Source of the DNA: Cladopsammia gracilis
Taxonomy: Eukaryota; Cnidaria; Anthozoa; Scleractinia; Dendrophylliidae
NCBI GenBank assembly: GCA_022457155.1
Contig: JAJGOT010000163.1
Location: forward strand, 702,001 to 766,000
Length of the DNA stretch: 64,000 bases
Direction of reading: 5' to 3'
Shown here one piece after another: positions 1-64,000 of the stretch. How positions within the stretch are numbered: the stretch's first letter is position 1; each line of letters starts with the position of its first letter. The translations under genes were made by a program, and so were the position numbers. The notes under the pieces are model-generated. The model made no database searches and was not told the DNA's origin. It worked only from the letters and a program-made list of their open reading frames with translations.

Positions 1-347
1 TTTTTCATTTCTTCTTTTTTTGTACTTTCCTAATGAATTGCAATAGTTGATGAGGGCGAAGCCCGAATCAACTGTCATGCGATAGCAATCAAAGTGAGTA
101 ATCTAATTGTTTTAGTAGAAATCTACTAGACGTTTCGACACTTCGAAAACGCGAAGAAGCGGCCGCCATAAGACTACTCACTCTACTCACTTTCTCCAAC
201 AGAATAGATAGTGAGTAGCGTAGCCACAAGACAACAGCATTCGTGATAGAACGCTAGTATATTTATACCAAATCTGAATAGGTTGTCTTTAGGCTCCAAA
301 GGGTTCGTTCTGTTTATAGTGTATGCCAAACGATGAAAGGTCCCCAA
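1..347. repeat. Left flank of repeat unit 1
   Basis: No gene is visible. The stretch is paralogous to about 15,940-16,266, 33,050-33,420 and 44,730-44,960, with shared blocks around the words GAAGCGGCCGCCAT and GTGAGTAGCGTAGCCA. It marks the junction between successive copies of the large tandem unit. This copy lacks a short block (around TCAAAGCTTAATAAC) that the other copies keep. Confidence 0.6.
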
Positions 348-669
348 GGGGGTGGGGCGACTCTCACACAAAAATGACGGGGGCGCTCAAAATTGGCAGA
401 TTGGTACCACTTAGGGTACTTAAATCTAAAATGACCACAGTTAGAATTATCATGGTACTATTTACGGTATAAAGCCGAAAAAAATATAACAGAATATAAC
501 ATGTGTTGTTTTAGAATTGGTACTACCTCTTAGGGGTAAAAATTAATCTGAGCCACGCCCATCAAACAAGATTATGGTACCTTTTAGGGTGTTGTTCAAA
601 AATTTCCGACGAGCACCCCCGTCATTTTTATACGGGAATTCCCCCCCCCCCCCCCCCCCTCTCCCCCGG
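348..669. mobile_element. MITE-A copy 1 (GGGGACTCTCACA terminal repeats)
   Basis: Imperfect long terminal inverted repeats: the left end reads through GACTCTCACACAAAAATGAC, and the right end carries the complement as GAGCACCCCCGTCATTTTTA followed by a long C tract. Internal short repeats of the form GGTACCTTTTAGGG occur in both orientations. There is no ORF with recognisable homology. Other members lie at 16,267-16,370 (partial), 18,528-19,456, 33,425-33,935 (partial), 44,965-46,020, 51,754-52,120, 53,435-54,237 and 62,432-62,736. The last three have 7-9 bp target duplications, which suggests a Mutator- or hAT-like source. Confidence 0.7.
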
Positions 670-1299
670 GAAAAGGAAAAAAAACATTCACTAAACAATT
701 AATTTGGCTTAATATTTTCGTTAAAAAAGAAAATACTGTTTGGTTTGGAAATAATTGGGATAGGTCACCGAGTAAACTTCTAATTAATATAAGAAGCTGT
801 TTCTTCCATGTTTCGCTGTCGTTATTTTCGGTAGGCCAAACGTGCTGGGCTTTTCGAAATAAAACCTTTTGACGAGGTCTACAACAACAGCTGGTTTTCA
901 ATACTGGAGACGATTTCCCCTGTTATCCTTACATCTTCCGGTTTCTTTTTTAATTCCGCATCCTTCTGTTGTTGTTTCTCATTGGCCGAGTCATTCCACT
1001 TGTATCTCTCCACTTTTCCTACCCTGGTTTAACTTCTCTGTACGTGAACATCTGCTAACGTCATTTCTTACATTATGTCTCAGTATCGTACGATTTTACG
1101 TAGAGAAGGCATCGTCATCGTGCTAGACACGAATTGACTTCAAAAGTTGATAGAGCTTGTTAAACTTAGCTCTTTGCACGTAATATTTAAGAAAATATCA
1201 GCTATCCAAAACTGCAAAATTGATGGGTTGCAGATTGAAAACAGCAGTGCACAAAGATTATTTAACATATCGGGCTCAAATTTCCCGAGAAAGCTAATA

Positions 1300-1457
1300 G
1301 ACCATTTTCGTATTTTCAATATTGAACTGGAAGTAGTGTGCAGTCGAGGCTCATGCGGGGCAATCTTTTCACATGCAAATATTTTTAATGATATTCCCCC
1401 GCATGAGCCTCCATTGCAAACTAGTTCCAGTTTAATACCGAGAATACGAATATGGCC
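1300..1457. mobile_element. 158-bp MITE, TA target site
   Basis: The terminal inverted repeats are long: left GACCATTTTCGTATT, right the complement of GGCCATATTCGTATT, extending about 60 bp inward to GAGGCTCATGCGGGG. The element is flanked by TA on both sides (1298-1299, 1458-1459). The paralogs at about 20,058 and 46,655 run straight through this point (AAGCTAATTGTACC), so the insertion is younger than the unit duplication. The arms almost fill the element, leaving only a small central loop. A Tc1/mariner-type origin is plausible because of the TA duplication. Confidence 0.75.
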
Positions 1458-1493
1458 TATTGTACCAGGTCTTTTCAATATTCAGAATAAATA

Positions 1494-1684
1494 GGCCATT
1501 TCCGAGTTGCCTCTAGCCTCTCTATCAAAGCGAGGTTAGGTGCGAAACCTTTCATATGAAAATGAGATTTCATTCACATGCAAATAAAACGTATTTGCAT
1601 GTGAATGAAAACACATTTTCATATGAAAGGTTTCGCACCTAGCCTCGCTTTGATAGAGAGGCTAAAGGCAACTCGGAAGTGGCC
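1494..1684. mobile_element. 191-bp palindromic MITE, TA target site
   Basis: It begins GGCCATTTCCGAGTTGCC and ends with the complement GGCAACTCGGAAGTGGCC. Nearly the whole element is one hairpin, with a centre around AATAAAACGTATTTGC. It is flanked by TA (1492-1493, 1685-1686) and absent from the paralogs at 20,096 and 46,684. Its first bases (GGCCAT) resemble those of the neighbouring MITE at 1300-1457, so both may have been moved by the same transposase. Confidence 0.75.
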
Positions 1685-2305
1685 TATTGATGTTTTGGTA
1701 GCTCGATTAGAAAATGCTAATGAGGCAAAAATTGTAAACAAATATTCGCCAATAATAAAGTCGTCTTTCATTACCCGACCCACTACATTTACCTACTCCC
1801 ACCACGCAACGCTCCGTTTCCTTTTTAGCAATGTCTGAAATAAATGTACAATTAAAGATGGAGGTGAAGATGTAAAATTCTCTTGTCGTGTTGAATTCGA
1901 TATCTCGATATCTTAGTGTTTAACACTCGAAGATAAATTTCATATCTCCGCGCACCCTTGTATTATCTTGTATATCAGTAACAAGCGCCAAAAAAATGCT
2001 CATATATAAGCGATGAATTAACTTTTCTTTCCTCAATGAAAAACGGAAAAAAACAAAACGTAAACGAAAGCAAAAAGCGTTCGGTGCCAATTTATTTTTA
2101 TTTTACCAAAAGAACCTATTTAGTGACCTATTTTCGAAAATCGGATTAAAAGTATCGATTTATTTTGCCTTTTACACAGTCAAATTTGAACAAAGGACCT
2201 ATTTTCAGCACCTTAGCAATACCAGAGGGGACTGCAAAATTTTACGAAAAAGTAAAATGCAGTCTAATGTGTTCTTTTTAAGGTAAAACATAACACTGCT
2301 TTATA

Positions 2306-2891
2306 CAGTGAAACCTGTATTAAGCGGACACCATTTTAAGCGGACACCATCTATTAACCAAAAATATTTATTTTGTTAGTTAATGCACTTGTTGAACTTA
2401 GAGTTTCTTTAAACAAGCAAGACTCGTCAGTACTGGTCTCTTTGCAAATGTTTGTGTCAATTTCAGCACAGGGCAAAAAGTTAGAGAGGAGGGGTTGATG
2501 GCACAAGCCCTCAAACTTTCAACAACAGGACACAGCCCAAAATTGAAGGAAGGGGTGTAAATAATTTGAAATTATAGCTTGACCAGGAAATTTAGTTAGG
2601 CCCAATACAGTAGGAACAGTATAGTTTTTTTCATCTAATGTGATCCAAAGTGTCAGGAATGCTTGTCACGTGACCTATCGCGGCCCAAACAGCAACCAAT
2701 GCCCTGAATTTAACCCTTACACACACACACACACAAACAAAATAAATCAACAATCCTAAACCTTACACCAGTATAAGTTAGGCATAACCCTAGCTTCCAC
2801 CCGGTGGTGTCTTAATTCCTGGTCACGGAATTGTTCTCTTTAAACGGACACTGGTTTCTTGAGTCCCTAAATTTTCTTCCCATATTTACTG
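2306..2891. mobile_element. Possible pogo/Tigger-like remnant
   Basis: The left end is TA followed by CAGTGAAACCTGTATTAAGC, a sequence of the style seen at pogo/Tigger ends. The right end is ACTG followed by TA. The inner parts of the ends match poorly, so the terminal repeat call is weak. A second AACCTGTATTCAGCGGAC motif lies just outside at 2,898. A copy with the same borders exists at about 20,718-21,262 within the duplicated unit. Confidence 0.3.
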
Positions 2892-3040
2892 TAAAACGAA
2901 CCTGTATTCAGCGGACCCCTCTATTAAGCGAACACTAGCGAGGGTCACGAGGGTGTGCCTCCTTCCATGTACAAGAACTCCTAAAAGGCCAAGGGTAAAG
3001 CTCGTAGACCAGATCGAATTTCTTATCATTTCATGCTGGA

Positions 3041-3112
3041 GTTCGTGAATAAAAAGCAGGTGAAAGCCGTACCTCCAGGAGAATTTAAACAAACCACTGC
3101 GCTCCATCGACT
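3041..3112 (+). pseudogene. Degraded 72-nt LRR exon (unit 1)
   Basis: Aligned with the intact LRR exons, this stretch keeps the exact 72-nt length and reads VNKKQVKAVPPGEF then KQTTALHRL in the same phase. The leucine-rich-repeat pattern N-x-x-(V/L)-x-x-(V/L)-P-x-G-x-F is still legible. The expected acceptor TGCTAG has become TGCTGGA and the donor GTAAGT has become TTAAAA, so it can no longer splice normally. An equally damaged copy lies at 21,409-21,480, so the damage preceded duplication of the unit. Confidence 0.6.
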
Positions 3113-3600
3113 TTAAAAAAACCGTCCAATAGTTATAAAACATAATTAATCGTGGTATTTACTTCTTATTAACCAAGCGCGAGGGTCATACTAAGAGAAT
3201 ATCGCCCTCGGTCTTTCTTGTACGGACCGAGCATCCCGCGTGTATGCAGTCTTTATAACCTGTCATTCAATGTCCTCGTCATCTTCACCACTCGACATTT
3301 CTTTGGCTTATTCTCTTGAACAAAAGTGACAGGGCCATGAAAAAACTGACAATTGCATGCTGTAATTTCGCGAATATTTGCACCTGCAAATACCGTCAGG
3401 TTGCTTGTTGTTGCGGTAGTTGTCGAGTGGCTCGTCAAGCTGTTTTGCAGAAAAATCGGCTTATTTGCCTGCGACGTTTAGCGGGCTTCTCCGAAATTCA
3501 ACAATTCTTGTTGTTGTTTTGCTGAGGTAAAAATCAAAGGATGTGAAGTTGAAGTTGGAAATACTTTTGACGAGTTAAAACGAAGTGAAGAGTTTTGGGC
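3113..3600. other. Non-coding spacer between LRR pseudo-exon and Crypton remnant
   Basis: No gene recognised. The stretch is paralogous to about 21,481-21,880. It includes a TGTTGTTGC-rich stretch whose many overlapping short ORFs are not conserved in frame. Confidence 0.5.
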
Positions 3601-3743
3601 TTAAAACACCAGACATCCCGCGCTGGTGTTCTTCACTGGCAGATTTGTCGATTGTAAGCTTTTGATGTTTTTGTGTCCGCTTAGTTGGAACACGAAGTGC
3701 TCCGGTGTGATTGAATCAAGGAGCCTTGAAATACAAGTTTTCC
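3601..3743 (-). pseudogene. Crypton tyrosine recombinase, C-terminal piece
   Basis: Read on the minus strand, this gives RKTCISRLLDS followed by a QLSGHKNIKSL motif, then an early stop. In intact tyrosine recombinases of the Crypton type this is the segment from the HxxR box through the GH motif towards the catalytic tyrosine. Here the residue expected to be the nucleophile (the Y of SLKSYKSA in the copy at 14,464) has been lost. The upstream half of the same domain lies at 4,783-4,966, on the other side of an inserted element, so the gene was split by insertion at an AAGTTTTCC target. Confidence 0.6.
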
Positions 3744-4782
3744 TAGCCTGGCGCTCGTTTTTTTTGTAGGCGAAATGTCGAGCGCGCGAGGGAGAAAGGG
3801 AGAGAAGGCGCCTGCAGCGGAGACCCTAGATTTCCATTCACGTGACAGCGCTGTATCAACTGTCAAAAATAGATTGAAACCAGATCGTTTCACGACATGA
3901 AACCGCATATTTCTTTTTCGCGGAAAGAAGCCGAATCGCCTTTCCTTGACTTTCATTGTTCTTGTTCGAAGACCTAACGGGAAAAATTAGCTTTTATATA
4001 AGGTTTATAGTTGCATAAAGCAAACGATGCAACGAACACTCTTATTTCAGCCCCGTCGAGGTTTCAACTGTGTGACGTTCGTCAATAATACACGTTGCGT
4101 TGAGCCAAGAATCTTGTGATTTCAGCGAGTTGATAGTCTCTTGTTCATCGCGGCTTCAGCTGACACGTACACGATGTTGTATTTGCCTCGGTGTATTCCT
4201 TCCAAACAGTCCAGTTTTTCGTTTAAGTCACACGCTGTCATTCCCATTGAATTTACTTCCAATACTCGATCGCGAATTGTGCTTTGTAGATAGGAAATAA
4301 CCATAATACTAGCAAAGCCAGTTCCTCTTTGTCGTCGTTTTCGCACCCCAATCATAAGCACAAATAGCCGAAAAATCAAACTTCTCCCGAATCCAGTTGG
4401 CAATACTATCATCAGATCTTTACCGTCAAAAAGGTGGCGCAATGCTTTTTGTTGTTCTGACTTCAAAGTATAAACCAAAACTTGGTGCAATACCATTCAA
4501 AACATTTTTCTGACATTTCATCTGCTTCCGTTAACATGCAGCATGTGTTTTTTGTTTACAAAACTCGAATTTCCATTGACTGACAGATTATGCACGAAGG
4601 TGACAGATAAATATCCAAGGGGCGATCTATAAACCAATGGGAATTTTCCGTATTCGTGGAGAATGTAAAAACAGGAAAACAAGGGTCTCCGCTGCCGGCG
4701 CCTCCTCTCCCCTTCGTGTGTTCCCCTCGCGCGCGCGTCCTCGAAATTTCACCCCATAAACCGGTAACTGCTATACAGGCTA
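3744..4782. mobile_element. TIR element carrying a helicase fragment, inside Crypton
   Basis: The element begins TAGCCTG and ends CAGGCTA. It is flanked by a 9-bp target duplication with one mismatch (AAGTTTTCC at 3735-3743, AAGTTTTTC at 4783-4791). Subterminal inverted repeats of about 45 bp contain CGCGCGAGGGAGAAAGGGAG on the left, with a related complement on the right. It interrupts a tyrosine recombinase reading frame, and the only coding content is a broken SF2 helicase fragment on the minus strand. A second copy, truncated on its left, ends at 23,124. A 9-bp duplication is typical of Mutator-like elements; the superfamily is not proven. Confidence 0.6.
4122..4496 (-). pseudogene. RecQ-like SF2 helicase N-terminal fragment
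   Basis: The minus-strand reading contains LKSEQQKALRHLFDGKDLM, then LPTGFGRSLIF, which matches the Q-motif/Walker A region of RecQ-type DEAD-like helicases, where the usual form is LPTGFGKSLIF. The catalytic lysine is arginine here, predicting loss of ATP hydrolysis. Downstream residues fit motif Ia and Ib regions (VISYLQSTIRD, CLEGIHRGKYNIVYVSAEA). Nothing beyond the N-terminal third is visible, and no helicase C-terminal domain follows. The fragment is the cargo of the 3,744-4,782 element. The paralog at 22,512-22,853 also carries the K-to-R change, so both derive from an already dead copy. Confidence 0.6.
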
Positions 4783-4966
4783 AAGTTTTTCTCACAAAGT
4801 GGTTGCTTATTTTAGAACCAGGTCCCTGAATTTCGGCTTTCACGGCAGCTTTGGACAGGAACTTTTCAATTTCGTTCTTTTCGAGCGGCGCCTTCATGTA
4901 CCATACGTTTTTGTTTTGTTTTCGTTCACCGTGTCTGACCGCAAGGTAAAAAAGAGTCTGGCACAA
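4783..4966 (-). pseudogene. Crypton tyrosine recombinase, upstream piece
   Basis: The minus-strand frame reads KAPLEKNEIEKFLSKAAVK then GPGSKISNHFVRKTL. This is the stretch just before and including the H-x-x-R box of Crypton-type recombinases. The frame continues nonsensically into the inserted element beyond 4,783. The matching downstream piece is at 3,601-3,743. Near-identical copies of this piece are at 7,015-7,212 and 23,125-23,311. None is linked to an intact downstream half. Confidence 0.6.
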
Positions 4967-5092
4967 TGATTACAACGGAAATTGTCCAGGTCGCTTGTTG
5001 TTTTCTTCGATGTGTTTATACGTTTTGTGCGTTGACAAACCTGACCATTCTTTCTTGGCTGTTGTTCGCGTCGGCTGTAACTGTTTACTTTA

Positions 5093-5229
5093 GCACTATA
5101 ATTTACACACAGAGTTAATTCTCTGATTCCTTGTTTGTATCACCAGTGCTACTTGGCTCAACATTTATTTTTACCCTTCACATTCTCATTGCCACGAATT
5201 ACCACCTTATTACCCACGATCTGCTCCCG
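5093..5229. repeat. Repeat X, copy 1 (precedes tRNA-like sequence)
   Basis: A 137-bp block starting near TTAGCACTATAATTTACAC and ending at CTGCTCCCG. It recurs almost unchanged at 6,823-6,960 and in part at 7,333-7,384. In the second copy it runs directly into a tRNA-like sequence. In this copy the tRNA-like part is displaced to 6,663 by the 5,236-6,659 insertion. X plus tRNA-like plus a 70-bp spacer looks like a short tandem array. Confidence 0.6.
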
Positions 5230-5235
5230 TACGAC

Positions 5236-6659
5236 TGTTGAAGCCACAAATGTAATAATTGACCACAAATGTAATAAAGCCCTCAAATGTAATAAGGATT
5301 GACCACAAATGTAATAAAGCCCTCAAACTTAATACGAATTGACCACAAATGTAATAATGGATTTTACCGTGGGTTCTTCAGTTTGCACAACAGGGTTAAC
5401 AGCCCTAAGTTGTGAGGACCAGGATTTCGCAAGTCATGCATATCTTTCTCGGACAACCAAACTTGGACAAACTGAAGTTGTCTATGTAGTGTGTTGGATG
5501 TTATCTTTCATTCACGTGACCAAACCTGAAGTTGCTATTATCTCAACTATACATTTTTTAGTACGGAACCAAGGCCCAGTTATAAAATGTAAACGAAAGT
5601 AATGTTCGGAGTGAATAGCTTTCAAGTTAAAAAGAAACGTTTATTCACATTTCACTAACCTGAACGAACGTAAGCAATTATTTATCCTAGCCTCTCGTCA
5701 TTTCATTTCAGTTCACTTAGGTCTAAGCAGTATACCACGTCACCGGCCACATGATCAACCCGGAAATAGGTAGTTACATCACCTTGCCACTAAACTTTGA
5801 CAGAGCTGTCTCTGGCGTAAGAAAAACATCACGTGTCTTTCACCCTATATAACTATATCGGCGAATCAGAGAAGGGCTTTATTACATTTGTGGTCAATCC
5901 TTATTACATTTGAGGGCTTTATTGCATTTGTGGTCAATTATTACATTTGTGGCTTCAACGGAAGCCACAAATGTCATACAGTAAAAACCCGCGTATAAGA
6001 ACCTAGAAATTAAGAACCTCCTGGCAGAAATTTGCTACTTTAATACTGGTTTATTTTTTTTAAAAACTGGTTTTATTTTTTGAAACTGATTTGTTCTTGA
6101 TTATAAGCATTTATTCTATAAAATAACAGTTTATAATGATGAACATACCATATATTATGCTACTTTAATACCCCAAAATATAAGAACCTGCTTTGCCAAA
6201 CTCTAAAAAAGTAGGTTCTTATACGCGGGTTTTTACTGTAATTGACCACAAATGCAATAAAGCCCTCAACTGATCCTTCAATAAAGCCCTCGAGCTTTAA
6301 CTGAAGCCACAATGATGTAATAATTGACCACAAATGCAATAAAACCCTCAAATGTAATAAAGCCGTACATAGACAACTTCAGTTTGTCCAAGTTCGGTTG
6401 TCCGAGAAAGATATGCATGACTGGCGAAATCCTGGTCCTCACAACTTAGGGCTGGTAACCCTGTTGTGCAAACTGAAGAACGCACGGTAAAATCCATTTA
6501 TTACATTTGTGGTCAATTCGTATTACATTTGAGGGCTTTATTACATTTGTGGTCAATCCTTATTACATTTGAGGGCTTTATTACATTTGTGGTCAATCCT
6601 TATTACATTTGAGGGCTTTATTACATTTGTGGTCAATTATTACATTTGTGGCTTCAACA
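5236..6659. mobile_element. 1.4-kb TIR element with subterminal tandem repeats
   Basis: The ends are TGTTGAAGCCACAAATG and its complement CATTTGTGGCTTCAACA, flanked by a perfect 6-bp duplication TACGAC (5230-5235 and 6660-6665). Both ends carry arrays of an about 20-bp module, alternating ACCACAAATGTAATAA with CCCTCAAATGTAATAA, in opposite orientation. Inverted homology extends inward to about 5,600 and 6,365. No ORF of recognised function lies inside, so the element is non-autonomous. It also contains a nested TA-flanked MITE (5,979-6,238). It separates repeat X from the tRNA-like sequence. Confidence 0.75.
5979..6238. mobile_element. Nested MITE, TA target site (CAGTAAAAACCCGCG ends)
   Basis: Terminal inverted repeats begin CAGTAAAAACCCGCGTATAA and end in the complement, flanked by TA (5977-5978, 6239-6240). 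CAGT next to TA is typical of Tc1/mariner/pogo ends. It sits inside the larger 5,236-6,659 element. No transposase is present. Confidence 0.75.
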
Positions 6660-6662
6660 TAC

Positions 6663-6736
6663 GACCTCGTGGCTCAAGCGGTAGAGCGACGGAAGATCTA
6701 ATCCGGAGGTCGTGGGTTCGAATCCCACCGAGGTCA
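6663..6736 (+). tRNA. tRNA-like sequence, likely pseudogene or SINE head
   Basis: It folds as a tRNA cloverleaf: 7-bp acceptor stem GACCTCG/CGAGGTC, D-arm GCTC/GAGC, T-arm GTGGG/CCCAC around TTCGAAT, with discriminator A. The internal promoter boxes are intact (A box TGGCTCAAGCGG, B box GGTTCGAATCC), and a run of eight T follows at about 6,742 as a polymerase III terminator. The anticodon stem closes only with four pairs around an 8-nt loop, AGATCTAA. This contains TCT (arginine) but has one base too many, so a working tRNA is doubtful. A truncated copy lies at 6,963-7,008. Confidence 0.55.
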
Positions 6737-6822
6737 AAGATTTTTTTTCTTTCCCTCGTGTGGTCCCTCATTTCCTTACTAGGGCAAACGCTCAGTACAG
6801 GGAAATTTATGGGTTTACTTTA

Positions 6823-6960
6823 GCACTATAATTTACACATAGAGTTAATTCTCTGATTCCTTGTTTGTATCACCAGTGCTACGTGGCTCAACATTTATTT
6901 GTACCATTCACATTCTCATTGCCACGAATTACCACCTTATTACCCACGATCTGCTCCCGT
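6823..6960. repeat. Repeat X, copy 2
   Basis: Second copy of the 5,093-5,229 block with only a few substitutions (for example CTACGTGG for CTACTTGG). It runs directly into the truncated tRNA-like sequence at 6,963. The spacer 6,737-6,822 between the first tRNA-like sequence and this copy holds only the T-run and no gene. Confidence 0.6.
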
Positions 6961-6962
6961 AC

Positions 6963-7008
6963 GGCCTCGTGACTCAAGCGGTAGAGCGACGGAAGATCTA
7001 ATCCGGAT
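6963..7008 (+). pseudogene. Truncated tRNA-like sequence
   Basis: Matches the first 45 or so bases of the tRNA-like sequence at 6,663 (A box intact). It then stutters on ATCTAATCCG, repeated twice, and jumps into Crypton sequence at about 7,015. The T-arm and acceptor 3' half are missing, so it cannot fold as a tRNA. Confidence 0.5.
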
Positions 7009-7014
7009 CTAATC

Positions 7015-7212
7015 CGCTATACAGGCTAAAGTTTTTCTCACAAAGTGGTTGCTTATTTTAGAACCAGGTCCCTGAATTTCGGCTTTCACGGCAGCTTTGG
7101 ACAGGAACTTTTCAATTTCGTTCTTTTCGAGCGGCGCCTTCATGTACCATACGTTTTTGTTTTGTTTTCGTTCACCGTGTCTGACCGCAAGGTAAAAAAG
7201 AGTCGGGCACAA
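7015..7212 (-). pseudogene. Crypton recombinase piece, tandem duplicate
   Basis: A nearly identical second copy of the 4,783-4,966 coding piece, again including SNHFVRKTL on the minus strand. It is followed in the same order by the same flank and by a 50-bp piece of repeat X (7,333-7,384). This shows a local duplication of about 2.2 kb that repeated the recombinase piece together with X. The frame is truncated at 7,015 by the tRNA-like fragment. Confidence 0.55.
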
Positions 7213-7396
7213 TGATTACAACGGAAATTGTCCAGGTCGCTTGTTGTTTTCTTCGATGTGTTTATACGTTTTGTCCGTTGACAAACCTGACCATTCTTTC
7301 TTGCTGTTGTTCGCGTCGGCTGTAACTGTTTACTTTAGCACTATAATTTACACACAGAGTTAATTCTCTGATTCCTTGTTTGTAATTGTTCGCTGT

Positions 7397-7633
7397 CTAT
7401 GAGATCTTTTGATGTATTTTGGTTGTTTTCTTCGTCTTCTTTTGGGTAATAAAATTCACTGTCTGAATGTTCTTGATGTTCGGTATCTTGGTTATCGTGT
7501 CTTTCGTCTGTTTCTTTCGAACTGAGTCAAACTCATTCACAGGATATTTTTCGTCACCCATTTTGCTTCCCTTGAGTTTTTTCAAACTGGTTGCCACGCT
7601 GCTTCCCGCGCTTTGCCAGCCGGGCATCAACAT
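7397..7633 (-). pseudogene. Crypton N-terminal region, frameshifted
   Basis: The minus-strand DNA is homologous to the N-terminal part of the Crypton copies at 14,700-14,935 and 31,510-31,743 (motifs HSDSEFY and a serine/threonine/lysine-rich tract), but the longest open frame here is shifted. The paralog at 23,435-23,720 has the same shift. No catalytic residue lies in this region. Upstream, at about 7,640, lies the ATGTTGATGCC block shared by all Crypton copies. Confidence 0.45.
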
Positions 7634-7689
7634 CGCTTATAATTAATTCCCGTAGGCATTACGGGAGAATCTGGCCCCGAGTAATAGCT

Positions 7690-7914
7690 GGGGCGGATCC
7701 AGGTTTTTAGCAGAAGGGGTTTTTAGCGTCCCGGGGCATCCTCCCTCGGAAAATTTTGAAATTTCAAGTCCTCGGAAACGCGATTTCCGCCATTCTGAGG
7801 CCAAGTCAGCTAAATGCCATTCTGTATTTATTTGATATTTTTACAAGTTTTGACGTTAGCTGTTTAAATTTAGGGGGTTCGATCGAACCCCCCGAACCCT
7901 CCTAGATCCGCCCC
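7690..7914. mobile_element. hAT-like MITE (GGGGCGGATCCAGG ends)
   Basis: The ends GGGGCGGATCCAGG and CCTAGATCCGCCCC are inverted repeats of a type widespread among hAT-like MITEs. The paralog at 23,718-23,735 lacks the insert (GAGTAATAGCTAATCAC). The flanks show an imperfect duplication of about 8 bp (TAATAGCT versus GAGTAGCT). No ORF. Confidence 0.65.
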
Positions 7915-7976
7915 AGAGTAGCTAATCACAGCGCGTGTTATATCATTACAAGCTCTAGCGATATAATAATAGTGAA

Positions 7977-8522
7977 TACCGTAAATTTCCGAAAGTAACG
8001 ACCCTCGTTACTTTCGGATTTAGCAGCCTTTTGCTATCGCTACTTTCGGGGGGTCGCTACTTTCGGGTAGCTAAAACGTGTACCGTACATGGGCCGTTCG
8101 AAGTTAATAAAATCGCGACAAATCTGACAACATACACACTTTTTATTTGGAGAAACTTATTACATGTTATTGTTTTGAATAACAATTCGAAAGAATCAGT
8201 CTTTGAATAATCTACATTAGCAGCAGTCGGTTGCCATTTCCACCAGTAATATTAAATCGTATTGTGAGCTGTACCTTTAAGTATAAAGATCATTATAATC
8301 ATTAAAAATAAATCTCAGATCAAATTGGTATAGCTTGTTATATCTATCAATTCCGTTATCTCTTGCTAAAAAGTGAAATTACTTTTGAGGTCACTACTTT
8401 CGGAGGGTCGTTATTTTCGGGGGGTCGCTACTTTCGGGATTTGCTAACACCTGTGAAGTTTTATCGCTACTTTCGGGGGGTCGCTACTTTCGGGGGGTCG
8501 TTACTTTCGGAACATTACGGTA
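7977..8522. mobile_element. GTTACTTTCGG-type MITE, copy 1
   Basis: Ends TACCGTAAATTTCCGAAAG and the complement of TACCGTAATGTTCCGAAAG. The interior carries repeated TCGCTACTTTCGGGGGG modules near both ends (about 8,030-8,070 and 8,390-8,510). No coding capacity. The paralog at 23,754-24,284 occupies the equivalent place in unit 2, so this insertion predates the unit duplication. Terminal TA could be part of the target duplication. Confidence 0.65.
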
Positions 8523-8690
8523 ATACATAGATCATCTCTCCTGTACAAATTATCGCCACTCCTACTTTTGTAGTACTAATTGGGGGTATCCAGGTCCGAT
8601 TGTAGACAAATGTTATCTGAAACCTTTCCTCTATAGTCATATATCTGAAAATCATGATGTTGTCTTTAGAAGGAATTTTGGTATTCATAG

Positions 8691-10066
8691 TAGGGACTTT
8701 AAGCAATGACGATGGAGGGCTCTACTACGGCTACCGGAAGTAAATTTTCACGTCTGTCGCTGATGTTCAGCCGTAGTATGAAATTTGACTACGTGAGCGG
8801 GATGGTTTGGTCGTAGTCGCTACTACGTCGAGTTTATTTCGCTTCTGTATCCTTTTCTTACGAATTTCTCAGTGTTTAAAGTGTTTCAACGGAACTTATA
8901 TCCTTTTTAGTCAATGACAATGTAATTTTTCTTAAACTTGACTCCCAAAAACGTGTGATTCTATAACGAATTTACGAACAGTATTGGCGATTGAAATTGA
9001 AGCGGCCGGCATAGCGAAGCGAAATTCGCAAGCTCTAAGATTTTATCGCTGAAAGTCCAGCTTTAGAAGTTGAATGAATATGCTTTTATGCCTTATATAT
9101 GCGGGAAAAGGATTTTACTTATGCTTGAATTTACTTTCAGTTTAAATTATATTTAGTTAGGCGTTTTAATTCGTACTTTGAACATTTAATTCTTGGCTTT
9201 CACTTACGTCATATCAAAATTCAGAAGCATTAAAAAACAGATTTCGATTCCAAAATGTTTATGGAATTGTAGACAGTTTAAAACTACACATCTGGGCCAA
9301 ATTTTGAACTGCCAGATCATTTCGTTCAAGAGTTATAGGCAAACGAATATTAGACATTTTTAGTGAAAATGTATGGAGCGGCCATGTTGGGGTACCAAAG
9401 TGGTACCCCAACATGGCGGCCAAAACTTCAAAGTCATAATTACGCAAAAAATCTCATCACAAAAGATTGGATTCACTATAAGTTACATTAAATCGGCTTA
9501 TAAACATCTATAATGCAAAAATAACATTCAACTGGTTCAATTTTGTTTATTTTCACGGCCTATCTGAAATAGCGTGACGAATTGCGTGACACATTAAAAA
9601 CCTTTACAAATCGGAAGCAAAACATCGTTAAAACCTGAAACTTTTTGTGAAGGATTGTAACACTGGTATCTACATGCCATGTTAGAAACAGCTTTGCAGG
9701 ATGAAAAGTTTAGATTTTTTAATTTTTATGACGTCATGTGCAAACCAAGAATAGATTGTTATTGTTGTGGTTCAAAATACAGAAAATGTACGGCATTTCA
9801 AAAGTTGTAAGATTCGTTCACAAATCATCCCTTGGTCCCAACAAACAAAAATAAAGTCCATGTTCTTTTGAAAAATGCCATTCCGTTCTCACAAACCTAA
9901 ATAAAAGAACTTTAGAGAGGCTTCCAACTTCTTAGCCGTCGATACCATTTCGCAAACAACTTCTCATTTCACTGTTCCTCGAGCGCTTACGGACGTACTC
10001 TCTCCAGTCCCCTTTGTCACGGTAGCCGTAGTAGCGTCTTCCGTAGTGATTTGCTTAAAGTCCCTA
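8691..10066. mobile_element. 1.38-kb TIR element (TAGGGACTTTAAGCAA ends)
   Basis: Starts TAGGGACTTTAAGCAA and ends with the complement TTGCTTAAAGTCCCTA. The terminal repeats continue about 48 bp, including CTACTACGGCTACCG. The paralog at about 24,455 has no insert. A 2-3 bp duplication (AG or AGT) is possible. The interior has no homologous ORF. It has a short palindrome at 9,379-9,422 with two mirrored GGCCATGTTGGGGTACC halves. The superfamily is not determined. Confidence 0.65.
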
Positions 10067-11058
10067 GTGTCATGAAACGACGGAATGTCAAGGAGGGACA
10101 TTTTCACTCATATCACTGTTACCAAGCAGTCCGTTTACGGCGGTTTTCATGAAGACATATCCCTAAATGATATGTTTTTAATACTAGATTAAAAACATAT
10201 TGTTTATGAAGAAAAATCCTCAAGGTTACTTATTTTATTACCCCCCCCCCCCCCCCCCCCCGCGCTTTCGTCGCTTCGTCGCTGAATATTTTGCCGTCGT
10301 TTGCTGTCTCTGTGACGAGTTGTTTTCTTCCATGTGGGACCTTTGGCGGCTGGAATGTCACTTTAAAATGTTCTGTTCTCTTCTCATACAAACAATTGTG
10401 TTCGTTTGTGAACAAAAAATTAAGAGAATAAGTTGGCGATCCAAAGCTAATGAATCAGTCAATTAATCCATAATTCCTTGCCCGTGTCCATACCACTTAT
10501 TCATTAATAGAGTAATGGGCTGAATCGCTTACCAAAGCAAAAAAAAATGTGTCTCTTGAGAACTAGCCCATCACATTTCTTCCGTTCTCGTTGTCGATCG
10601 CTAAACAGAAGACCCAGGTTTCGTAAATTAGTTATTATTGCACCTTCGCCATTTGTGTTACCCTTAGCGATGTTAACACGACCAAGTAAAGTGCGACCTC
10701 ACAGAATTACTACGGATATTCAAAATCGGTATTACAACCAGTATCTCCTTCTGTCCAAGCATGGCTGTCACCCTATTGACTCGTAAACGATAAGAAAATA
10801 GAACTGAATGACCGCAGTCTATGAGAAGTTTGACATTGCCCTCTTAGTTAAAGAAACGTCTACCGTCATGACCTACGAAATATGTATAGCAAAATATCCG
10901 TGTACTCAAGAGAACATAAATTCCGTTATGTTCTCTTGGTGTACTATATATTGTCGGCCCATATTACAGACGAATTAAATTGACAAACTTGCTAATAACT
11001 TCAACAAGTTTTTGACCTATCTTGTACAAACGAAATGTGTTGATTTTGATCTTTTTAG
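10067..11058. other. Block with poly-C deletion junction, no gene
   Basis: Up to 10,241 this matches 24,460-24,555 and 25,084-25,130. A 19-base C tract (10,242-10,260) then joins directly to a segment (CTTCGTCGCTTCG) that lies at 26,008 in unit 2. About 870 bp of unit 2, including the LRR exon at 25,497, is missing here. From 10,265 to 10,885 the sequence matches 26,008-26,590. No coding region recognised. Confidence 0.55.
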
Positions 11059-11130
11059 GGATTTGTCCAGTAACAAAGTAGAACACTTGTCTGAAGGAGT
11101 TTTCAGCAACTTAACCAAGCTGCGAGATTT
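11059..11130 (+). CDS. LRR exon, type A (copy 1)
   Basis: A 72-nt exon preceded by a pyrimidine-rich acceptor (GATCTTTTTAG) and followed by GTAAGTTA. Read in phase 2, with the split leucine codon completed by flanking exons, it encodes DLSSNKVEHLSEGVFSNL then TKLRDL. This is one 24-residue leucine-rich repeat of the extracellular kind (LxLxxNxLxxLxxGVFxxLxxL). Symmetric 72-nt phase-2 LRR exons are characteristic of LRR receptors and matrix proteins such as the LGR family. The window does not show the rest of the protein, so no gene name is given. An identical exon lies at 16,733-16,804. Introns on both sides are filled with transposons. It is intact enough to be spliced; expression is unknown. 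Confidence 0.7.
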
Positions 11131-11530
11131 GTAAGTTACCTGCGTTCTTGGATGTAGTTATCTTAGATTGTTTACAAGAGAATTTGCAGTGTAACAAAGG
11201 TGGTTCTAAATTGTTTGTTTTATGCCAAAAAAGCAGTGAAATTTATCTTTCACATCCACACTTGAAACATCGTGTCATACGGTTGTCGGATTACTGATAA
11301 CCTCATAACCATGCACCAGTGTTGGGTATGATCCGGGACTGAACGCTCCCGTTTTTAACGACTTGAAACTGAAAACCCTCTATACAAATGTTACCAAGTA
11401 ATTAGTCAATGCTTGGAGCTGACTCGGAATCATATAAATGGACATTGTTGGCTGTATTAAGTTATGTATGTCATATTTGCGATGGGTTTAGGACTATTCA
11501 GCAAAAAAGTAAGTGAACGTGTACAAAAGA
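11131..11530. other. Intron-like sequence after LRR exon A
   Basis: No gene or repeat boundary seen. It is identical, apart from rare substitutions, to 16,805-17,204. Confidence 0.5.
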
Positions 11531-11996
11531 GGGGGGGGGGGGGGGGGGGGGGGCGGGGTGAATAGGTTCGCGGAATGGCGCATTTGGCCTTGAAAAGTGC
11601 ACGGATTGCGGATTTTAGCGATCGCGGATTTCAAAATTATCGTGGATAGCGGATCAGCCGACAATTTTGGCCAGGATTCCGGACTTTGTCTTTCTAGAAG
11701 TTCGGATTGTGGATCTGATCATTAATTTTTTGGTGGGCCTTGGACGGTATGTTGGTGTTTTTTCGACTACTTTTTTCAGTTTTACCAGCAAAGGCAGAAA
11801 ACTTCGAGTAAAATCTAAATACTGCACAAGAAAAACAAAACAAATCAATATATTATAACCGTGTGCAGTATATTTATACTGCGGAAACTATTCATGTAAT
11901 GCGAATCCGGATTTGAACGAAAATAACGTCGGATCGACGGATTGGGCCAAAACATAGCTCGGATCTGCGGATTTGCATACCCCTATTCACCCCCCT
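11531..11996. mobile_element. MITE with G-tract and GGTGAATAGG ends, copy 1
   Basis: Left end is a 23-base G tract followed by CGGGGTGAATAGG; right end is CCCCTATTCACCCCCC. The interior repeats the word GCGGAT or CGGATT about ten times in both orientations. Copies: 17,205-17,657 (G tract only 15) and a left-truncated one at about 27,555-27,928. No conserved ORF beyond the chance overlaps of the motif. Confidence 0.55.
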
Positions 11997-12539
11997 CACA
12001 AAAATAATGTTTTTCCTGGCATGTTCCCTTGTTTTTTTTCCCCACCCCAACCATCACTTTGATAATGATGCGCCCCTTTACGGCGGGGTCAAGCCACCCT
12101 TCCAAGGGATCATTAAGGGGTGGCATTTGTGACTATATTTCATGAATGTTAAACGAAGAGTTTTTCAACTGTTTTGATATAGCCCGGATGTAAGCGTGTT
12201 CGTGGGATTTAGGTTAAAGTTGGCCTTCGAGTTGTTTGGTTCCCCTTGGTTCTTTCTCTAGCTAGCCTTCGAGTTCTGTTTGGTTCGTCTGGCCAAACAC
12301 ATCGTCACAGCATTTTTGGTTATTTTATATGTCGTGCTTGCGGTGTGTTGCTATTGAACAGCATAGGTTTGGTTTTAGCATGTCCACCCCAAACATCTTC
12401 GGACGTTTCTCGGAAATCTTCGTATAAAATTCGGAAAATGATCGGAAACTCTCATACAACCTTCGCACAGTATTCGGAGATTTTCGACAATCTTCGACAA
12501 TCTTCGGAGAAATGTTGTTTATATTATAGTCCCAAAAGC
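11997..12539. other. Spacer with TTCGGA-rich stretch
   Basis: No recognised gene. From about 12,405 to 12,520 the words TCTTCGG and TTCGGA recur imperfectly. The 99-codon frame over it is shared with 17,907-18,206 and, shortened, with 28,174-28,461, but it has no homology that I recognise, and its sharing is explained by recent duplication. Confidence 0.45.
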
Positions 12540-14262
12540 TGCTAGAGGCGAACTACTCAGAAGAATTTACAACTCGCACCTGGGAGTTAATGGTTGCCTT
12601 AACAGAGCGCGCGAGTGTCTTAATTGGCCTGGCATGACAGGGGACAACAAGAATAACGTGTCAACCTGTGAAGCTTGCAGAGAATATGAGCGGGGCCAGA
12701 CCAAGGAAACATACAGCATACATATATACTTTATTCGTCCCAAAAGGGCTTTTCAGAATAAAGAGTAAATTAAGTAGTTAATTAACAAATAAATAGATAA
12801 CAAATTGATAATTAATTAATCATTTCTATATCAATTAAATTAATAAAATAAAAAATAACAATAGAAAAAGGCAATTAAGTATCTAAGAAAATTGAGATTA
12901 GGCTCCTCTTCAAGCAACGTTTGAAGTCCTTTAGTGTCGGTTTCCACTTATAAGTCATGAAACAACAAGTCAGCTATGGCAGTTCGTTGCAGCGGATCTC
13001 TTTGAGTTGGACGGAAAGGGCTACTTGGTGACTTCCGACTATTTCAGTGATTTCTTCGAACTCGACCATCTCAGAAGCATAACTTCAGTGTCAGTGATTA
13101 AGAAGCTCAAAGCCCATTTCGCGAGGCATGGTATTCCAAAGCACCTCGTCACCGACAACGGACCACAGTTCGTTTCGCGCGATTTCATAAAAATTCACCA
13201 CGGAGTTGGACTTTGAGCATCGTACAAGCAGTCCTCATCACAGCCAAGGAAATGGCAAAGCTGAGAGCGCAGTCAAGGAGACAAAGAAGATCCTTGTTAA
13301 GTGTAAGAAGACTGGCTCGGATACGTTCCTCTCCCTACTGGATCATAAATATACACCGCCCGCTGGTGTTCAAATAGGGAGCTTAAGCTACCACGACGGC
13401 GACGGCAGCGAGAACGGCACAAAACAATAGGTTTAATGAGCGAAAACAATGCCTCTGCACGCGCGTTTCACATTTTGGAACATTTCTTTGCCGTTCTCTG
13501 CAAAACAACAACGTCAAATAATCAAATTATAGGTTTTGTGGAGAACGCGAACACACGACGATAAATTTTTCTTTCTCCATTTGAACTGGAAAGCCATCCC
13601 TTCAAATTCAGCTCCTGAACAATCCGGTCACATTAGACAAACTAAACAAATTGGAACAACTGCTTAGTAGTTTAAAATAGCGCGAATCCTTTTTTCAAGT
13701 GACGTTTTCCTTGGCGTTGCCGTCGTCGTTGCTTAAGCTCCCTATTAGCCCGGCCCAACGCCTTCTCAGTAGAAGGAGAAGAAGTCTATTACCTATGTCT
13801 GCTGCACTGCTGAAACACAAAATAGTTGACAAAGATGTGACTCGTACGAAACTTTGTTCGCGCCAGCAACAACAGTCTCGTTTCTATGACAGAAATACTC
13901 GTGAACTTCCACCCTTAGACCCTGGCGACCCTGTGAGAATCAAGCCCTGGCAAATGAGCAAGAAAGAGTGGCAGAAATGTGTTGTCAGAAAACGCTTAGA
14001 TCAGAGATCTTATGAAGTTGAGCTTCCACAAGGCGTCCTACTTAGAAACAGGATACCCCTTAGGAAGACTCGTGATGAGCAGTATTACGAATCACAATCT
14101 CAAGCTCCCGCCAGTGAGACTCTAGAGCAGTCTCATGAGCCGCAGTCTCAAGCTACCACTGAAGTTCACCCGCTCACTCTTCCTAGGAGCGCACCCGAAT
14201 TAAGAAGATCTCAGAGCGTCCGCCAAGTCCCAAAACATCTAAAGGACTATGTTCTAACCTAA
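12540..14262 (+). pseudogene. Ty3/gypsy pol 3' fragment (integrase), copy 1
   Basis: Three pieces of one integrase. At 12,540-12,716 is the HHCC zinc-binding motif region (HLGVNGCLNRARECLNWPGM, then VSTCEACREYERG). At 12,963-13,376 is the catalytic core, with the three acidic sites in context (AADLFELDGKGYLVTSDYF, HLVTDNGPQF, SSPHHSQGNGKAESA). At 13,743-14,262 is the C-terminal region (SPAQRL, then basic and proline-rich tail). An about 220-bp AT-rich insert splits the zinc domain from the core, a frameshift lies near 13,210, and a MITE (13,377-13,742) interrupts the rest. Reverse transcriptase and LTRs are absent. The element is dead. Copies at 28,448-31,040 and 33,936-39,821 share the same 5' truncation point. 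Confidence 0.75.
13377..13742. mobile_element. MITE (GGGAGCTTAAG ends) in gypsy integrase, copy 1
   Basis: Terminal repeats GGGAGCTTAAGC and its complement are followed inward by CACGACGGCGACGGC and GCCGTCGTCGTTGC. It sits between the integrase words AGVQ and SPAQRL. The target duplication is short and not clean (TA or TTA), which would fit a Harbinger or mariner type. An equivalent insertion is at 30,124-30,490, so it predates duplication of the block. Confidence 0.65.
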
Positions 14263-14463
14263 GCAATTAAGCCGCTAACTGTCACAGCTTAGGGACTCGT
14301 ATTTCTTTTTGCGACACGTTTAGTTACTTTTTTTTCATAATTGGGAGGGTGTCATAATGTGTTAAAATATGCGTAATTTATTATTATGTGTAATTTATTT
14401 TTCGACAACAAGTGTGTAAGTGTCAGTCTCGAGATGTCCGATTCGAGTTAAGATCTCAGTTTA
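14263..14463. other. Gypsy 3' flank
   Basis: About 200 bp shared by the copies at 31,041-31,239 and 39,822-40,021. It contains a duplicated GTAATTTATTATTATGTGTAATTTATT motif area. No gene. Confidence 0.4.
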
Positions 14464-14935
14464 TTAAAGCTTTTCCTTCGCTTTTACGACGTTTTCCGTG
14501 CTGATATTACAGTGTTCTTCCCTGGCAGATTTGTACGATTTTAAGCTTTCAATGCTTTTGTGTCCGTTTCGTTGGTTCACAAAGTAATCTGGTGTGTTTG
14601 CATCAAGGAGCCTTGAAAAACAACTTTTCCTCACAGGGTGGTTGCTTATTTTAGAACCAGGTACCTGAATTCCGGATTTCAAGGAAGATTTGGACAAAAC
14701 ACTTTTTAATTTCGTTTCTTTGATGATTTTGGTTCACCGTGTTGCAAGGAAAAAAGGAGCATCGGGCATGTTTATCACGACGGAAAGTGTTCAGGTCGCT
14801 TGTTGTTTTCTTCGATGTGTTTCTACTTTTCTTTGGGATCCAATAAAATTCACTGTCTGAATGTTCTTCATCTTCTGTATCTTTGTTACTGTTTCTTCCG
14901 CGTCGCACATTTTGCTTCCATTTAATTGTTTTCAA
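14464..14935 (-). pseudogene. Crypton tyrosine recombinase remnant, best preserved C-terminus
   Basis: The minus-strand frame 14,697-14,464 reads SKSSLKSGIQVPGSKISNH, then PVRK, later RNGHKSIESLKSYKSA, ending naturally in KAKEKL and stop. The H-x-x-R box, the GH motif and the likely nucleophile tyrosine of Crypton-type recombinases are all present. The N-terminal part (14,935-14,651) is in another frame and lacks the central domain, so this is a deletion derivative. Orthologous copies are at 31,240-31,743 and 40,022-40,538. All lie directly downstream of the gypsy fragment and convergent with it. Confidence 0.65.
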
Positions 14936-15485
14936 ACGTTGCTACGCTGTTTCCCGCGTGTGGACAGCAATGCATCAACATCGCTTATAATGGCCGTAGG
15001 CATTATGGGAGATTCCGGCCCCGAGTAATAGCTAATCACCGCGCGTTGATGAAGAAAAATCCTCAAGGTTACTTATTTTATTAGCAACCCCCACCACTCC
15101 TCCCCTGGCCTAAAAGGGTCAAGTTTTCAGAATATTGTTTGCATAAGACCCTTGTACAAAGATAGCAAAGAAAAATACGCAGCTTTGTTAATGCATAAGA
15201 AGTGATTTTAAGCCACGTTAGCAATTATGCTTCGTTGGGTGTGCTCGTTTTAGTAACAAGGAGTTAAAGCCTATCAGGTGCAGTGCCAAAATTCCAACGG
15301 ATATAACCCTTTAACTGGATATAATACTCATGAAAAATCCTTACTAAGTTAGAAAAGCTAATACCCGTGCGGTTAGTACTGTGATTATGCTGACTAATGC
15401 CTTTTCAAATTACGTGGAAACAAATGATAGAAATAAAATAGGTGAACTTATAACTAATGCAGGGGGTGTTATTCCGTGCTACTAG
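14936..15485. other. Intron-like block beta, copy 1, before LRR exon B
   Basis: Shared with 31,744-32,584 and 40,539-41,042, and partly with 25,084-25,496. It includes a pyrimidine-rich acceptor region ending TTCCGTGCTACTAG at 15,485. No separate gene. Confidence 0.5.
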
Positions 15486-15557
15486 GTATTTGAGTAACAA
15501 TCAGTTGAAGAACTTACCTCCAGGAGTGTTTAGACAAAACACTGCGCTTCAATACCT
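15486..15557 (+). CDS. LRR exon, type B (copy 1)
   Basis: Exactly 72 nt between CTACTAG and GTAAGTAA, phase 2 on both sides. It encodes YLSNNQLKNLPPGVFRQN then TALQYL, a textbook 24-residue leucine-rich repeat with the LPxGVF signature of secreted or receptor LRR proteins. Paralogous exons are at 25,497, 32,585 and 41,043. The 41,043 copy is identical, and the others differ at surface positions while keeping the LRR consensus. That pattern suggests selection on the fold for at least part of their history. It could be joined in frame to exon A copies. The host gene is unidentified. Confidence 0.7.
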
Positions 15558-16356
15558 GTAAGTAAAGCTCTCCAATTGTTACATAACAATGTTACTCCTA
15601 TTTTTATTACCTGATATAAAATAAGAATGTCATCACAAGTATAAATATGTCCTCTGCTCTGTACAAATCATCGAAATGCTTAATTCGGTTTACACTTCAT
15701 CCACGTTTACTTACGACCTTTCATATATTCTCCCGGAAATGGTAAAATACTTAAAGTAATAGATAAAATATGAGCGCGGAACCTGCGGCTCGCCATTGTA
15801 AATATTCATACATTTTTGTCGGAATATTCAGTATACGACTAATAAAAGAACAACGGCGATGGAGCTTAGTAGTATTCTGTAACAGGATTTACAAACCTTC
15901 ATTAATTTTTTATTACTTTTGTACTTTCCTTATGAATTATTAATGAATTTCATAAGTTATATTTAACAATTAGATTACGAGCTCGAGATTTCTATCGTGT
16001 GATAGTTGATGAGGGCGATCCCTCATCAACTATCCGACTATCACGCGATAGAAATCAAGAGCGAATAATCTAATTGTTTTAGTATAAATCTACTAGACGT
16101 TCAAAGCTTAATAACAAATACTCTTCACAGACACTTCGAAAACGCTAAGAAGCGGCCGCCATTAGGCTACTAACTCTACTCACTTTCTACAACAGAATAG
16201 ATAGTGAGTAGCGTAGCCATTAGAGAACAGCATTTGTGATAGAACGCTAGTATATTTATACTAGGGGGGTTGAGACTCTCACATAAAATTGACGGGGAAG
16301 CTCGTCGTACCTTTTAGGGGTCAAAATTGGCAGATTGGTACCGCTTATGGTACTTA
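15558..16356. other. Block beta, copy 1, after LRR exon B
   Basis: No gene. It ends in the unit-junction sequence (15,940-16,266), with a small hairpin GATAGTTGATGAGGGCGATC at about 16,000, and a truncated MITE-A start (16,267-16,356). The sequence then switches abruptly, at a shared TAAA, to a copy of 10,687 onward. Confidence 0.5.
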
Positions 16357-16732
16357 AATCTAAAGTGCGACCTCACAGAATTACTACGGATATTCAAAAT
16401 CGGTATTACAACCAGTATCTCCTTCTGTCCAAGCATGGCTGTCACCCTATTGACTCGTAAACGATAAGAAAATAGAACTGAATGACCGCAGTCTATGAGA
16501 AGTTTGACATTGCCCTCTTAGTTAAAGAAACGTCTACCGTCATGACCTACGAAATATGTATAGCAAAATATCCGTGTACTCAAGAGAACATAAATTCCGT
16601 TATGTTCTCTTGGTGTACTATATATTGTCGGCCCATATTACAGACGAATTAAATTGACAAACTTGCTAATAACTTCAACAAGTTTTTGACCTATCTTGTA
16701 CAAACGAAATGTGTTGATTTTGATCTTTTTAG

Positions 16733-16804
16733 GGATTTGTCCAGTAACAAAGTAGAACACTTGTCTGAAGGAGTTTTCAGCAACTTAACCAAGCTGCGAG
16801 ATTT
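16733..16804 (+). CDS. LRR exon, type A (copy 2, identical)
   Basis: The 72-nt exon is identical to 11,059-11,130, including acceptor (CTTTTTAG) and donor (GTAAGTTA). It arose with the 2-kb duplication at 16,357-18,366. It lies downstream of LRR exon B (15,486), so in a transcript the order would be A-B-A. Because all these exons are phase 2 and 72 nt, inclusion adds one 24-residue repeat without shifting frame. Confidence 0.65.
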
Positions 16805-17204
16805 GTAAGTTACCTGCGTTCTTGGATGTAGTTATCTTAGATTGTTTACAAGAGAATTTGCAGTGTAACAAAGGTGGTTCTAAATTGTTTGTTTTATGCC
16901 AAAAAAGCAGTGAAATTTATCTTTCACATCCACACTTGAAACATCGTGTCATACGGTTGTCGGATTACTGATAACCTCATAACCATGCACCAGTGTTGGG
17001 TATGATCCGGGACTGAACGCTCCCGTTTTTAACGACTTGAAACTGAAAACCCTCTATACAAATGTTACCAAGTAATTAGTCAATGCTTGGAGCTGACTCG
17101 GAATCATATAAATGGACATTGTTGGCTGTATTAAGTTATGTATGTCATATTTGCGATGGGTTTAGGACTATTCAGCAAAAAAGTAAGTGAACGTGTACAA
17201 AAGA

Positions 17205-17657
17205 GGGGGGGGGGGGGGGTGAATAGGTTCGCGGAATGGCGCATTTGGCCTTGAAAAGTGCACGGATTGCGGATTTTAGCGATCGCGGATTTCAAAATTA
17301 TCGTGGATAGCGGATCAGCCGACAATTTTGGCCAGGATTCCGGACTTTGTCTTTCTAGAAGTTCGGATTGTGGATCTGATCATTAATTTTTTGGTGGGCC
17401 TTGGACGGTATGTTGGTGTTTTTTCGACTACTTTTTTCAGTTTTACCAGCAAAGGCAGAAAACTTCGAGTAAAATCTAAATACTGCACAAGAAAAACAAA
17501 ACAAATCAATATATTATAACCGTGTGCAGTATATTTATACTGCGGAAACTATTCATGTAATGCGAATCCGGATTTGAACGAAAATAACGTCGGATCGACG
17601 GATTGGGCCAAAACATAGCTCGGATCTGCGGATTTGCATACCCCTATTCACCCCCCT
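17205..17657. mobile_element. MITE with G-tract and GGTGAATAGG ends, copy 2
   Basis: Duplicate of 11,531-11,996, moved passively with the 2-kb segment. The G tract is 15 long versus 23 in the source, the largest difference between the two copies. Confidence 0.55.
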
Positions 17658-18599
17658 CACAAAAATAATGTTTTTCCTGGCATGTTCCCTTGTTTTTTTT
17701 CCCCACCCCAACCATCACTTTGATAATGATGCGCCCCTTTACGGCGGGGTCAAGCCACCCTTCCAAGGGATCATTAAGGGGTGGCATTTGTGACTATATT
17801 TCATGAATGTTAAACGAAGAGTTTTTCAACTGTTTTGATATAGCCCGGATGTAAGCGTGTTCGTGGGATTTAGGTTAAAGTTGGCCTTCGAGTTGTTTGG
17901 TTCCCCTTGGTTCTTTCTCTAGCTAGCCTTCGAGTTCTGTTTGGTTCGTCTGGCCAAACATATCGTCACAGCATTTTTGGTTATTTTATATGTCGTGCTT
18001 GCGGTGTGTTGCTATTGAACAGCATAGGTTTGGTTTTAGCATGTCCACCCCAAACATCTTCGGACGTTTCTCGGAAATCTTCGTATAAAATTCGGAAAAT
18101 GATCGGAAACGCTCATACAACCTTCGCACAGTATTCGGAGATTTTCGACAATCTTCGACAATCTTCGGAGAAATGTTGTTTATATTATAGTCCCAAAAGC
18201 TGCTAGAGGCGAACTACTCAGAAGAATTTACAACTCGCACCTGGGAGTTAATGGTTGCCTTAACAGAGCGCGCGAGTGTCTTAATTGGCCTGGCATGACA
18301 GGGGACAACAAGAATAACGTGTCAACCTGTGAAGCTTGCAGAGAATATGAGCGGGGCCAGACCAAGGATAGACCGTGTGATAGTTGATGAGGGCGATCCC
18401 TCATCAACTATCCGACTATCACGCGATAGAAATCAAGAGCGAATAATCTAATTGTTTTAGTATAAATCTACTAGACGTTCAAAGCTTAATAACAAATACA
18501 CATCACAGTATTTTTAATACACATCACAGTTAGAATTATCATGGTCCCTTTTACAGTACAAAGCCGAAAAAATATAACAGAATGACATGTGTTGTTTAA

Positions 18600-19302
18600 A
18601 GTGCCACTATGATCAAAAATATACATTTTCTTTTCTCTTCATATTTTGAAAATATAGGTACTGACTCGTTACTTACCTTGCGAAGTTTCAAGTCAAAACT
18701 CGTACGGGAAGTGCCATTATTTTAACTTTACATTTCGAATTCGGCTTGCAGCCATTACTCAAATTCAAAAATGGCCGGGACCGAACCCTGAGAGTTAGAT
18801 CGAGTTGGCCTAAAGATTTTGTGACGTCAATGACTCAACACATGCTTTTTGGCTGTGTTGTCTGTGGCCCGGAGGGAACCGAGTTTAGTCATTGACGTCA
18901 CAAATCAAGTCACGTGTACTAAATCGCAAACCAGTAGAACGTGGGCTCGGATTTATGAACGGAGTACTGGCGGACGGATTTTACGTGATTTTCGTGGGTT
19001 TTCGGCCAGCTATTTCTGGGCTGTGTAAGGGCCGATTTACACGGTACAATTTTGTCGCATGCTACACACTTAAAACATGTTTACGACATGCTTACAACAC
19101 AAATTAATCCGTGTAAATCAACTCAAGTCATGTCGTAAGCATGCCGTAAGCGTGTCCCATGCAACAAAGTTGTACCGTGTAAATCGGCCCTAAGAATATG
19201 TCAATCTAATTTATAGCAATTTGCATTTGTCTAAACCTATTAGATACATTTGAGTTAAAAAAAGAGGAAAAGAAATACAAAATAATTCATTGTAGTGGCA
19301 CT
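18600..19302. mobile_element. piggyBac-like MITE, TTAA target site
   Basis: Ends AGTGCCACTATGATCAAAAA and the complement of AGTGCCACTACAATGAA, flanked by TTAA (18,596-18,599 and 19,303-19,306). MITE-A copy 1 at about 507-517 shows the uninterrupted site. A TTAA target is diagnostic of piggyBac-type integration. It encodes no transposase. Copies: 45,159-45,856 and, right-truncated, from 33,627. Confidence 0.75.
19029..19190. mobile_element. Harbinger-like MITE, TAA target site
   Basis: Ends GGGCCGATTTACACGGTAC and the complement, flanked by TAA (19,026-19,028, 19,191-19,193). GGG termini with a 3-bp TWA target fit PIF/Harbinger MITEs. The interior is rich in mirrored GTCGCATGC and GCATGCCGTAAG words. 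It is the innermost of three nested elements. The paralog is at 45,584-45,745. Confidence 0.75.
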
Positions 19303-19456
19303 TTAAGAATTGGTACTGCCTCTTAGGGGTAAAAATTAATTTGAGCCACGCCCATCAAACAGGATTATGGTACCTTTATGGGTGTTTTTCAAAAATTCCG
19401 AGTACAGGCACCGCTGTCATTTTATACGGGAGTCCCCCTCCCTCCCCCTTCCGGGG

Positions 19457-21408
19457 AAACGTCAAAGCAATTAATTTGACTTAATATTTTCGTTTAAAAA
19501 GAAATACAGTTTGGGTTGGAAATAATTGGGATAGGTCACCGAGTGAACTTCTAATTAATATAAGAAGCTGTTTCTTCCATGTTTCGCTGTCGTTATTTTC
19601 GGTAAGCTAAATGTGCTGCGCTTTTCGAAATAAAACCTTTTGACGAGAGCTACTGTGATTAGAACAACTGGTTTTCAATACTGGAGACGATTTCCCCTGC
19701 CATCCTTAAATTACAATACATCGTCCTGTTTCTTTTTTAATGCACATGCTCATGTTGTTGTTTCTTATTCGCGGAATCATTCTACTTGTATCTCTTCACT
19801 TATCCTGGTTTAACTTCTCTGTAGGCGAACATCTGCTAAAGTCATTTTTTACATTATGTCTCATTATCGTACGATTTTACGTAGAGAAGGCATCGTGCCA
19901 GATACGAATTGACTTCAAAAGTTGATAGAGCTTGTTAAACTTAGCTATCCTACCCAAATGTTAGCTCTTTGCATGAAATATTTAGGAAAATATCAGCTAT
20001 CTAGATTGAAAACAGCATTGCACAAAGATTATCTAACATATCGGGCTCAAATTTCCCGCTAAAGCTAATTGTACCATGTCCTTTCAATATTCAGAATTGA
20101 TGTTTTGGTAGCTCGATTAGAAAATGCTAATAAGGCAAAAATTGTAAACAAATATTCGCCAATAATAAATTAAAGTCATCTTTCATTACCCGACCCACTG
20201 CATTTAACTACTCCCACCACGCAACGCTCCGTTTCCTTTTTAGCAATGTCTGAAATAAATGTACAATTAAAGATGGAGATGAAGATGTAAAATTCTCTTG
20301 TCGTGTTGAATTCGATATCTCGACATCTTAGTGTTGAACACTCGAAGATAAATTTCATATCTCCGCGCACCCTTGTATTATCTTGTATATCAGTAACAAG
20401 CGCCAAAGATGTGCTCATATATAAGCTGAATTAACTTTTCTTTCCGCAGTGAAAAACAGAACAAAACAAAACGTAAACGAAAGCAAAAAGCTTTCGGTGC
20501 CAATTTATTTTATTTTACCAGAAGAACCTATTTAGTGACCTATTTTCGAAAATCGGATTAAAAGTATCGATTTACTTTGCCTTTGACATAGTCAATTTTG
20601 AACAAAGCACCTATTTTCACCACCTTAACAATACCTGAGGAGACTGCAAAATTTTACGATAAAGTAAAATGCAGTCTATTATGTTCTTTTTAAGGTAAAA
20701 CATAACACTACTTTATACAGTGAAACTTGTATTAAGCGGACCACATTTTAAGTGGACACCATCTATTAACCAAAAATATTTATTTTGTTACTTAATGCAC
20801 TTGTTGAACTTAGAGATTCTTTAAACAAGCAAGACTCGTCAGGGGAAGGGGTTGATGGCACAAGCCCTCAAACTTTCAACAACAGGACACAGCCCAAAAT
20901 TGAAGGAAGAGGTGTTAATAATTTGAAATTATAGCTTGACCAGGAAATTTATTTAGGCCCAATACAGTAGGAATTGGAACAGTATAGTTTTTTCATCTAA
21001 TGTGATCCAAAGTGACAGGAATGCTTGTCACGTGACCTATCGCGGCCCAAACAGCAACCAATGCCCTGAATTTAACCCTTACATAAAGACCGTAACCCAT
21101 TAGCCCTTACCCAACAATCCTAAACCTAACACCAGCATAAGCTAGGCATAACCCTAGCTTTCACTCGGTGGTGTCTTAATTCCTGGTCACGTGACCTTCA
21201 TTGTTCTCTTTAAACGGACACCAGTTTCTTCGGTCCCTAAATTTTCTTCCCATATTTACTGTAAAACGAACCTGTATTCAGCGGACCCCTCTATAAGCGA
21301 ACGCTAGCGAGGGTCACGAGGGTGTGCCTCCCCGCAGGTACAATAACTCCAAAAAAGCCAGTCTAAAGCTCGTAGACCAGATCCAATTTCTTATGATTTC
21401 ATGCTGGA
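19457..21408. other. Block alpha, copy 2, no gene
   Basis: Paralogous to 670-3,040 without the two young MITEs found there (1300-1457, 1494-1684), and with several small deletions. Includes the pogo-like remnant at about 20,718-21,262. No coding region recognised. Confidence 0.5.
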
Positions 21409-21480
21409 GTACGTGAATAAAAAGCAGGTGAAAGCCGTACCTCCAGGAGAATTTAAACAAACCACTGCGCTCCATCGACT
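21409..21480 (+). pseudogene. Degraded 72-nt LRR exon (unit 2)
   Basis: Paralog of the pseudo-exon at 3,041-3,112 with the same lost acceptor (TGCTGGA) and donor (TTAAAA). It differs by single bases (TAC for TTC in the first codon). It still translates as an LRR without stops, which could be chance over 24 codons. Confidence 0.6.
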
Positions 21481-22006
21481 TTAAAAGAAACCGTCCAATA
21501 GTTATAAAACATAATTAATCATGGTATTTACTTCTTATTAACCAAGCGCGAGGGTCATACTGAGAGATTATCGCCCTCGGTCTTTCTTGTACGGACCGAG
21601 CATCCCGCGTGTATGCAGTCTTTATGACTTGTCATTCAATGTCCTCGTCATATTCACCACTCGACATTTCTTTGGCTTATTCTCTTGAACAAAAGTGACA
21701 GGGCCATGAAAATACTGACAATTGCATGCTGTAATTTCGCGAATATTTGCACCAGCAAATACCGTCTGGCTGCTTGTTGTTGCGGTCGTTGTCGAGTGGC
21801 TCGTCAAGCTGTTTTGCAGAAAAATCGTTTATTTGCCTGCGACGGTTGGCGGGTTTCTCCGAAATTCAGCAATTCTTGTTGTTGTTTTGTGCGAGGGAGA
21901 AAGGGAGAGAAGGCGCCGGCAGCGGAGACCCTAGATTGCCATTTACGTGACAGCGCTGTATCAACTGTCAAAAATAGATTGAAACAAGATCGTTTCACGA
22001 CATGAA

Positions 22007-22174
22007 CAGGGGCGGATCTAGGAGGAGGGTGCAGGGGGCGCGCACCCCCCCCCCCCCCCCCCGAGATGACCTAGTCTGCGTTGTTCGCTTTTAAAATTTG
22101 TTTACGTCACCCTTCAGTTACGTCATTCCTTAGAGGTGCACCCTCTCCAAATAAAAATCCTGGATCCGCTCCTG
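22007..22174. mobile_element. 168-bp MITE (CAGGGGCGGATC ends), 5-bp TSD
   Basis: Begins CAGGGGCGGATCTAGG and ends CCTGGATCCGCTCCTG, flanked by ATGAA (22,002-22,006 and 22,175-22,179). The paralog at 3,890-3,905 is uninterrupted (CGACATGAAACCGC), confirming the insertion. It is related to the element at 7,690-7,914 by its ends. It contains a C tract at about 22,047-22,062. Confidence 0.75.
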
Positions 22175-22511
22175 ATGAAACCGCATATTTCTTTTTCGCG
22201 GAAAGAAGCCGAATCGCCTTTCCTTGACTTTCATTGTTCTTGTTCGAAGTATCAGACCTAACGGGAAAAATAAGCTTTTATATTAGCTTTATAGTTGCAT
22301 AAAGCAAACGATGCAAAGAACACGCTTATTTCAGCCCCGTCCAGGTTTCAACTGTGTGACGTTCGTCAATAATACACGTTGCGTTGAGCCAAGAATCTTG
22401 TGATTTCAGCGAGTTGATAATCTCTTGTTCATCGCGGCTTCAGCTGACGCGTACACGATGTTGTATTTGCCTCGGTGTATTCCTTCCAAACAGTCCAGGT
22501 TTTCGTTTAAG

Positions 22512-22853
22512 TCACACGCTGTCATTCCCATTGAATTTTATTAATACTTCCACTACTCGATCGCGAATTGTGCTTTGTAGATGGGAAATAACCACAATAC
22601 TAGCGAAGCAGGTTCCTCCTTGTCGTCGTTTTCGCACCCCAATCATAAGCACAAATAGCCGAAAAATCAAACTTCTCCCGAATCCAGTTGGCAATACTAC
22701 CATCAGATCTTTACCGTCAAAAAGGTGGCGCAATGCTTTTTGTTGTTCCGACTTCAAAGTATACGCGAATCCCTTTGAACTTAACTCTGACAAAACTTGG
22801 TGCAAGCACCATTCAAAACATTTTTCTGACATTTCATCTGCTTCCGATAACAT
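22512..22853 (-). pseudogene. RecQ-like helicase fragment, copy 2
   Basis: Minus-strand paralog of 4,122-4,496 with a slightly longer N-terminus (SEKCFEWCLHQVLSELSSKG precedes YTLKSEQQKALRHLFDGKD). It has the same Walker A lysine-to-arginine change (LPTGFGRSL). A frameshift truncates it after motif Ia. It lies in the second copy of the TAGCCTG element, whose right end is at 23,124. Confidence 0.6.
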
Positions 22854-23124
22854 GCAGCATGTGTTTTTTGTTTACAAACTCGAATTGCCATTGACTGACA
22901 GATTATGCACGAAGATGACAGATAAATATCCAAGGGGCGATCTAAGCCAATGGGAATTTTCCGTACTCGTGGAGAATGTAAAAAAAAAAAAAAAAGAAAA
23001 CTAGGGGCTCCGCTGCCGGCGCCACCTCTCCCCTTCGCGTGTTCCCCTCGCGCGCGTGTCCTCGAAATTTCACTCTATAAAAAATTTCACCCCATAAATA
23101 AACCGGCAACTGCTATGCAGGCTA

Positions 23125-23720
23125 AAGTTTTTCTCACAAAGTGGTTGCTTATTTTAGAACCAGGTACCCAAATTTCGGCTTTCACGTCACCTTTGGACAG
23201 GAACTTTTCAATTTCGTTCTTTTCGAGCGGCGCCTTCATGTACCATACGTTGTTGTTTTGTTTTCGTTCACCGTGTTTGACCGCAAGGGAAAAAAGGAGT
23301 ATCGGGCACAATGATTACAACGGAAATTATCCAGGTCGCTTGTTTTCTTCGATGTGTTTATACTTTTTGTGCGTTGACAAACCTGACCATTCTTTCTTGG
23401 CTGTTGTTCGCGTCAAGCTGTAATTGTTCGCTGTCTATGAGATCTTTTGATGTATTGTGGTTGTTTTCTTCGTCTTCTTTTGGGTAATAAAATTCACTGT
23501 CTGAATGTTCTTGATGTTCGGTATCTTGGTTATTCTGTCTTTCGTCTGTTTCTTTCGAACTGAGTCAAACTCATTCACAGGATATTCTCGACGTCGCCCA
23601 TTTTGCTTCCCTTGAGTTTTTTCAAACTGGTTGCCACGCTGCTTCCCGCGCTTTGCCAGCCCGGCATCAACATCGCTTATAATTCTCGTAGGCATTACGG
23701 GAGAATCTGGCCCCGAGTAA
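23125..23720 (-). pseudogene. Crypton remnant, unit 2
   Basis: The minus-strand pieces include an N-terminal acidic/serine region (frame-shifted, 23,435-23,680) and the KAPLEKNEIEKFLSKG then NHFVRKT block (23,125-23,311). The downstream half of the recombinase, present as 3,601-3,743 in unit 1, is deleted here. This copy lacks the 2.2-kb local expansion (repeat X and tRNA-like sequence) that unit 1 carries at 5,090-7,384, and so shows the ancestral arrangement. Confidence 0.55.
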
Positions 23721-23753
23721 TAGCTAATCACAGCGCCATAAAATAATATTGAA

Positions 23754-24284
23754 TACCGTAAAGTTCGGGTCGTTACTTTCGAATTTAGCAGCCTTTTCCT
23801 ATCGCTACTTTCGCTAATTCGAGAGGTCGCTACTTTCGGGTAGCTAAAACGTGTACCGTACATGGGCCGTTCGGAAGTTGATAAAATCGCGACAAATGTG
23901 AAAACATACACACTTTTTATTTGGAGAACCTTATTACATGTTATTGTTTTGAATAACAATTCCAAAGAATCAGTCTTTGAATAATCTACATTAGCAGCAG
24001 TCGGTTGCCATTAACACCGGTAATATTAAATCGTATTGTGAGCTGTACCTTTAGGTGTAAAGATCATTATAATCATTAAAAATAAATCTCAGATCAAATT
24101 GGTATAGCTTGTTATATCTATCAATTCCGTTATCTCTTGCTAAAAATAAAAGTGAAATTACTTTTGAGGTCACTACTTTCGGAGGGTCGTTATTTTCAGG
24201 GGGTCGCTACTTTCGGGATTTGCTAACACCTGTGAAGTTTTATTGCTAATTTGAGAGGGTCGTTAACTTCGGAACTTTACGGTA
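23754..24284. mobile_element. GTTACTTTCGG-type MITE, copy 2
   Basis: Paralog of 7,977-8,522 with the same ends (TACCGTAA and TTACGGTA) but several internal deletions in the ACTTTCGGGG modules. Same relative place in the unit. Confidence 0.6.
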
Positions 24285-25496
24285 ATACATACATAATCTC
24301 TCCTGTACAAATTATCGCCACTCCTACTTTTGTAGTACTAATTGGGGATTTCCAGGTCCGATTGTAGACAAGTGTTATCTGAAATCATTCCTCTATAGTC
24401 ATATATCTGAAAATCATGATGTTGCCTTTAGAAGAAATTTTGGTATTCATTGTGTTATGAAACGACGGAATGTCAAGGAAGGACATTTTCATTCATGTCA
24501 CTGTTACCAAGCAGTTCGTTTACGGCGGTTTTCATGAAGACATATCCCTAAATGATATTTTTTTTCATTCTAATTCATTCTTGCTCTCTTGACTTCTCTG
24601 TGGTTGTTTGTTGCATTCATTTGTGTCACCATTATATAAAGTTCTGTATTTCGAGCAGAATCGTGCGCAAAATGTTCTATATTGTATCTTATGTAGCAAG
24701 CCCCAGACCGCACTATATTACACTGCGTCTGCTTAACGAAGGCTATGCATTCTGCCTCGGATTGCTGCTGCCGGTCACTGGTGTCCATTCAAATGCATTC
24801 TTTATCACCTCTGAAGTTATCGAAGTCTGGTTCTTTTTGCAGTCATCCTCCCTCGATCAGTAGTGGTACCTTTATGACTACGTACATTGTTCACCGTTTC
24901 AGGTGGCTATCCCCACATATTCCTCTGAGAATATTGGAAATCAAGTTTTAATTGCCGTAATTTATTTATTAATGAATTGTCTTTTTTCTCATATCAAGCC
25001 AGAAATACAGAAACCTTTCAATTAATACTATATTATTTCTTAAAGCGAATTGAGGGGCGCCTTGCAAACTTTCCGTTCTCTTGTTTATGAAGAAAATCCT
25101 CAAGGTTACTTATTCTATTAGCAACCCCTCCTCCCCCCCCCCCCCCCCCCCCCGGCCAAAAAGGGTCAAGTTTTCAGAATATTGTTTGCATAAGACCCTT
25201 GTACCAAGACAGCGACGAAAAATACGCAGCCTTTATTCACGGCATTAAAAAGTAATTTTAAGTCACGTTAGCAATTATGCTTTGTTGGTTGTGCTCGTTT
25301 TCGTAACATTCTGTTAACGCCCATCAGGTGCAGTGCCAAAATTCCAACGGGTATAACCTTTAACTGGATAAAATACCCGTGCGAATAGTACGGTGATTAT
25401 GCTGACTAATGCCTTTTCAAATTATGTGGGGAAAATGATAGAAATAAAATAAGTGAACTTATAACTAATGCAGGGGTTGTTATTCCGTGCTGCTAG
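24285..25496. other. Spacer, unit 2; no gene recognised
   Basis: Up to about 24,555 it is paralogous to 8,523-8,690 plus 10,067-10,190. About 24,556-25,083 is private to this unit. It has short ORFs on both strands, and I could not match any of them to a family. A C tract at about 25,131-25,153 marks the point where unit 1 suffered its deletion. The rest leads into the LRR exon acceptor. Confidence 0.4.
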
Positions 25497-25568
25497 GAAC
25501 TTGCAAAACAATCAGTTGAAGGACTTACCAACAGCAGTGTTTGGACAAAACACTGCGCTTAAATGGCT
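25497..25568 (+). CDS. LRR exon, type B-prime
   Basis: A 72-nt phase-2 exon between TGCTGCTAG and GTAAGTAA. It encodes NLQNNQLKDLPTAVFGQN then TALKWL. It is the most divergent of the type B exons but keeps every LRR consensus position, which suggests an older duplicate kept under constraint or simply little decay. The equivalent exon in unit 1 was deleted at the poly-C tract (10,242). Confidence 0.65.
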
Positions 25569-25800
25569 GTAAGTAAAGCTCTCAAATTATTACATAACAA
25601 TGTTACTCCTATTTTTATTACCTGATATAAAATAAGAATGTCATCACAAGTATAAATATGTCCTCTGCTCTGTACAAATTGTCAAAATTCTTAATTTGGT
25701 TCATACTTCACCCACGTTTCACTAACGACCTTTAATTTATATTCCCGGAAATGGTAAAATACTTAAAGTACGAATAAAGAACATTCGACGATAACATTAA

Positions 25801-26005
25801 AAAGAAAAGCATGTATAGTTACATTTTCTTAGCGGTGCCCTTGGTGCAGAAAAATCAATCAGGTGGAGTGGTGTTTTATTTCTAACGCCTCCACCAAAAA
25901 GAAAAGCATGTATTACATTTTGTTAGCGGTACCCTTGGTGCAGAAAAAAACAATCAGGTGGAGTGGTGTTTTATTTCTAACGAAAAGAAAAGCATGTATA
26001 CATTA
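25801..26005. repeat. Tandem repeat of about 86-97 bp, 2.3 copies
   Basis: GAAAAGCATGTAT recurs at 25,804, 25,901 and 25,987, with the intervening words CTTGGTGCAGAAAAA, AATCAGGTGGAGTGG and TTTTATTTCTAACG. Only in unit 2. No coding role seen. Confidence 0.7.
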
Positions 26006-26590
26006 CTTCGTCGCTTCGTCGCTGAATATTTTGCCGTCGTTTGCTGTCTCTGTGACGAGTTAGTTGTTTTCTTCTATGTGGGACCTTTGGCGGCTGGAAT
26101 GTCACTTTAAAATGTTCTGTTCTCTTCTCATACAAACAATTGCGTTCGTTTGTGGAAAAAAAATATGAGGATAAGTTGGCGATCCAAAGCTAATGAGGCA
26201 GTCAATTAATCCATAATTCCTTGCCCGTGTCCATACCACCCATTTATAAATAGAGTAATGGGTTGAATCGCTTACCAAAGCAAAAAAAAATGTGTCTCTT
26301 GAGAACTAGCCAGTCACATTCCTTCCGTTGTCGTTGTCGATCGCTAAACAGAAGACCCAGGTTTCGTAATTTAGTTATTATTGCACCTTCGCCATTTGTG
26401 TTACCCTTAGCGATGTTAACAAGACCAAGTAAAGTGCGACCTCACAGAATTACTACGGATATTCAAAATCGGTATTACAACCAGTATCTCCTTCTGTCCA
26501 AGCATGGCTGTCACCCTAGCGACTCGTAAACGATAAGAAAATAGAACTGTATGACCGCAGTCTATGAGAAGTTTGACATTGCCCTCTTAG
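26006..26590. other. Block gamma start, unit 2
   Basis: Paralogous to 10,262-10,847; no gene. It is interrupted after CTCTTAG by the TTAA MITE. Beyond it (27,516) the paralogy resumes but soon skips about 700 bp (equivalent of 10,886-11,590). LRR exon A is therefore missing from this unit. Confidence 0.5.
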
Positions 26591-26594
26591 GTAA

Positions 26595-27511
26595 CCCTAT
26601 TCAGACTGGGCTTTTTTAGGCAATCTGTGACTGGAGGGGGGGGGCTCCTCGGACCCCCCTTCATATCTCTGGAACCAGTAAGTCTAGGACCATGAAATTT
26701 TCACATAATGTTCATCTCCATACAAGGAAACCTCACACCCAGTTTTGACCTGCCATACCCAATTATGACGTCACAGTGACGTAATTTTTGTTTTTCCGAC
26801 GTTTCTTTGATATTTTTCCATCCAAATACTTAAAATACCAAATATAACTGTAAAATCATCTCTTTAATATTAAAACATAATAAATACAAACAAGGACACA
26901 CTTTTAAAGCGAGAAAAGGCAAAAAAAGGCGATAAAACTATAATTTTGAAATAATTGTCCGCCATCTTGGATCCGCCATCTTGGATTTCCTTTTTTTTCG
27001 TTTAAATTAAAATTTAAAAAATATCTAAAAGAGAAAAGAATCAGAATGTATAAAATACGTATCAAACTAATGTCTATTATCCAAACAATGAACTTAGAAG
27101 CGTTATTTAATAAATAGTACAAAATTTTTCTCTATAAGTAAAAGTGAGCAAAAATTTACCTACCCCTCCCCCCCAAATATTTGATGTTAAAAGTTTTTGA
27201 TGTCTTTCAAGAACTAGTCCCAAGAAAAAACTATTCTAATAAGGAAATGCACTATAAGTCAAAAAACAAGATCTTAAAATAAAAAATTCACCATATTTTA
27301 ATATTTTGAAAACCTATGTGTCAAAAACCGGTTGCCATGGCAACATGGTTAATCACACTGACATGTTATGGATACCAAAATGTCCCTAGATAAATTCTAG
27401 GAAAAGTCAGAAAATTTCAGCCTCATAGCTATTTCGGTGTAAGAGTTATTACAATTTTACTGGAGGGGGGGTTCGAAAAGCCCCCCCCCCCCCCCCCAAG
27501 TCTGAATAGGG
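26595..27511. mobile_element. 917-bp TIR element, TTAA target site
   Basis: Ends CCCTATTCAGACT and AGTCTGAATAGGG, with adjoining G/C tracts. The flanks are GTAA (26,591-26,594, mutated from TTAA) and TTAA (27,512-27,515). The uninterrupted site is visible at 10,841-10,860 (CTCTTAGTTAAAGAAACG). piggyBac-like target; no transposase coding. The interior has paired CCGCCATCTTGGAT words at about 26,961-26,988. Confidence 0.75.
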
Positions 27512-27515
27512 TTAA

Positions 27516-28447
27516 AGAAACGTCTACCGTCATGACCTACGAAATATGTATAGTGCACGGATTGCGGATTTCAGCGATCGCGGATTTCAAAATTACCGTG
27601 GATAGCGGATTAGCCGACAATTTTGGCCCGGATTCCGGACTTTGTCTTTCTAGAAGTTCGGATTGTGGATCTGATCATTAATTTTTTGGTCGGCCTTTGA
27701 CGGTATGTTGGTGTTTTTTTCGACTTCGTTTTTCAGTTTTACCGGCAAAGGCAGAAAACTTCGAATAAAATTTATATACTGCACAAGAAAAACAAAACAA
27801 ATCAATATATGTATATACCCGTGTGCAGTATATTTATACTGCGGAAACTATTCATGTAATGCGAATCCGGATTTGAACGAAAATAACTCGGATCGGCGGA
27901 TTTGCATACCCCTATTCACCCCTCTCACAAAAATAATGTTTTTCCTGGCATGTTCCCTTGTCTTTTTCCCCACCCCCACCATCACTTTGATAATGGTGCG
28001 CCCCTTTACGGCGGGGTCAAGCCACCCTTCCAAGGGATCATTAAGGGGTGGCATTTGTGACTATATTTCATGAATGTTAAACGAAGAGTTTTTCAACTGT
28101 TTTGATGTAGCCCGGATGTAAGCGTGTTCGTGGGATTTAGATTAAAGTTGGCCTTCGAGTTGTTCAGTTCCCCTTGGTTCTTTCTCTAGCTAGCCTTGGT
28201 TCGTCTGGCCAAACACATCGTCACAGCATTTTTGGTTATTTTATATGTCGTGCTTGCGGTGTGTTGTTATTGAACAGCTTAGGTTTGGTTTTAGCATGTC
28301 CACCCCAAACATCTTCGGATGTTTCTCGGAAATCATCGGATAAAATTCGGAAAATGATCGGAAACGTTCATACAACCTTCGCACAGTATTCGGAGATTTT
28401 CGACAATCTTCGACAATCTTCGGAGAAATGTTGTTTATATTATAGTC
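27516..28447. other. Block gamma end, unit 2
   Basis: Paralogous to 11,590-12,539, with the left-truncated GGTGAATAGG MITE and the TTCGGA-rich stretch. No gene. Confidence 0.45.
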
Positions 28448-28656
28448 CCAAAAGCTGCTAGTGGCGAACTACTCAGAAGAATTTACAACTCGCACCTGGA
28501 AGTTAATGGTTGCCTTAACAGAGCGCGCGAGTGTCTTAATTGGCCTGGCATGACAGGGGACAACAAGAATCATGTGTCAACCTGTGAAGCTTGCAGAGAA
28601 TATGAGCGGGGCCAGACCAAGAAAACATACATGCATACATATTTATTATATACATA

Positions 28657-29296
28657 CTGAGATTTACACACCAGAAAACTATGAGATAAAAATCGTCCCT
28701 TCACGCATGACAAGCCATCCTATTGGTCATACGATTTTCCTCACTAGTAAAGAATATCGTATGACCAATCAGAATCGCGATACGACATTTTTCACTAGTG
28801 ACAAAAATCGTACACGGGAATTCTTGCCATTCGGTGTGCCTTTGCCCTCCTTGAAGACGACAAAAGGGTTTAAAGTTCCATTACTTTAATGAAAAATTCG
28901 GATTCCTGCGGACCTAAAGAAAAGAACTTTAACAGATTTTGCTGAAAGGGAAAATATACGTTTAACAGGAGAAAGAATAAGGTTAAAAGAAGCTAAAAAA
29001 AAAACAATTAAATCGCCAAACGTGCAAGCAAGTTTGAACTCTCGCCATTTGTTGTTATCAAAGCGGCAAAAATTCAACACACAGGTACGCAAACTTGCTT
29101 TGTTTTTGTCGTAAAGTGTCTTATTATGTATAGTCTTGTTATAGTTTTGGAAAAAAATATTGTCGTGGTTATTTTTGTTGGATGTGTGAATTTTTCCTCT
29201 TGGAAGTTGAGTCTGACAATAAACCAAAAATCATTCTAATGCAAAGTGTTGATAATTTAATCGTTTCGTCTTGTTTTTCTGTTGTGTAAATCTCAG
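28657..29296. mobile_element. Foldback element in gypsy copy 2
   Basis: Inverted ends CTGAGATTTACACACCAGAAAA and the near-complement TTTTTCTGTTGTGTAAATCTCAG; absent from gypsy copy 1. Interior has paired TCATACGATTTTC and ATCGTATGACC words. No recognised ORF. Confidence 0.6.
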
Positions 29297-29321
29297 TATG
29301 CATATAATAAACAAATTACAT

Positions 29322-29457
29322 CACGGTTCGTTCGCTTGTACGATTTTTATTCACTCGTTGCAAAGAATCACAAACTCACTCGCTCGCAAAGCCTCGCTCG
29401 TTCGTTTGTGATTCTTCCCAATTCGTGAATAAAAATCGTACGCGCTCACCAACCGTG
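29322..29457. mobile_element. 136-bp palindromic MITE
   Basis: Starts CACGGTTCG and ends CAACCGTG. The arms contain GTACGATTTTTATTCAC and its complement and almost meet in the middle. Absent from gypsy copy 1. Confidence 0.6.
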
Positions 29458-30123
29458 AAGTAACCTCTATATACTTTATTCGTCCCAAAAGGGCTTTTCG
29501 GAATAAAGAATAAATTACGCTGCTAATTAACAAGTAAATAGATAACTAATTGATAATTAATTAATCATCACTATGTAAATTAAATTAATAAAATAAAAAA
29601 TAACAAGAGAAAAAGGCAATTAAGTCTCTAAGAAAATTGAGATTAGGCTCCCCTTGAAGTAACGTTGAAGTCCTTTAGTGTCAGTTTCCGCACTCATAAG
29701 TCATGAAACACCAAGTCGGCCATGGCAGTTCGTTGCAGCTGATCTCTTTGAGTTGGACGGAAAGAGCTACTTGGTGACTTCCGACTATTTCAGTGATTTC
29801 TTCGAACTCGACCATCTCAGAAGCATAACTTCAGTGGCAGTGATTAAGAAGCTCAAAGCCCATTTCGCGAGGCATGGTATTCCAAAGCACCTAGTCACCG
29901 ACAACGGACCATAGTTCGTTTAGCGCGATTTCATAAAAATTCTCCAGGGAGTTGGACTTTGATTATCGTACAAGCAGTCCTCATCACAGCCAAGGAAATG
30001 GCAAAGCTGAGAGCGCAGTCAAGGAGGCAAAGAAGATCCTTGTTAAGTGTAAGAAGACTGGCTCGGATACGTTCCTCTCCCTACTGGATCATAAGAATAC
30101 GCCGCCCGCTGGTGTTCAAATTA

Positions 30124-30490
30124 GGGAGCTTAAGTAACCACGACGGCGACGGCAGCGAGAACGGTACAAAACAACAGGTTTAATGAGCGAAAACAATGCC
30201 TCTGCACGTGCGTTTCACGTTTTGGTACATTTCTTTGCCGTTCTCTGCAAAACAACAACGTCAAATAATCAAATTATAGGTTTTGTGGAAAACGCGAACA
30301 CGATGATAAATTTTCCTTTCTCCATTTGAACTGGAAAGCCATCCCTTCAAATTCAGCTCCTGGACAATCCGGTCACATAAGACAAACTAATTAACAAATT
30401 GGAACAACTGCTTAGTAGTTTAAAATAGCGCGAATCCTTTTTTCAAGTGACGTTTTCCTTGGCGTTGCCGTCGTCGTTGCTTAAGTTCCC
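30124..30490. mobile_element. MITE (GGGAGCTTAAG ends), copy 2
   Basis: Paralog of 13,377-13,742 at the same integrase position, with CTTAAGTTCCC as right end. The left flank here is ATTA, which favours a TTA or TA target. Confidence 0.65.
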
Positions 30491-31239
30491 TATTAGCCCG
30501 GCCCAACGCCTTCTTAGTAAAAGAAAAAGAAGAAGTCTATTACCTATGTCCGCTGCACTGCTGAAACCCAAAATAGTTGACGAAGATGTGAGTCGTGCGA
30601 AACTTTGTTCGCGCCAGCAACAACAGTCTCGTTTCTATGACAGAAATACTCGTGATCTTCCACCCTTAGACCCTGGCGACCCTGTGAGAACCAAGCCCTG
30701 GCAAATGGGAAAGAAAGAGTGGCAGAAATGTGTCAGAAAACGCTTAGATCAGAAGTCTTATGAAGTTGAGCTTCCACAAGGCGTCCTACTTAGAAACAGG
30801 ATACCCCTTAGGAAGACCAGTGAACCGGCTCCTAAAGTTGGTGACACTCGTGATGAGCAGTATTACGAATCACAATCTCAAGCTCCCGCCAGTGAGACTC
30901 TGGAACAGTCTCATGAGCCGCAGTCTCAAGCTACCACTGAAGTTCACCCGCGCGCTATTCCTAGGAGCGCACCCGAATTAAGAAGATCTCAGAGCGTCTG
31001 CCAAGTCCCAAAACATCTTAAGGACTATGTTCTAACCTAAGCAATTAAGCCGCTAACTGTCACAGCTTAGGGACTCGTATTTCTTTTTGCGACACGTGTA
31101 TTTACTTTTTTTCATAATAGAGAGGGTGTCATAATGTGTTAAAAATGCGTAATTTATTATTATGTGTAATTTATTATTCGACAGCAAGTGTTTAAGTGTC
31201 AGTCTCGAGGTGTCCGATTCGAGTTATGATCTCAGTTTA

Positions 31240-31743
31240 TTAAAGCTTTTCCTTCGCTTTTACGAAGTTTTCCGTGCTAATATTACAGTGTTCTTCCCTG
31301 AAATATTTGTACGATTTTAAGCTTTCATTGTCTTTGTGTCCGTTTCGTTGGGCCACAAAGTTATTTGGTGTGTTTGCATGAAGGAGCCTTGAAATACAAC
31401 TTTTCCTCACAGGGTGGTTGCTTATTTTAGAACCAGGTACCTGAATTCCGGCTTTCAAGGCAGATTTGGACAAAACACTTTTTAATTTCGTTTCGTTGTT
31501 GATTTTGGTTCACCGTGTTGCAAGGAAAAAAGGAGCATCGGGCACGTTTATCACAACGGAAAGTGTCAGGTCGCTTGTTGTTTTCTTCGATGTGTTTCTA
31601 CTTTTCTTTTGGTTCCAATAAAATGCACTGTCTGAATGTTCTTCATCTTCTGTATCTTTGTTACTGTTTCTTCCATTTTGCTTCCCTTGAATTTTTTCAA
31701 ACGTTGCTACGCTGCTTCCCGCGTTTGGACAGCAGGGCATCAT
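31240..31743 (-). pseudogene. Crypton remnant, convergent with gypsy copy 2
   Basis: The C-terminal frame (31,473-31,240) reads SKSALKAGIQVPGSKISNH then PVRKSC, later RNGHKDNESLKSYKY, with stop after KAKEKL. The H-x-x-R, GH and tyrosine positions are kept. The N-terminal piece (31,743-31,510) is in a different frame, with HSDSAFYWNQKKSRNTSKK. It lacks the central region of the recombinase. Same structure as 14,464-14,935. Confidence 0.6.
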
Positions 31744-32584
31744 CCGGTCCCGAGTAATAGCTAATCATCGCGCGTTGATGAAGAAAAACCCTTAAAGGTT
31801 ACTTATTTTATTAGCAACACCCACCACTCCTCCCCTGGCCAAAAAGGGTCAAGTTTTTAGAATATTGTTTGCATAATACCCTTGTACGAAGACAGCAAAG
31901 AAAAATACGCAGCTTTGTTTTACGTCATTAAAATGCATTAGAAGTGATTTTAAGCGACGTTAGCAATTATGCTTCGTTGGGTGTGCTCGTTTTAGTAACA
32001 AGGCGTTAAAGCCTATCAGGTGCAGTGCCAAAATTCCAACGGATATAACCTTTAACTGGATATCAAACTCATAAAAAATCTTTACTAAGTTAGAAAAGCT
32101 AATACCCGTGCGGTTAGTACTGTGATTAGTATATTTAATCGCATGGGTCCGAGTAAAATTAAGGATTAATATCACGTGTGTTTTCAGAAGCTGTAGAAAT
32201 CGCCAGAGTCACACGTATCATCCGATTTGCTTCCTTTTTTATCGAAAAATTCCCGGCGAAACATGCGAGTGCTCCGTTCGTAAATTTTCTTCAAAATCCC
32301 GCTAAGCCAAATGAATGCAACGAGTACGACGCGCTCAACCAATCACGAGTGAGAAATGTTTATGCTCGACCAATCAGGATCAAGTAATCATGCCCTCTTG
32401 ATTACCAAAAGTGCTCTCGTGATTAAGGAAAAATGCCCTCTGTCTCAGCCAATCAGCATTCAGTAATTTTACCCGCTATGTTATAATGCTGACTAATGCC
32501 TTTTCAAATTATGTGGGAAAAAATGATAGAAATAAAATAGGTGAACTTATAACTAATGCAGGGGGTGTTATTCCGTGCTACTAG
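31744..32584. other. Block beta, copy 3, with private 359-bp insert
   Basis: Paralogous to 15,000-15,485. About 32,129-32,487 is an insert absent from the paralogs at 15,384, 25,397 and 40,944 (which read GTGATTATGCTGAC). Its ends show no clear inverted repeat, and the short duplication (TTA or ATTA) is uncertain. It contains repeated CCAATCA words (about 32,340-32,455). No gene. Confidence 0.5.
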
Positions 32585-32656
32585 GTACTTGAATAACAAT
32601 CAGTTGAAGAACTTACCTACAGGAGTGTTTAGACAAAACACTGCGCTTGAACAGCT
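32585..32656 (+). CDS. LRR exon, type B (copy 3)
   Basis: 72 nt between CTACTAG and GTAAGTAG. It encodes YLNNNQLKNLPTGVFRQN then TALEQL. Relative to 15,486-15,557 it has four amino-acid changes, all at positions that do not define the LRR fold. Splice borders are intact. Confidence 0.7.
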
Positions 32657-33935
32657 GTAAGTAGGACTCTCCAATTGTTACATTAAAATGTTACTCCTAT
32701 TTTTATTACCTGATATAAAATAAGAATGTCATCACAAGTATAAATATGTCCTCTGCTCTGTACAAATCATCGAAATGCTTAATTCGGTTTACACTTCATC
32801 CACGTTTTACTTACGACCTTTCATTTATTCTCCCGGAAATGGTAAAATACTTAAAGTAATAGATAAAATATGAGCGCGGAACCTGCGGCTCGCCATTGTA
32901 AATATTCATACATTTTTGTCGGAATATTCAGTATATGACTAATAAAAGAACAATGGCGATGGAGCTTAGTAGTATTCTGTAACAGGATTTACAAACCTTC
33001 ATTAATTTTTTATTCCTTTTGTACTTTCCTTATGAATTAGTAATGAATTTCATAAGTTATATTTAACAATTAGATTACGAGCTCTATCCGACTATCCGAC
33101 TATCCGACTATCACGCGATAGAAATCAAGAGCGAATAATCTAATTGTTGTAGTATAAATCTACTAGACGTTCAAAGCTTAATAACAAATACTCTTCACAG
33201 ACAATTCGAAAACGCTAAGAAGCGGCCGCCATTAGGCTACTAACTCTACTCACTTTCTACAACAGAATAGATAGTGAGTAGCGTAGCCAATAAGAGAACA
33301 GCATTCGTGATAGAACGCTAGTATATTTATACCAAATCTGAATAGCTTGTCTTTAAGCTCCAAAGGGTTCGTTCTGTTTATAGTGTATGACGTCAAACGA
33401 TGAAAGGTCCCCGAGGGGATGGCGCGGGGGGGGGGGGGGGGAGGGGGGAGGGGGGACTCTCACATAAAAATTGACGGGGAAGCTCGTCGTACCTTTTAGG
33501 GGTCAAAATTGGCAGATTGGTACCGCTTATGGTACTTAAATCTGAAATGATCACAGTTAGAATTATCATGGTACCTTTTACAGTATAAAGCCGAAAAAAT
33601 ATAACAGAATGACATGTGTTGTTTAAAGTGCCACTATGATCAAAAATATACATTTTCTGTTCTCTTCATATTTTGAAAATATAAGTACTCGTTACTTACC
33701 TTGCGAAGTTTTAAGTCAAAACTCGTACGGGAAGTGCCATTATTTTAACTTTACATTTCGAATTCGGCTTGCAGCCATTACTCAAATTCAAAAATGGCCC
33801 GGATCGAACCCTGAGAGTTAGATCGAGTTGGCCTAAATATTTTGTGACGTCAATGACTCAACACATGCTTTTTGGCTGTGTTGTCTGTGACCCGGGAGGG
33901 AACCGCGTTTAGTCATTGACGTCACAAATCAAGTC
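32657..33935. other. Block beta end, unit junction, truncated MITE-A with nested MITE
   Basis: Paralogous to 15,558-16,356 and then to 44,965-45,460. MITE-A starts at about 33,425 in a G-rich tract. The TTAA-type MITE starts at 33,627 and is cut at about 33,935, where the sequence jumps into gypsy integrase. No gene. Confidence 0.5.
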
Positions 33936-34021
33936 AAGAAAGAGTGGCAGAAATGTGTTGTCAGAAAACGCTTAGATCAGAGGTCTTATGAAGTTGAGCT
34001 TCCACAAGGCATCCTACTTAG
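33936..34021 (+). pseudogene. Gypsy copy 3, left piece (split by LTR element)
   Basis: Encodes the integrase C-terminal words KEWQKCVVRKRLDQRSYEV and onward, and stops at CCTACTTAG where the LTR element is inserted. It resumes at 39,571. Only this tail of the gypsy fragment is present in this unit. Confidence 0.7.
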
Positions 34022-34825
34022 TGTCACAACCATTATATCCTTATCATATTTAAAAGGAACTCGAGCCAAAAACTATTCATATTTAGTGTCATTTGCAATT
34101 AAGTTTTCCTAAGTAAATACCTCGTAGATGTGAAATCCTTGTTAAAACGTATGTTTATTCAGACTTGTTTATAAGACACTTTTCGTTATTACTTTTAGAT
34201 GAAAAGTTCCGATCGTTATTGCTTTTTCGAAATTGGAAAAGAAAGCTGTTTAAACATTAGTCTCCTCAACTTTCCGTTCATTATCAACTCATTGTAAACA
34301 TGACCTTAAATCAGGAAATTAGTAATAATTACTTTAGTCCAACGCAATATTCTGGAAGGACTTAGGTGTTTTCAGCTGCATTGAATATCCTTTCCAAGAG
34401 CGTATTTTTAATAATGGTCATCTTAGTTATTTACTCTGCTGTAAACTTAATTTTAGTTGAAAGGCTTACCGAACTTTATTTGAACTGTATTTGCATATCG
34501 AGAGCACATATAAGCAAACTTGTACATTGTACAATTTGAATTACCTCCGAATTGTCCCGACATGATGTCCGAGTTACCCATGAGTGTTATAGTGTATACG
34601 TGTGAAGACCACGAATAAACCTTGAAGAGTTCCAGTTCTGTGCCACCGTTTTCTGCTTCGCTTACGGACGAGTTACAACGACCGTGTACCTCTGGCATTT
34701 TGTGACGAGTGCCACGCTGCTAAGTTGTGTGCTCACCGAGCTTTTCCCCCCGCCAAATATCACAGTTCAACCGACGTTCAATCGTTTTTCCAGTCCAGCG
34801 CATCGACGCGCGTTATCAAGATTTA
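34022..34825 (+). repeat. 5' LTR, missing its last 34 bp
   Basis: Begins TGTCACAACC. Homology with the 3' LTR stops at CAAGATTTA (34,825). The terminal part that ends the 3' LTR (TCTCCGCAGAACACG to CGTTACA) is absent, and with it any recognisable primer binding site. It carries a TATAAG box at about 34,509 and a polyadenylation signal AATAAA at 34,614. The 81-codon antisense frame in each LTR is a shadow. Confidence 0.75.
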
Positions 34826-35056
34826 CGGACAACCCGGATAGTATCTCTACTCCGTAAAAACAGCGAAGACGGGAAACAGGTCAAGAAAGGAACTTTCAAC
34901 AGGTAATTCCCTCGGAAATGATTTATTTTCCGAGTATCGTTTACTACATTTGAATTTCGAGTTTACTTGCGAAGTGGTGTTTAATCGCAAGTAGTTACTA
35001 TTTATCCACGAAGATTATCATCGTTCAATATTTGTCCACGAACTTAAACCATTTGT

Positions 35057-37741
35057 TTGAAGACAGAACTTACTTGTTTTACACCGAAAAAGAAAAGAAA
35101 AACTTTGCTGTCTCACGATAGCAAAACAAAAAAAAAAGGAGAAAGAAGGTTTATTCATTTAAACCTTATGAAAAAGAGTGGTCCCAAAGGCTACTACAAT
35201 TTACGTCAAAGATTCCGTGTAATTTCTGGATCGTCCCAGAAGAAATCCACCTCAGACCAACAATCATCAGAACATGAAACCGAATATTGCAGTCAGTACA
35301 ACCAAGAAAACGTAGACGAAAATCCTGAGCCGTGTCACCTTTGCCTACAAGAAACAACGGATAATTCAAGCAGAATCAACGCATCCGAAGTTGAAATCGA
35401 GGATCATACCTCACAGAATACAGATCAATCAGCATCACCGTCAATTTTACACGAAATAAACGCCTCAAAAGGAAATCCAGAATCAGTTGTAAGGCCGCGC
35501 GCCGAAAGAACAAGTACATCAAGCGAATCAAGTTCAAATCATACCGGCGAAGGAAGCGACTCAGAAGATTCATTCGAAGAAAATACGCCTCTAATTTCCG
35601 TATCAAAAACCCCAAGAAAGTTATTTAATAACAGTCAAGAAGAAAATACAGAAGAAAACGAACAATCCGAAGGACAGCAACATTTATTAGCTTACAACGG
35701 AAACTCAAGCGAAGAAGATTTAGCCAGACCCACAATGGATACAAGTACCTTGGAAGGATTACAACAATCCATAACAGAATTACAGCAACAGTTGGGCCGA
35801 GTTACCGACGCAGCCCAGGAAATGGATCGAAATTATTCCTCCCCAGGTCTAACGGACACGATAAAACCGACTTTATTTCACGGATACCAAAGCGAAAATC
35901 TTGAACGATGGATGGAGAAATTTCGCCTTCACTTAGAACGCCGTCGTATTAGGACCGAAAGTAAAGCTGCGTTGGCTGAACTTGCCTTGCACTTAGCAGG
36001 TCCAGCTGAGTCATTCTTCCATTCACTTCCTGCGAGTGACAAGGATGATTTTGAAACTCTCTACAACATGTTACGCGAACGTTTCTCCTCGAAGGATAGA
36101 GTATGGCGTATGAGACAGAAATTATCTGCTAGGAAACAGGGGCCATACGAGCCTCTGGACAAGTATATAGAAGATCTTCAACATATTTTCGATAGCCTTG
36201 ACCTAACTGAGGAAGAAAAAGTCTGGTTTTTTACCCAAGGCCTACACGCAGATACCCAAAGAGAAGTTTTAATGCGGCAACCGAGGACCTTTAGAGAAGC
36301 GGAAAATACTGCCCGTTTAACTCAAACAGTCCAACAATCACTTAAAGAATCACAAGGCAACAACGCTATTGCTCATATACAACAACAGTTAAATACCATG
36401 ATGTCAGCTATGGCTACTAAAGGACCCGTCAAGCCGGAAGCCACTATCTCTGCCTATCAGTACTCGTCCCAGTCCTCCCCCGGACTTAACGATAAACTGA
36501 CACGCCTTGAAGCAGATGTACAACAAATTATGAACATAGTTGGAAGTCGTCCACGAGAGACCGAAGTTATAGAGCCTAAACTTGCCGCTTATCAACCCAC
36601 CCTCGGATCAGAAGCAGAACAGGAACTAAATATCTCACGAGAACAAGTCCGTCAACTCAGCACCGAAAATCAGACTATTGCAGCTTATCAGCCAGCTCCC
36701 AATGGTGATTCAGATGAACTTCGCCGTTTAAAAGAAGAGAACCGTCTCCTAAAAACAGTCCAACGTGGACCGCAACAAACTCAACAGAGAAACCCTGATA
36801 ACTACGGGAAAAACGAACCATACCGGAGAATTGAATCCGATGTTTCTCACGCGTTGAATGAAATACGTAAAATGCAGTCACGCATAGATGGATTCATGCG
36901 GGTTTACGCTTCCCGAAACAATAGGCAAGAACAGCCGAGAGTCCGAACTCGTGAAGGACGGCCGGTTTGTGAAATCTGTGGTCGAATTGGTCACGTCAGA
37001 CAAAGTTGTTACTCGCGAGGCGAACAAAGAAACCAGGATTTCAGGCAGCAAAACGCTCCGTCACGCCAACAGTCAGGCCCACGAATCGCCGCCATGGGAA
37101 TCGAGTCTTCTAAAGAGCAAAAAGTAATTGCCTCGTGTATACATCGGGTGCCGCAAAGACCTGCTGCTACACCCACCACACAAAACAAAGAAGTTCAGAC
37201 CAACCAAGCACAAATGCAACAAAATTGTGACCCAGTGAATACTACCAAGTTGGACAAGCCTACAAACTCAGTTTCTTCAAAGAACAAACAGCACCACGAG
37301 CAGAGCAAGCAAGAAGCGCCAGCTGAAAAGGTTTATTATGCAAGACGAAGTCAACCACCGATAACTGCGAATACGGAAGTGCCAACGATTAACACCTTCG
37401 AAGCGGTCGAACTATATAGTTCAACAATGAAGAAAGAAGCCACAAGAAACGAGCAAAAGAGCGAAATTAGGCCTGATCCCGATACTACTTCAATCACAAT
37501 TCCGTCCGAAGACCAAAACTCCACAGTTAAAAACAAACAGGAGATAATCATTCGACTGGAAGTTTACACCGACTGCAAGCCAAGTACTTCGACAAAAGTA
37601 ATTGTAACGCCCTCCAAAGTCGAAGAAAACCTCAGGTTGGAAAACGTGAAACCAACAGTTACCAAAAGGCTCCACCTTGTCACGGATCAAGCAGTCAATG
37701 AAGCAAATTACCACTCCGACACCTTTGAAGTCAACCACTAG
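35057..37741 (+). CDS. gag: Retrotransposon Gag polyprotein
   Basis: An uninterrupted 894-codon frame. Residues 1-230 are polar and acidic/serine-rich and of low complexity. Residues about 232-258 form a glutamine-rich coiled coil (ITELQQQLGRVTDAAQEMDR). Residues about 275-430 match the retrotransposon gag (capsid) fold (LFHGYQSENLERWMEKFRLH, then ALAELALHLAGPAESFF and YIEDLQHIF). A single CCHC zinc knuckle CEICGRIGHVRQSC lies at 638-651. The C-terminal 230 residues are basic and disordered. Gag would package element RNA. It is unusually long for a Ty3/gypsy gag. Its preservation although pol is gone suggests recent mobilisation in trans, or simply youth. The first ATG lies 231 bp after the 5' LTR. 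Confidence 0.85.
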   Translation: MKTELTCFTPKKKRKTLLSHDSKTKKKGERRFIHLNLMKKSGPKGYYNLRQRFRVISGSSQKKSTSDQQSSEHETEYCSQYNQENVDENPEPCHLCLQETTDNSSRINASEVEIEDHTSQNTDQSASPSILHEINASKGNPESVVRPRAERTSTSSESSSNHTGEGSDSEDSFEENTPLISVSKTPRKLFNNSQEENTEENEQSEGQQHLLAYNGNSSEEDLARPTMDTSTLEGLQQSITELQQQLGRVTDAAQEMDRNYSSPGLTDTIKPTLFHGYQSENLERWMEKFRLHLERRRIRTESKAALAELALHLAGPAESFFHSLPASDKDDFETLYNMLRERFSSKDRVWRMRQKLSARKQGPYEPLDKYIEDLQHIFDSLDLTEEEKVWFFTQGLHADTQREVLMRQPRTFREAENTARLTQTVQQSLKESQGNNAIAHIQQQLNTMMSAMATKGPVKPEATISAYQYSSQSSPGLNDKLTRLEADVQQIMNIVGSRPRETEVIEPKLAAYQPTLGSEAEQELNISREQVRQLSTENQTIAAYQPAPNGDSDELRRLKEENRLLKTVQRGPQQTQQRNPDNYGKNEPYRRIESDVSHALNEIRKMQSRIDGFMRVYASRNNRQEQPRVRTREGRPVCEICGRIGHVRQSCYSRGEQRNQDFRQQNAPSRQQSGPRIAAMGIESSKEQKVIASCIHRVPQRPAATPTTQNKEVQTNQAQMQQNCDPVNTTKLDKPTNSVSSKNKQHHEQSKQEAPAEKVYYARRSQPPITANTEVPTINTFEAVELYSSTMKKEATRNEQKSEIRPDPDTTSITIPSEDQNSTVKNKQEIIIRLEVYTDCKPSTSTKVIVTPSKVEENLRLENVKPTVTKRLHLVTDQAVNEANYHSDTFEVNH

Positions 37742-38723
37742 ATCAGAAGAAGCTTGGCCCATTACGAGGACGAGCCATTAACCAGAAAGGAATCGACGTT
37801 TTTTCTCGAATCAGGCCACCTACAATACCTAATAGAGATTTTGTGTTGTCCGATAATGTCATTATCAACTTTGCTAGCAAAACATTAAAGTTAGGCAAAA
37901 CTCACAGTCCAGTCAAGCCGCCCCTAGAAACAAAACAGTCAAGTCCCCTGGCTAGCCTAACCTACTCCGCCGCCACAGTCAATGATGCCAAGAAATCACC
38001 ACCATCCTTAACCGGGTTTCTTCGTTATTGTGGTACTATTGTTCAACAGTATAAGAAGGCCAATAGCTTCTTTCTTAAATTCCTTATCATCCTTTTGCTG
38101 ATGTCACCTCATGGTCGTGCCAGTTTAGAAACCAACTATAAAATCGACATATGCATTACCCATAGAAACCAACTCAGTGAATGCGGAGTATAGCAAGTTA
38201 AGTCCTTCATTCTACTTCAACGAATACTGGCCAACCACCGACGTACGAGCAGATCCAGATCCTAGTTTACGGTTCCTGTTCCTCCTCGCTCCCGTCCGCC
38301 TAAAAGATCCCATTATCACAACAGCAATCAATACAGTGCCCAACCCTTGCTACCAGAGATGCATATCGACTTACTCAAGCACAGGAACAAAGAGAAGTTA
38401 AACGCCGAGAAACAGCGAAAGCCCGTCCATAGTCATCATGATAAACTAACGTCAGTAAAGATTTAGTTCAGACTGAATTATCCGTGTCATATATTACTAG
38501 ACTACACATTCAAGAGAAAATCATATAACGTTTGCAACAGAACAACCATAAATTACCAGTATAATTCATGCTTCGTAGGCATATCAATATATGACATTTG
38601 TTTTGCACCAGTATTACAAAAGTGCGATTTCGGCGATTTAAGGCCCTATCAGAATCTAATCATTTATCATTTACTGAATATTATCATTTGCTATTTTTCG
38701 AAAGCCAGGAGGCTTTCAATTAA
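37742..38723 (+). pseudogene. Residual post-gag sequence, large pol deletion
   Basis: The frame at 37,741-38,193 (shifted relative to gag) has a short stretch resembling the end of a retroviral-type protease (LSDNVIINFASKTLKLG), then jumps to a proline/serine-rich region. It ends with a hydrophobic segment FFLKFLIILLLM that could be a signal or membrane anchor. After 38,193 several frames carry short basic pieces but no continuous protein. An envelope-like third gene is possible but not demonstrated. About 38,460-38,723 is non-coding and ends in the polypurine tract. Confidence 0.4.
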
Positions 38724-38733
38724 AGGTGGGAGG

Positions 38734-39570
38734 TGTCACAACCATCATATCCTTATCATATTTAAAAGGAACTCGAGCCAAAAACTATTCATATTAAGTG
38801 TCATTTAGAATTAAGTTTTCCTAAGTAAATACCTCGTAGATGTGAAATCCTTGTTAAAACGTTTGTTTATTCAGACTTGTTTATAAGACACTTTCCGTTA
38901 TTACTTTTAGATGAAAAGTTCCGATAGTTATTGCTTTTTCGAAATTGGAAAAGAAAGCTGTTTAAACATTAGTCTCCTCAACTTTCCGTTCATTATCAAC
39001 TCATTGTAAACATGACCTAAAATCAGGAAATTAGTAATAATTACTTTAGTCCAACGCAATATTCTGGAAGGACTTAGGTGTTTTCAGCTGCATTGAATAT
39101 CCTTTCCAAGAGCGTATTTTTAAAAATGGTCATCTTAGTTATTTACTCTGCTGTAAACTTAATTTTAGTTGAAAGGCTTACCGAACTTTATTTGAACTGT
39201 ATTAGCATATCGAGAGCACATATAAGCAAACTTGTACATTGTACAATTTGAATTACCTCCGAATTGTCCCGACATGATGTCCGAGTTACCCATGAGTGTT
39301 ATAGTGTATACGTGTGAAGACCACGAATAAACCTTGAAGAGTTCCAGTTCTGTGCCACCGTTTTCTGCTTCGCTTACGGACGAGTTACAACGACCGTGTA
39401 CCTCTGGCATTTTGTGACGAGTGCCACGCTGCTAAGTTGTGTGCTCACCGAGCTTTTCCCCCGCCAAATTTCACAGTTCAACCGACGTTCAATCGTTTTT
39501 CCAGTCCAGCGCATCGACGCGCGTTATCAAGATTTATCTCCGCAGAACACGCTGAAAACCTATCGTTACA
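38734..39570 (+). repeat. 3' LTR, complete
   Basis: 837 bp, TGTCACAACC to CGTTACA. It is directly preceded by the polypurine tract and followed by the TTAG duplication. It defines the true LTR length and shows what the 5' copy has lost. Confidence 0.85.
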
Positions 39571-39821
39571 TTAGAAACAGGATACCCCTTAGGAAGACCA
39601 GTGAACCGGCTCCTAAAGTTGCTGACACTCGTGATGAGCAGTATTACGTATCACAATCTCAAGCTCCCGCCAGTGAGACTCTAGAACAGTCTCATGAGCC
39701 GCAGTCTCAAGCTACCACTGAACTTCACCCGTCCGCTATTCCTACGAGCGCACCCGAATTAAGAAGATCTCAGAGCGTCCACCAAGTCTCAAAACATCTT
39801 AAGGACTATGTTCTAACCTAA
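39571..39821 (+). pseudogene. Gypsy copy 3, right piece
   Basis: Continues the integrase tail interrupted at 34,021 (RNRIPLRKTSEPAPKV onward, ending HLKDYVLT and stop). The duplicated TTAG marks the junction. It is followed by the same 200-bp 3' flank as the other copies. Confidence 0.7.
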
Positions 39822-40021
39822 GCAATTAAGCCGCTAACTGTCACAGCTTAGGGACTCGTATTTCTTTTTGCTACACGTGTATTTACTTTTTTTCATAATA
39901 GGGAGGGTGTCATAATGTGTTAAAATATGCGTAATTTATTATTATGTGTAATTTATTATTCGACAGCAAGTGTTTAAGTGTCAGTCTCGATATGTCCGAT
40001 TCGAGTTAAGATCTCAGTTTA

Positions 40022-40538
40022 TTAAAGCTTTTCCTTCGCTTTTACGAAGTTTTCCTTGCTGATATTACAGTGTTCTTCCCTGGCAGATTTGTACGATTTT
40101 AAGCTTTCAATGTTTCTGTGTCCGTTTCGTTGGTTCACAAAGTAATTTGGTGTGTTTGCATGAAGGAGCCTTGAAAAACAACCTTTCCTCACAGGGTGGT
40201 TGCTTATTTTAGAACCAGGTACCTGAATTCCGGATTTCAAGGAAGATTTGGACAAAACACTTTTTAATTTCGTTTCTTTGATGATTTTGGTTCACCGTGT
40301 TGCAAGGAAAAAAGGAGCATCGGGCACGTTTATCACGACGGAAAGTGTTCAGGTCGCTTGTTGTTTTCTTCGATGTGTTTCTACTTTTCTTTGGGATCCA
40401 ATAAAATTCACTGTCTGAATGTTCTTCATCTTCTGTATCTTTGTTACTGTTTCTTCCGCGTCGCACATTTTGCTTCCATTTAATTTTTTCAAACGTTGCT
40501 ACGCTGTTTCCCGCGTGTGGACAGCAGGGCATCAACAT
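40022..40538 (-). pseudogene. Crypton remnant, convergent with gypsy copy 3
   Basis: Nearly the same as 14,464-14,935: C-terminal frame 40,255-40,022 with SKISNHPVRK, RNGHRNIESLKSYKSA and KAKEKL; N-terminal frame 40,538-40,209 starting MLMPCCPHAGNSVATF. The two frames overlap out of phase, and the central recombinase region is deleted. Confidence 0.6.
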
Positions 40539-41042
40539 CGCTTATAATGGCCGTAGGCATTATGGGAGAATCCGGCCCGGAGTAATAGCTAATCACCGCG
40601 CGTTGATGAAGAAAAATCGTCAAGGTTACTTATTTTATTAGCAACCCCCACCACTCCTCCCCTGGCCTAAAAGGGTCAAGTTTTCAGAATATTGTTTGCA
40701 TAAGACCCTTGTACAAAGATAGCAAACAAAAATACGCAGCTTTGTTAATGCATAAGAAGTGATTTTAAGCCACGTTAGCAATTATGCTTCGTTGGGTGTG
40801 CTCGTTTTAGTAACAAGGAGTTAAAGCCTATCAGGTGCAGTGCCAACATTCCAACGGATATAACCTTTTAACTGGATATAATACTCATGAAAAATCCTTA
40901 CTAAGTTAGAAAAGCTAATACCCGTGCGGTTAGTACTGTGATTATGCTGACTAATGCCTTTTCAAATTACGTGGAAACAAGTGATAGAAATAAAATAGGT
41001 GAACTTATAACTAATGCAGGGGGTGTTATTCCGTGCTACTAG
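40539..41042. other. Block beta, copy 4, before LRR exon
   Basis: Paralogous to 14,990-15,485 with few differences; no gene. Confidence 0.5.
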
Positions 41043-41114
41043 GTATTTGAGTAACAATCAGTTGAAGAACTTACCTCCAGGAGTGTTTAGACAAAACACT
41101 GCGCTTCAATACCT
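41043..41114 (+). CDS. LRR exon, type B (copy 4)
   Basis: 72-nt phase-2 exon identical to 15,486-15,557 with the same acceptor CTACTAG and donor GTAAGTAA. It is the last LRR exon seen in the window. The sequence up to 41,657 is again block beta (no gene). Confidence 0.7.
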
Positions 41115-41659
41115 GTAAGTAAAGCTCTCCAATTGTTACATAACAATGTTACTCCTATTTTTATTACCTGATATAAAATAAGAATGTCATCACAAGTATA
41201 AATATGTCCTCTGCTCTGTACAAATCATCGAAATGCTTAATTCGGTTTACACTTCATCCACGTTTACTTACGACCTTTCATTTATTCTCCCGGAAATGGT
41301 AAAATACTTAAAGTAATAGATAAAATATGAGCGCGGAACCTGCGGCTCGCCATTGTAAATATTCATACATTTTTGTCGGAATATTCAGTATACGACTAAT
41401 AAAAGAACAACGGCGATGGAGCTTAGTAGTATTCTGTAACAGGATTTACAAACCTTCATTAATTTTTATTACTTTTGTACTTTCCTTATGAATTATTAAT
41501 GAATTTCATAAGTTATATTTAACAATTAGATTACGAGCTCGAGATTTCTATCGCGTGATAGTTGATGAGGGCGATCCCTCATCAACTATCCGACTATCAC
41601 GCGATAGAAATCAAGAGCGAATAATCTAATTGTTTTAGTATAAATCTACTAGACGTTTA
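41115..41659. other. Block beta end and unit-junction sequence
   Basis: Paralogous to 15,558-16,110, including the GATAGTTGATGAGGGCGATC hairpin. It is interrupted after AGACGTT by the paired-domain transposon and continues at 44,728. Confidence 0.5.
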
Positions 41660-41838
41660 CAGTGCTGAGCGCCGAACCGTGAACACCTAACAAAGTTCGG
41701 TACAAGTTTTTGACAAGTTTTTGACAACTTTGATGAGTCGCGTCAGTTGACCAATCAGCATCGGTGGTTGAGAAAAGCGCGGGAGAGTCAACGGTAATCC
41801 TCGAGTTTTTCTTCTTTAGCTTCAGGCGCCAGAATATA

Positions 41839-43021
41839 ATGAATGCTTTTCCTATCAACGCTTGTAAGTATTCACCGACAAAACTCTATTTTAGTCAATA
41901 TTGAGGTGTTGCTGCAGTTCGAGATCGAGTTCTTTACTGTCAGTTCAGTTTCATTCATAAGATTTGTTTTCATTTTAGCCGGTGTACAGCTACGAGTGAA
42001 TAGTAGTGGAGGGATTTTTGACAATGGAAGGGCTCTACCAGATATGTACAGGGAAAGAATATTAGACCTGCACAACGAAGGATGGGGTCAGCGACAAATT
42101 GCACGAGAACTCCACAAGAGCGCAAGTTATATAAACAAAGTCGTTAGCCGCTATAACGAAGTAAATACTTCTCTTCGTCCCTTGAAACAATATTCACAAG
42201 AACCCCCAAAACTAGGACAAAATGCTCTAGAATTTATCGAAGTCCAAAAAATCCTAAAGCCAAGTGTTTACAGCCGAGAGCTTCAAGAGCGACTATTGCT
42301 GGACGGAGTGATCCATCCCGCAGATATACCAAGTGCATCCCAGATCAACCGAGTTGTCCGCGAAAAACTCGTCATGACCAGAAAAAAAAACAGTGTCATA
42401 CCCCTTGAGTCCATGACTCCGCAAAATCAACAGCGGATTGATGAATACCTTACTGAAATCTCAAACCTCGATTCTAACAGACTACATTTTTTCGACGAAT
42501 CCAGCGTGATAAGAACAACGGGAAACAGAAATTATGGCAGTGCTACATTAGGCGAAGTTGCTTTCGAGATGCAACGCTACGCGTCCAACGCCACTTACAC
42601 GCTCAACCTCCTACATTCCTTCCAGGGTGTAGATTATTATAACATTTTAGATGGACCGTCAAATGGGATGGAACTGTTACAGTTTTTTGATGAAGCATTG
42701 CAACTTGAGCGCGCAGATGGGAGCGCAGTTCTTGAGCGCCAAGACTGCATAGTAATGGACAACTGTGGCTTCCATCACGCGCGCCACATTGAACCCGTTC
42801 TCAGAAATATATTGGCAGAATGTGGGGTTCGACTCATATACCAGCCGCCCTATTGCCCCCAGTTCGACACCTGTGAGTTCTGCTTTCATCAGATCGAGGA
42901 ATATCTGCGAATGCACCAAATGTTGGCAGAACAAGAGACTAAAATAGCGATTGCTGATGCAGTTCTAAATATTTCGCCTGCAAACTCATTCGCCTATTTC
43001 AAGCACATTGGCTATTTCTAG
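41839..43021 (+). CDS. Transposase: Pax-like paired domain + Tc1/mariner-type DDE
   Basis: The best model has two exons, 41,839-41,863 (MNAFPINA) and 41,979-43,021, joined at GTAAGT and TTTTAG, giving 355 residues. An unspliced reading from 41,843 is also open. Residues 9-139 follow the Pax paired domain through both halves. The N-terminal turn VNSSGGIFDNGRALPD compares with the Pax VNxLGGxFxNGRPLPD form. A helix-turn-helix follows (RERILDLHNEGWGQRQIAR then ELHKSASYINKVVSRY). Then comes a RED-like half ending IPSASQINRVVREKL. Residues about 140-355 are a DDE_3 type catalytic core: D181 in HFFDESSV, D269 in VMDNCGFHH, E308 after PPYCPQFDTCE, spacing DD38E. Length fits Tc1/mariner transposases. 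It should bind the element ends and cut at TA. Confidence 0.8.
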
Positions 43022-43538
43022 TTTGGGGAAAAATTTCAATTCTATAGTTCCTCGGGACAAAAACAATCTGCCGCTATAGTATAACTAGCTTTTCTCCGAA
43101 TTGTAGCTCGTCAAAGAATGCAGTGTAAATTCGGACAATGTAAACATTGATAGTAATCAGAAAACTCAGAACAGTTGACATTTTATTCAGTCAAAAAATT
43201 TGTTCCATTTGTTTGTGATCTAACAAATTCGATACATAATATTCATATTCCTCGTTGGCATGAATAAAATAGATAGTAGATAATGAATACACAGAAATAA
43301 AATCAAACCAAGGAGTAATTTCTAAACAAGAACGTGATAAACATCAGGTCAAGGGCTCATAATGTGTTCCGTAAACAAACTAGTTCTTTTTGTTCTTTGT
43401 ATAAATAGCCAACAATTTCAATTTATGACCTGTTGTAAAGAGCTTACATTTTGCCAGGCATATAACAACAACAAAAACAGTTTCAAGACCTGAAATGAAT
43501 GAATCTTCATCAAAGTTTCAAGACCTGTTGTAAAAAAC
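43022..43538. other. Intergenic region between convergent transposon genes
   Basis: AT-rich, with AATAAA-type signals for both strands (for example at 43,261 and 43,301). A duplicated piece of the 3' end of the minus-strand gene (CTTACATTTTGCCAGGCATA) appears at about 43,442 and 43,538. No further gene. Confidence 0.5.
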
Positions 43539-44540
43539 TTACATTTTGCCAGGCATATAAATGTTTACATTAGATTTCTCGTATTGTTCTATTATCTGCG
43601 TGAGCCGCCAATCTTCACTTTCATCCCAATCAGGAACATTTCTAAGCGCTCGTTGAAGAACAAGGAGATCGCGATCCAGAATAGCTCTGTTCCCACTTCC
43701 ATATCGAAACATGTTTTGTGCTTTCAAGCGCGGTCTCATGACTGCAAAGAAAGAGCCCTTGCTTCTCTCGCGCGCAGCTTTGAAATTCTTGAGATTAGAC
43801 TCTTCGTCCACATACTTATTCTCTAGAACTTTGATTTCACGTTGAAGTTGTGTGATCTTTTGCTTTTCTTCAGGGTGTTTTTCCTTGATTTTGCATTTAT
43901 TTATGTCAGTACACGGTACACTATTACACGTTGTTTTAGTGTGACCGCCTTGGTGACAATTGTTGCAGACACGACCGCGAATTTCTGCTAGACTGCGAAA
44001 CTGCTGTTGGTTTAGATTTAGTTTCGCTAATTCTTCTTTCGCACTTGACAACTGAACTTTGAGAACCTGTAGGTTGTCCTCGATTTCTTTTTGTTGAGCG
44101 TCTAAGGGACTTCTGGGCTGATTTGTCGCACAAGCGGCGTTATTTGTAGGAGTCGTAGGAGTAAAGCACAAATGTTTTGGTTGTAATGCCGCCGTGTTCT
44201 CGTCGGAGTTATACTGCTCAGTTCGTCGGCACTTCCTGGGCATTGGAGAATCAACTTCATTTGCCTGAATATATATTTTTCTCAAGTCTCTATCGTTCAT
44301 AACCTTTGCACTTCTCAGCATTTCTTGAAAAGAAAAATCATCGTCCGAGCAAAGATTGACCATATCTCCATCTTCGTCGCGGAACCGAATCCTTATGTTT
44401 GAGGACGGCAGATGAGATAACGGCGAACAGTGCTTTTTGATCTGATTGAGAAGCGTTTCTAAAGATAAGTCACCATGATTGAGAAGAAAAGTGCTGAATC
44501 GTTTTTCGCCGTATTCAACCTTCACCTGATATGAAGCCAT
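43539..44540 (-). CDS. PB1-domain CCHC zinc-knuckle protein, transposon accessory gene
   Basis: 333 residues from the methionine at 44,540. The longer reading to 44,735 runs into the terminal repeat and is unlikely. Residues 1-95 form a PB1 domain with the acidic OPCA motif (RFRDEDGDMVNLCSDDDF), a module for head-to-tail protein pairing. A coiled coil (about 148-185), a CCHC knuckle CNNCHQGGHTKTTC (192-205) and a second coil (about 213-250) follow, then a conserved-looking C-terminal region rich in R and W (ALRNVPDWDESEDWRLTQII). It has no catalytic motif of a transposase. Its location inside the terminal repeats, convergent with the transposase, argues for a helper role such as oligomerising the transposase or binding nucleic acid. 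This is inference. Confidence 0.75.
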   Translation of the reverse strand: MASYQVKVEYGEKRFSTFLLNHGDLSLETLLNQIKKHCSPLSHLPSSNIRIRFRDEDGDMVNLCSDDDFSFQEMLRSAKVMNDRDLRKIYIQANEVDSPMPRKCRRTEQYNSDENTAALQPKHLCFTPTTPTNNAACATNQPRSPLDAQQKEIEDNLQVLKVQLSSAKEELAKLNLNQQQFRSLAEIRGRVCNNCHQGGHTKTTCNSVPCTDINKCKIKEKHPEEKQKITQLQREIKVLENKYVDEESNLKNFKAARERSKGSFFAVMRPRLKAQNMFRYGSGNRAILDRDLLVLQRALRNVPDWDESEDWRLTQIIEQYEKSNVNIYMPGKM

Positions 44541-44727
44541 TTTAGCGGGAAATGGCGAGATCTCGATACTATCGGGAAAGGACAAGAACAAACAAACGGC
44601 CAGGCCTCCAATAAATCCTGAGACGTGATTGGTTTGCGAGAAACTCAAACTCATCAAAGTTGTCAAAAACCTGTCAAAAACTTGTACGGAACTTTGTTGG
44701 TTGTTCACGGTTCGGCGCTCAGCACTA

Positions 44728-46985
44728 AATAACAAATACTCTTCACAGACACTTCGAAAACGCTAAGAAGCGGCCGCCATTAGGCTACTAACTCTTCTCA
44801 CTTTCTACAACAGAATAGATAGTGAGTAGCGTAGCCATAAGAGAACAGCATTCGTGATAGAACGCTAGTATAGTTATACCAAATCTGAATAGGTTGTCTT
44901 TAGGCTCCTAAGAGTTCGTTCTGTTTATAGTGTATGTCAAACGGTGAAAGGTCCCCGAGGGGATGGGTGGGGGGGGGGGGGGGGGAGGACTCTCACATAA
45001 AATTGACGGGGAAGCTCGTCGTACCTTTTAGGGGTCAAAATTGGCAGATTGGTACCGCTTATGGTACTTAAATCTAAAATGATCACAGTTAGAATTATCA
45101 TGGTACCTGTTACGGTATAAAGCCGAAAAAATATAACAGAATGACATATGTTGTTTAAAGTGCAACTATGATCAAAAATATGCATTTTCTGTTCTCTTCA
45201 TATTTTGAAAATATAAGTACTCGTTACTTACCTTGCGAAGTTTCAAGTCAAAACTCGTACGGGAAGTGCCATTATTTTAACTTTACATTTCGAATTCGGC
45301 TATCAGCCATTACTCAAATTCAAAAATGGTCGGGACCGAACCCTGAGAGTTAGATCGAGTTGGCCTAAAGATTTTGTGACGTCAATGACTCAACACATGC
45401 TTTTTGGCTGTGTTGTCTGTGACCCGGAGGGAAACGCGTTTAGTCATTGACGTCACAAATCAAGTCACGTGTACCAGATCGCAAACCAGTAGAACGTGGG
45501 CTCGGATTTATGAACGGAGTAATGGCGGACGGATTTTACGTGATTTTCGTGGGTTTTCGGCCAGCTATTTCTGGGCTGTGTAAGGTCCGATTTACACGGT
45601 ACAACTTTGTCGCATGCGACACTTTTAAAACATGTTTACGACATGCTTACAACACAAATTACTCCGTGTAAATCAACTCAAGTCATGTCGTAAGCATGCC
45701 GTAAGCGTGTCGCATACAACAAAGTTGTACCGTGTAAATCGGCCCTAAGAATATGTCAATCTAATTTATAGCAATTCGCATTTGTCTAAACCTATTAGAT
45801 GCATTTGCGTTAAAAAAAGCGGAAAAGAAATACAAAAAATTTCATTGTAGTGGCACTTAAAGAATTGGTACTACCTCTTAGGGGTAAAAATTAATTTGAG
45901 CCACGCCCATCAAACAAGATTATGGTATTAGGGTGTTTTTTTTTAGGGTGTTTTTCAAAAATTCCGAGTACAGGCACCCCCGTCATTTTTATACGGGAGT
46001 CCCCCCTCCCTCCCCCTTCCGGGGAAACGTCAAAGAAACATCCACTAAACAATTAAGTTGACTTAATATTTTCGTTAAAAAAGAAATACTGTTTGGGTTG
46101 GAAATAATTGGGATAGGTCACCGAGTAAACTTTTAATTAATATAAGAAGCTGTTTCTTGCATGTTTCGTTGTCGTTATTTTCGGTAGGCTAAACGTGCTG
46201 AGCTTTTCGAAATAAAACCTTTTAACGAGGGCTACTGTGATTAGAACAACTGGTTTTCAATACTGGAGACGATTTCCCCTGCCATCCTTAAATTACAATA
46301 CATCGTCCCGTTTCTTTTTTAATGCCGCATGCTCCTGTTGTTGTTTCTTATTCGCGGAATCATTCTACTTGTATCTCTTCACTTATCCTGGTTTAACTTC
46401 TCTGTAGGCGAACATCTGCTAAAGTCATTTTTTACATTATGTCTCATTATCGTACGATTTTACGTATTGAAGGCATCGTGCTAGATACGAATTGACTTCA
46501 AAAGTTGATAGAGCTTGTTAAACTAAGCTCTTTGCATGTAATATTTAAGAAAATATCAGCTATCCAAAACTGCAAAATTGATGGGTTGCAGATTGAAAAC
46601 AGCATTGCACAAAGATTATCTAACATATCGGGCTCAAATTTCCCGAGAAAGCTAATTGTACCATGTACTTTCAATATTCAGAATTGATGTTTTGGTAGCT
46701 CGATTAGAAAATGCTAATAAGGCAAAAATTGTAAACAAATATTCGCCAATAATAAAGTCGTCTTTCATTACCCGACCCACTACATTTACCTACTCCCACC
46801 ACGCAACGCTCCGTTTCCTTTTTAGCCATGTCTGAAATGAATGTACAATTAAAGATGGAGATGAAGATGTAAAATTCTCTTGTCGTGTTGAATTCGATAT
46901 CTCGATATCTTTGAGTTGAACACTCGAAGATAAATTTCATATCTCCGCGCACCCTTGTATTATCCTGTATATCAGTAACAAGCGC
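44728..46985. repeat. Unit 4: junction, MITE-A nest and block alpha, copy 3
   Basis: The unit-junction sequence (44,728-44,964) is followed by MITE-A (44,965-46,020). Nested in it are a TTAA MITE at 45,159-45,856 and, inside that, a TAA-flanked Harbinger-like MITE at 45,584-45,745. Block alpha follows (paralogous to 670-1,980 and 19,457-20,405). Paralogy with the tandem array ends at about 46,985. No gene recognised. Confidence 0.65.
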
Positions 46986-49900
46986 CAAACAAAACAAAAC
47001 GTAAACTAAAGCAATCAAAGGGCTCTTAAAGCCATCTCGTTAATGCGAGAGAATGTAAGGTTAATAAAACAACAACAACAAGAATTGGAAAAGTTGGGTG
47101 CCTTTGATAGGTAAATGTAGTAAAGACGTGATAGGTAATATGTGTAAAGCTGCTAAATGGTTTATTGAAGTTGAAAGATTGAAAATACCTGTAGGTCTAA
47201 TCGTAGAGTTAGACATTGCAGTCATAGAGGACTTAAGGGCTCTTTTAGGAGCCACCAAATCAATAAAAGTCATGAGCAACAAAATAATCACGAGTATTAA
47301 TGTAAATAATTTTCATGTTAATTTAAAGTATTTGTTCAAAATAGTCTTCATTTTACAGCTGAGGGGAAACTTCAACTTGATTATATTAAGCGAATGAGCC
47401 GAGGCCAATTTGGTTGCTACGGGGGGAAATTATGAGGAGGGATGGGGGTGGCAAAACTACTTAGATTCAATCTATCTTTAGAGAGCCCTTTTACTTAGTT
47501 AATTTTCTATGTTTTGTATCAGTCACAGTATTTTAGTAGCAATGACTTGTATGGCATTACAATGGCGATTTTCTTATCAATCGAAATTTGGGAAAGATGT
47601 TCGAAGGTTAAAAAATATTTACTATCTTTATTTATTGATATTTAAACAAAACTAAAACATATTGCAACGATTTTCATTTGGGATTAAAATTGATTTACTA
47701 GCAATGTTTTTAAACAGCCAATTAATATGTGCAGTGTATATGTGGATGTATGAGACAAAACAAGAACTTTGTGCATGTGAATAAGTTCAGTAAAAAGACT
47801 TCAGTAAAAAAGGAATGTTTTCTATAAATACTTCACTAAGGTAGACTATTGTAAAAAAGGCAAATGAAAATATTTTACTTGTCGCTTTTTCCGTCAACTA
47901 AAAAATTGTGTACCTTCGGGCAGAATGGTGTCTCTTGTAGGAATAGAACTGGCGATTAGATTTCGTTTCCTTTTATAGCCGAAGCTGTTTTCAAAACATC
48001 TCGGCTTAAGGAAGCCTTGGTAAAAACGACAAGCGACGTGGCCCCGAAAATTGCCGACATGAGACGTTCTGAACAGCGAGAAACGGCTCGATTCCGCTTC
48101 AAAAATACGACAAATTACGACAGCGACTTTAGAAGGTTGTGCAATTTACCAATAAAAATTAAACATTATTGACCATATCGTTCATATCAACACCCGACGG
48201 CCAACGGTCTGTTTTACATGTAATGATCAATTTGTTATTGAAACGTCTACCAACCTCGTTCCCAAGGCCCCTATCTTCCTCTCTCTTGGATCGGACGTGC
48301 AGTTAGAGTACACCCTAGACTCCCGGTATACACATACATATCCGTGACCTTTGATTTTTGATTTTTTTGGTGCAAATTGGTTTTAACAAGTTTAATAATT
48401 TTCCTTCGAGCATTTTTATTTTAAAAAAGAGACTTTTCTTTTGATCTTGATAAAAAATTGCACTTTATCAAATAAAGACAAATAAGTGACAGGTCACGCG
48501 TGTGGTTTCCGTTGGAATTACACGCACTGGCTCCCCCGACGGTGTCAATTTGCGCGAGGGCAAAAGTAACGACCCTCCCCTCGGGTGAATGTCATTTTGT
48601 CTCTGTGACGCGGTCGCTAAGCTTTAGTATTCGAATTTCGTGATACAGCCGTTTGGATCGCGGACAATGGCGAAGCGAAGATGGCCAGAATCGCTCCAAA
48701 ACGGAGCCCTTTTAGAGCCCGTGAAAGGGAATTTGGAAGCTAGCACGAATCGCACGGGTAGACATTTAACCAGCGGCCTCACTGGTGGCAATTCGGGGAG
48801 CTTGAGTTGAATTGTTTAGAATTTATTGGCTTTCGCGTGGCGAGGGTTCGCTCAGAGGTCTCCAGCCTTCCCTTCTTTTATAGTGGATAGTGGGGCGAGT
48901 AACAAAAGTTGTAAAAATGCATTTAAACCGGTCAGGATACATCAAGAGACAATAAAGTAAAGGTGAGAAGACTTTAGTGTGTAATATTTTCGATTTTTCT
49001 ATCGCTTATCAATTCCGTGACAAATCGTATTATTTCCTAGTATATTTCATTACTGTGCTGTAACTTGATCTGACTCACATCACGATTGGTCTGCCTGTGG
49101 ATCATCCAATTTAAATCTTTGATGTGTGCCACAACGCATCGGATAAATGTTTACGCTTATCCGCGTTTGTAGATCTTTATATATAAGATATAAACATCTA
49201 AGAATTTTACGGAGATTTTAAAGAAGAAAAGAACTGATCCATGACCTATGGTCGCTACAATGTCTGTCATTGATCGATCAGATTCCGTTCACGCATATTC
49301 ATTGCTATTTTAAGACTTAAATTCAGTCAGGAAGTCAAGACAAAAAAGTGCATATCCTTAGAATTCCTCTATTCCTCAAAGAAAGAATTGAGCAAATATA
49401 TATTTTTCCAACCTTAATTTCATTTTTAAGACAGTTTTGAGATTCGCTCTTTCCTGTTCTTTATAATCTTCCGGAAACCGGACATTCCACAAAGATAACA
49501 AGTATCACAGAACATTCATAATCCATCGGACAAAATTATCAACAAAAGCCAGAGAAACTTTTGATAACTCAGACGTCAGATGTGGGTGGGCTGAAATATC
49601 TGTTTTCCGCTTAGTTGTCTATGCTTGTTAAAGGAAATATTTCACGCAGTTGTGTATGTTGTTATCGGTATCGATATGAAATGTTTTGGAAAGTGAAGCG
49701 GACATTGATTTTTCTTTTGTGGAGAGTTGAAAAAGAAATGGCTGCATAAGTTAATGTTATACATGAATGGGTTATTTGCGAATATATAGTAGTTCTGTCT
49801 TTTTTTATTCGAAAGTCGAGAGTTTTCTATTTCCGGTATCATGTGCTTAGTAACTATTAGAGATTAAATGGGTCTGCTTTAAACCTCAAAATATGGTGTT

Positions 49901-50854
49901 GACAGTGTCTTCTTGACGACCCCCGGGGTCACGACCGCAGTAAAAATTCGTAAAATATTCTATTAAGATCCAAGTCTTATGCGATAGTCATATATTGGAA
50001 TAGTGGGATCTTGCAATTGTTTTTTAGTAGCTCCTCAGAGTTTATTCCGCGTGTAAGTGTAATGTGTTTCTCGGAGCTAGGCAGTATCTCCATTACATCC
50101 GGTTTGAAATATTTGAATCTCCAGCATAATAGCTGTACACTCTTTATCAAGTTTCCCGGAAAGTGACATCATGAAACTTAGCGCCCCAATTTCTCAAATT
50201 ATAAAATTTGTACTAAAGTAATCAAACATGCGGGATTCCTGACCGCAGTATTTTTCAAAACCTTTTTCTGATCTGCCGGAGATACAGGCAAAGGTTGTCC
50301 GTTGTTGCATTATTATGCAGTATTACTTTATTTTGTATTAAATTTTCCACCGCAGAAATATAATCGCGCAGAAAAAATTACTTGTTTTAATGATGTATAT
50401 CGGCTTAACAAGAACTTTTCAACAGTGAATATATTCCTATCATAACTCCGAGACGACCGGCACAACAGTTATCTGTATTCCCGATTCAACTCCACACACG
50501 TCCTCAAAAGAACCAGAGACTGTTATCATAATACTGATACATTTTTACAACAACGTACAATAATTCACTCACTAGTTTTCTCGTTGTTTATGTTCATATT
50601 GGCGCCAGAACAGCAACCATATAACTGGGAGAACTATAAAAACCTCCGGTCAGGAAGTGAAATTGTTTAATACCGATGCCTTGGATTTTATTTATACTTG
50701 ACCAGAAATCCGCAAACATTTCCTCCCAGCAGAAATTTAAGCTGTCCCGACGCGCAAAAATTTCCTCCCGCAAAACAAATTCAGTCAAAATTTCCTTGTG
50801 CACGGTAGCTAAACCAATAAAACTATGACGTCTTTCCCATACTATTGCATACAA
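46986..50854. other. Unique AT-rich region, no gene identified
   Basis: This is where the tandem array ends. A 99-codon frame at 47,098-47,397 (+) has no recognised family and no splice context, and I do not call it a gene. No long ORF, tRNA or inverted repeat was recognised elsewhere. A GC-rich patch lies at about 48,530-48,800. Undetected short exons cannot be excluded. Confidence 0.4.
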
Positions 50855-52279
50855 ACGCAAAGTTCATGCTATTTTGCTCTGCCATATCGCTCATATTAAA
50901 ACACAAACTTTCCCGTCCAATAACGTCTCCATTCGTAAAAATAGACCGTGAAATTCTCAAACTACGTTTCCCAAGAAAACGTATTTGACCTATTTTTACC
51001 ATTCTCGAAAGCAGCTTGAATGGCTTTACGACAAATGATTGAAAATTTTAAATATTGATACGTAACGTGAGATATCGAAACTAAGAACTTTAATATCTTT
51101 GCAGTGACGTAATGTGAAATATGACAAGTTCATCACAAGTTCTGACATCCCAATACCCTAGGGAAATTAACAATAGGACCGGGGGTGTTCCTCAAATATT
51201 TTAGTGACGGTATGTGACGCCCTTCTTGAAATCCTAACCGCTTTAACCAACCATATCCTCAATGCCCTAATATAGCTTCTATGAAGAAGAAAGAAGAAAC
51301 TCCCCCCCCGGACAAAAGTCCACAAAAATTTGTTAACAGCTTTTGCCCCTTTTTATCTCGTTAATGCGCTTGCGCATTAAGCGAGATTTCGAAGTCGAGT
51401 ACTAAAAAGGGACAAAAGTTGTTAACAAAATTTTGTGGACTTTTGTCCGGGGGGGTTTCTTGTTCCTTCTTTATAGAAGCTATATTAGGGCATTGAGGAT
51501 ATGGTTGGTTAAAGCGGTTAGGATTTCAAGAAGGGCGTCACATACTGCCACTAAAATGTTTGGGGAGCACCCCCGGACCTATTGTTAATTTCCCTAGGGT
51601 ATTGGGATGTCAGAACTTGTGATGAACTTGTCAAATCTCACATTACGTTACCGTAAAGGTATTAGTCGTTCTTAAATTTCGATATCTCGCGTTACCTATC
51701 AGTTTCAATCATTTGTCGTAAAGCCATTATAGCTACTTTAAAAGGGTAAAAATCCCGGGGGGTGGACTCTCACATGTGGTCGGGCGGGGGTGCTCGTCGT
51801 ATCTTTTAGGGGTTAAAATTTGGGATCTAGGTATCTTTTAGGGTATATGATGAAAAAACCTTATTTTCCCAGGAAATGGTATCTTTAACGAGGCCAACTA
51901 GGCCGAAACATGTTGTAATGTTATTAAAAGGGTTTAAAAATCAGAGCGTCTCCTGATTCTACACTTTGCTGCACACTGGCCACTCCACCAAAACTGAAAA
52001 TGGTATCTTTTAGGGGTAAAATTTTGGTTGACCACGCCCACTTTGGTATCTTTTAGGGTTCCACTTTTTTTTCCCCGACGAGCACCCCCGCCCGACCACA
52101 TATGGGAGTCCCTCCCCCGGGGTAAAAATAGGTTAAATGCGTTTTCTTGGGAAACGTAGTTTGAGAATTTCACGGTGTATTTTACTAATGGAGAGGTTAT
52201 AAGAAAGTTAAATGGGACAGGAAAGTTTGTGTGTTAATATGAGCGGTATGGCAGAGCAAAATAGCATGAACTTTGCGTT
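50855..52279. mobile_element. 1.4-kb palindromic (foldback) element
   Basis: Two arms of about 515-530 bp mirror each other around TTAATGCGCTTGCGCATTAA (51,361-51,380). The outer ends are ACGCAAAGTTCATGC and GCATGAACTTTGCGT. Arms match with scattered substitutions. The right arm is interrupted by a MITE-A copy (51,754-52,120), and the left arm shows the uninterrupted sequence. No coding region. A related end (CATGCTATTTTGCTCTGCC) recurs at 53,348. Confidence 0.8.
51754..52120. mobile_element. MITE-A copy with perfect 9-bp TSD
   Basis: Terminal repeats contain GACTCTCACATGTGGTCGGG on the left and the complement of GACTCCCATATGTGGTCGGG on the right. It is flanked by GGTAAAAAT on both sides (51,745-51,753, 52,121-52,129). 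The pre-insertion sequence is confirmed by the opposite arm of the surrounding palindrome (ACCTATTTTTACCATTC). The perfect 9-bp duplication supports a Mutator-like origin for the family. Confidence 0.8.
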
Positions 52280-52535
52280 TTTTTCTATTGAGTTGTGGTT
52301 ACACACACCTTGGGTTTGGGGCCTTCCCAAGGGTTAATGGCTTGGGTTCGGTTTATCTCAGGTTTCATCTTACCCTTGGGGATGCGGTTACACAGTAAAA
52401 GACTCCCCAGGGTAAAATATAATAAGATATGAGTTCACTGACACTGCAGTTTACGCGAGAAAACGTACAGATCGACATGGATGACACGAATCGAGATCTT
52501 GTAAGTTTAATTTCAGTCATTCTCCTGCTTATCAT

Positions 52536-52790
52536 TTGATAAATATAACAATCCGGCACTTTTTTTTTTGCGAGAAGACACCGAAGAAGACGCCTTCAAC
52601 TACGCTATCTTCAAGGTTTGTCGGCGTTTTATTTACATTTAGGAGCTCGCCACGAACTTGCTCGTCGCCAAGGAGGGCTTGGGTATTTCCACGACCACAG
52701 AATTGGTTTCAGCAACTTCTAAATAACAATGCACTCTATCACTGGTGGAAAGAAAATTTTAGAGTTACAAGTAAGCGTGCAATTAACCAA
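52536..52790 (+). pseudogene. Harbinger-type transposase N-terminal exon fragment
   Basis: The frame contains RRAWVFPRPQNWFQQLLNNN then ALYHWWKENFRVT. This resembles the segment just before the DDE domain of PIF/Harbinger (HARBI1-like) transposases, where a W-x-x-P-x-x-x-R/Q-W-F pattern precedes helices that feed into the catalytic region. Downstream the similarity ends at GTTACAAGTAAG, which could be a splice donor. No DDE domain follows within several kb. A short ATG-led piece (MDDTNRDL, followed by GTAAGT) at about 52,480 could be an upstream exon. Recognition is from memory of the family and is tentative. Confidence 0.35.
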
Positions 52791-52880
52791 GCGTATCAGA
52801 GGTCAACTCAGCAGCAGGCGATTTCCTGTATTAGCTACGTTCTGCATTATGATTGGCCAAGCGGTTTGATTGTGCAATAG

Positions 52881-53434
52881 TATGGTAAACATGTCATAGT
52901 TGTGTTGATGTTTTGGCTTATAATGATGACGGTTGAATGGAATTGCGGCAAGCCTTCAATGGCTTAAATTTTTGCGTCTTTTGCGTACTGTTACATAATG
53001 AAACTGTAATAGCAATTATTAATTGTTTTAAAATAGCACAAAAGCGAAAGTACACGGGTCAGCCAATACTACAACACGTATGCTACCGGTGCCAAGTGCA
53101 GGTTCAATCAAATTAGTTGCAACCTGTAGGTAAACGAACTTAAAATATTCACCTTTATACGGACTTCTATTTTATGAAAGGGGTCAATCCGGCAATTTTT
53201 TTTTAGTCATATGGGAAGTTTAACTTAGTCAGAGGCTGTCCTATTCAGTACATTTGATAGCTGCGTGGAGCTAATTAACACCACTCTTATACTAATCACG
53301 TTAAAAGTGACATCAAATATTCTAGATATGACTTGTTCTCAAAAGAACATGCTATTTTGCTCTGCCTTTTAAGTCGCTTAGCGAGTGACAACCGGAAATA
53401 TCGTGAAAAGAAAAATTGGTAAGAATATTCTGCT
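52881..53434. other. Unique spacer, no gene
   Basis: AT-rich; nothing recognised except, at 53,348, a copy of the palindrome end CATGCTATTTTGCTCTGCC. Confidence 0.4.
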
Positions 53435-54237
53435 CCCGGAGGGGGGGGGGGGGGGGGGACTCCTATAAGTCGTCAAGCGGAGGTGCTCGTCAGGAAAAAA
53501 AGTGAAACCCTGAAAGATATCAAAGTGGCCGTTATCAACCAGAATTTTACTTCTAAAAGATACCATTTTTTTACCAAATATGCGATGGAACAATGCGATG
53601 CGGCTAGAGTGCTGGAAATAAATAGATCTGACTATACATGGGTCGAATTCCAGCTACCATCAGAAGGAACACCGGAAGGCAATAGACCCTTCCACGGTTT
53701 TTTCAACTTCTGATATTGGCCATGTAGCGAGAATCTAACGACACTGCTGGAAAGAGCACCTCAAAATTAGTAAAATAGCCAAGTTTGCGAGTCGTATCTT
53801 GTAAAATCGCAAAGGTATAGCTTCGCGAAGTCTGGAAATTTTACAGACGTTTGTATGCTGGGGGGCAAGTTTGTGCCCCCCAGCATACAAACGTCTGTAA
53901 AATTTCTCGACTTCGCGAAGCTATATCTTTGTGATTTTACAAGATACGACTCGCAAACTTGGCTATTTTACCAATTTTGAGGTGCTCTTTCCAGCAGTGT
54001 CGTTAGAATCTCGCTACATGGCCAATATCAAAAGTTGGAAAAAACCGTGGAAGGGTCTATAGCATGCAATAGCGACTCGTCTTTCGCTATCAACACACTA
54101 AAAGATACCATTTTCTGGGAAAATGAGTTTTTTTTTTAATCATATATTCTAAAAGATACCTAGATCCCCTAATTTTAACCCCTAAAAGATACGACGAGCA
54201 CCTCCACCCAACCACGTATGCGAGTCCTCCTCCGGGG
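53435..54237. mobile_element. MITE-A copy hosting a 379-bp hairpin
   Basis: Starts CCCGGAGGGGG and ends CCTCCTCCGGGG. It is flanked by TTCTGCT on both sides (53,428-53,434; 54,238-54,244), extending to 9 bp with mismatches. It contains TCTAAAAGATACC words in the same orientation as other members. Its middle holds the hairpin at 53,682-54,060. Confidence 0.65.
53682..54060. mobile_element. Near-perfect 379-bp hairpin element
   Basis: Arms of about 186 bp starting ATAGACCCTTCCACGG and ending in the complement, with a loop of only six bases (AGTTTG) between GCTGGGGGGCA and TGCCCCCCAGC. Very few mismatches between arms. Absent from the other MITE-A copies, so it inserted into this one. No ORF. 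Confidence 0.75.
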
Positions 54238-54639
54238 TTCTGCTATACGTTGTCTACCCGGTATGATGAACAGCGAGGAGCGATTTTTTATGTCGCTTAA
54301 CGAATGTCAAAGTGAAATCTCGTGAAAAGAGTTAATTTTACGATTCGTTTAAAGTCAACTCGCTTAAAGTTAAACGAGTCAACTTTTCGCGCTCGACGAA
54401 GCTGAGAAATCTCACGCTGTATTTTTGTTCGCTTTTTGAGTTGTAATCTTTGTCTGCTTTTCCAATAGTTATTAAATATTTAGGTGTCATGATTATGCAA
54501 TAGTATGCAAGAGAGGGTAGATTTTGCTTATTCAGCTAACTAAAAATGTTTCGGTTTGATTATGCAAGAGTATGGATTTCGGTTTTGTGCTATTTTAAAA
54601 CAATTAGTCATTGCTATTACAGTTTGATTATGCAACAGT
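54238..54639. other. Spacer before LINE insertion
   Basis: No gene; includes an inverted GTTAATTTTACGATTC / AAAGTTAAACGAGTC area and repeated GATTATGCAA-AGTATG words. Confidence 0.35.
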
Positions 54640-54683
54640 ACGCAAAAGACGTAAAAATGTTCCTGATTTTGTTTATAAAAGTT

Positions 54684-56252
54684 TTTTTTTTTTTTTTTTT
54701 TTTTTTTTTATTTTATTGCTGTGTTACACTGCTCATTACATGTTTTAGCTATAACACTAATACAGTGCTTACGATACGCTTACATTTCACACTTATAACA
54801 TATTAACACTACAGACTACACTTATTTATTAATAGTACAGTTATTAATTGGTAATAAAAAAAATTAAAATTAATAACGTTCACAGAAACGCATACACACA
54901 CGTTAAATACATTCGTTAATTATGACACCTTATAGAAGATATTTTACAGTTTTCTTTCAAACTATATATCATATACATTAAATTGTCCACTTCAAAAATG
55001 TTTGTAGCTAATGAAAACACAAAGTTATTAAAAATTAACAAGTTTAGAAACATATTGATACATGGTATGGAAAAAAAAAAATAAAGAAAAGTAAATAGAC
55101 TGTTCTCGAAGGCCACCAGACTCACATAGCTGAGAAAAACTACAGATTTCTGTCGCGAATAAAGGCTCCCCACTTCCTGTTGAATTTATTTAGGGTCCCA
55201 TTTTTAAGAGCATAACGCTTCTCAACATCCAAACATAAGTGAATATTTCGAATATAAAGTTCTCGGAATGGGATAGAGTGCAGTGATTTAGACCAATATA
55301 TGTGGTATCTAGCAATAAGGAGAAAGTGGTGAAAAAGAAGGTTTGAAGTATTTTCAACTAAGCCCAAGCAAACAAGAAATGAGAAGTTTTCGGTTGAGAA
55401 GCAAGGATGGCTATAAATCCAATCTTTAACTTCGTTCCAAAAGCTGTGTACATTTGGACATTCCCAAAACAAGTGAAGAAGAGTTTCCGAATTTTTCTTG
55501 CAGAAGGAACAAAGGTCACTTTGTATAACACCAATTTTAAACAAATAACTATTGGTGGCTATTCTTCTATGAAGGAGTTTAAATTGGAAGTTTTGCAATT
55601 TTGTTTCCCGAGTACATAGAAAGGGCAAGTTATATGATTTACACCAATCTATTTTATCAAGATCATACTGTTTAGAGTCCGAGAGCCATTTGGTTTGGCT
55701 TTCAATTGGAAGTGAAGCTTTTCGTTTCACGAGTATTTTATAAGCTGATTTGCAGAATTCCGATGACATCATCAAATTTTTGGTGCCATCGTCAGAGTTC
55801 AGCGTTGGGTGGCGAGCACGGACGTTTTTCAAAACAGAAATTGCACAAACAACACTATAATATTGAAGAAAATTTGTTTTCACAGAATACTTTTTCTTAA
55901 AGGTATCAAAAGTTAAGAATTTGGAATCCTTATCAAGAAGGTGGTCGACAGTACGAATACCTGCCAAAAACCAGTTTCTATAGTAGAAGGGTTTATTGTT
56001 AATGCGTATAAGAGAGTTATACCAGATTGGCATTTGAGAAAAGTTGTTCGGTTCTTTTATAAAGCTGAGATTTGACCAGATTTCAATAAGTTCTTTAGAA
56101 AAGGGGTCCTCTAGTTGCAAAAAGGGAATGTCATCTATTTTAAGGTTACCTGTAGAGATTAGTTCGGCATTGTGCTCCGCTAAAAAGAAGTTCAAAAACA
56201 ATTTGTTCAAAAACAAATTGTTTATAAAAGTTATCAAGGAAGCATTTTAAAC
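54684..56252 (-). mobile_element. 5'-truncated non-LTR retrotransposon (LINE)
   Basis: Inserted on the minus strand: poly(T) at about 54,682-54,709 (the poly-A tail), a 3' untranslated region to 55,139, then the reverse transcriptase C-terminus to about 56,200. It is flanked by a 44-bp duplication (54,640-54,683 and 56,253-56,296) that begins ACGCAAAAGACGTAAAAATG. The 5' junction carries extra flank-like sequence (GTTTATAAAAGTTATCAAGG) that also follows the right-hand duplication, as if the reverse transcriptase switched templates at the end of insertion. Endonuclease and polymerase domains are missing. Confidence 0.8.
55140..56237 (-). pseudogene. LINE reverse transcriptase C-terminal region (zf-RVT)
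   Basis: 365 codons open to a natural stop. The region lies C-terminal to the polymerase domain. Residues about 205-270 form the zinc-binding reverse transcriptase module (zf-RVT), with RETKLQNFQFKLLHRRI leading to C243, C246, H255 and C260 in CSFCKKNSETLLHLFWEC. The first 15-20 residues come from the junction sequence, not from the LINE. There is no frameshift, which agrees with a recent insertion, but the protein cannot reverse transcribe by itself. Confidence 0.75.
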
Positions 56253-56649
56253 ACGCAAAAGACGTAAAAATGTTCCTGATTTTGTTTATAAAAGTTATCA
56301 AGGAAGCATTTTAAGAAGCATTTTATAAGCGATTTCAGCAGAATTAAAGCAGAATTATACAATACATTCTGAACAGAAAAATAAATTCAACAATTTCCCA
56401 TAAAATGTACTTCACAGATTTCTCGAATAACAACCATTTCATTATCTCAACTAGAAAATACAAAAACTTAACTTGTAATACTAATGACATGAGGTTAGGG
56501 TTAGGTAGGGTAGGCACGCAAATCTTCACTAAAAAAAAGACCGACAACCACACGTTAAATCGTTTGGCTCACGAAACCTCGCCGTGTCACTGAAAGCCTA
56601 TCTGCACTCAATTTCCTATCCTTTTTTTCCAAAATCAAAAACATGACGG

Positions 56650-58648
56650 TAAAATTAAATCAAATAAATTGCCACTTTTACATTCTATATAGTGAAACAC
56701 TTAAAGAAAACAAACTGCTCGTAGTGTAAACGAACGTTTCTGTAACAGGCTATTCTCTTCTAAAAATCACATCTTTCTTAGTTCATCCACCACCCTTAAC
56801 CCCCCCCCCCCCCCTCCCTCACTCAAAAAATATTAAGACTTTTAACAAGAATTAACTTCAAATACCAATAAAATAAAAACCAATTCATTTCTAAAATTTA
56901 AAATGATCCATTTAATCCCTAATAGTTAGGAAACAGATGACACCACAACGGCATTAGATCATTCCTTCAACAACCATACACAACTACCTAATTACTCCAT
57001 TTAACAGAAAGACAGACATCGCTAATCTAAACCGGAAAAGGTAGATATTTCGGCCCACCCACAATTAAACAAGTTTCAACAAAATATTACAGATCATACA
57101 ACATTTAATAACCAATCTTAAACAATTTGTCAATATTGCTAACCTTTACATTCAAACGCTATTTCGGACAACTCATCTCTTAAAATTGTAAATCATCTTC
57201 ATTTTCTTTCAACTTACCAATTAAACGTTATGCTTATAAAAACACAGACCTACCCATTGTTTTATCAAACATATGCTGCTTCTCAAACATTTAAAACAAT
57301 GTCTCTGAAATAGACATACAGTATTCTCAAGAATAACCAGCATCACAGCTACCCTTGGCTACAAGTATGAACGCAATAAAACTTCATCATACTTCGAACA
57401 TAAATTTGCCTTTCGCGCTCCGTCATAGTCCATCATTTCATGTGAAAGCCGACGAGAGACAGCGGCGACCACAGGACCATACTGCCGACACTTAAAGATA
57501 ACGTCTATTGACAGTTGAAAACCAAATTTTTGAAACTCCTTTTAACTCCTATTTCAGTCGCACACTACAATTGTAGAATTTTTAACCATCACAAAACCAA
57601 AATTACCAAAAATAATACCCTATTTAACGACTGACCATGACCTCAAAAACCTTAACATATCGACCCGAACATCACTATATACTGTACAAAACGAACTCCG
57701 CTCTCCCAAAGGAATGTAACTGCAACGCTCCGGTGGCCAAAACTTACGACATTCTATTCTAAATCACGTAAACCATTCTACATAAGACATTGTAAGAACG
57801 CGTTTCGATTTTTCAACAATTTCAAGTAAAATTGGATCGCTTGAAATCCATTTTGTTGCTAGACCTCTAGCTCTGAGGTCGTTGGTGCGCGTAGAAATTC
57901 GTAGCGAACAGCACATATCATGACATATAGAACACTGTACAACATTCCGCCATCACCGAAAACAATTAGGGATCGCGGCACATTGTTTCCATGTAAGTAT
58001 AATTACTTGATAACTACCGTAAGGCAAATTGCTAGTTGTAATAGAATAAACTGTGCGTTTGTTGTAAAGTCAAATGGCTAGCCTGCACAACAGACTTTAT
58101 TTTTTAATGCGTTTCAGAGCAGCGCTAAACGAGTGGCCACCGCAAAGCGGAAGGGCATCTAAGGAAAGTGGTTTTAATGATAAGATTTGACAGTGATTTG
58201 CGTTTAAAAACACAGGTGCTGTAGTGATATGATGAGTAATAATATGCGATGAATTTGACTTTCCACTGTTCGTCCTTTCGTGTGAATAAAATTATTAGTT
58301 GTTAGATCGGTAGATGATTTTTGTCGCAATGATAAGTCTTCAATTCTCTTTAAACTCTATATAATATTGGTTAGTTAGATACTTAAGGATTAGAAAACAG
58401 GTGTCGTGTGCGTCGTGCCTTCCACGAGCCATTGTAGTCCAAGTGTATCTGCTGCCTACTGTGTAGGGAGCGAGGGGGGGGGGGGGGGGGGGAGAGAGAG
58501 AGTAGTGAGTGATGTAAGAAAGATCTGATTTTTAGAACACAATCAATAGCCTGTTACAGAGATGTTCGTTTAGACTACGAGCAGTTTGTTTTCTTTCAAT
58601 GGTAAACTACATAGAGTGTAAAAATGGCAATTTATTTGATTTAATTTT
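56650..58648. mobile_element. 2-kb foldback element
   Basis: The outer arms (about 56,650-56,815 and 58,471-58,648) are imperfect inverted repeats. Left words ATTAAATCAAATAAATTGCC, ACAAACTGCTCGTAGT and TAACAGGCTATT have complements on the right, and a C tract (about 56,799-56,814) mirrors a G tract (58,473-58,491). The 1.6-kb interior is AT-rich without a recognised ORF. Target duplication not found. Confidence 0.6.
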
Positions 58649-58689
58649 GTGCTCATATTATTGGAGGGAGACATTACGGCGCTCTGAAT

Positions 58690-59110
58690 CGCCGCAACAC
58701 CGGCAAAATAAATTACGGAACACCGCATCGCCCCAAGAAAAGTCGACGAAACACCGTCACCGCAATATATCTTTTTGTCAAGTTACCATGAAAAAGGCTT
58801 AGGATTGGCGACCAGCAGAGTATTGAAGATGAACTAGACAGTATTGTACTGTTTTTTGTTACAAATTTAACATAATGGTACCTGCTTTTCAAAATTAAGT
58901 GCGAAGTAAATAACATATAGAGGCTAAATTTAGAGTCAAACAGGAAACGGCGACACCGCAGATAATTTTGTTGCACCGAACACCGCAGACTGTAAAGTGT
59001 AAACATCGCACACCGTAAAGTTTGAGATCACCGCAACACCGCAAGCTGGGATTTTATTCACCGCAACACCGCATAAAAAAATGAGCAACACCGTAACACC
59101 GCAAATCTCC
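58690..59110. repeat. Dispersed CACCGCAACACCGCA motif cluster
   Basis: The word ACACCGC, or a close variant, recurs about fifteen times in two groups (58,690-58,765 and 58,945-59,105), separated by ordinary AT-rich sequence. Copies are not evenly spaced, so this is not a simple satellite. Often two copies join as CACCGCAACACCGCA. No gene overlaps it convincingly. Confidence 0.6.
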
Positions 59111-60510
59111 AATGCCCACATCTTATTGATTTAAAAAAAAAAGAGAAGAAAATAGCGTGCAGATAGTCAGACTCTGGCGGCGTTGTATAAGTGACGTTAT
59201 TAAGAGCAGTGTAACGATATTGTTTGCATAAAGAAAAACCGCCAGTTCTGTAAGATTTATTTAGCACTTGGAAATTGTAACGATATTCTATGGTGATTTG
59301 ATAAATAATAAATCGGGTATTTGTGTTTAAATGAAGATGAATTGGTATTTAAAGAGATTACTGGACGTTCCGTGTGTGTTTATTGATTTAAAATAGTTAC
59401 ATCTTATCAACTTAGAGGCGGTCCGTCTTTATTCAAAAGCTGTTAATTCGATTTCTAGAGTTGTTACTTTAGAGAGTAATATTTGGAAAACGCGTTTAGT
59501 ATTTTGTATTACTGAAGATATGTCGAGTATAGAAAAGTTGTATTTTCATTTCATAAGTTTTTGGCGAGTTTAATACAGTGGCTCTTTTGTGGTTAGTAAT
59601 CGGAGATAGGAAGTGTTTATGGCGTGCTAATTAGAGTTAAAAGCATGTAATGCATATTTGCGATTTTACACTTTGATGACTTGTCAACAATTTTCTGTCA
59701 AAATTGTTCGGCAAAGTTATGTCGGTTGACGTCGCTTTGCGTCGTTTTATACGACTCTATACCCATCACAGCAAGAAAACAACCAAGGGACACTGACAAA
59801 TGAAATGCGCGAAAAAGGAGTCCATATAGTGAACCCGTTAAACAACAAACCTGGAAGACATCACCCGGAACCATTCTGATCTAAGAAACGCAAAAACCAC
59901 ACTCCCCTCGAAAACACTCCCCCCCCCCCCTCTCCCCCACCGCCCAGAACGCAATAAACGATCTCAGTTTCACTTTTCACAACATTAAACTAAATCGCAG
60001 CGCCACGTGCATTTTTAAAACAATGTAAGCTGTCAAATTTTATCGTTAAAAACGCTCCGCAACGGCTCAGATGACATATCTGATCCACAACTCAAATGAA
60101 ATAGCTGTTCTATATTTCAGTGAAAATATACTTTTATACAAAAATAACGGCTTCTCATACCTTTTGGTGTCTCTATTGAAATCAAGGTACTCTCGACTCT
60201 CGAATCTTCACAATTAACCAAACTCAACTTCACAAAACATATACAAACATATACATATGCATGACATGACAACAAATGAAAACCACAAAACCACACGACG
60301 GAATCTCTACAAGCCGAAAACTTAATCGCCCGCGAAGCGTATTAAATTTGGATATTCTTAGCACCAAAACATGGGTATGACATAATTGTACAAGCATCGG
60401 ACTACTAACAGTTCTCAAATGACTAAATACAGCCGTTTACTAAATTTCCCAAATTTCATAACACCCGTGCGAAACGCAAGGACACAAAAAACAATAGTGT
60501 GTGTTCGGTC
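59111..60510. other. Unique AT-rich spacer, no gene
   Basis: No gene recognised. A C tract occurs at about 59,918-59,930. Short ORFs are not supported by homology or splice context. Confidence 0.4.
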
Positions 60511-60560
60511 ACATGACTATGACGTCAGAGAAATTTTGTTGCCGCCATGTTGGAGGAGTG
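60511..60560 (+). promoter_or_regulatory. Putative promoter of the THAP gene
   Basis: A perfect CRE-type palindrome TGACGTCA (60,520-60,527) and a YY1-type GCCGCCATGTTGG (60,541-60,553) lie 80-115 bp before the start codon. Both motifs are common just around transcription starts of housekeeping genes in animals. No TATA box is evident. Confidence 0.4.
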
Positions 60561-60634
60561 AAATTGAATAAATTATATCGCGTTATAAGCACATTTGGGA
60601 AGTTGTTGATTCGAAAAGCGTAGATTCTTGCGAG

Positions 60635-62161
60635 ATGCCTTCTTTTTGCCTCGTCGTAGGCTGTTCTAACGACAAAAAGAAAAATCGGGAGCTTTGCTTT
60701 TGTCGGGTGCCGAAAATTATCACCAATCAGGGAGAAGAAACCGAGATTTTGTCCACCGAAAGGCGTACTCGATGGTTAGCCGCCATTAGTCGAGCTGACT
60801 TGACAGAAAAAATTCTGGAGAACGACCGTGTATGCGGTATTCACTTTAAATCGGGAAAGGCTGCATATCTATGGGATAGATATAACCAAGACTGGGTTCC
60901 AAGTTTGAATATGGGGCACGACAAGCGACAGGAATCCGATGAGACGAAAGAACAGCAACAGCAAAGAGCTCAAAGGATAATCGAGAGGAGAAAGCGCGAA
61001 AGGGAACAGGAAGAGCAGCAAGCTGTGAAAAGGAAAGCTGCAAAGCTGGATGAGCCTGGAGAGCAAGTCCAAGATATTAACATGGGAGATGAAGTAGAAA
61101 CTTCTGGAGAAACTGCAGAGGAAGAGATGGAAGTGGATCAAAACATTGTAAATAATCCCTCCTCGCAGACCGATCGTAAATCGTGTAGCACACAAACAGA
61201 GGAGTGTGACTACATGTTTAGAGAACAAAACGCGTGGCTTCCAAAGAAATCTACTATTTTTGAAGAGGAGTATTTTGAAGGAGATGACGAGAAAGTACGT
61301 TTTTATACAGGTTTGCCTTCATTGGAGATATTAAAGAGAGCTTTCTCCTTTGTGTCACCCGAGGTATCCAGACGTCCTCTTGTCTTGAGTAAGTTTCAAG
61401 AGTTTGTTTTAGTTCTCATAAAGTTACGTCTTAGTGTACCACATCAAGACCTTGCGTATCGCTTTAATGTTTCAAGGGCAGTAGTTTCAAAAGTAATTGT
61501 CTGCTGGTTGGTAGCTATGGATGAGACATTGTCATCATTAATTTCCTGGCCAGAACGAGAACACCTACAGAGGACAATGCCAAGGTGTTTCATGGATTCC
61601 TTTCGCCTTAAAACAAGTGTCATCATTGACTGCTTTGAAGTATTTATTGACAGACCGTCAAATCTAGTAGCAAGAGCTCTAACATTTTCAAACTACAAAC
61701 ATCATAACACTATTAAATTCTTGATTGGTATAACCCCTCAGGGTACCATTTCCTTTGTGAGCAAGGCATGGGGTGGCCGAACCTCTGACAAATTTCTCAC
61801 AGAGAACTGTGGATTCTTAAAGAACTTAGTCCCTGGAGATCTTGTCCTCGCAGACCGAGGTTTTACTGTTCAAGAGGGAGTTTGGTTTCGCCAGGCTGAA
61901 CTCAACATCCCAGCATTTACCAAGGGCAAAAATCAGCTGGATCCTGTGGATGTTGAGACAACCCGTAAAATCGCAAATGTCCGCATTCATGTGGAACGCG
62001 TCATCGGCATCCTCCGACAGAAGTACACTATCCTTCAAAGTACGCTTGCAACAGACTTTCTAATGTGCAATGAGGAGAACCGAATTCCTTTGATTGATAG
62101 GATCGTGCGAGTGTGCTCTGCCCTGGTGAACCTTTGCCCGCCTATCATACCTTTCGATTAA
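60635..62161 (+). CDS. THAP-domain DDE_Tnp_4 transposase-like protein
   Basis: A single-exon 508-residue protein, complete from ATG to stop. Residues 1-92 are a THAP zinc finger (C5, C10, C67, H70, W47 and the P89 region), a sequence-specific DNA-binding module. Residues about 100-190 are an acidic/basic coiled region ([15 protein letters not shown]). Residues about 225-300 include a helix-turn-helix ([18 protein letters not shown]). Residues about 325-500 are a DDE_Tnp_4 nuclease domain with D332 (IIDCFEVFI), D407 (LADRGF) and E454 (HVERVIG). This architecture is known from ISL2EU/Harbinger-related transposases. No terminal inverted repeats were found nearby. The intact catalytic triad means either a young autonomous copy or a co-opted host gene. 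Confidence 0.8.
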
Positions 62162-62431
62162 GGAGTACAGTAACATCTTGAGAGGTTTTCTTCTTTTGGT
62201 ACTAATCTTGTAAGTTTTAATGTGTGGTTCCAGGAAATTTTCATACCTTCCCTAGGGATGTTTTTTATATTTTTAGTTTGAATCACTCAACCCTCTAGAA
62301 TTGCCCCAACATTTTTGGCCTCGAATTTTCAATGACCATTGTTGGTGTGGGTATGGATATTTTCTGAAACCACACAATATAGAGATATTGTCATTATTCT
62401 GCCTGTTGCCTTGTTTTGCAAAATTTGGCAT
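62162..62431. other. 3' flank of THAP gene
   Basis: No further gene. Ends at the TTTGGCAT target of the MITE-A copy. Confidence 0.4.
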
Positions 62432-62736
62432 CCGGGGGGTGACTCCCTTAAGAAACAGATGGGGAAGCTTGTCGTCTCGCTTAAGAGTGAAAGTTTTGGG
62501 TTTTGGTCTCACTTAGAGGAAGGAAAAAAATAAAAAAAATTTTGGCTGTTGAGGTCTCGTTTAGGGTTGCACAGGAAAAAAAAGGTGAAAAATAAATTAT
62601 ATTTTAATCATTTTGGTATCTTTCAGGGGTTACATAAAGCATGTGACACACTCTGGTACTGTAGGTCTGTTTTATGGGTTGAATTTAAAATTTTCGACGA
62701 GCATCTCCATCTGTTTTATATGGGAGTCCCCCCGGG
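62432..62736. mobile_element. MITE-A-like element near THAP gene
   Basis: Ends CCGGGGGGTGACTCCC and GGGAGTCCCCCCGGG; inner words AAACAGATGGGGAAGC and GCATCTCCATCTGTTTTAT are complementary. The flanks are TTTGGCAT (62,424-62,431) and TTTAGCAT (62,737-62,744), an 8-bp duplication with one mismatch. Shares the GACGAGCA...GGGAGTCCC end with other MITE-A copies. Confidence 0.65.
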
Positions 62737-64000
62737 TTTAGCATCAGGTGGGGAACACATATGAAACAGGCAGGGAAGCTTTTCCCGGCTAGGTTTGTAT
62801 AATTTTAAATATTTGGTCTCACCATTTTAAGTGGTAAAAAAAAAAAGCTTGAGGCATACCCAAAATTCTCCTCCAGGGGTTTGATTTTGTTTGAATTTCC
62901 AGTGAGTCAGTCTCAGTCTGTTTCATATGACCATACCCTTCCCTTACTGAAGAGCGACCCTAGATTCAACTGAAGGTATTTTACATGTTGTTTTTCATCA
63001 TTGTTTGCCAACAACCTTCATTTTGACCAAAGAGCATTAAGCAACTGCCATTGGGTGATATTAAACCAAGCGATTGTAATAATCAACAGATGGTTGGTCA
63101 AATAGTTGTCTAACCAAAATGGGTTGTTGGATTGTTCACTTTCTATCTAGCAAATGGGTGGAATGTTGGCTTTCAATGTCAGGACATAAAACCATGACTT
63201 CAGGCGGTTAAGAGTGCATGCTGACATTTGCTTTTTGCAAGAGTAAAAATCTTAGTGCAGTAAATCCACATGTAATATATATGAGCTACACACACACACA
63301 CAAACCATTCTGCATAAAATGTTTAATTATTGCATTTAGTCAAAAATGAACTTCTCACAAAGTTCAGTAAAAAGCAACTTATTTATGTAAAAAACCCAAT
63401 GGGCCTTTTGTAATCAAAGACAACTTTCTCCTTGCAATGATTACTTAAACAAGAGAAACAGGTTACAAGAATTAATAATATGATCACATGGCAAAACTGT
63501 AACTCAGTTGGGAAACTGCTATGTGCATTATGGGTCCTTAAGGGCTGAATCTTAATAATTAAGAGCCAATATAACCCATGAGGCTTTGCATACCACTGAA
63601 TTTATTGTAACACAAGGTTTGGGTGTATTCTGAGTGACTTGGCTCTTCACGAAAGAAATGACGAAAACATTTACACACTATGGCATATCTGACCACTTAA
63701 ATTTAAAGTGTGAATTTCGAACATTGTTTGAGTAAATGAAATAATGATTCTTTGTCTCCGAGGTAAACTCTATGAACTTGTGTTTAGCAAAATTTAAATA
63801 ATCTTAAACATGCATGTCTATGCCTTTAGTTACATGCAAATAGTATGCCTTATGTGGGATTATGTCACAAGCTCAAAATTCACCACCAAGGCTTGTCTAC
63901 GTGAATTGCTCTCGAGCCGCTCTGACAGGAAAGTTTCATGTTGGTATTGTCTTTAACTGTGTTGCTTTGAGAATTTGTTACATTAAATTACATTACATTA
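62737..64000. other. Unique 3' region, no gene
   Basis: AT-rich, with a short (CA)n at about 63,290-63,302 and a degraded piece related to MITE-A (AAACAGGCAGGGAAGC, 62,764-62,779; CTGTTTCATATG, 62,918). Nothing else recognised. Confidence 0.4.

Follow-up and report, generated by a model that had tools for sequence, protein, structure and literature searches.

A recently mobile two-gene IS630-Tc1-mariner transposon of a coral, with a Pax-type paired domain and a probable origin in the lineage from which Pax descends

Pax genes build eyes, nerves and muscle, and one locus in the coral Cladopsammia gracilis raises the question of where their paired domain came from. Ivics (1996) and Breitling and Gerber (2000) are said to have noted that paired domains resemble Tc1-like transposases and to have derived Pax from them. 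In the window (the whole stretch of DNA analysed, 64,000 nucleotides of contig JAJGOT010000163.1), an intact open frame of 392 amino acids on the forward strand (41843–43021, or 41839–43021 from the predicted start codon) encodes a DD38E transposase with a full-length paired domain. The first-pass annotation saw in it an active-looking transposase that was either a surviving relative of the source of Pax or the product of a captured Pax domain. We conclude with good, though not complete, confidence that the locus is a recently mobile IS630-Tc1-mariner transposon with a Pax-type paired domain, from the lineage that Pax descends from.

The paired domain of the transposase is complete in sequence. 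The Pfam PAX profile (PF00292, curated cut-off 22 bits) matched residues 50–173 of the frame over profile positions 3–125 of 125, with 71.7 bits (E 7e-20). The first-pass annotation had proposed comparing this score with generic helix-turn-helix (HTH) profiles, and PAX came out ahead of all of them (HTH_38 29.1, HTH_23 25.0 and HTH_SB 17.2 bits; HTH_38 and HTH_23 also at cut-off). The PAX cut-off alone is a weak criterion because Sleeping Beauty passes it too, with 24.5 bits, over profile positions 18–123 only and with 98.8 bits for HTH_SB. Mos1 had no PAX match among the 25 families listed, while Pax-8, Pax-6 and Prd scored 235–242 bits, so that the transposase lies between Sleeping Beauty and Pax, and in bits nearer to Sleeping Beauty. 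The PAI and RED halves each score PAX separately: the first 50 residues of the domain alone gave 30.9 bits (HTH_38, 27.8), and the remainder (profile positions 51–125, with the PAI end, linker and RED) gave 33.4 bits and no other family. Removing the hairpin part lowered the score of the domain to 51.2 bits.

At E ≤ 1 the transposase matched only Pax-8, Pax-5, Pax-6 and Prd in the PDB; the paired domain alone matched Pax-8 at E 2.5e-18 and Sleeping Beauty at E 1.2. Identity to the four Pax chains was 34.7–37.7% (42–46 of 121–123 aligned residues); these chains have 69 invariant positions, and the transposase agrees with 34 of them. The N-terminal hairpin motif GGxFxNGRxLP is matched at the sequence level, and the Pax linker GxIGGSKP is absent, with LKQYSQEPP in its place. 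Two single-sequence AlphaFold models (mean pLDDT 38.7 and 50.3) put two strands at the right place, predicted at low confidence (pLDDT 54–65 in the hairpin block), and the best Foldseek matches, 6pax and 1pdn, had E values of 1e-5 and 3e-4 but TM scores of 0.16–0.19 and rmsd of 19–20. With such low pLDDT the models are too poor for a structural claim, and the proposed hairpin rests on sequence. The catalytic D, D and E are all there, the E being separated from the second D by 38 residues. DDE_3 matched above its cut-off with 48.5 bits, and the IS630 profile gave 94.5 bits over residues 24–316, just below its cut-off of 100.

That paired domain and catalytic core share one frame had been noted in the first-pass annotation, and this stands; the 392-residue frame itself has to be corrected for a predicted intron, the first 45 or so of its residues being noncoding in the predicted spliced model. 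The predicted product has 355 residues, starts MNAFPINASGVQLRVNSSGGIFDNGRALPD, and carries both domain and core within one exon (Table 1). In a relative on contig C984 (65% identity) the same intron can be spliced in frame. By eye, the present element has an AG 20 nt upstream of the motif's Asn codon, as do six of the 11 printed relatives (L048, L051, L052, L054, L058 and L059; not L045–L047, L057 or L060). In the Pax loci of the home genome, five of the six printed (L019, L021–L024) have an AG 14 nt upstream of the NQLGG Asn codon, in phase 1; in the sixth, L020, it is at 13 nt. The candidate acceptors in Pax and in the element would thus share their phase and lie two codons apart, a likeness that is suggestive only.

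Table 1. Positions of the transposon and its parts in the window
Feature	Position	Strand	Basis
Complete DNA transposon with two genes, ca. 3,067 bp	41660..44726	.	Terminal inverted repeats; 18 full-length copies elsewhere
Left target half TTA (target TTAA, TA duplicated)	41657..41659	+	Flanks of 18 copies, empty sites
Left terminal inverted repeat	41660..41738	+	Inverted-repeat search, copy alignment
Candidate PAI site TCACGGTT, left repeat, bp 16–23 from end	41675..41682	-	String match; ACC conserved
Transposase exon 1, predicted (ATG at 41839): MNAFPINA and first base of Ser	41839..41863	+	In-frame GTAAGT donor
Predicted phase-1 intron, 115 nt, GTAAGT...TTTTAG	41864..41978	+	Donor at 41864, acceptor ends 41978
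Transposase exon 2: paired domain and DD38E core	41979..43021	+	Open frame, Pfam matches, triad
Paired domain (PAI + RED)	41990..42361	+	PAX profile 3–125 of 125
N-terminal hairpin motif VNSSGGIFDNGRALPD	41996..42043	+	Alignment to Pax-5/6/8 and Prd
DDE_3 catalytic core, DD38E	42482..42937	+	DDE_3 match; IS630 profile 94.5 bits
Accessory gene, 333 aa: PB1, middle region, presumed zinc knuckle, conserved C-terminus	43539..44540	-	Convergent with transposase
PB1 domain of accessory protein	44289..44531	-	PF00564 32.4 bits, cut-off 23.6
Presumed zinc knuckle CNNCHQGGHTKTTC (CX2CX4HX4C)	43926..43967	-	Motif search
Right terminal inverted repeat	44649..44726	-	Outermost base and TA flank eroded in window copy
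Candidate PAI site TCACGGTT, right repeat	44705..44712	+	String match

The first-pass annotation did not describe the intron, a second gene, the limits of the element or the damaged right end of the window copy, and its account has to be extended accordingly. The element is bounded by inverted repeats of 78 nt that are 95% complementary (41661–41738 and 44649–44726). Further copies with the same ends, which the annotation had proposed to look for, occur in the home genome; the 18 that were read each align over element positions 1–3067 at 99.77–99.87% identity, and every one has the left junction TTA|CAGTG and the right junction CACTG|TAA. These flanks point to a TTAA target with TA duplicated; piggyBac duplicates TTAA as 4 bp, and such a duplication is absent here, the flanks being TTA and TAA and not TTAA on both sides. 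The 15 gapless copies differ pairwise at 0–6 of 3068 bases (mean 3.7), and since all differences are private we interpret them as a recent burst. Near-identity of about 99.8% together with the TTA/TAA flanks thus indicates that the element moved very recently. The open 392-residue frame is found in 15 of the 19 copies, the window's counted; of the others, one is interrupted by a stop and three have 188 residues. Four changes are private to the window copy, apart from those at its right end, where the junction reads CACT|AAATAAC in place of CACTG|TAA, and with this end eroded it may itself be immobile. A 44-nt direct repeat (91%, 95 nt apart) lies at 43422–43465 and 43517–43560, the second unit at the end of the accessory gene.

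The transposon interrupts a duplicated host segment (14068–16101 against 39627–41657, 98%). Of four paralogous sites in the window, three are empty and have the sequence GCTTAATAAC, and the fourth, at the window start, is diverged or deleted there. Compared with the empty sites, the window copy is without 7 bp (CAAAGCT) next to its left end and the right junction is altered; for these reasons no clean TA duplication is seen at this copy. Just left of the insertion is an inverted repeat with 42-nt arms (88%) at 41521–41634, also present in the empty paralogous copy at 15965–16078. LRR-like exons (YLSNNQLKNLPPGVFRQNTALQYL and variants) form a segmentally duplicated array (41044–41115, 15487–15558, 32586–32657 and 25501–25569), and the transposon lies about 540 bp downstream of one of them. 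Elsewhere the window holds a protein with THAP, HTH and DDE_Tnp_4 at 60635–62161, presumably of a Harbinger-like element, a gag frame of Ty3 type at 35057–37741, and DEAD-helicase-like fragments at 4122–4496 and 22512–22853 (21.9 and 27.7 bits, cut-off 26) inside a 90% duplicated block.

The element belongs to a broad family. A first look at the 878-Mb home genome gave at least 573 PAX candidates, of which 150 were scored, and all counts are therefore lower bounds. The scored loci comprise 16 at 153–236 bits and 134 at 41–90 bits. Eight of the 16 high-scoring loci were translated and are 52–76% identical to the Pax-6 domain; the other eight are named Pax by score alone. The Pax-scoring loci are clustered, with seven of 16 on contig C987 and five on C1074. 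Among the 134 non-Pax loci, the match begins no later than profile position 6 in 125, so that the hairpin region is included, and at 10–15 in the other nine. Sixteen relatives (L045–L060) were read, some of them near-duplicates of one another; where they match the transposase, their identity to it is 44–65%. DD38E was found in 13 complete relatives and the window transposase (L049, L050 and L058 are incomplete). A strict hairpin motif, GGx[FY]..G[RK], occurs in the window transposase, in all eight translated Pax loci and in four of the 16 relatives, and a loose form in 15 of the 16 (not L057). The early-branching L045–L047 (PAX 85–90 bits) have a GG linker and lack an accessory match in the 5 kb around them; terminal repeats were sought in two early-branching copies, L066 and L067, and none were recognised. 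L045–L047 are possibly older or immobile. Searched with the transposase protein, neither a set of viral contigs nor a further set of genome contigs gave a match; the hairpin DNA pattern gave seven matches in the viral contigs, none with a paired domain when read, and a longer pattern gave none in the further genome contigs.

The second gene of the element is convergent with the transposase and encodes a 333-residue protein. Its CX2CX4HX4C motif, which we take to be a zinc knuckle, was not reported by a Pfam scan of the protein, and against the PDB the protein gave weak matches to NBR1 and Cdc24 (E 0.018–0.02). A home-genome search gave at least 313 accessory candidates, of which 120 were scored. 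Within 5 kb, an accessory match was found beside 86 of the 134 non-Pax PAX loci and beside none of the 16 Pax-scoring loci; the chance expectation is about 0.0015 per locus. The 86 comprise 63 convergent matches, 18 on the same strand downstream and five on the same strand upstream. The 48 non-Pax loci without a match in this range include early-branching ones on C247, C1119, C979 and C518, and conversely 33 of the 120 accessory matches are more than 5 kb away from any scored non-Pax PAX locus.

Six accessory proteins of other subfamilies (C984, C1222, C1076, C319, C244 and C489) were read. In Pfam, PB1 was above cut-off in that of C984 and just under it in that of C1222 (22.1 against 23.6), and the C1076 protein is PB1-like by alignment only. 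The proteins of C319, C244 and C489 (L064, L065 and L068) keep the zinc-knuckle part, with a SAM-like N-terminus replacing PB1; these N-termini are below the Pfam cut-off (SAM_2 12.7 in C319 and SAM_1 17.0 in C244) and have no SAM match in C489. PB1 and SAM are both self-associating domains, and by analogy with them the accessory protein probably helps to assemble the transposition complex.

Do the terminal repeats resemble Pax sites? Each contains the string TCACGGTT, which we take to be the Prd core. Its exact form occurs four times in the 64-kb window, both strands counted, and two of these occurrences are inside the repeats; the chance of this core in a random 79-nt stretch was 25 in 5000. 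Both ends also start TTACAG in the six other subfamilies (C984, C1222, C1076, C319, C244 and C489). Over seven subfamilies, taking one end each, the invariant repeat positions are 1–3 and 5 (CAG-G), 17–19 (ACC), 27, 31 and 38; positions 20 and 21 (GT) are kept in six of the seven, and the CA of the candidate site core varies. Read from the inside outwards, the repeat of the element contains TTCACGGTT. Among 5000 random 79-nt stretches, 81 did as well for another Prd string and 242 for a P6CON string of 20 letters; for TTCACGCTTG at two mismatches the figure was 584 of 10000. A looser Pax consensus gave no signal in the repeat (2583 of 5000 random stretches as good), nor did P6CON as printed in 21 letters (4761 of 5000) in a source whose available text nonetheless gives the site as 20 bp (PMC3285655). 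In the accessible part of a Pax6 study, TTCACGC is given as a possible contact of PAI, and a TG downstream of it as one of RED (PMC7046147). The Pax-type site in the repeats, picked after the fact, is a candidate.

The origin of the domain was approached through bacterial IS630 proteins and phylogenetic trees. With tblastn, 531 plasmid records matched, 20 of them covering at least 80% of the transposase, with a best E of 5e-17 at 94% coverage; the best-covered 17 of the 531 are collinear over 92–99% of the transposase. On the HTH part of the IS630 profile, Pax domains score 28.9–30.5 bits against 27.9 for the transposase, and this match gives no direction because both do equally well. In the alignment, an extension at the N-terminus and an insert of five residues in RED are common to Pax and the transposons. 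The insert is absent from all seven IS630 rows that cover the region (L015 ends short there) and from Sleeping Beauty. The IS630 rows had been trimmed near the HTH for alignment, and the hairpin search used the untrimmed frames, where neither the strict nor the loose motif was found in any of eight; in one, L008, a similarly spaced GG precedes a Met, without F and N-G. The earlier statement that ordinary Tc1 proteins are without the N-terminal beta-turn is in line with this, the motif being absent from Sleeping Beauty, Mos1 and the eight bacterial IS630 proteins. Most IS630 rows have a GG in the linker (L015 reads GGHKPR), as do the rows of Pax-5/6/8/Prd type (IGGSKP) and L045–L047; the window transposase has none.

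The paired-domain tree comprised 37 rows and 132 columns, with 16 transposon rows, sampled Pax and an IS630/Sleeping Beauty outgroup. Sampled Pax formed one clade (98/98) with all 16 transposon rows, and the window transposase, outside it, and Pax and transposons were separated from the outgroup at 99/98; the transposon domains held together at 67/49 and 66/0 only. Approximately unbiased (AU) tests gave p 0.45–0.50 when Pax was joined to L045–L047, to the main clade of transposons or to L057, and nesting of Pax among the transposons is thus not rejected. Four placements of transposons inside Pax were 8.4–9.6 lnL worse with all rows (p 0.043–0.077), and 6.9–8.1 lnL worse (p 0.11–0.14) in a reduced set from which nine long or redundant rows had been removed; these alignments disfavour the transposons being nested in Pax, and do not firmly reject it. 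In the reduced set Pax was supported at 98/94, and Pax with L045–L047 gave p 0.45. A catalytic-domain tree of 22 rows, in which Sleeping Beauty is a very long branch, joined the transposons at 96/95, with L046 branching first, then L045 and L047.

Which of the two directions left by the first-pass annotation do these data support? Had the transposon taken the paired domain of an early Pax gene, its own HTH region being replaced, the exchange would have had to be exact, since IS630 homology runs continuously from the HTH region through the core. Nor does capture sit easily with Pax forming one clade without any of the 16 transposon rows (98/98), or with the IS630-like GG linker kept by the earliest-branching transposons of the catalytic tree, L045–L047. 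It would agree with the candidate phase-1 acceptor just upstream of the domain in both Pax and transposon, the AU tests reject it marginally or not at all (p 0.043–0.14 over both sets), and the best tree has the domains of Pax and of the transposons as sister groups, between which the data do not fix the root. We regard capture as unlikely. Common descent of Pax and the elements from a paired-domain transposase is favoured, not proven, by the Pax clade, the IS630 alignment and the GG linker, and the annotation's suggestion of a relative of the Pax source gains ground to this extent.

The remaining explanations deny a special tie to Pax or the transposon itself. If the likeness to Pax had arisen by convergence within generic Tc1 HTH domains, HTH_38 and HTH_23 at cut-off and Sleeping Beauty above the low PAX cut-off (24.5 against 22) would be expected; this is hard to reconcile with PAX at 71.7 against 17.2 bits for HTH_SB, with halves that each score PAX, and with 35–38% identity to Pax over 121–123 residues and 34 of 69 invariant residues kept, and we consider it very improbable. 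A domesticated host gene, to which the intact frame and eroded right end of the window copy could point, is the least probable reading in the face of the inverted repeats, the TTA/TAA flanks and 18 dispersed copies at 99.8%, with private differences in the 15 gapless ones.

In the preferred reading the element most likely works as follows. The paired domain, with hairpin, PAI and RED, would bind a conserved block just inside either end of the element, in the inverted repeats; PAI would sit on the inner half, which resembles TTCACGGTT, and RED nearer the terminus. The DD38E core would cut at TA|CAGTG and join the ends to a TTAA target, with TA duplicated, and the PB1 and zinc-knuckle protein of the convergent gene (possibly SAM-like in other subfamilies) would aid assembly of the transposition complex. 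The transposon family and Pax would both come from a single paired-domain transposase lineage, itself from an IS630-like enzyme, with Pax having lost the catalytic core. If true, a phase-1 acceptor right before the paired-domain exon would be an arrangement for splicing a host exon on and so for a first Pax gene. The fuller proposal, in which a living Pax-source lineage binds its ends in the Pax manner, carries this acceptor and forms a distinct two-gene TTAA group with a self-associating accessory protein, is tentative; we give it slightly less than an even chance, the outcome with the 21-letter P6CON having lowered its odds a little. A recently mobile element makes the Pax-from-transposon idea directly testable, and provides material to ask whether the paired domain of the transposase reads Pax sites, whether its phase-1 exon can be captured, and which came first.

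How does the element compare with known systems? Like Tc1 and Sleeping Beauty, it has a bipartite HTH followed by a DDE core and moves by cut-and-paste at TA, and its ends, CAGTGCTG, presumably resemble those of Tc1. It differs from them in its TTA/TAA flanks, second gene and IS630-like C-terminus, and Sleeping Beauty is without the hairpin part and RED insert. With bacterial IS630 it shares a collinear protein, a K-K junction after RED, a C-terminal YF..GY (in several) and the GG linker (in most), and it departs from them in the hairpin motif (lacking in 8/8 frames) and RED insert (lacking in 7/7 covering rows). Like Pax genes it has a complete paired domain in sequence, preceded by a candidate phase-1 acceptor; unlike it, Pax has no catalytic core, has the IGGSKP linker that the element is missing, and in five of six loci places the acceptor 14 nt before the Asn, against 20 nt in the element. 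The proteins of RAG-like transposons are unrelated to those of the present element. As far as the available text goes, these transposons too have two convergent genes, one of them the transposase (PMC7204232). For plant MUGB genes, of Mutator origin, the accessible part of one paper links PB1 with a transposon and adds that PB1 is usually not associated with transposable elements; there it is an added exon of a transposase-derived gene, and here part of a separate gene of the element (PMC8616336).

Published accounts, as far as their text was available, state the derivation of Pax from a Tc1-like transposase on sequence similarity (PMC4901127, PMC8290160), and use 'paired domain' in Tc1/mariner work for the two-HTH region of transposases generally (PMC8533490, PMC10379824). 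PAX-domain counts given in part of another paper (PMC7642931: Hydra 61 and 57, Nematostella 9, Acropora 8, a jellyfish 23) were considered, and the Hydra counts were dropped as support, since Sleeping Beauty passes the PAX cut-off and they may be plain Tc1 proteins. This kind of transposase has already been glimpsed in print: four acorn worm and oyster transposases with a 'PAIRED domain similarity region' served as the outgroup rooting a Pax tree (PMC4901127). They are like the present one in carrying a Pax-similar region, a comparison made by description, and the available text on them describes no elements, repeats, activity, targets or second gene. A literature search of partial coverage, by title or start of abstract, found no two-gene element like this described. 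What is new, as far as these searches show, is a paired domain of full length that includes the hairpin motif, together with the element's recent activity, its target, its second gene and the breadth of the family. The element conforms to the IS630-Tc1-mariner group in its DD38E triad, its terminal inverted repeats and its duplication of TA (seen in all 18 other copies read; the right side of the window copy is not intact). Members of that group usually have one ORF, according to the part of a survey available (PMC8533490), a norm from which the present family departs, 86 of its 134 non-Pax loci having a match to the second gene nearby. Such a group, IS630-Tc1-mariner in kind but with a second gene that is conserved and with flanks from TTAA, may also serve as a genetic tool.
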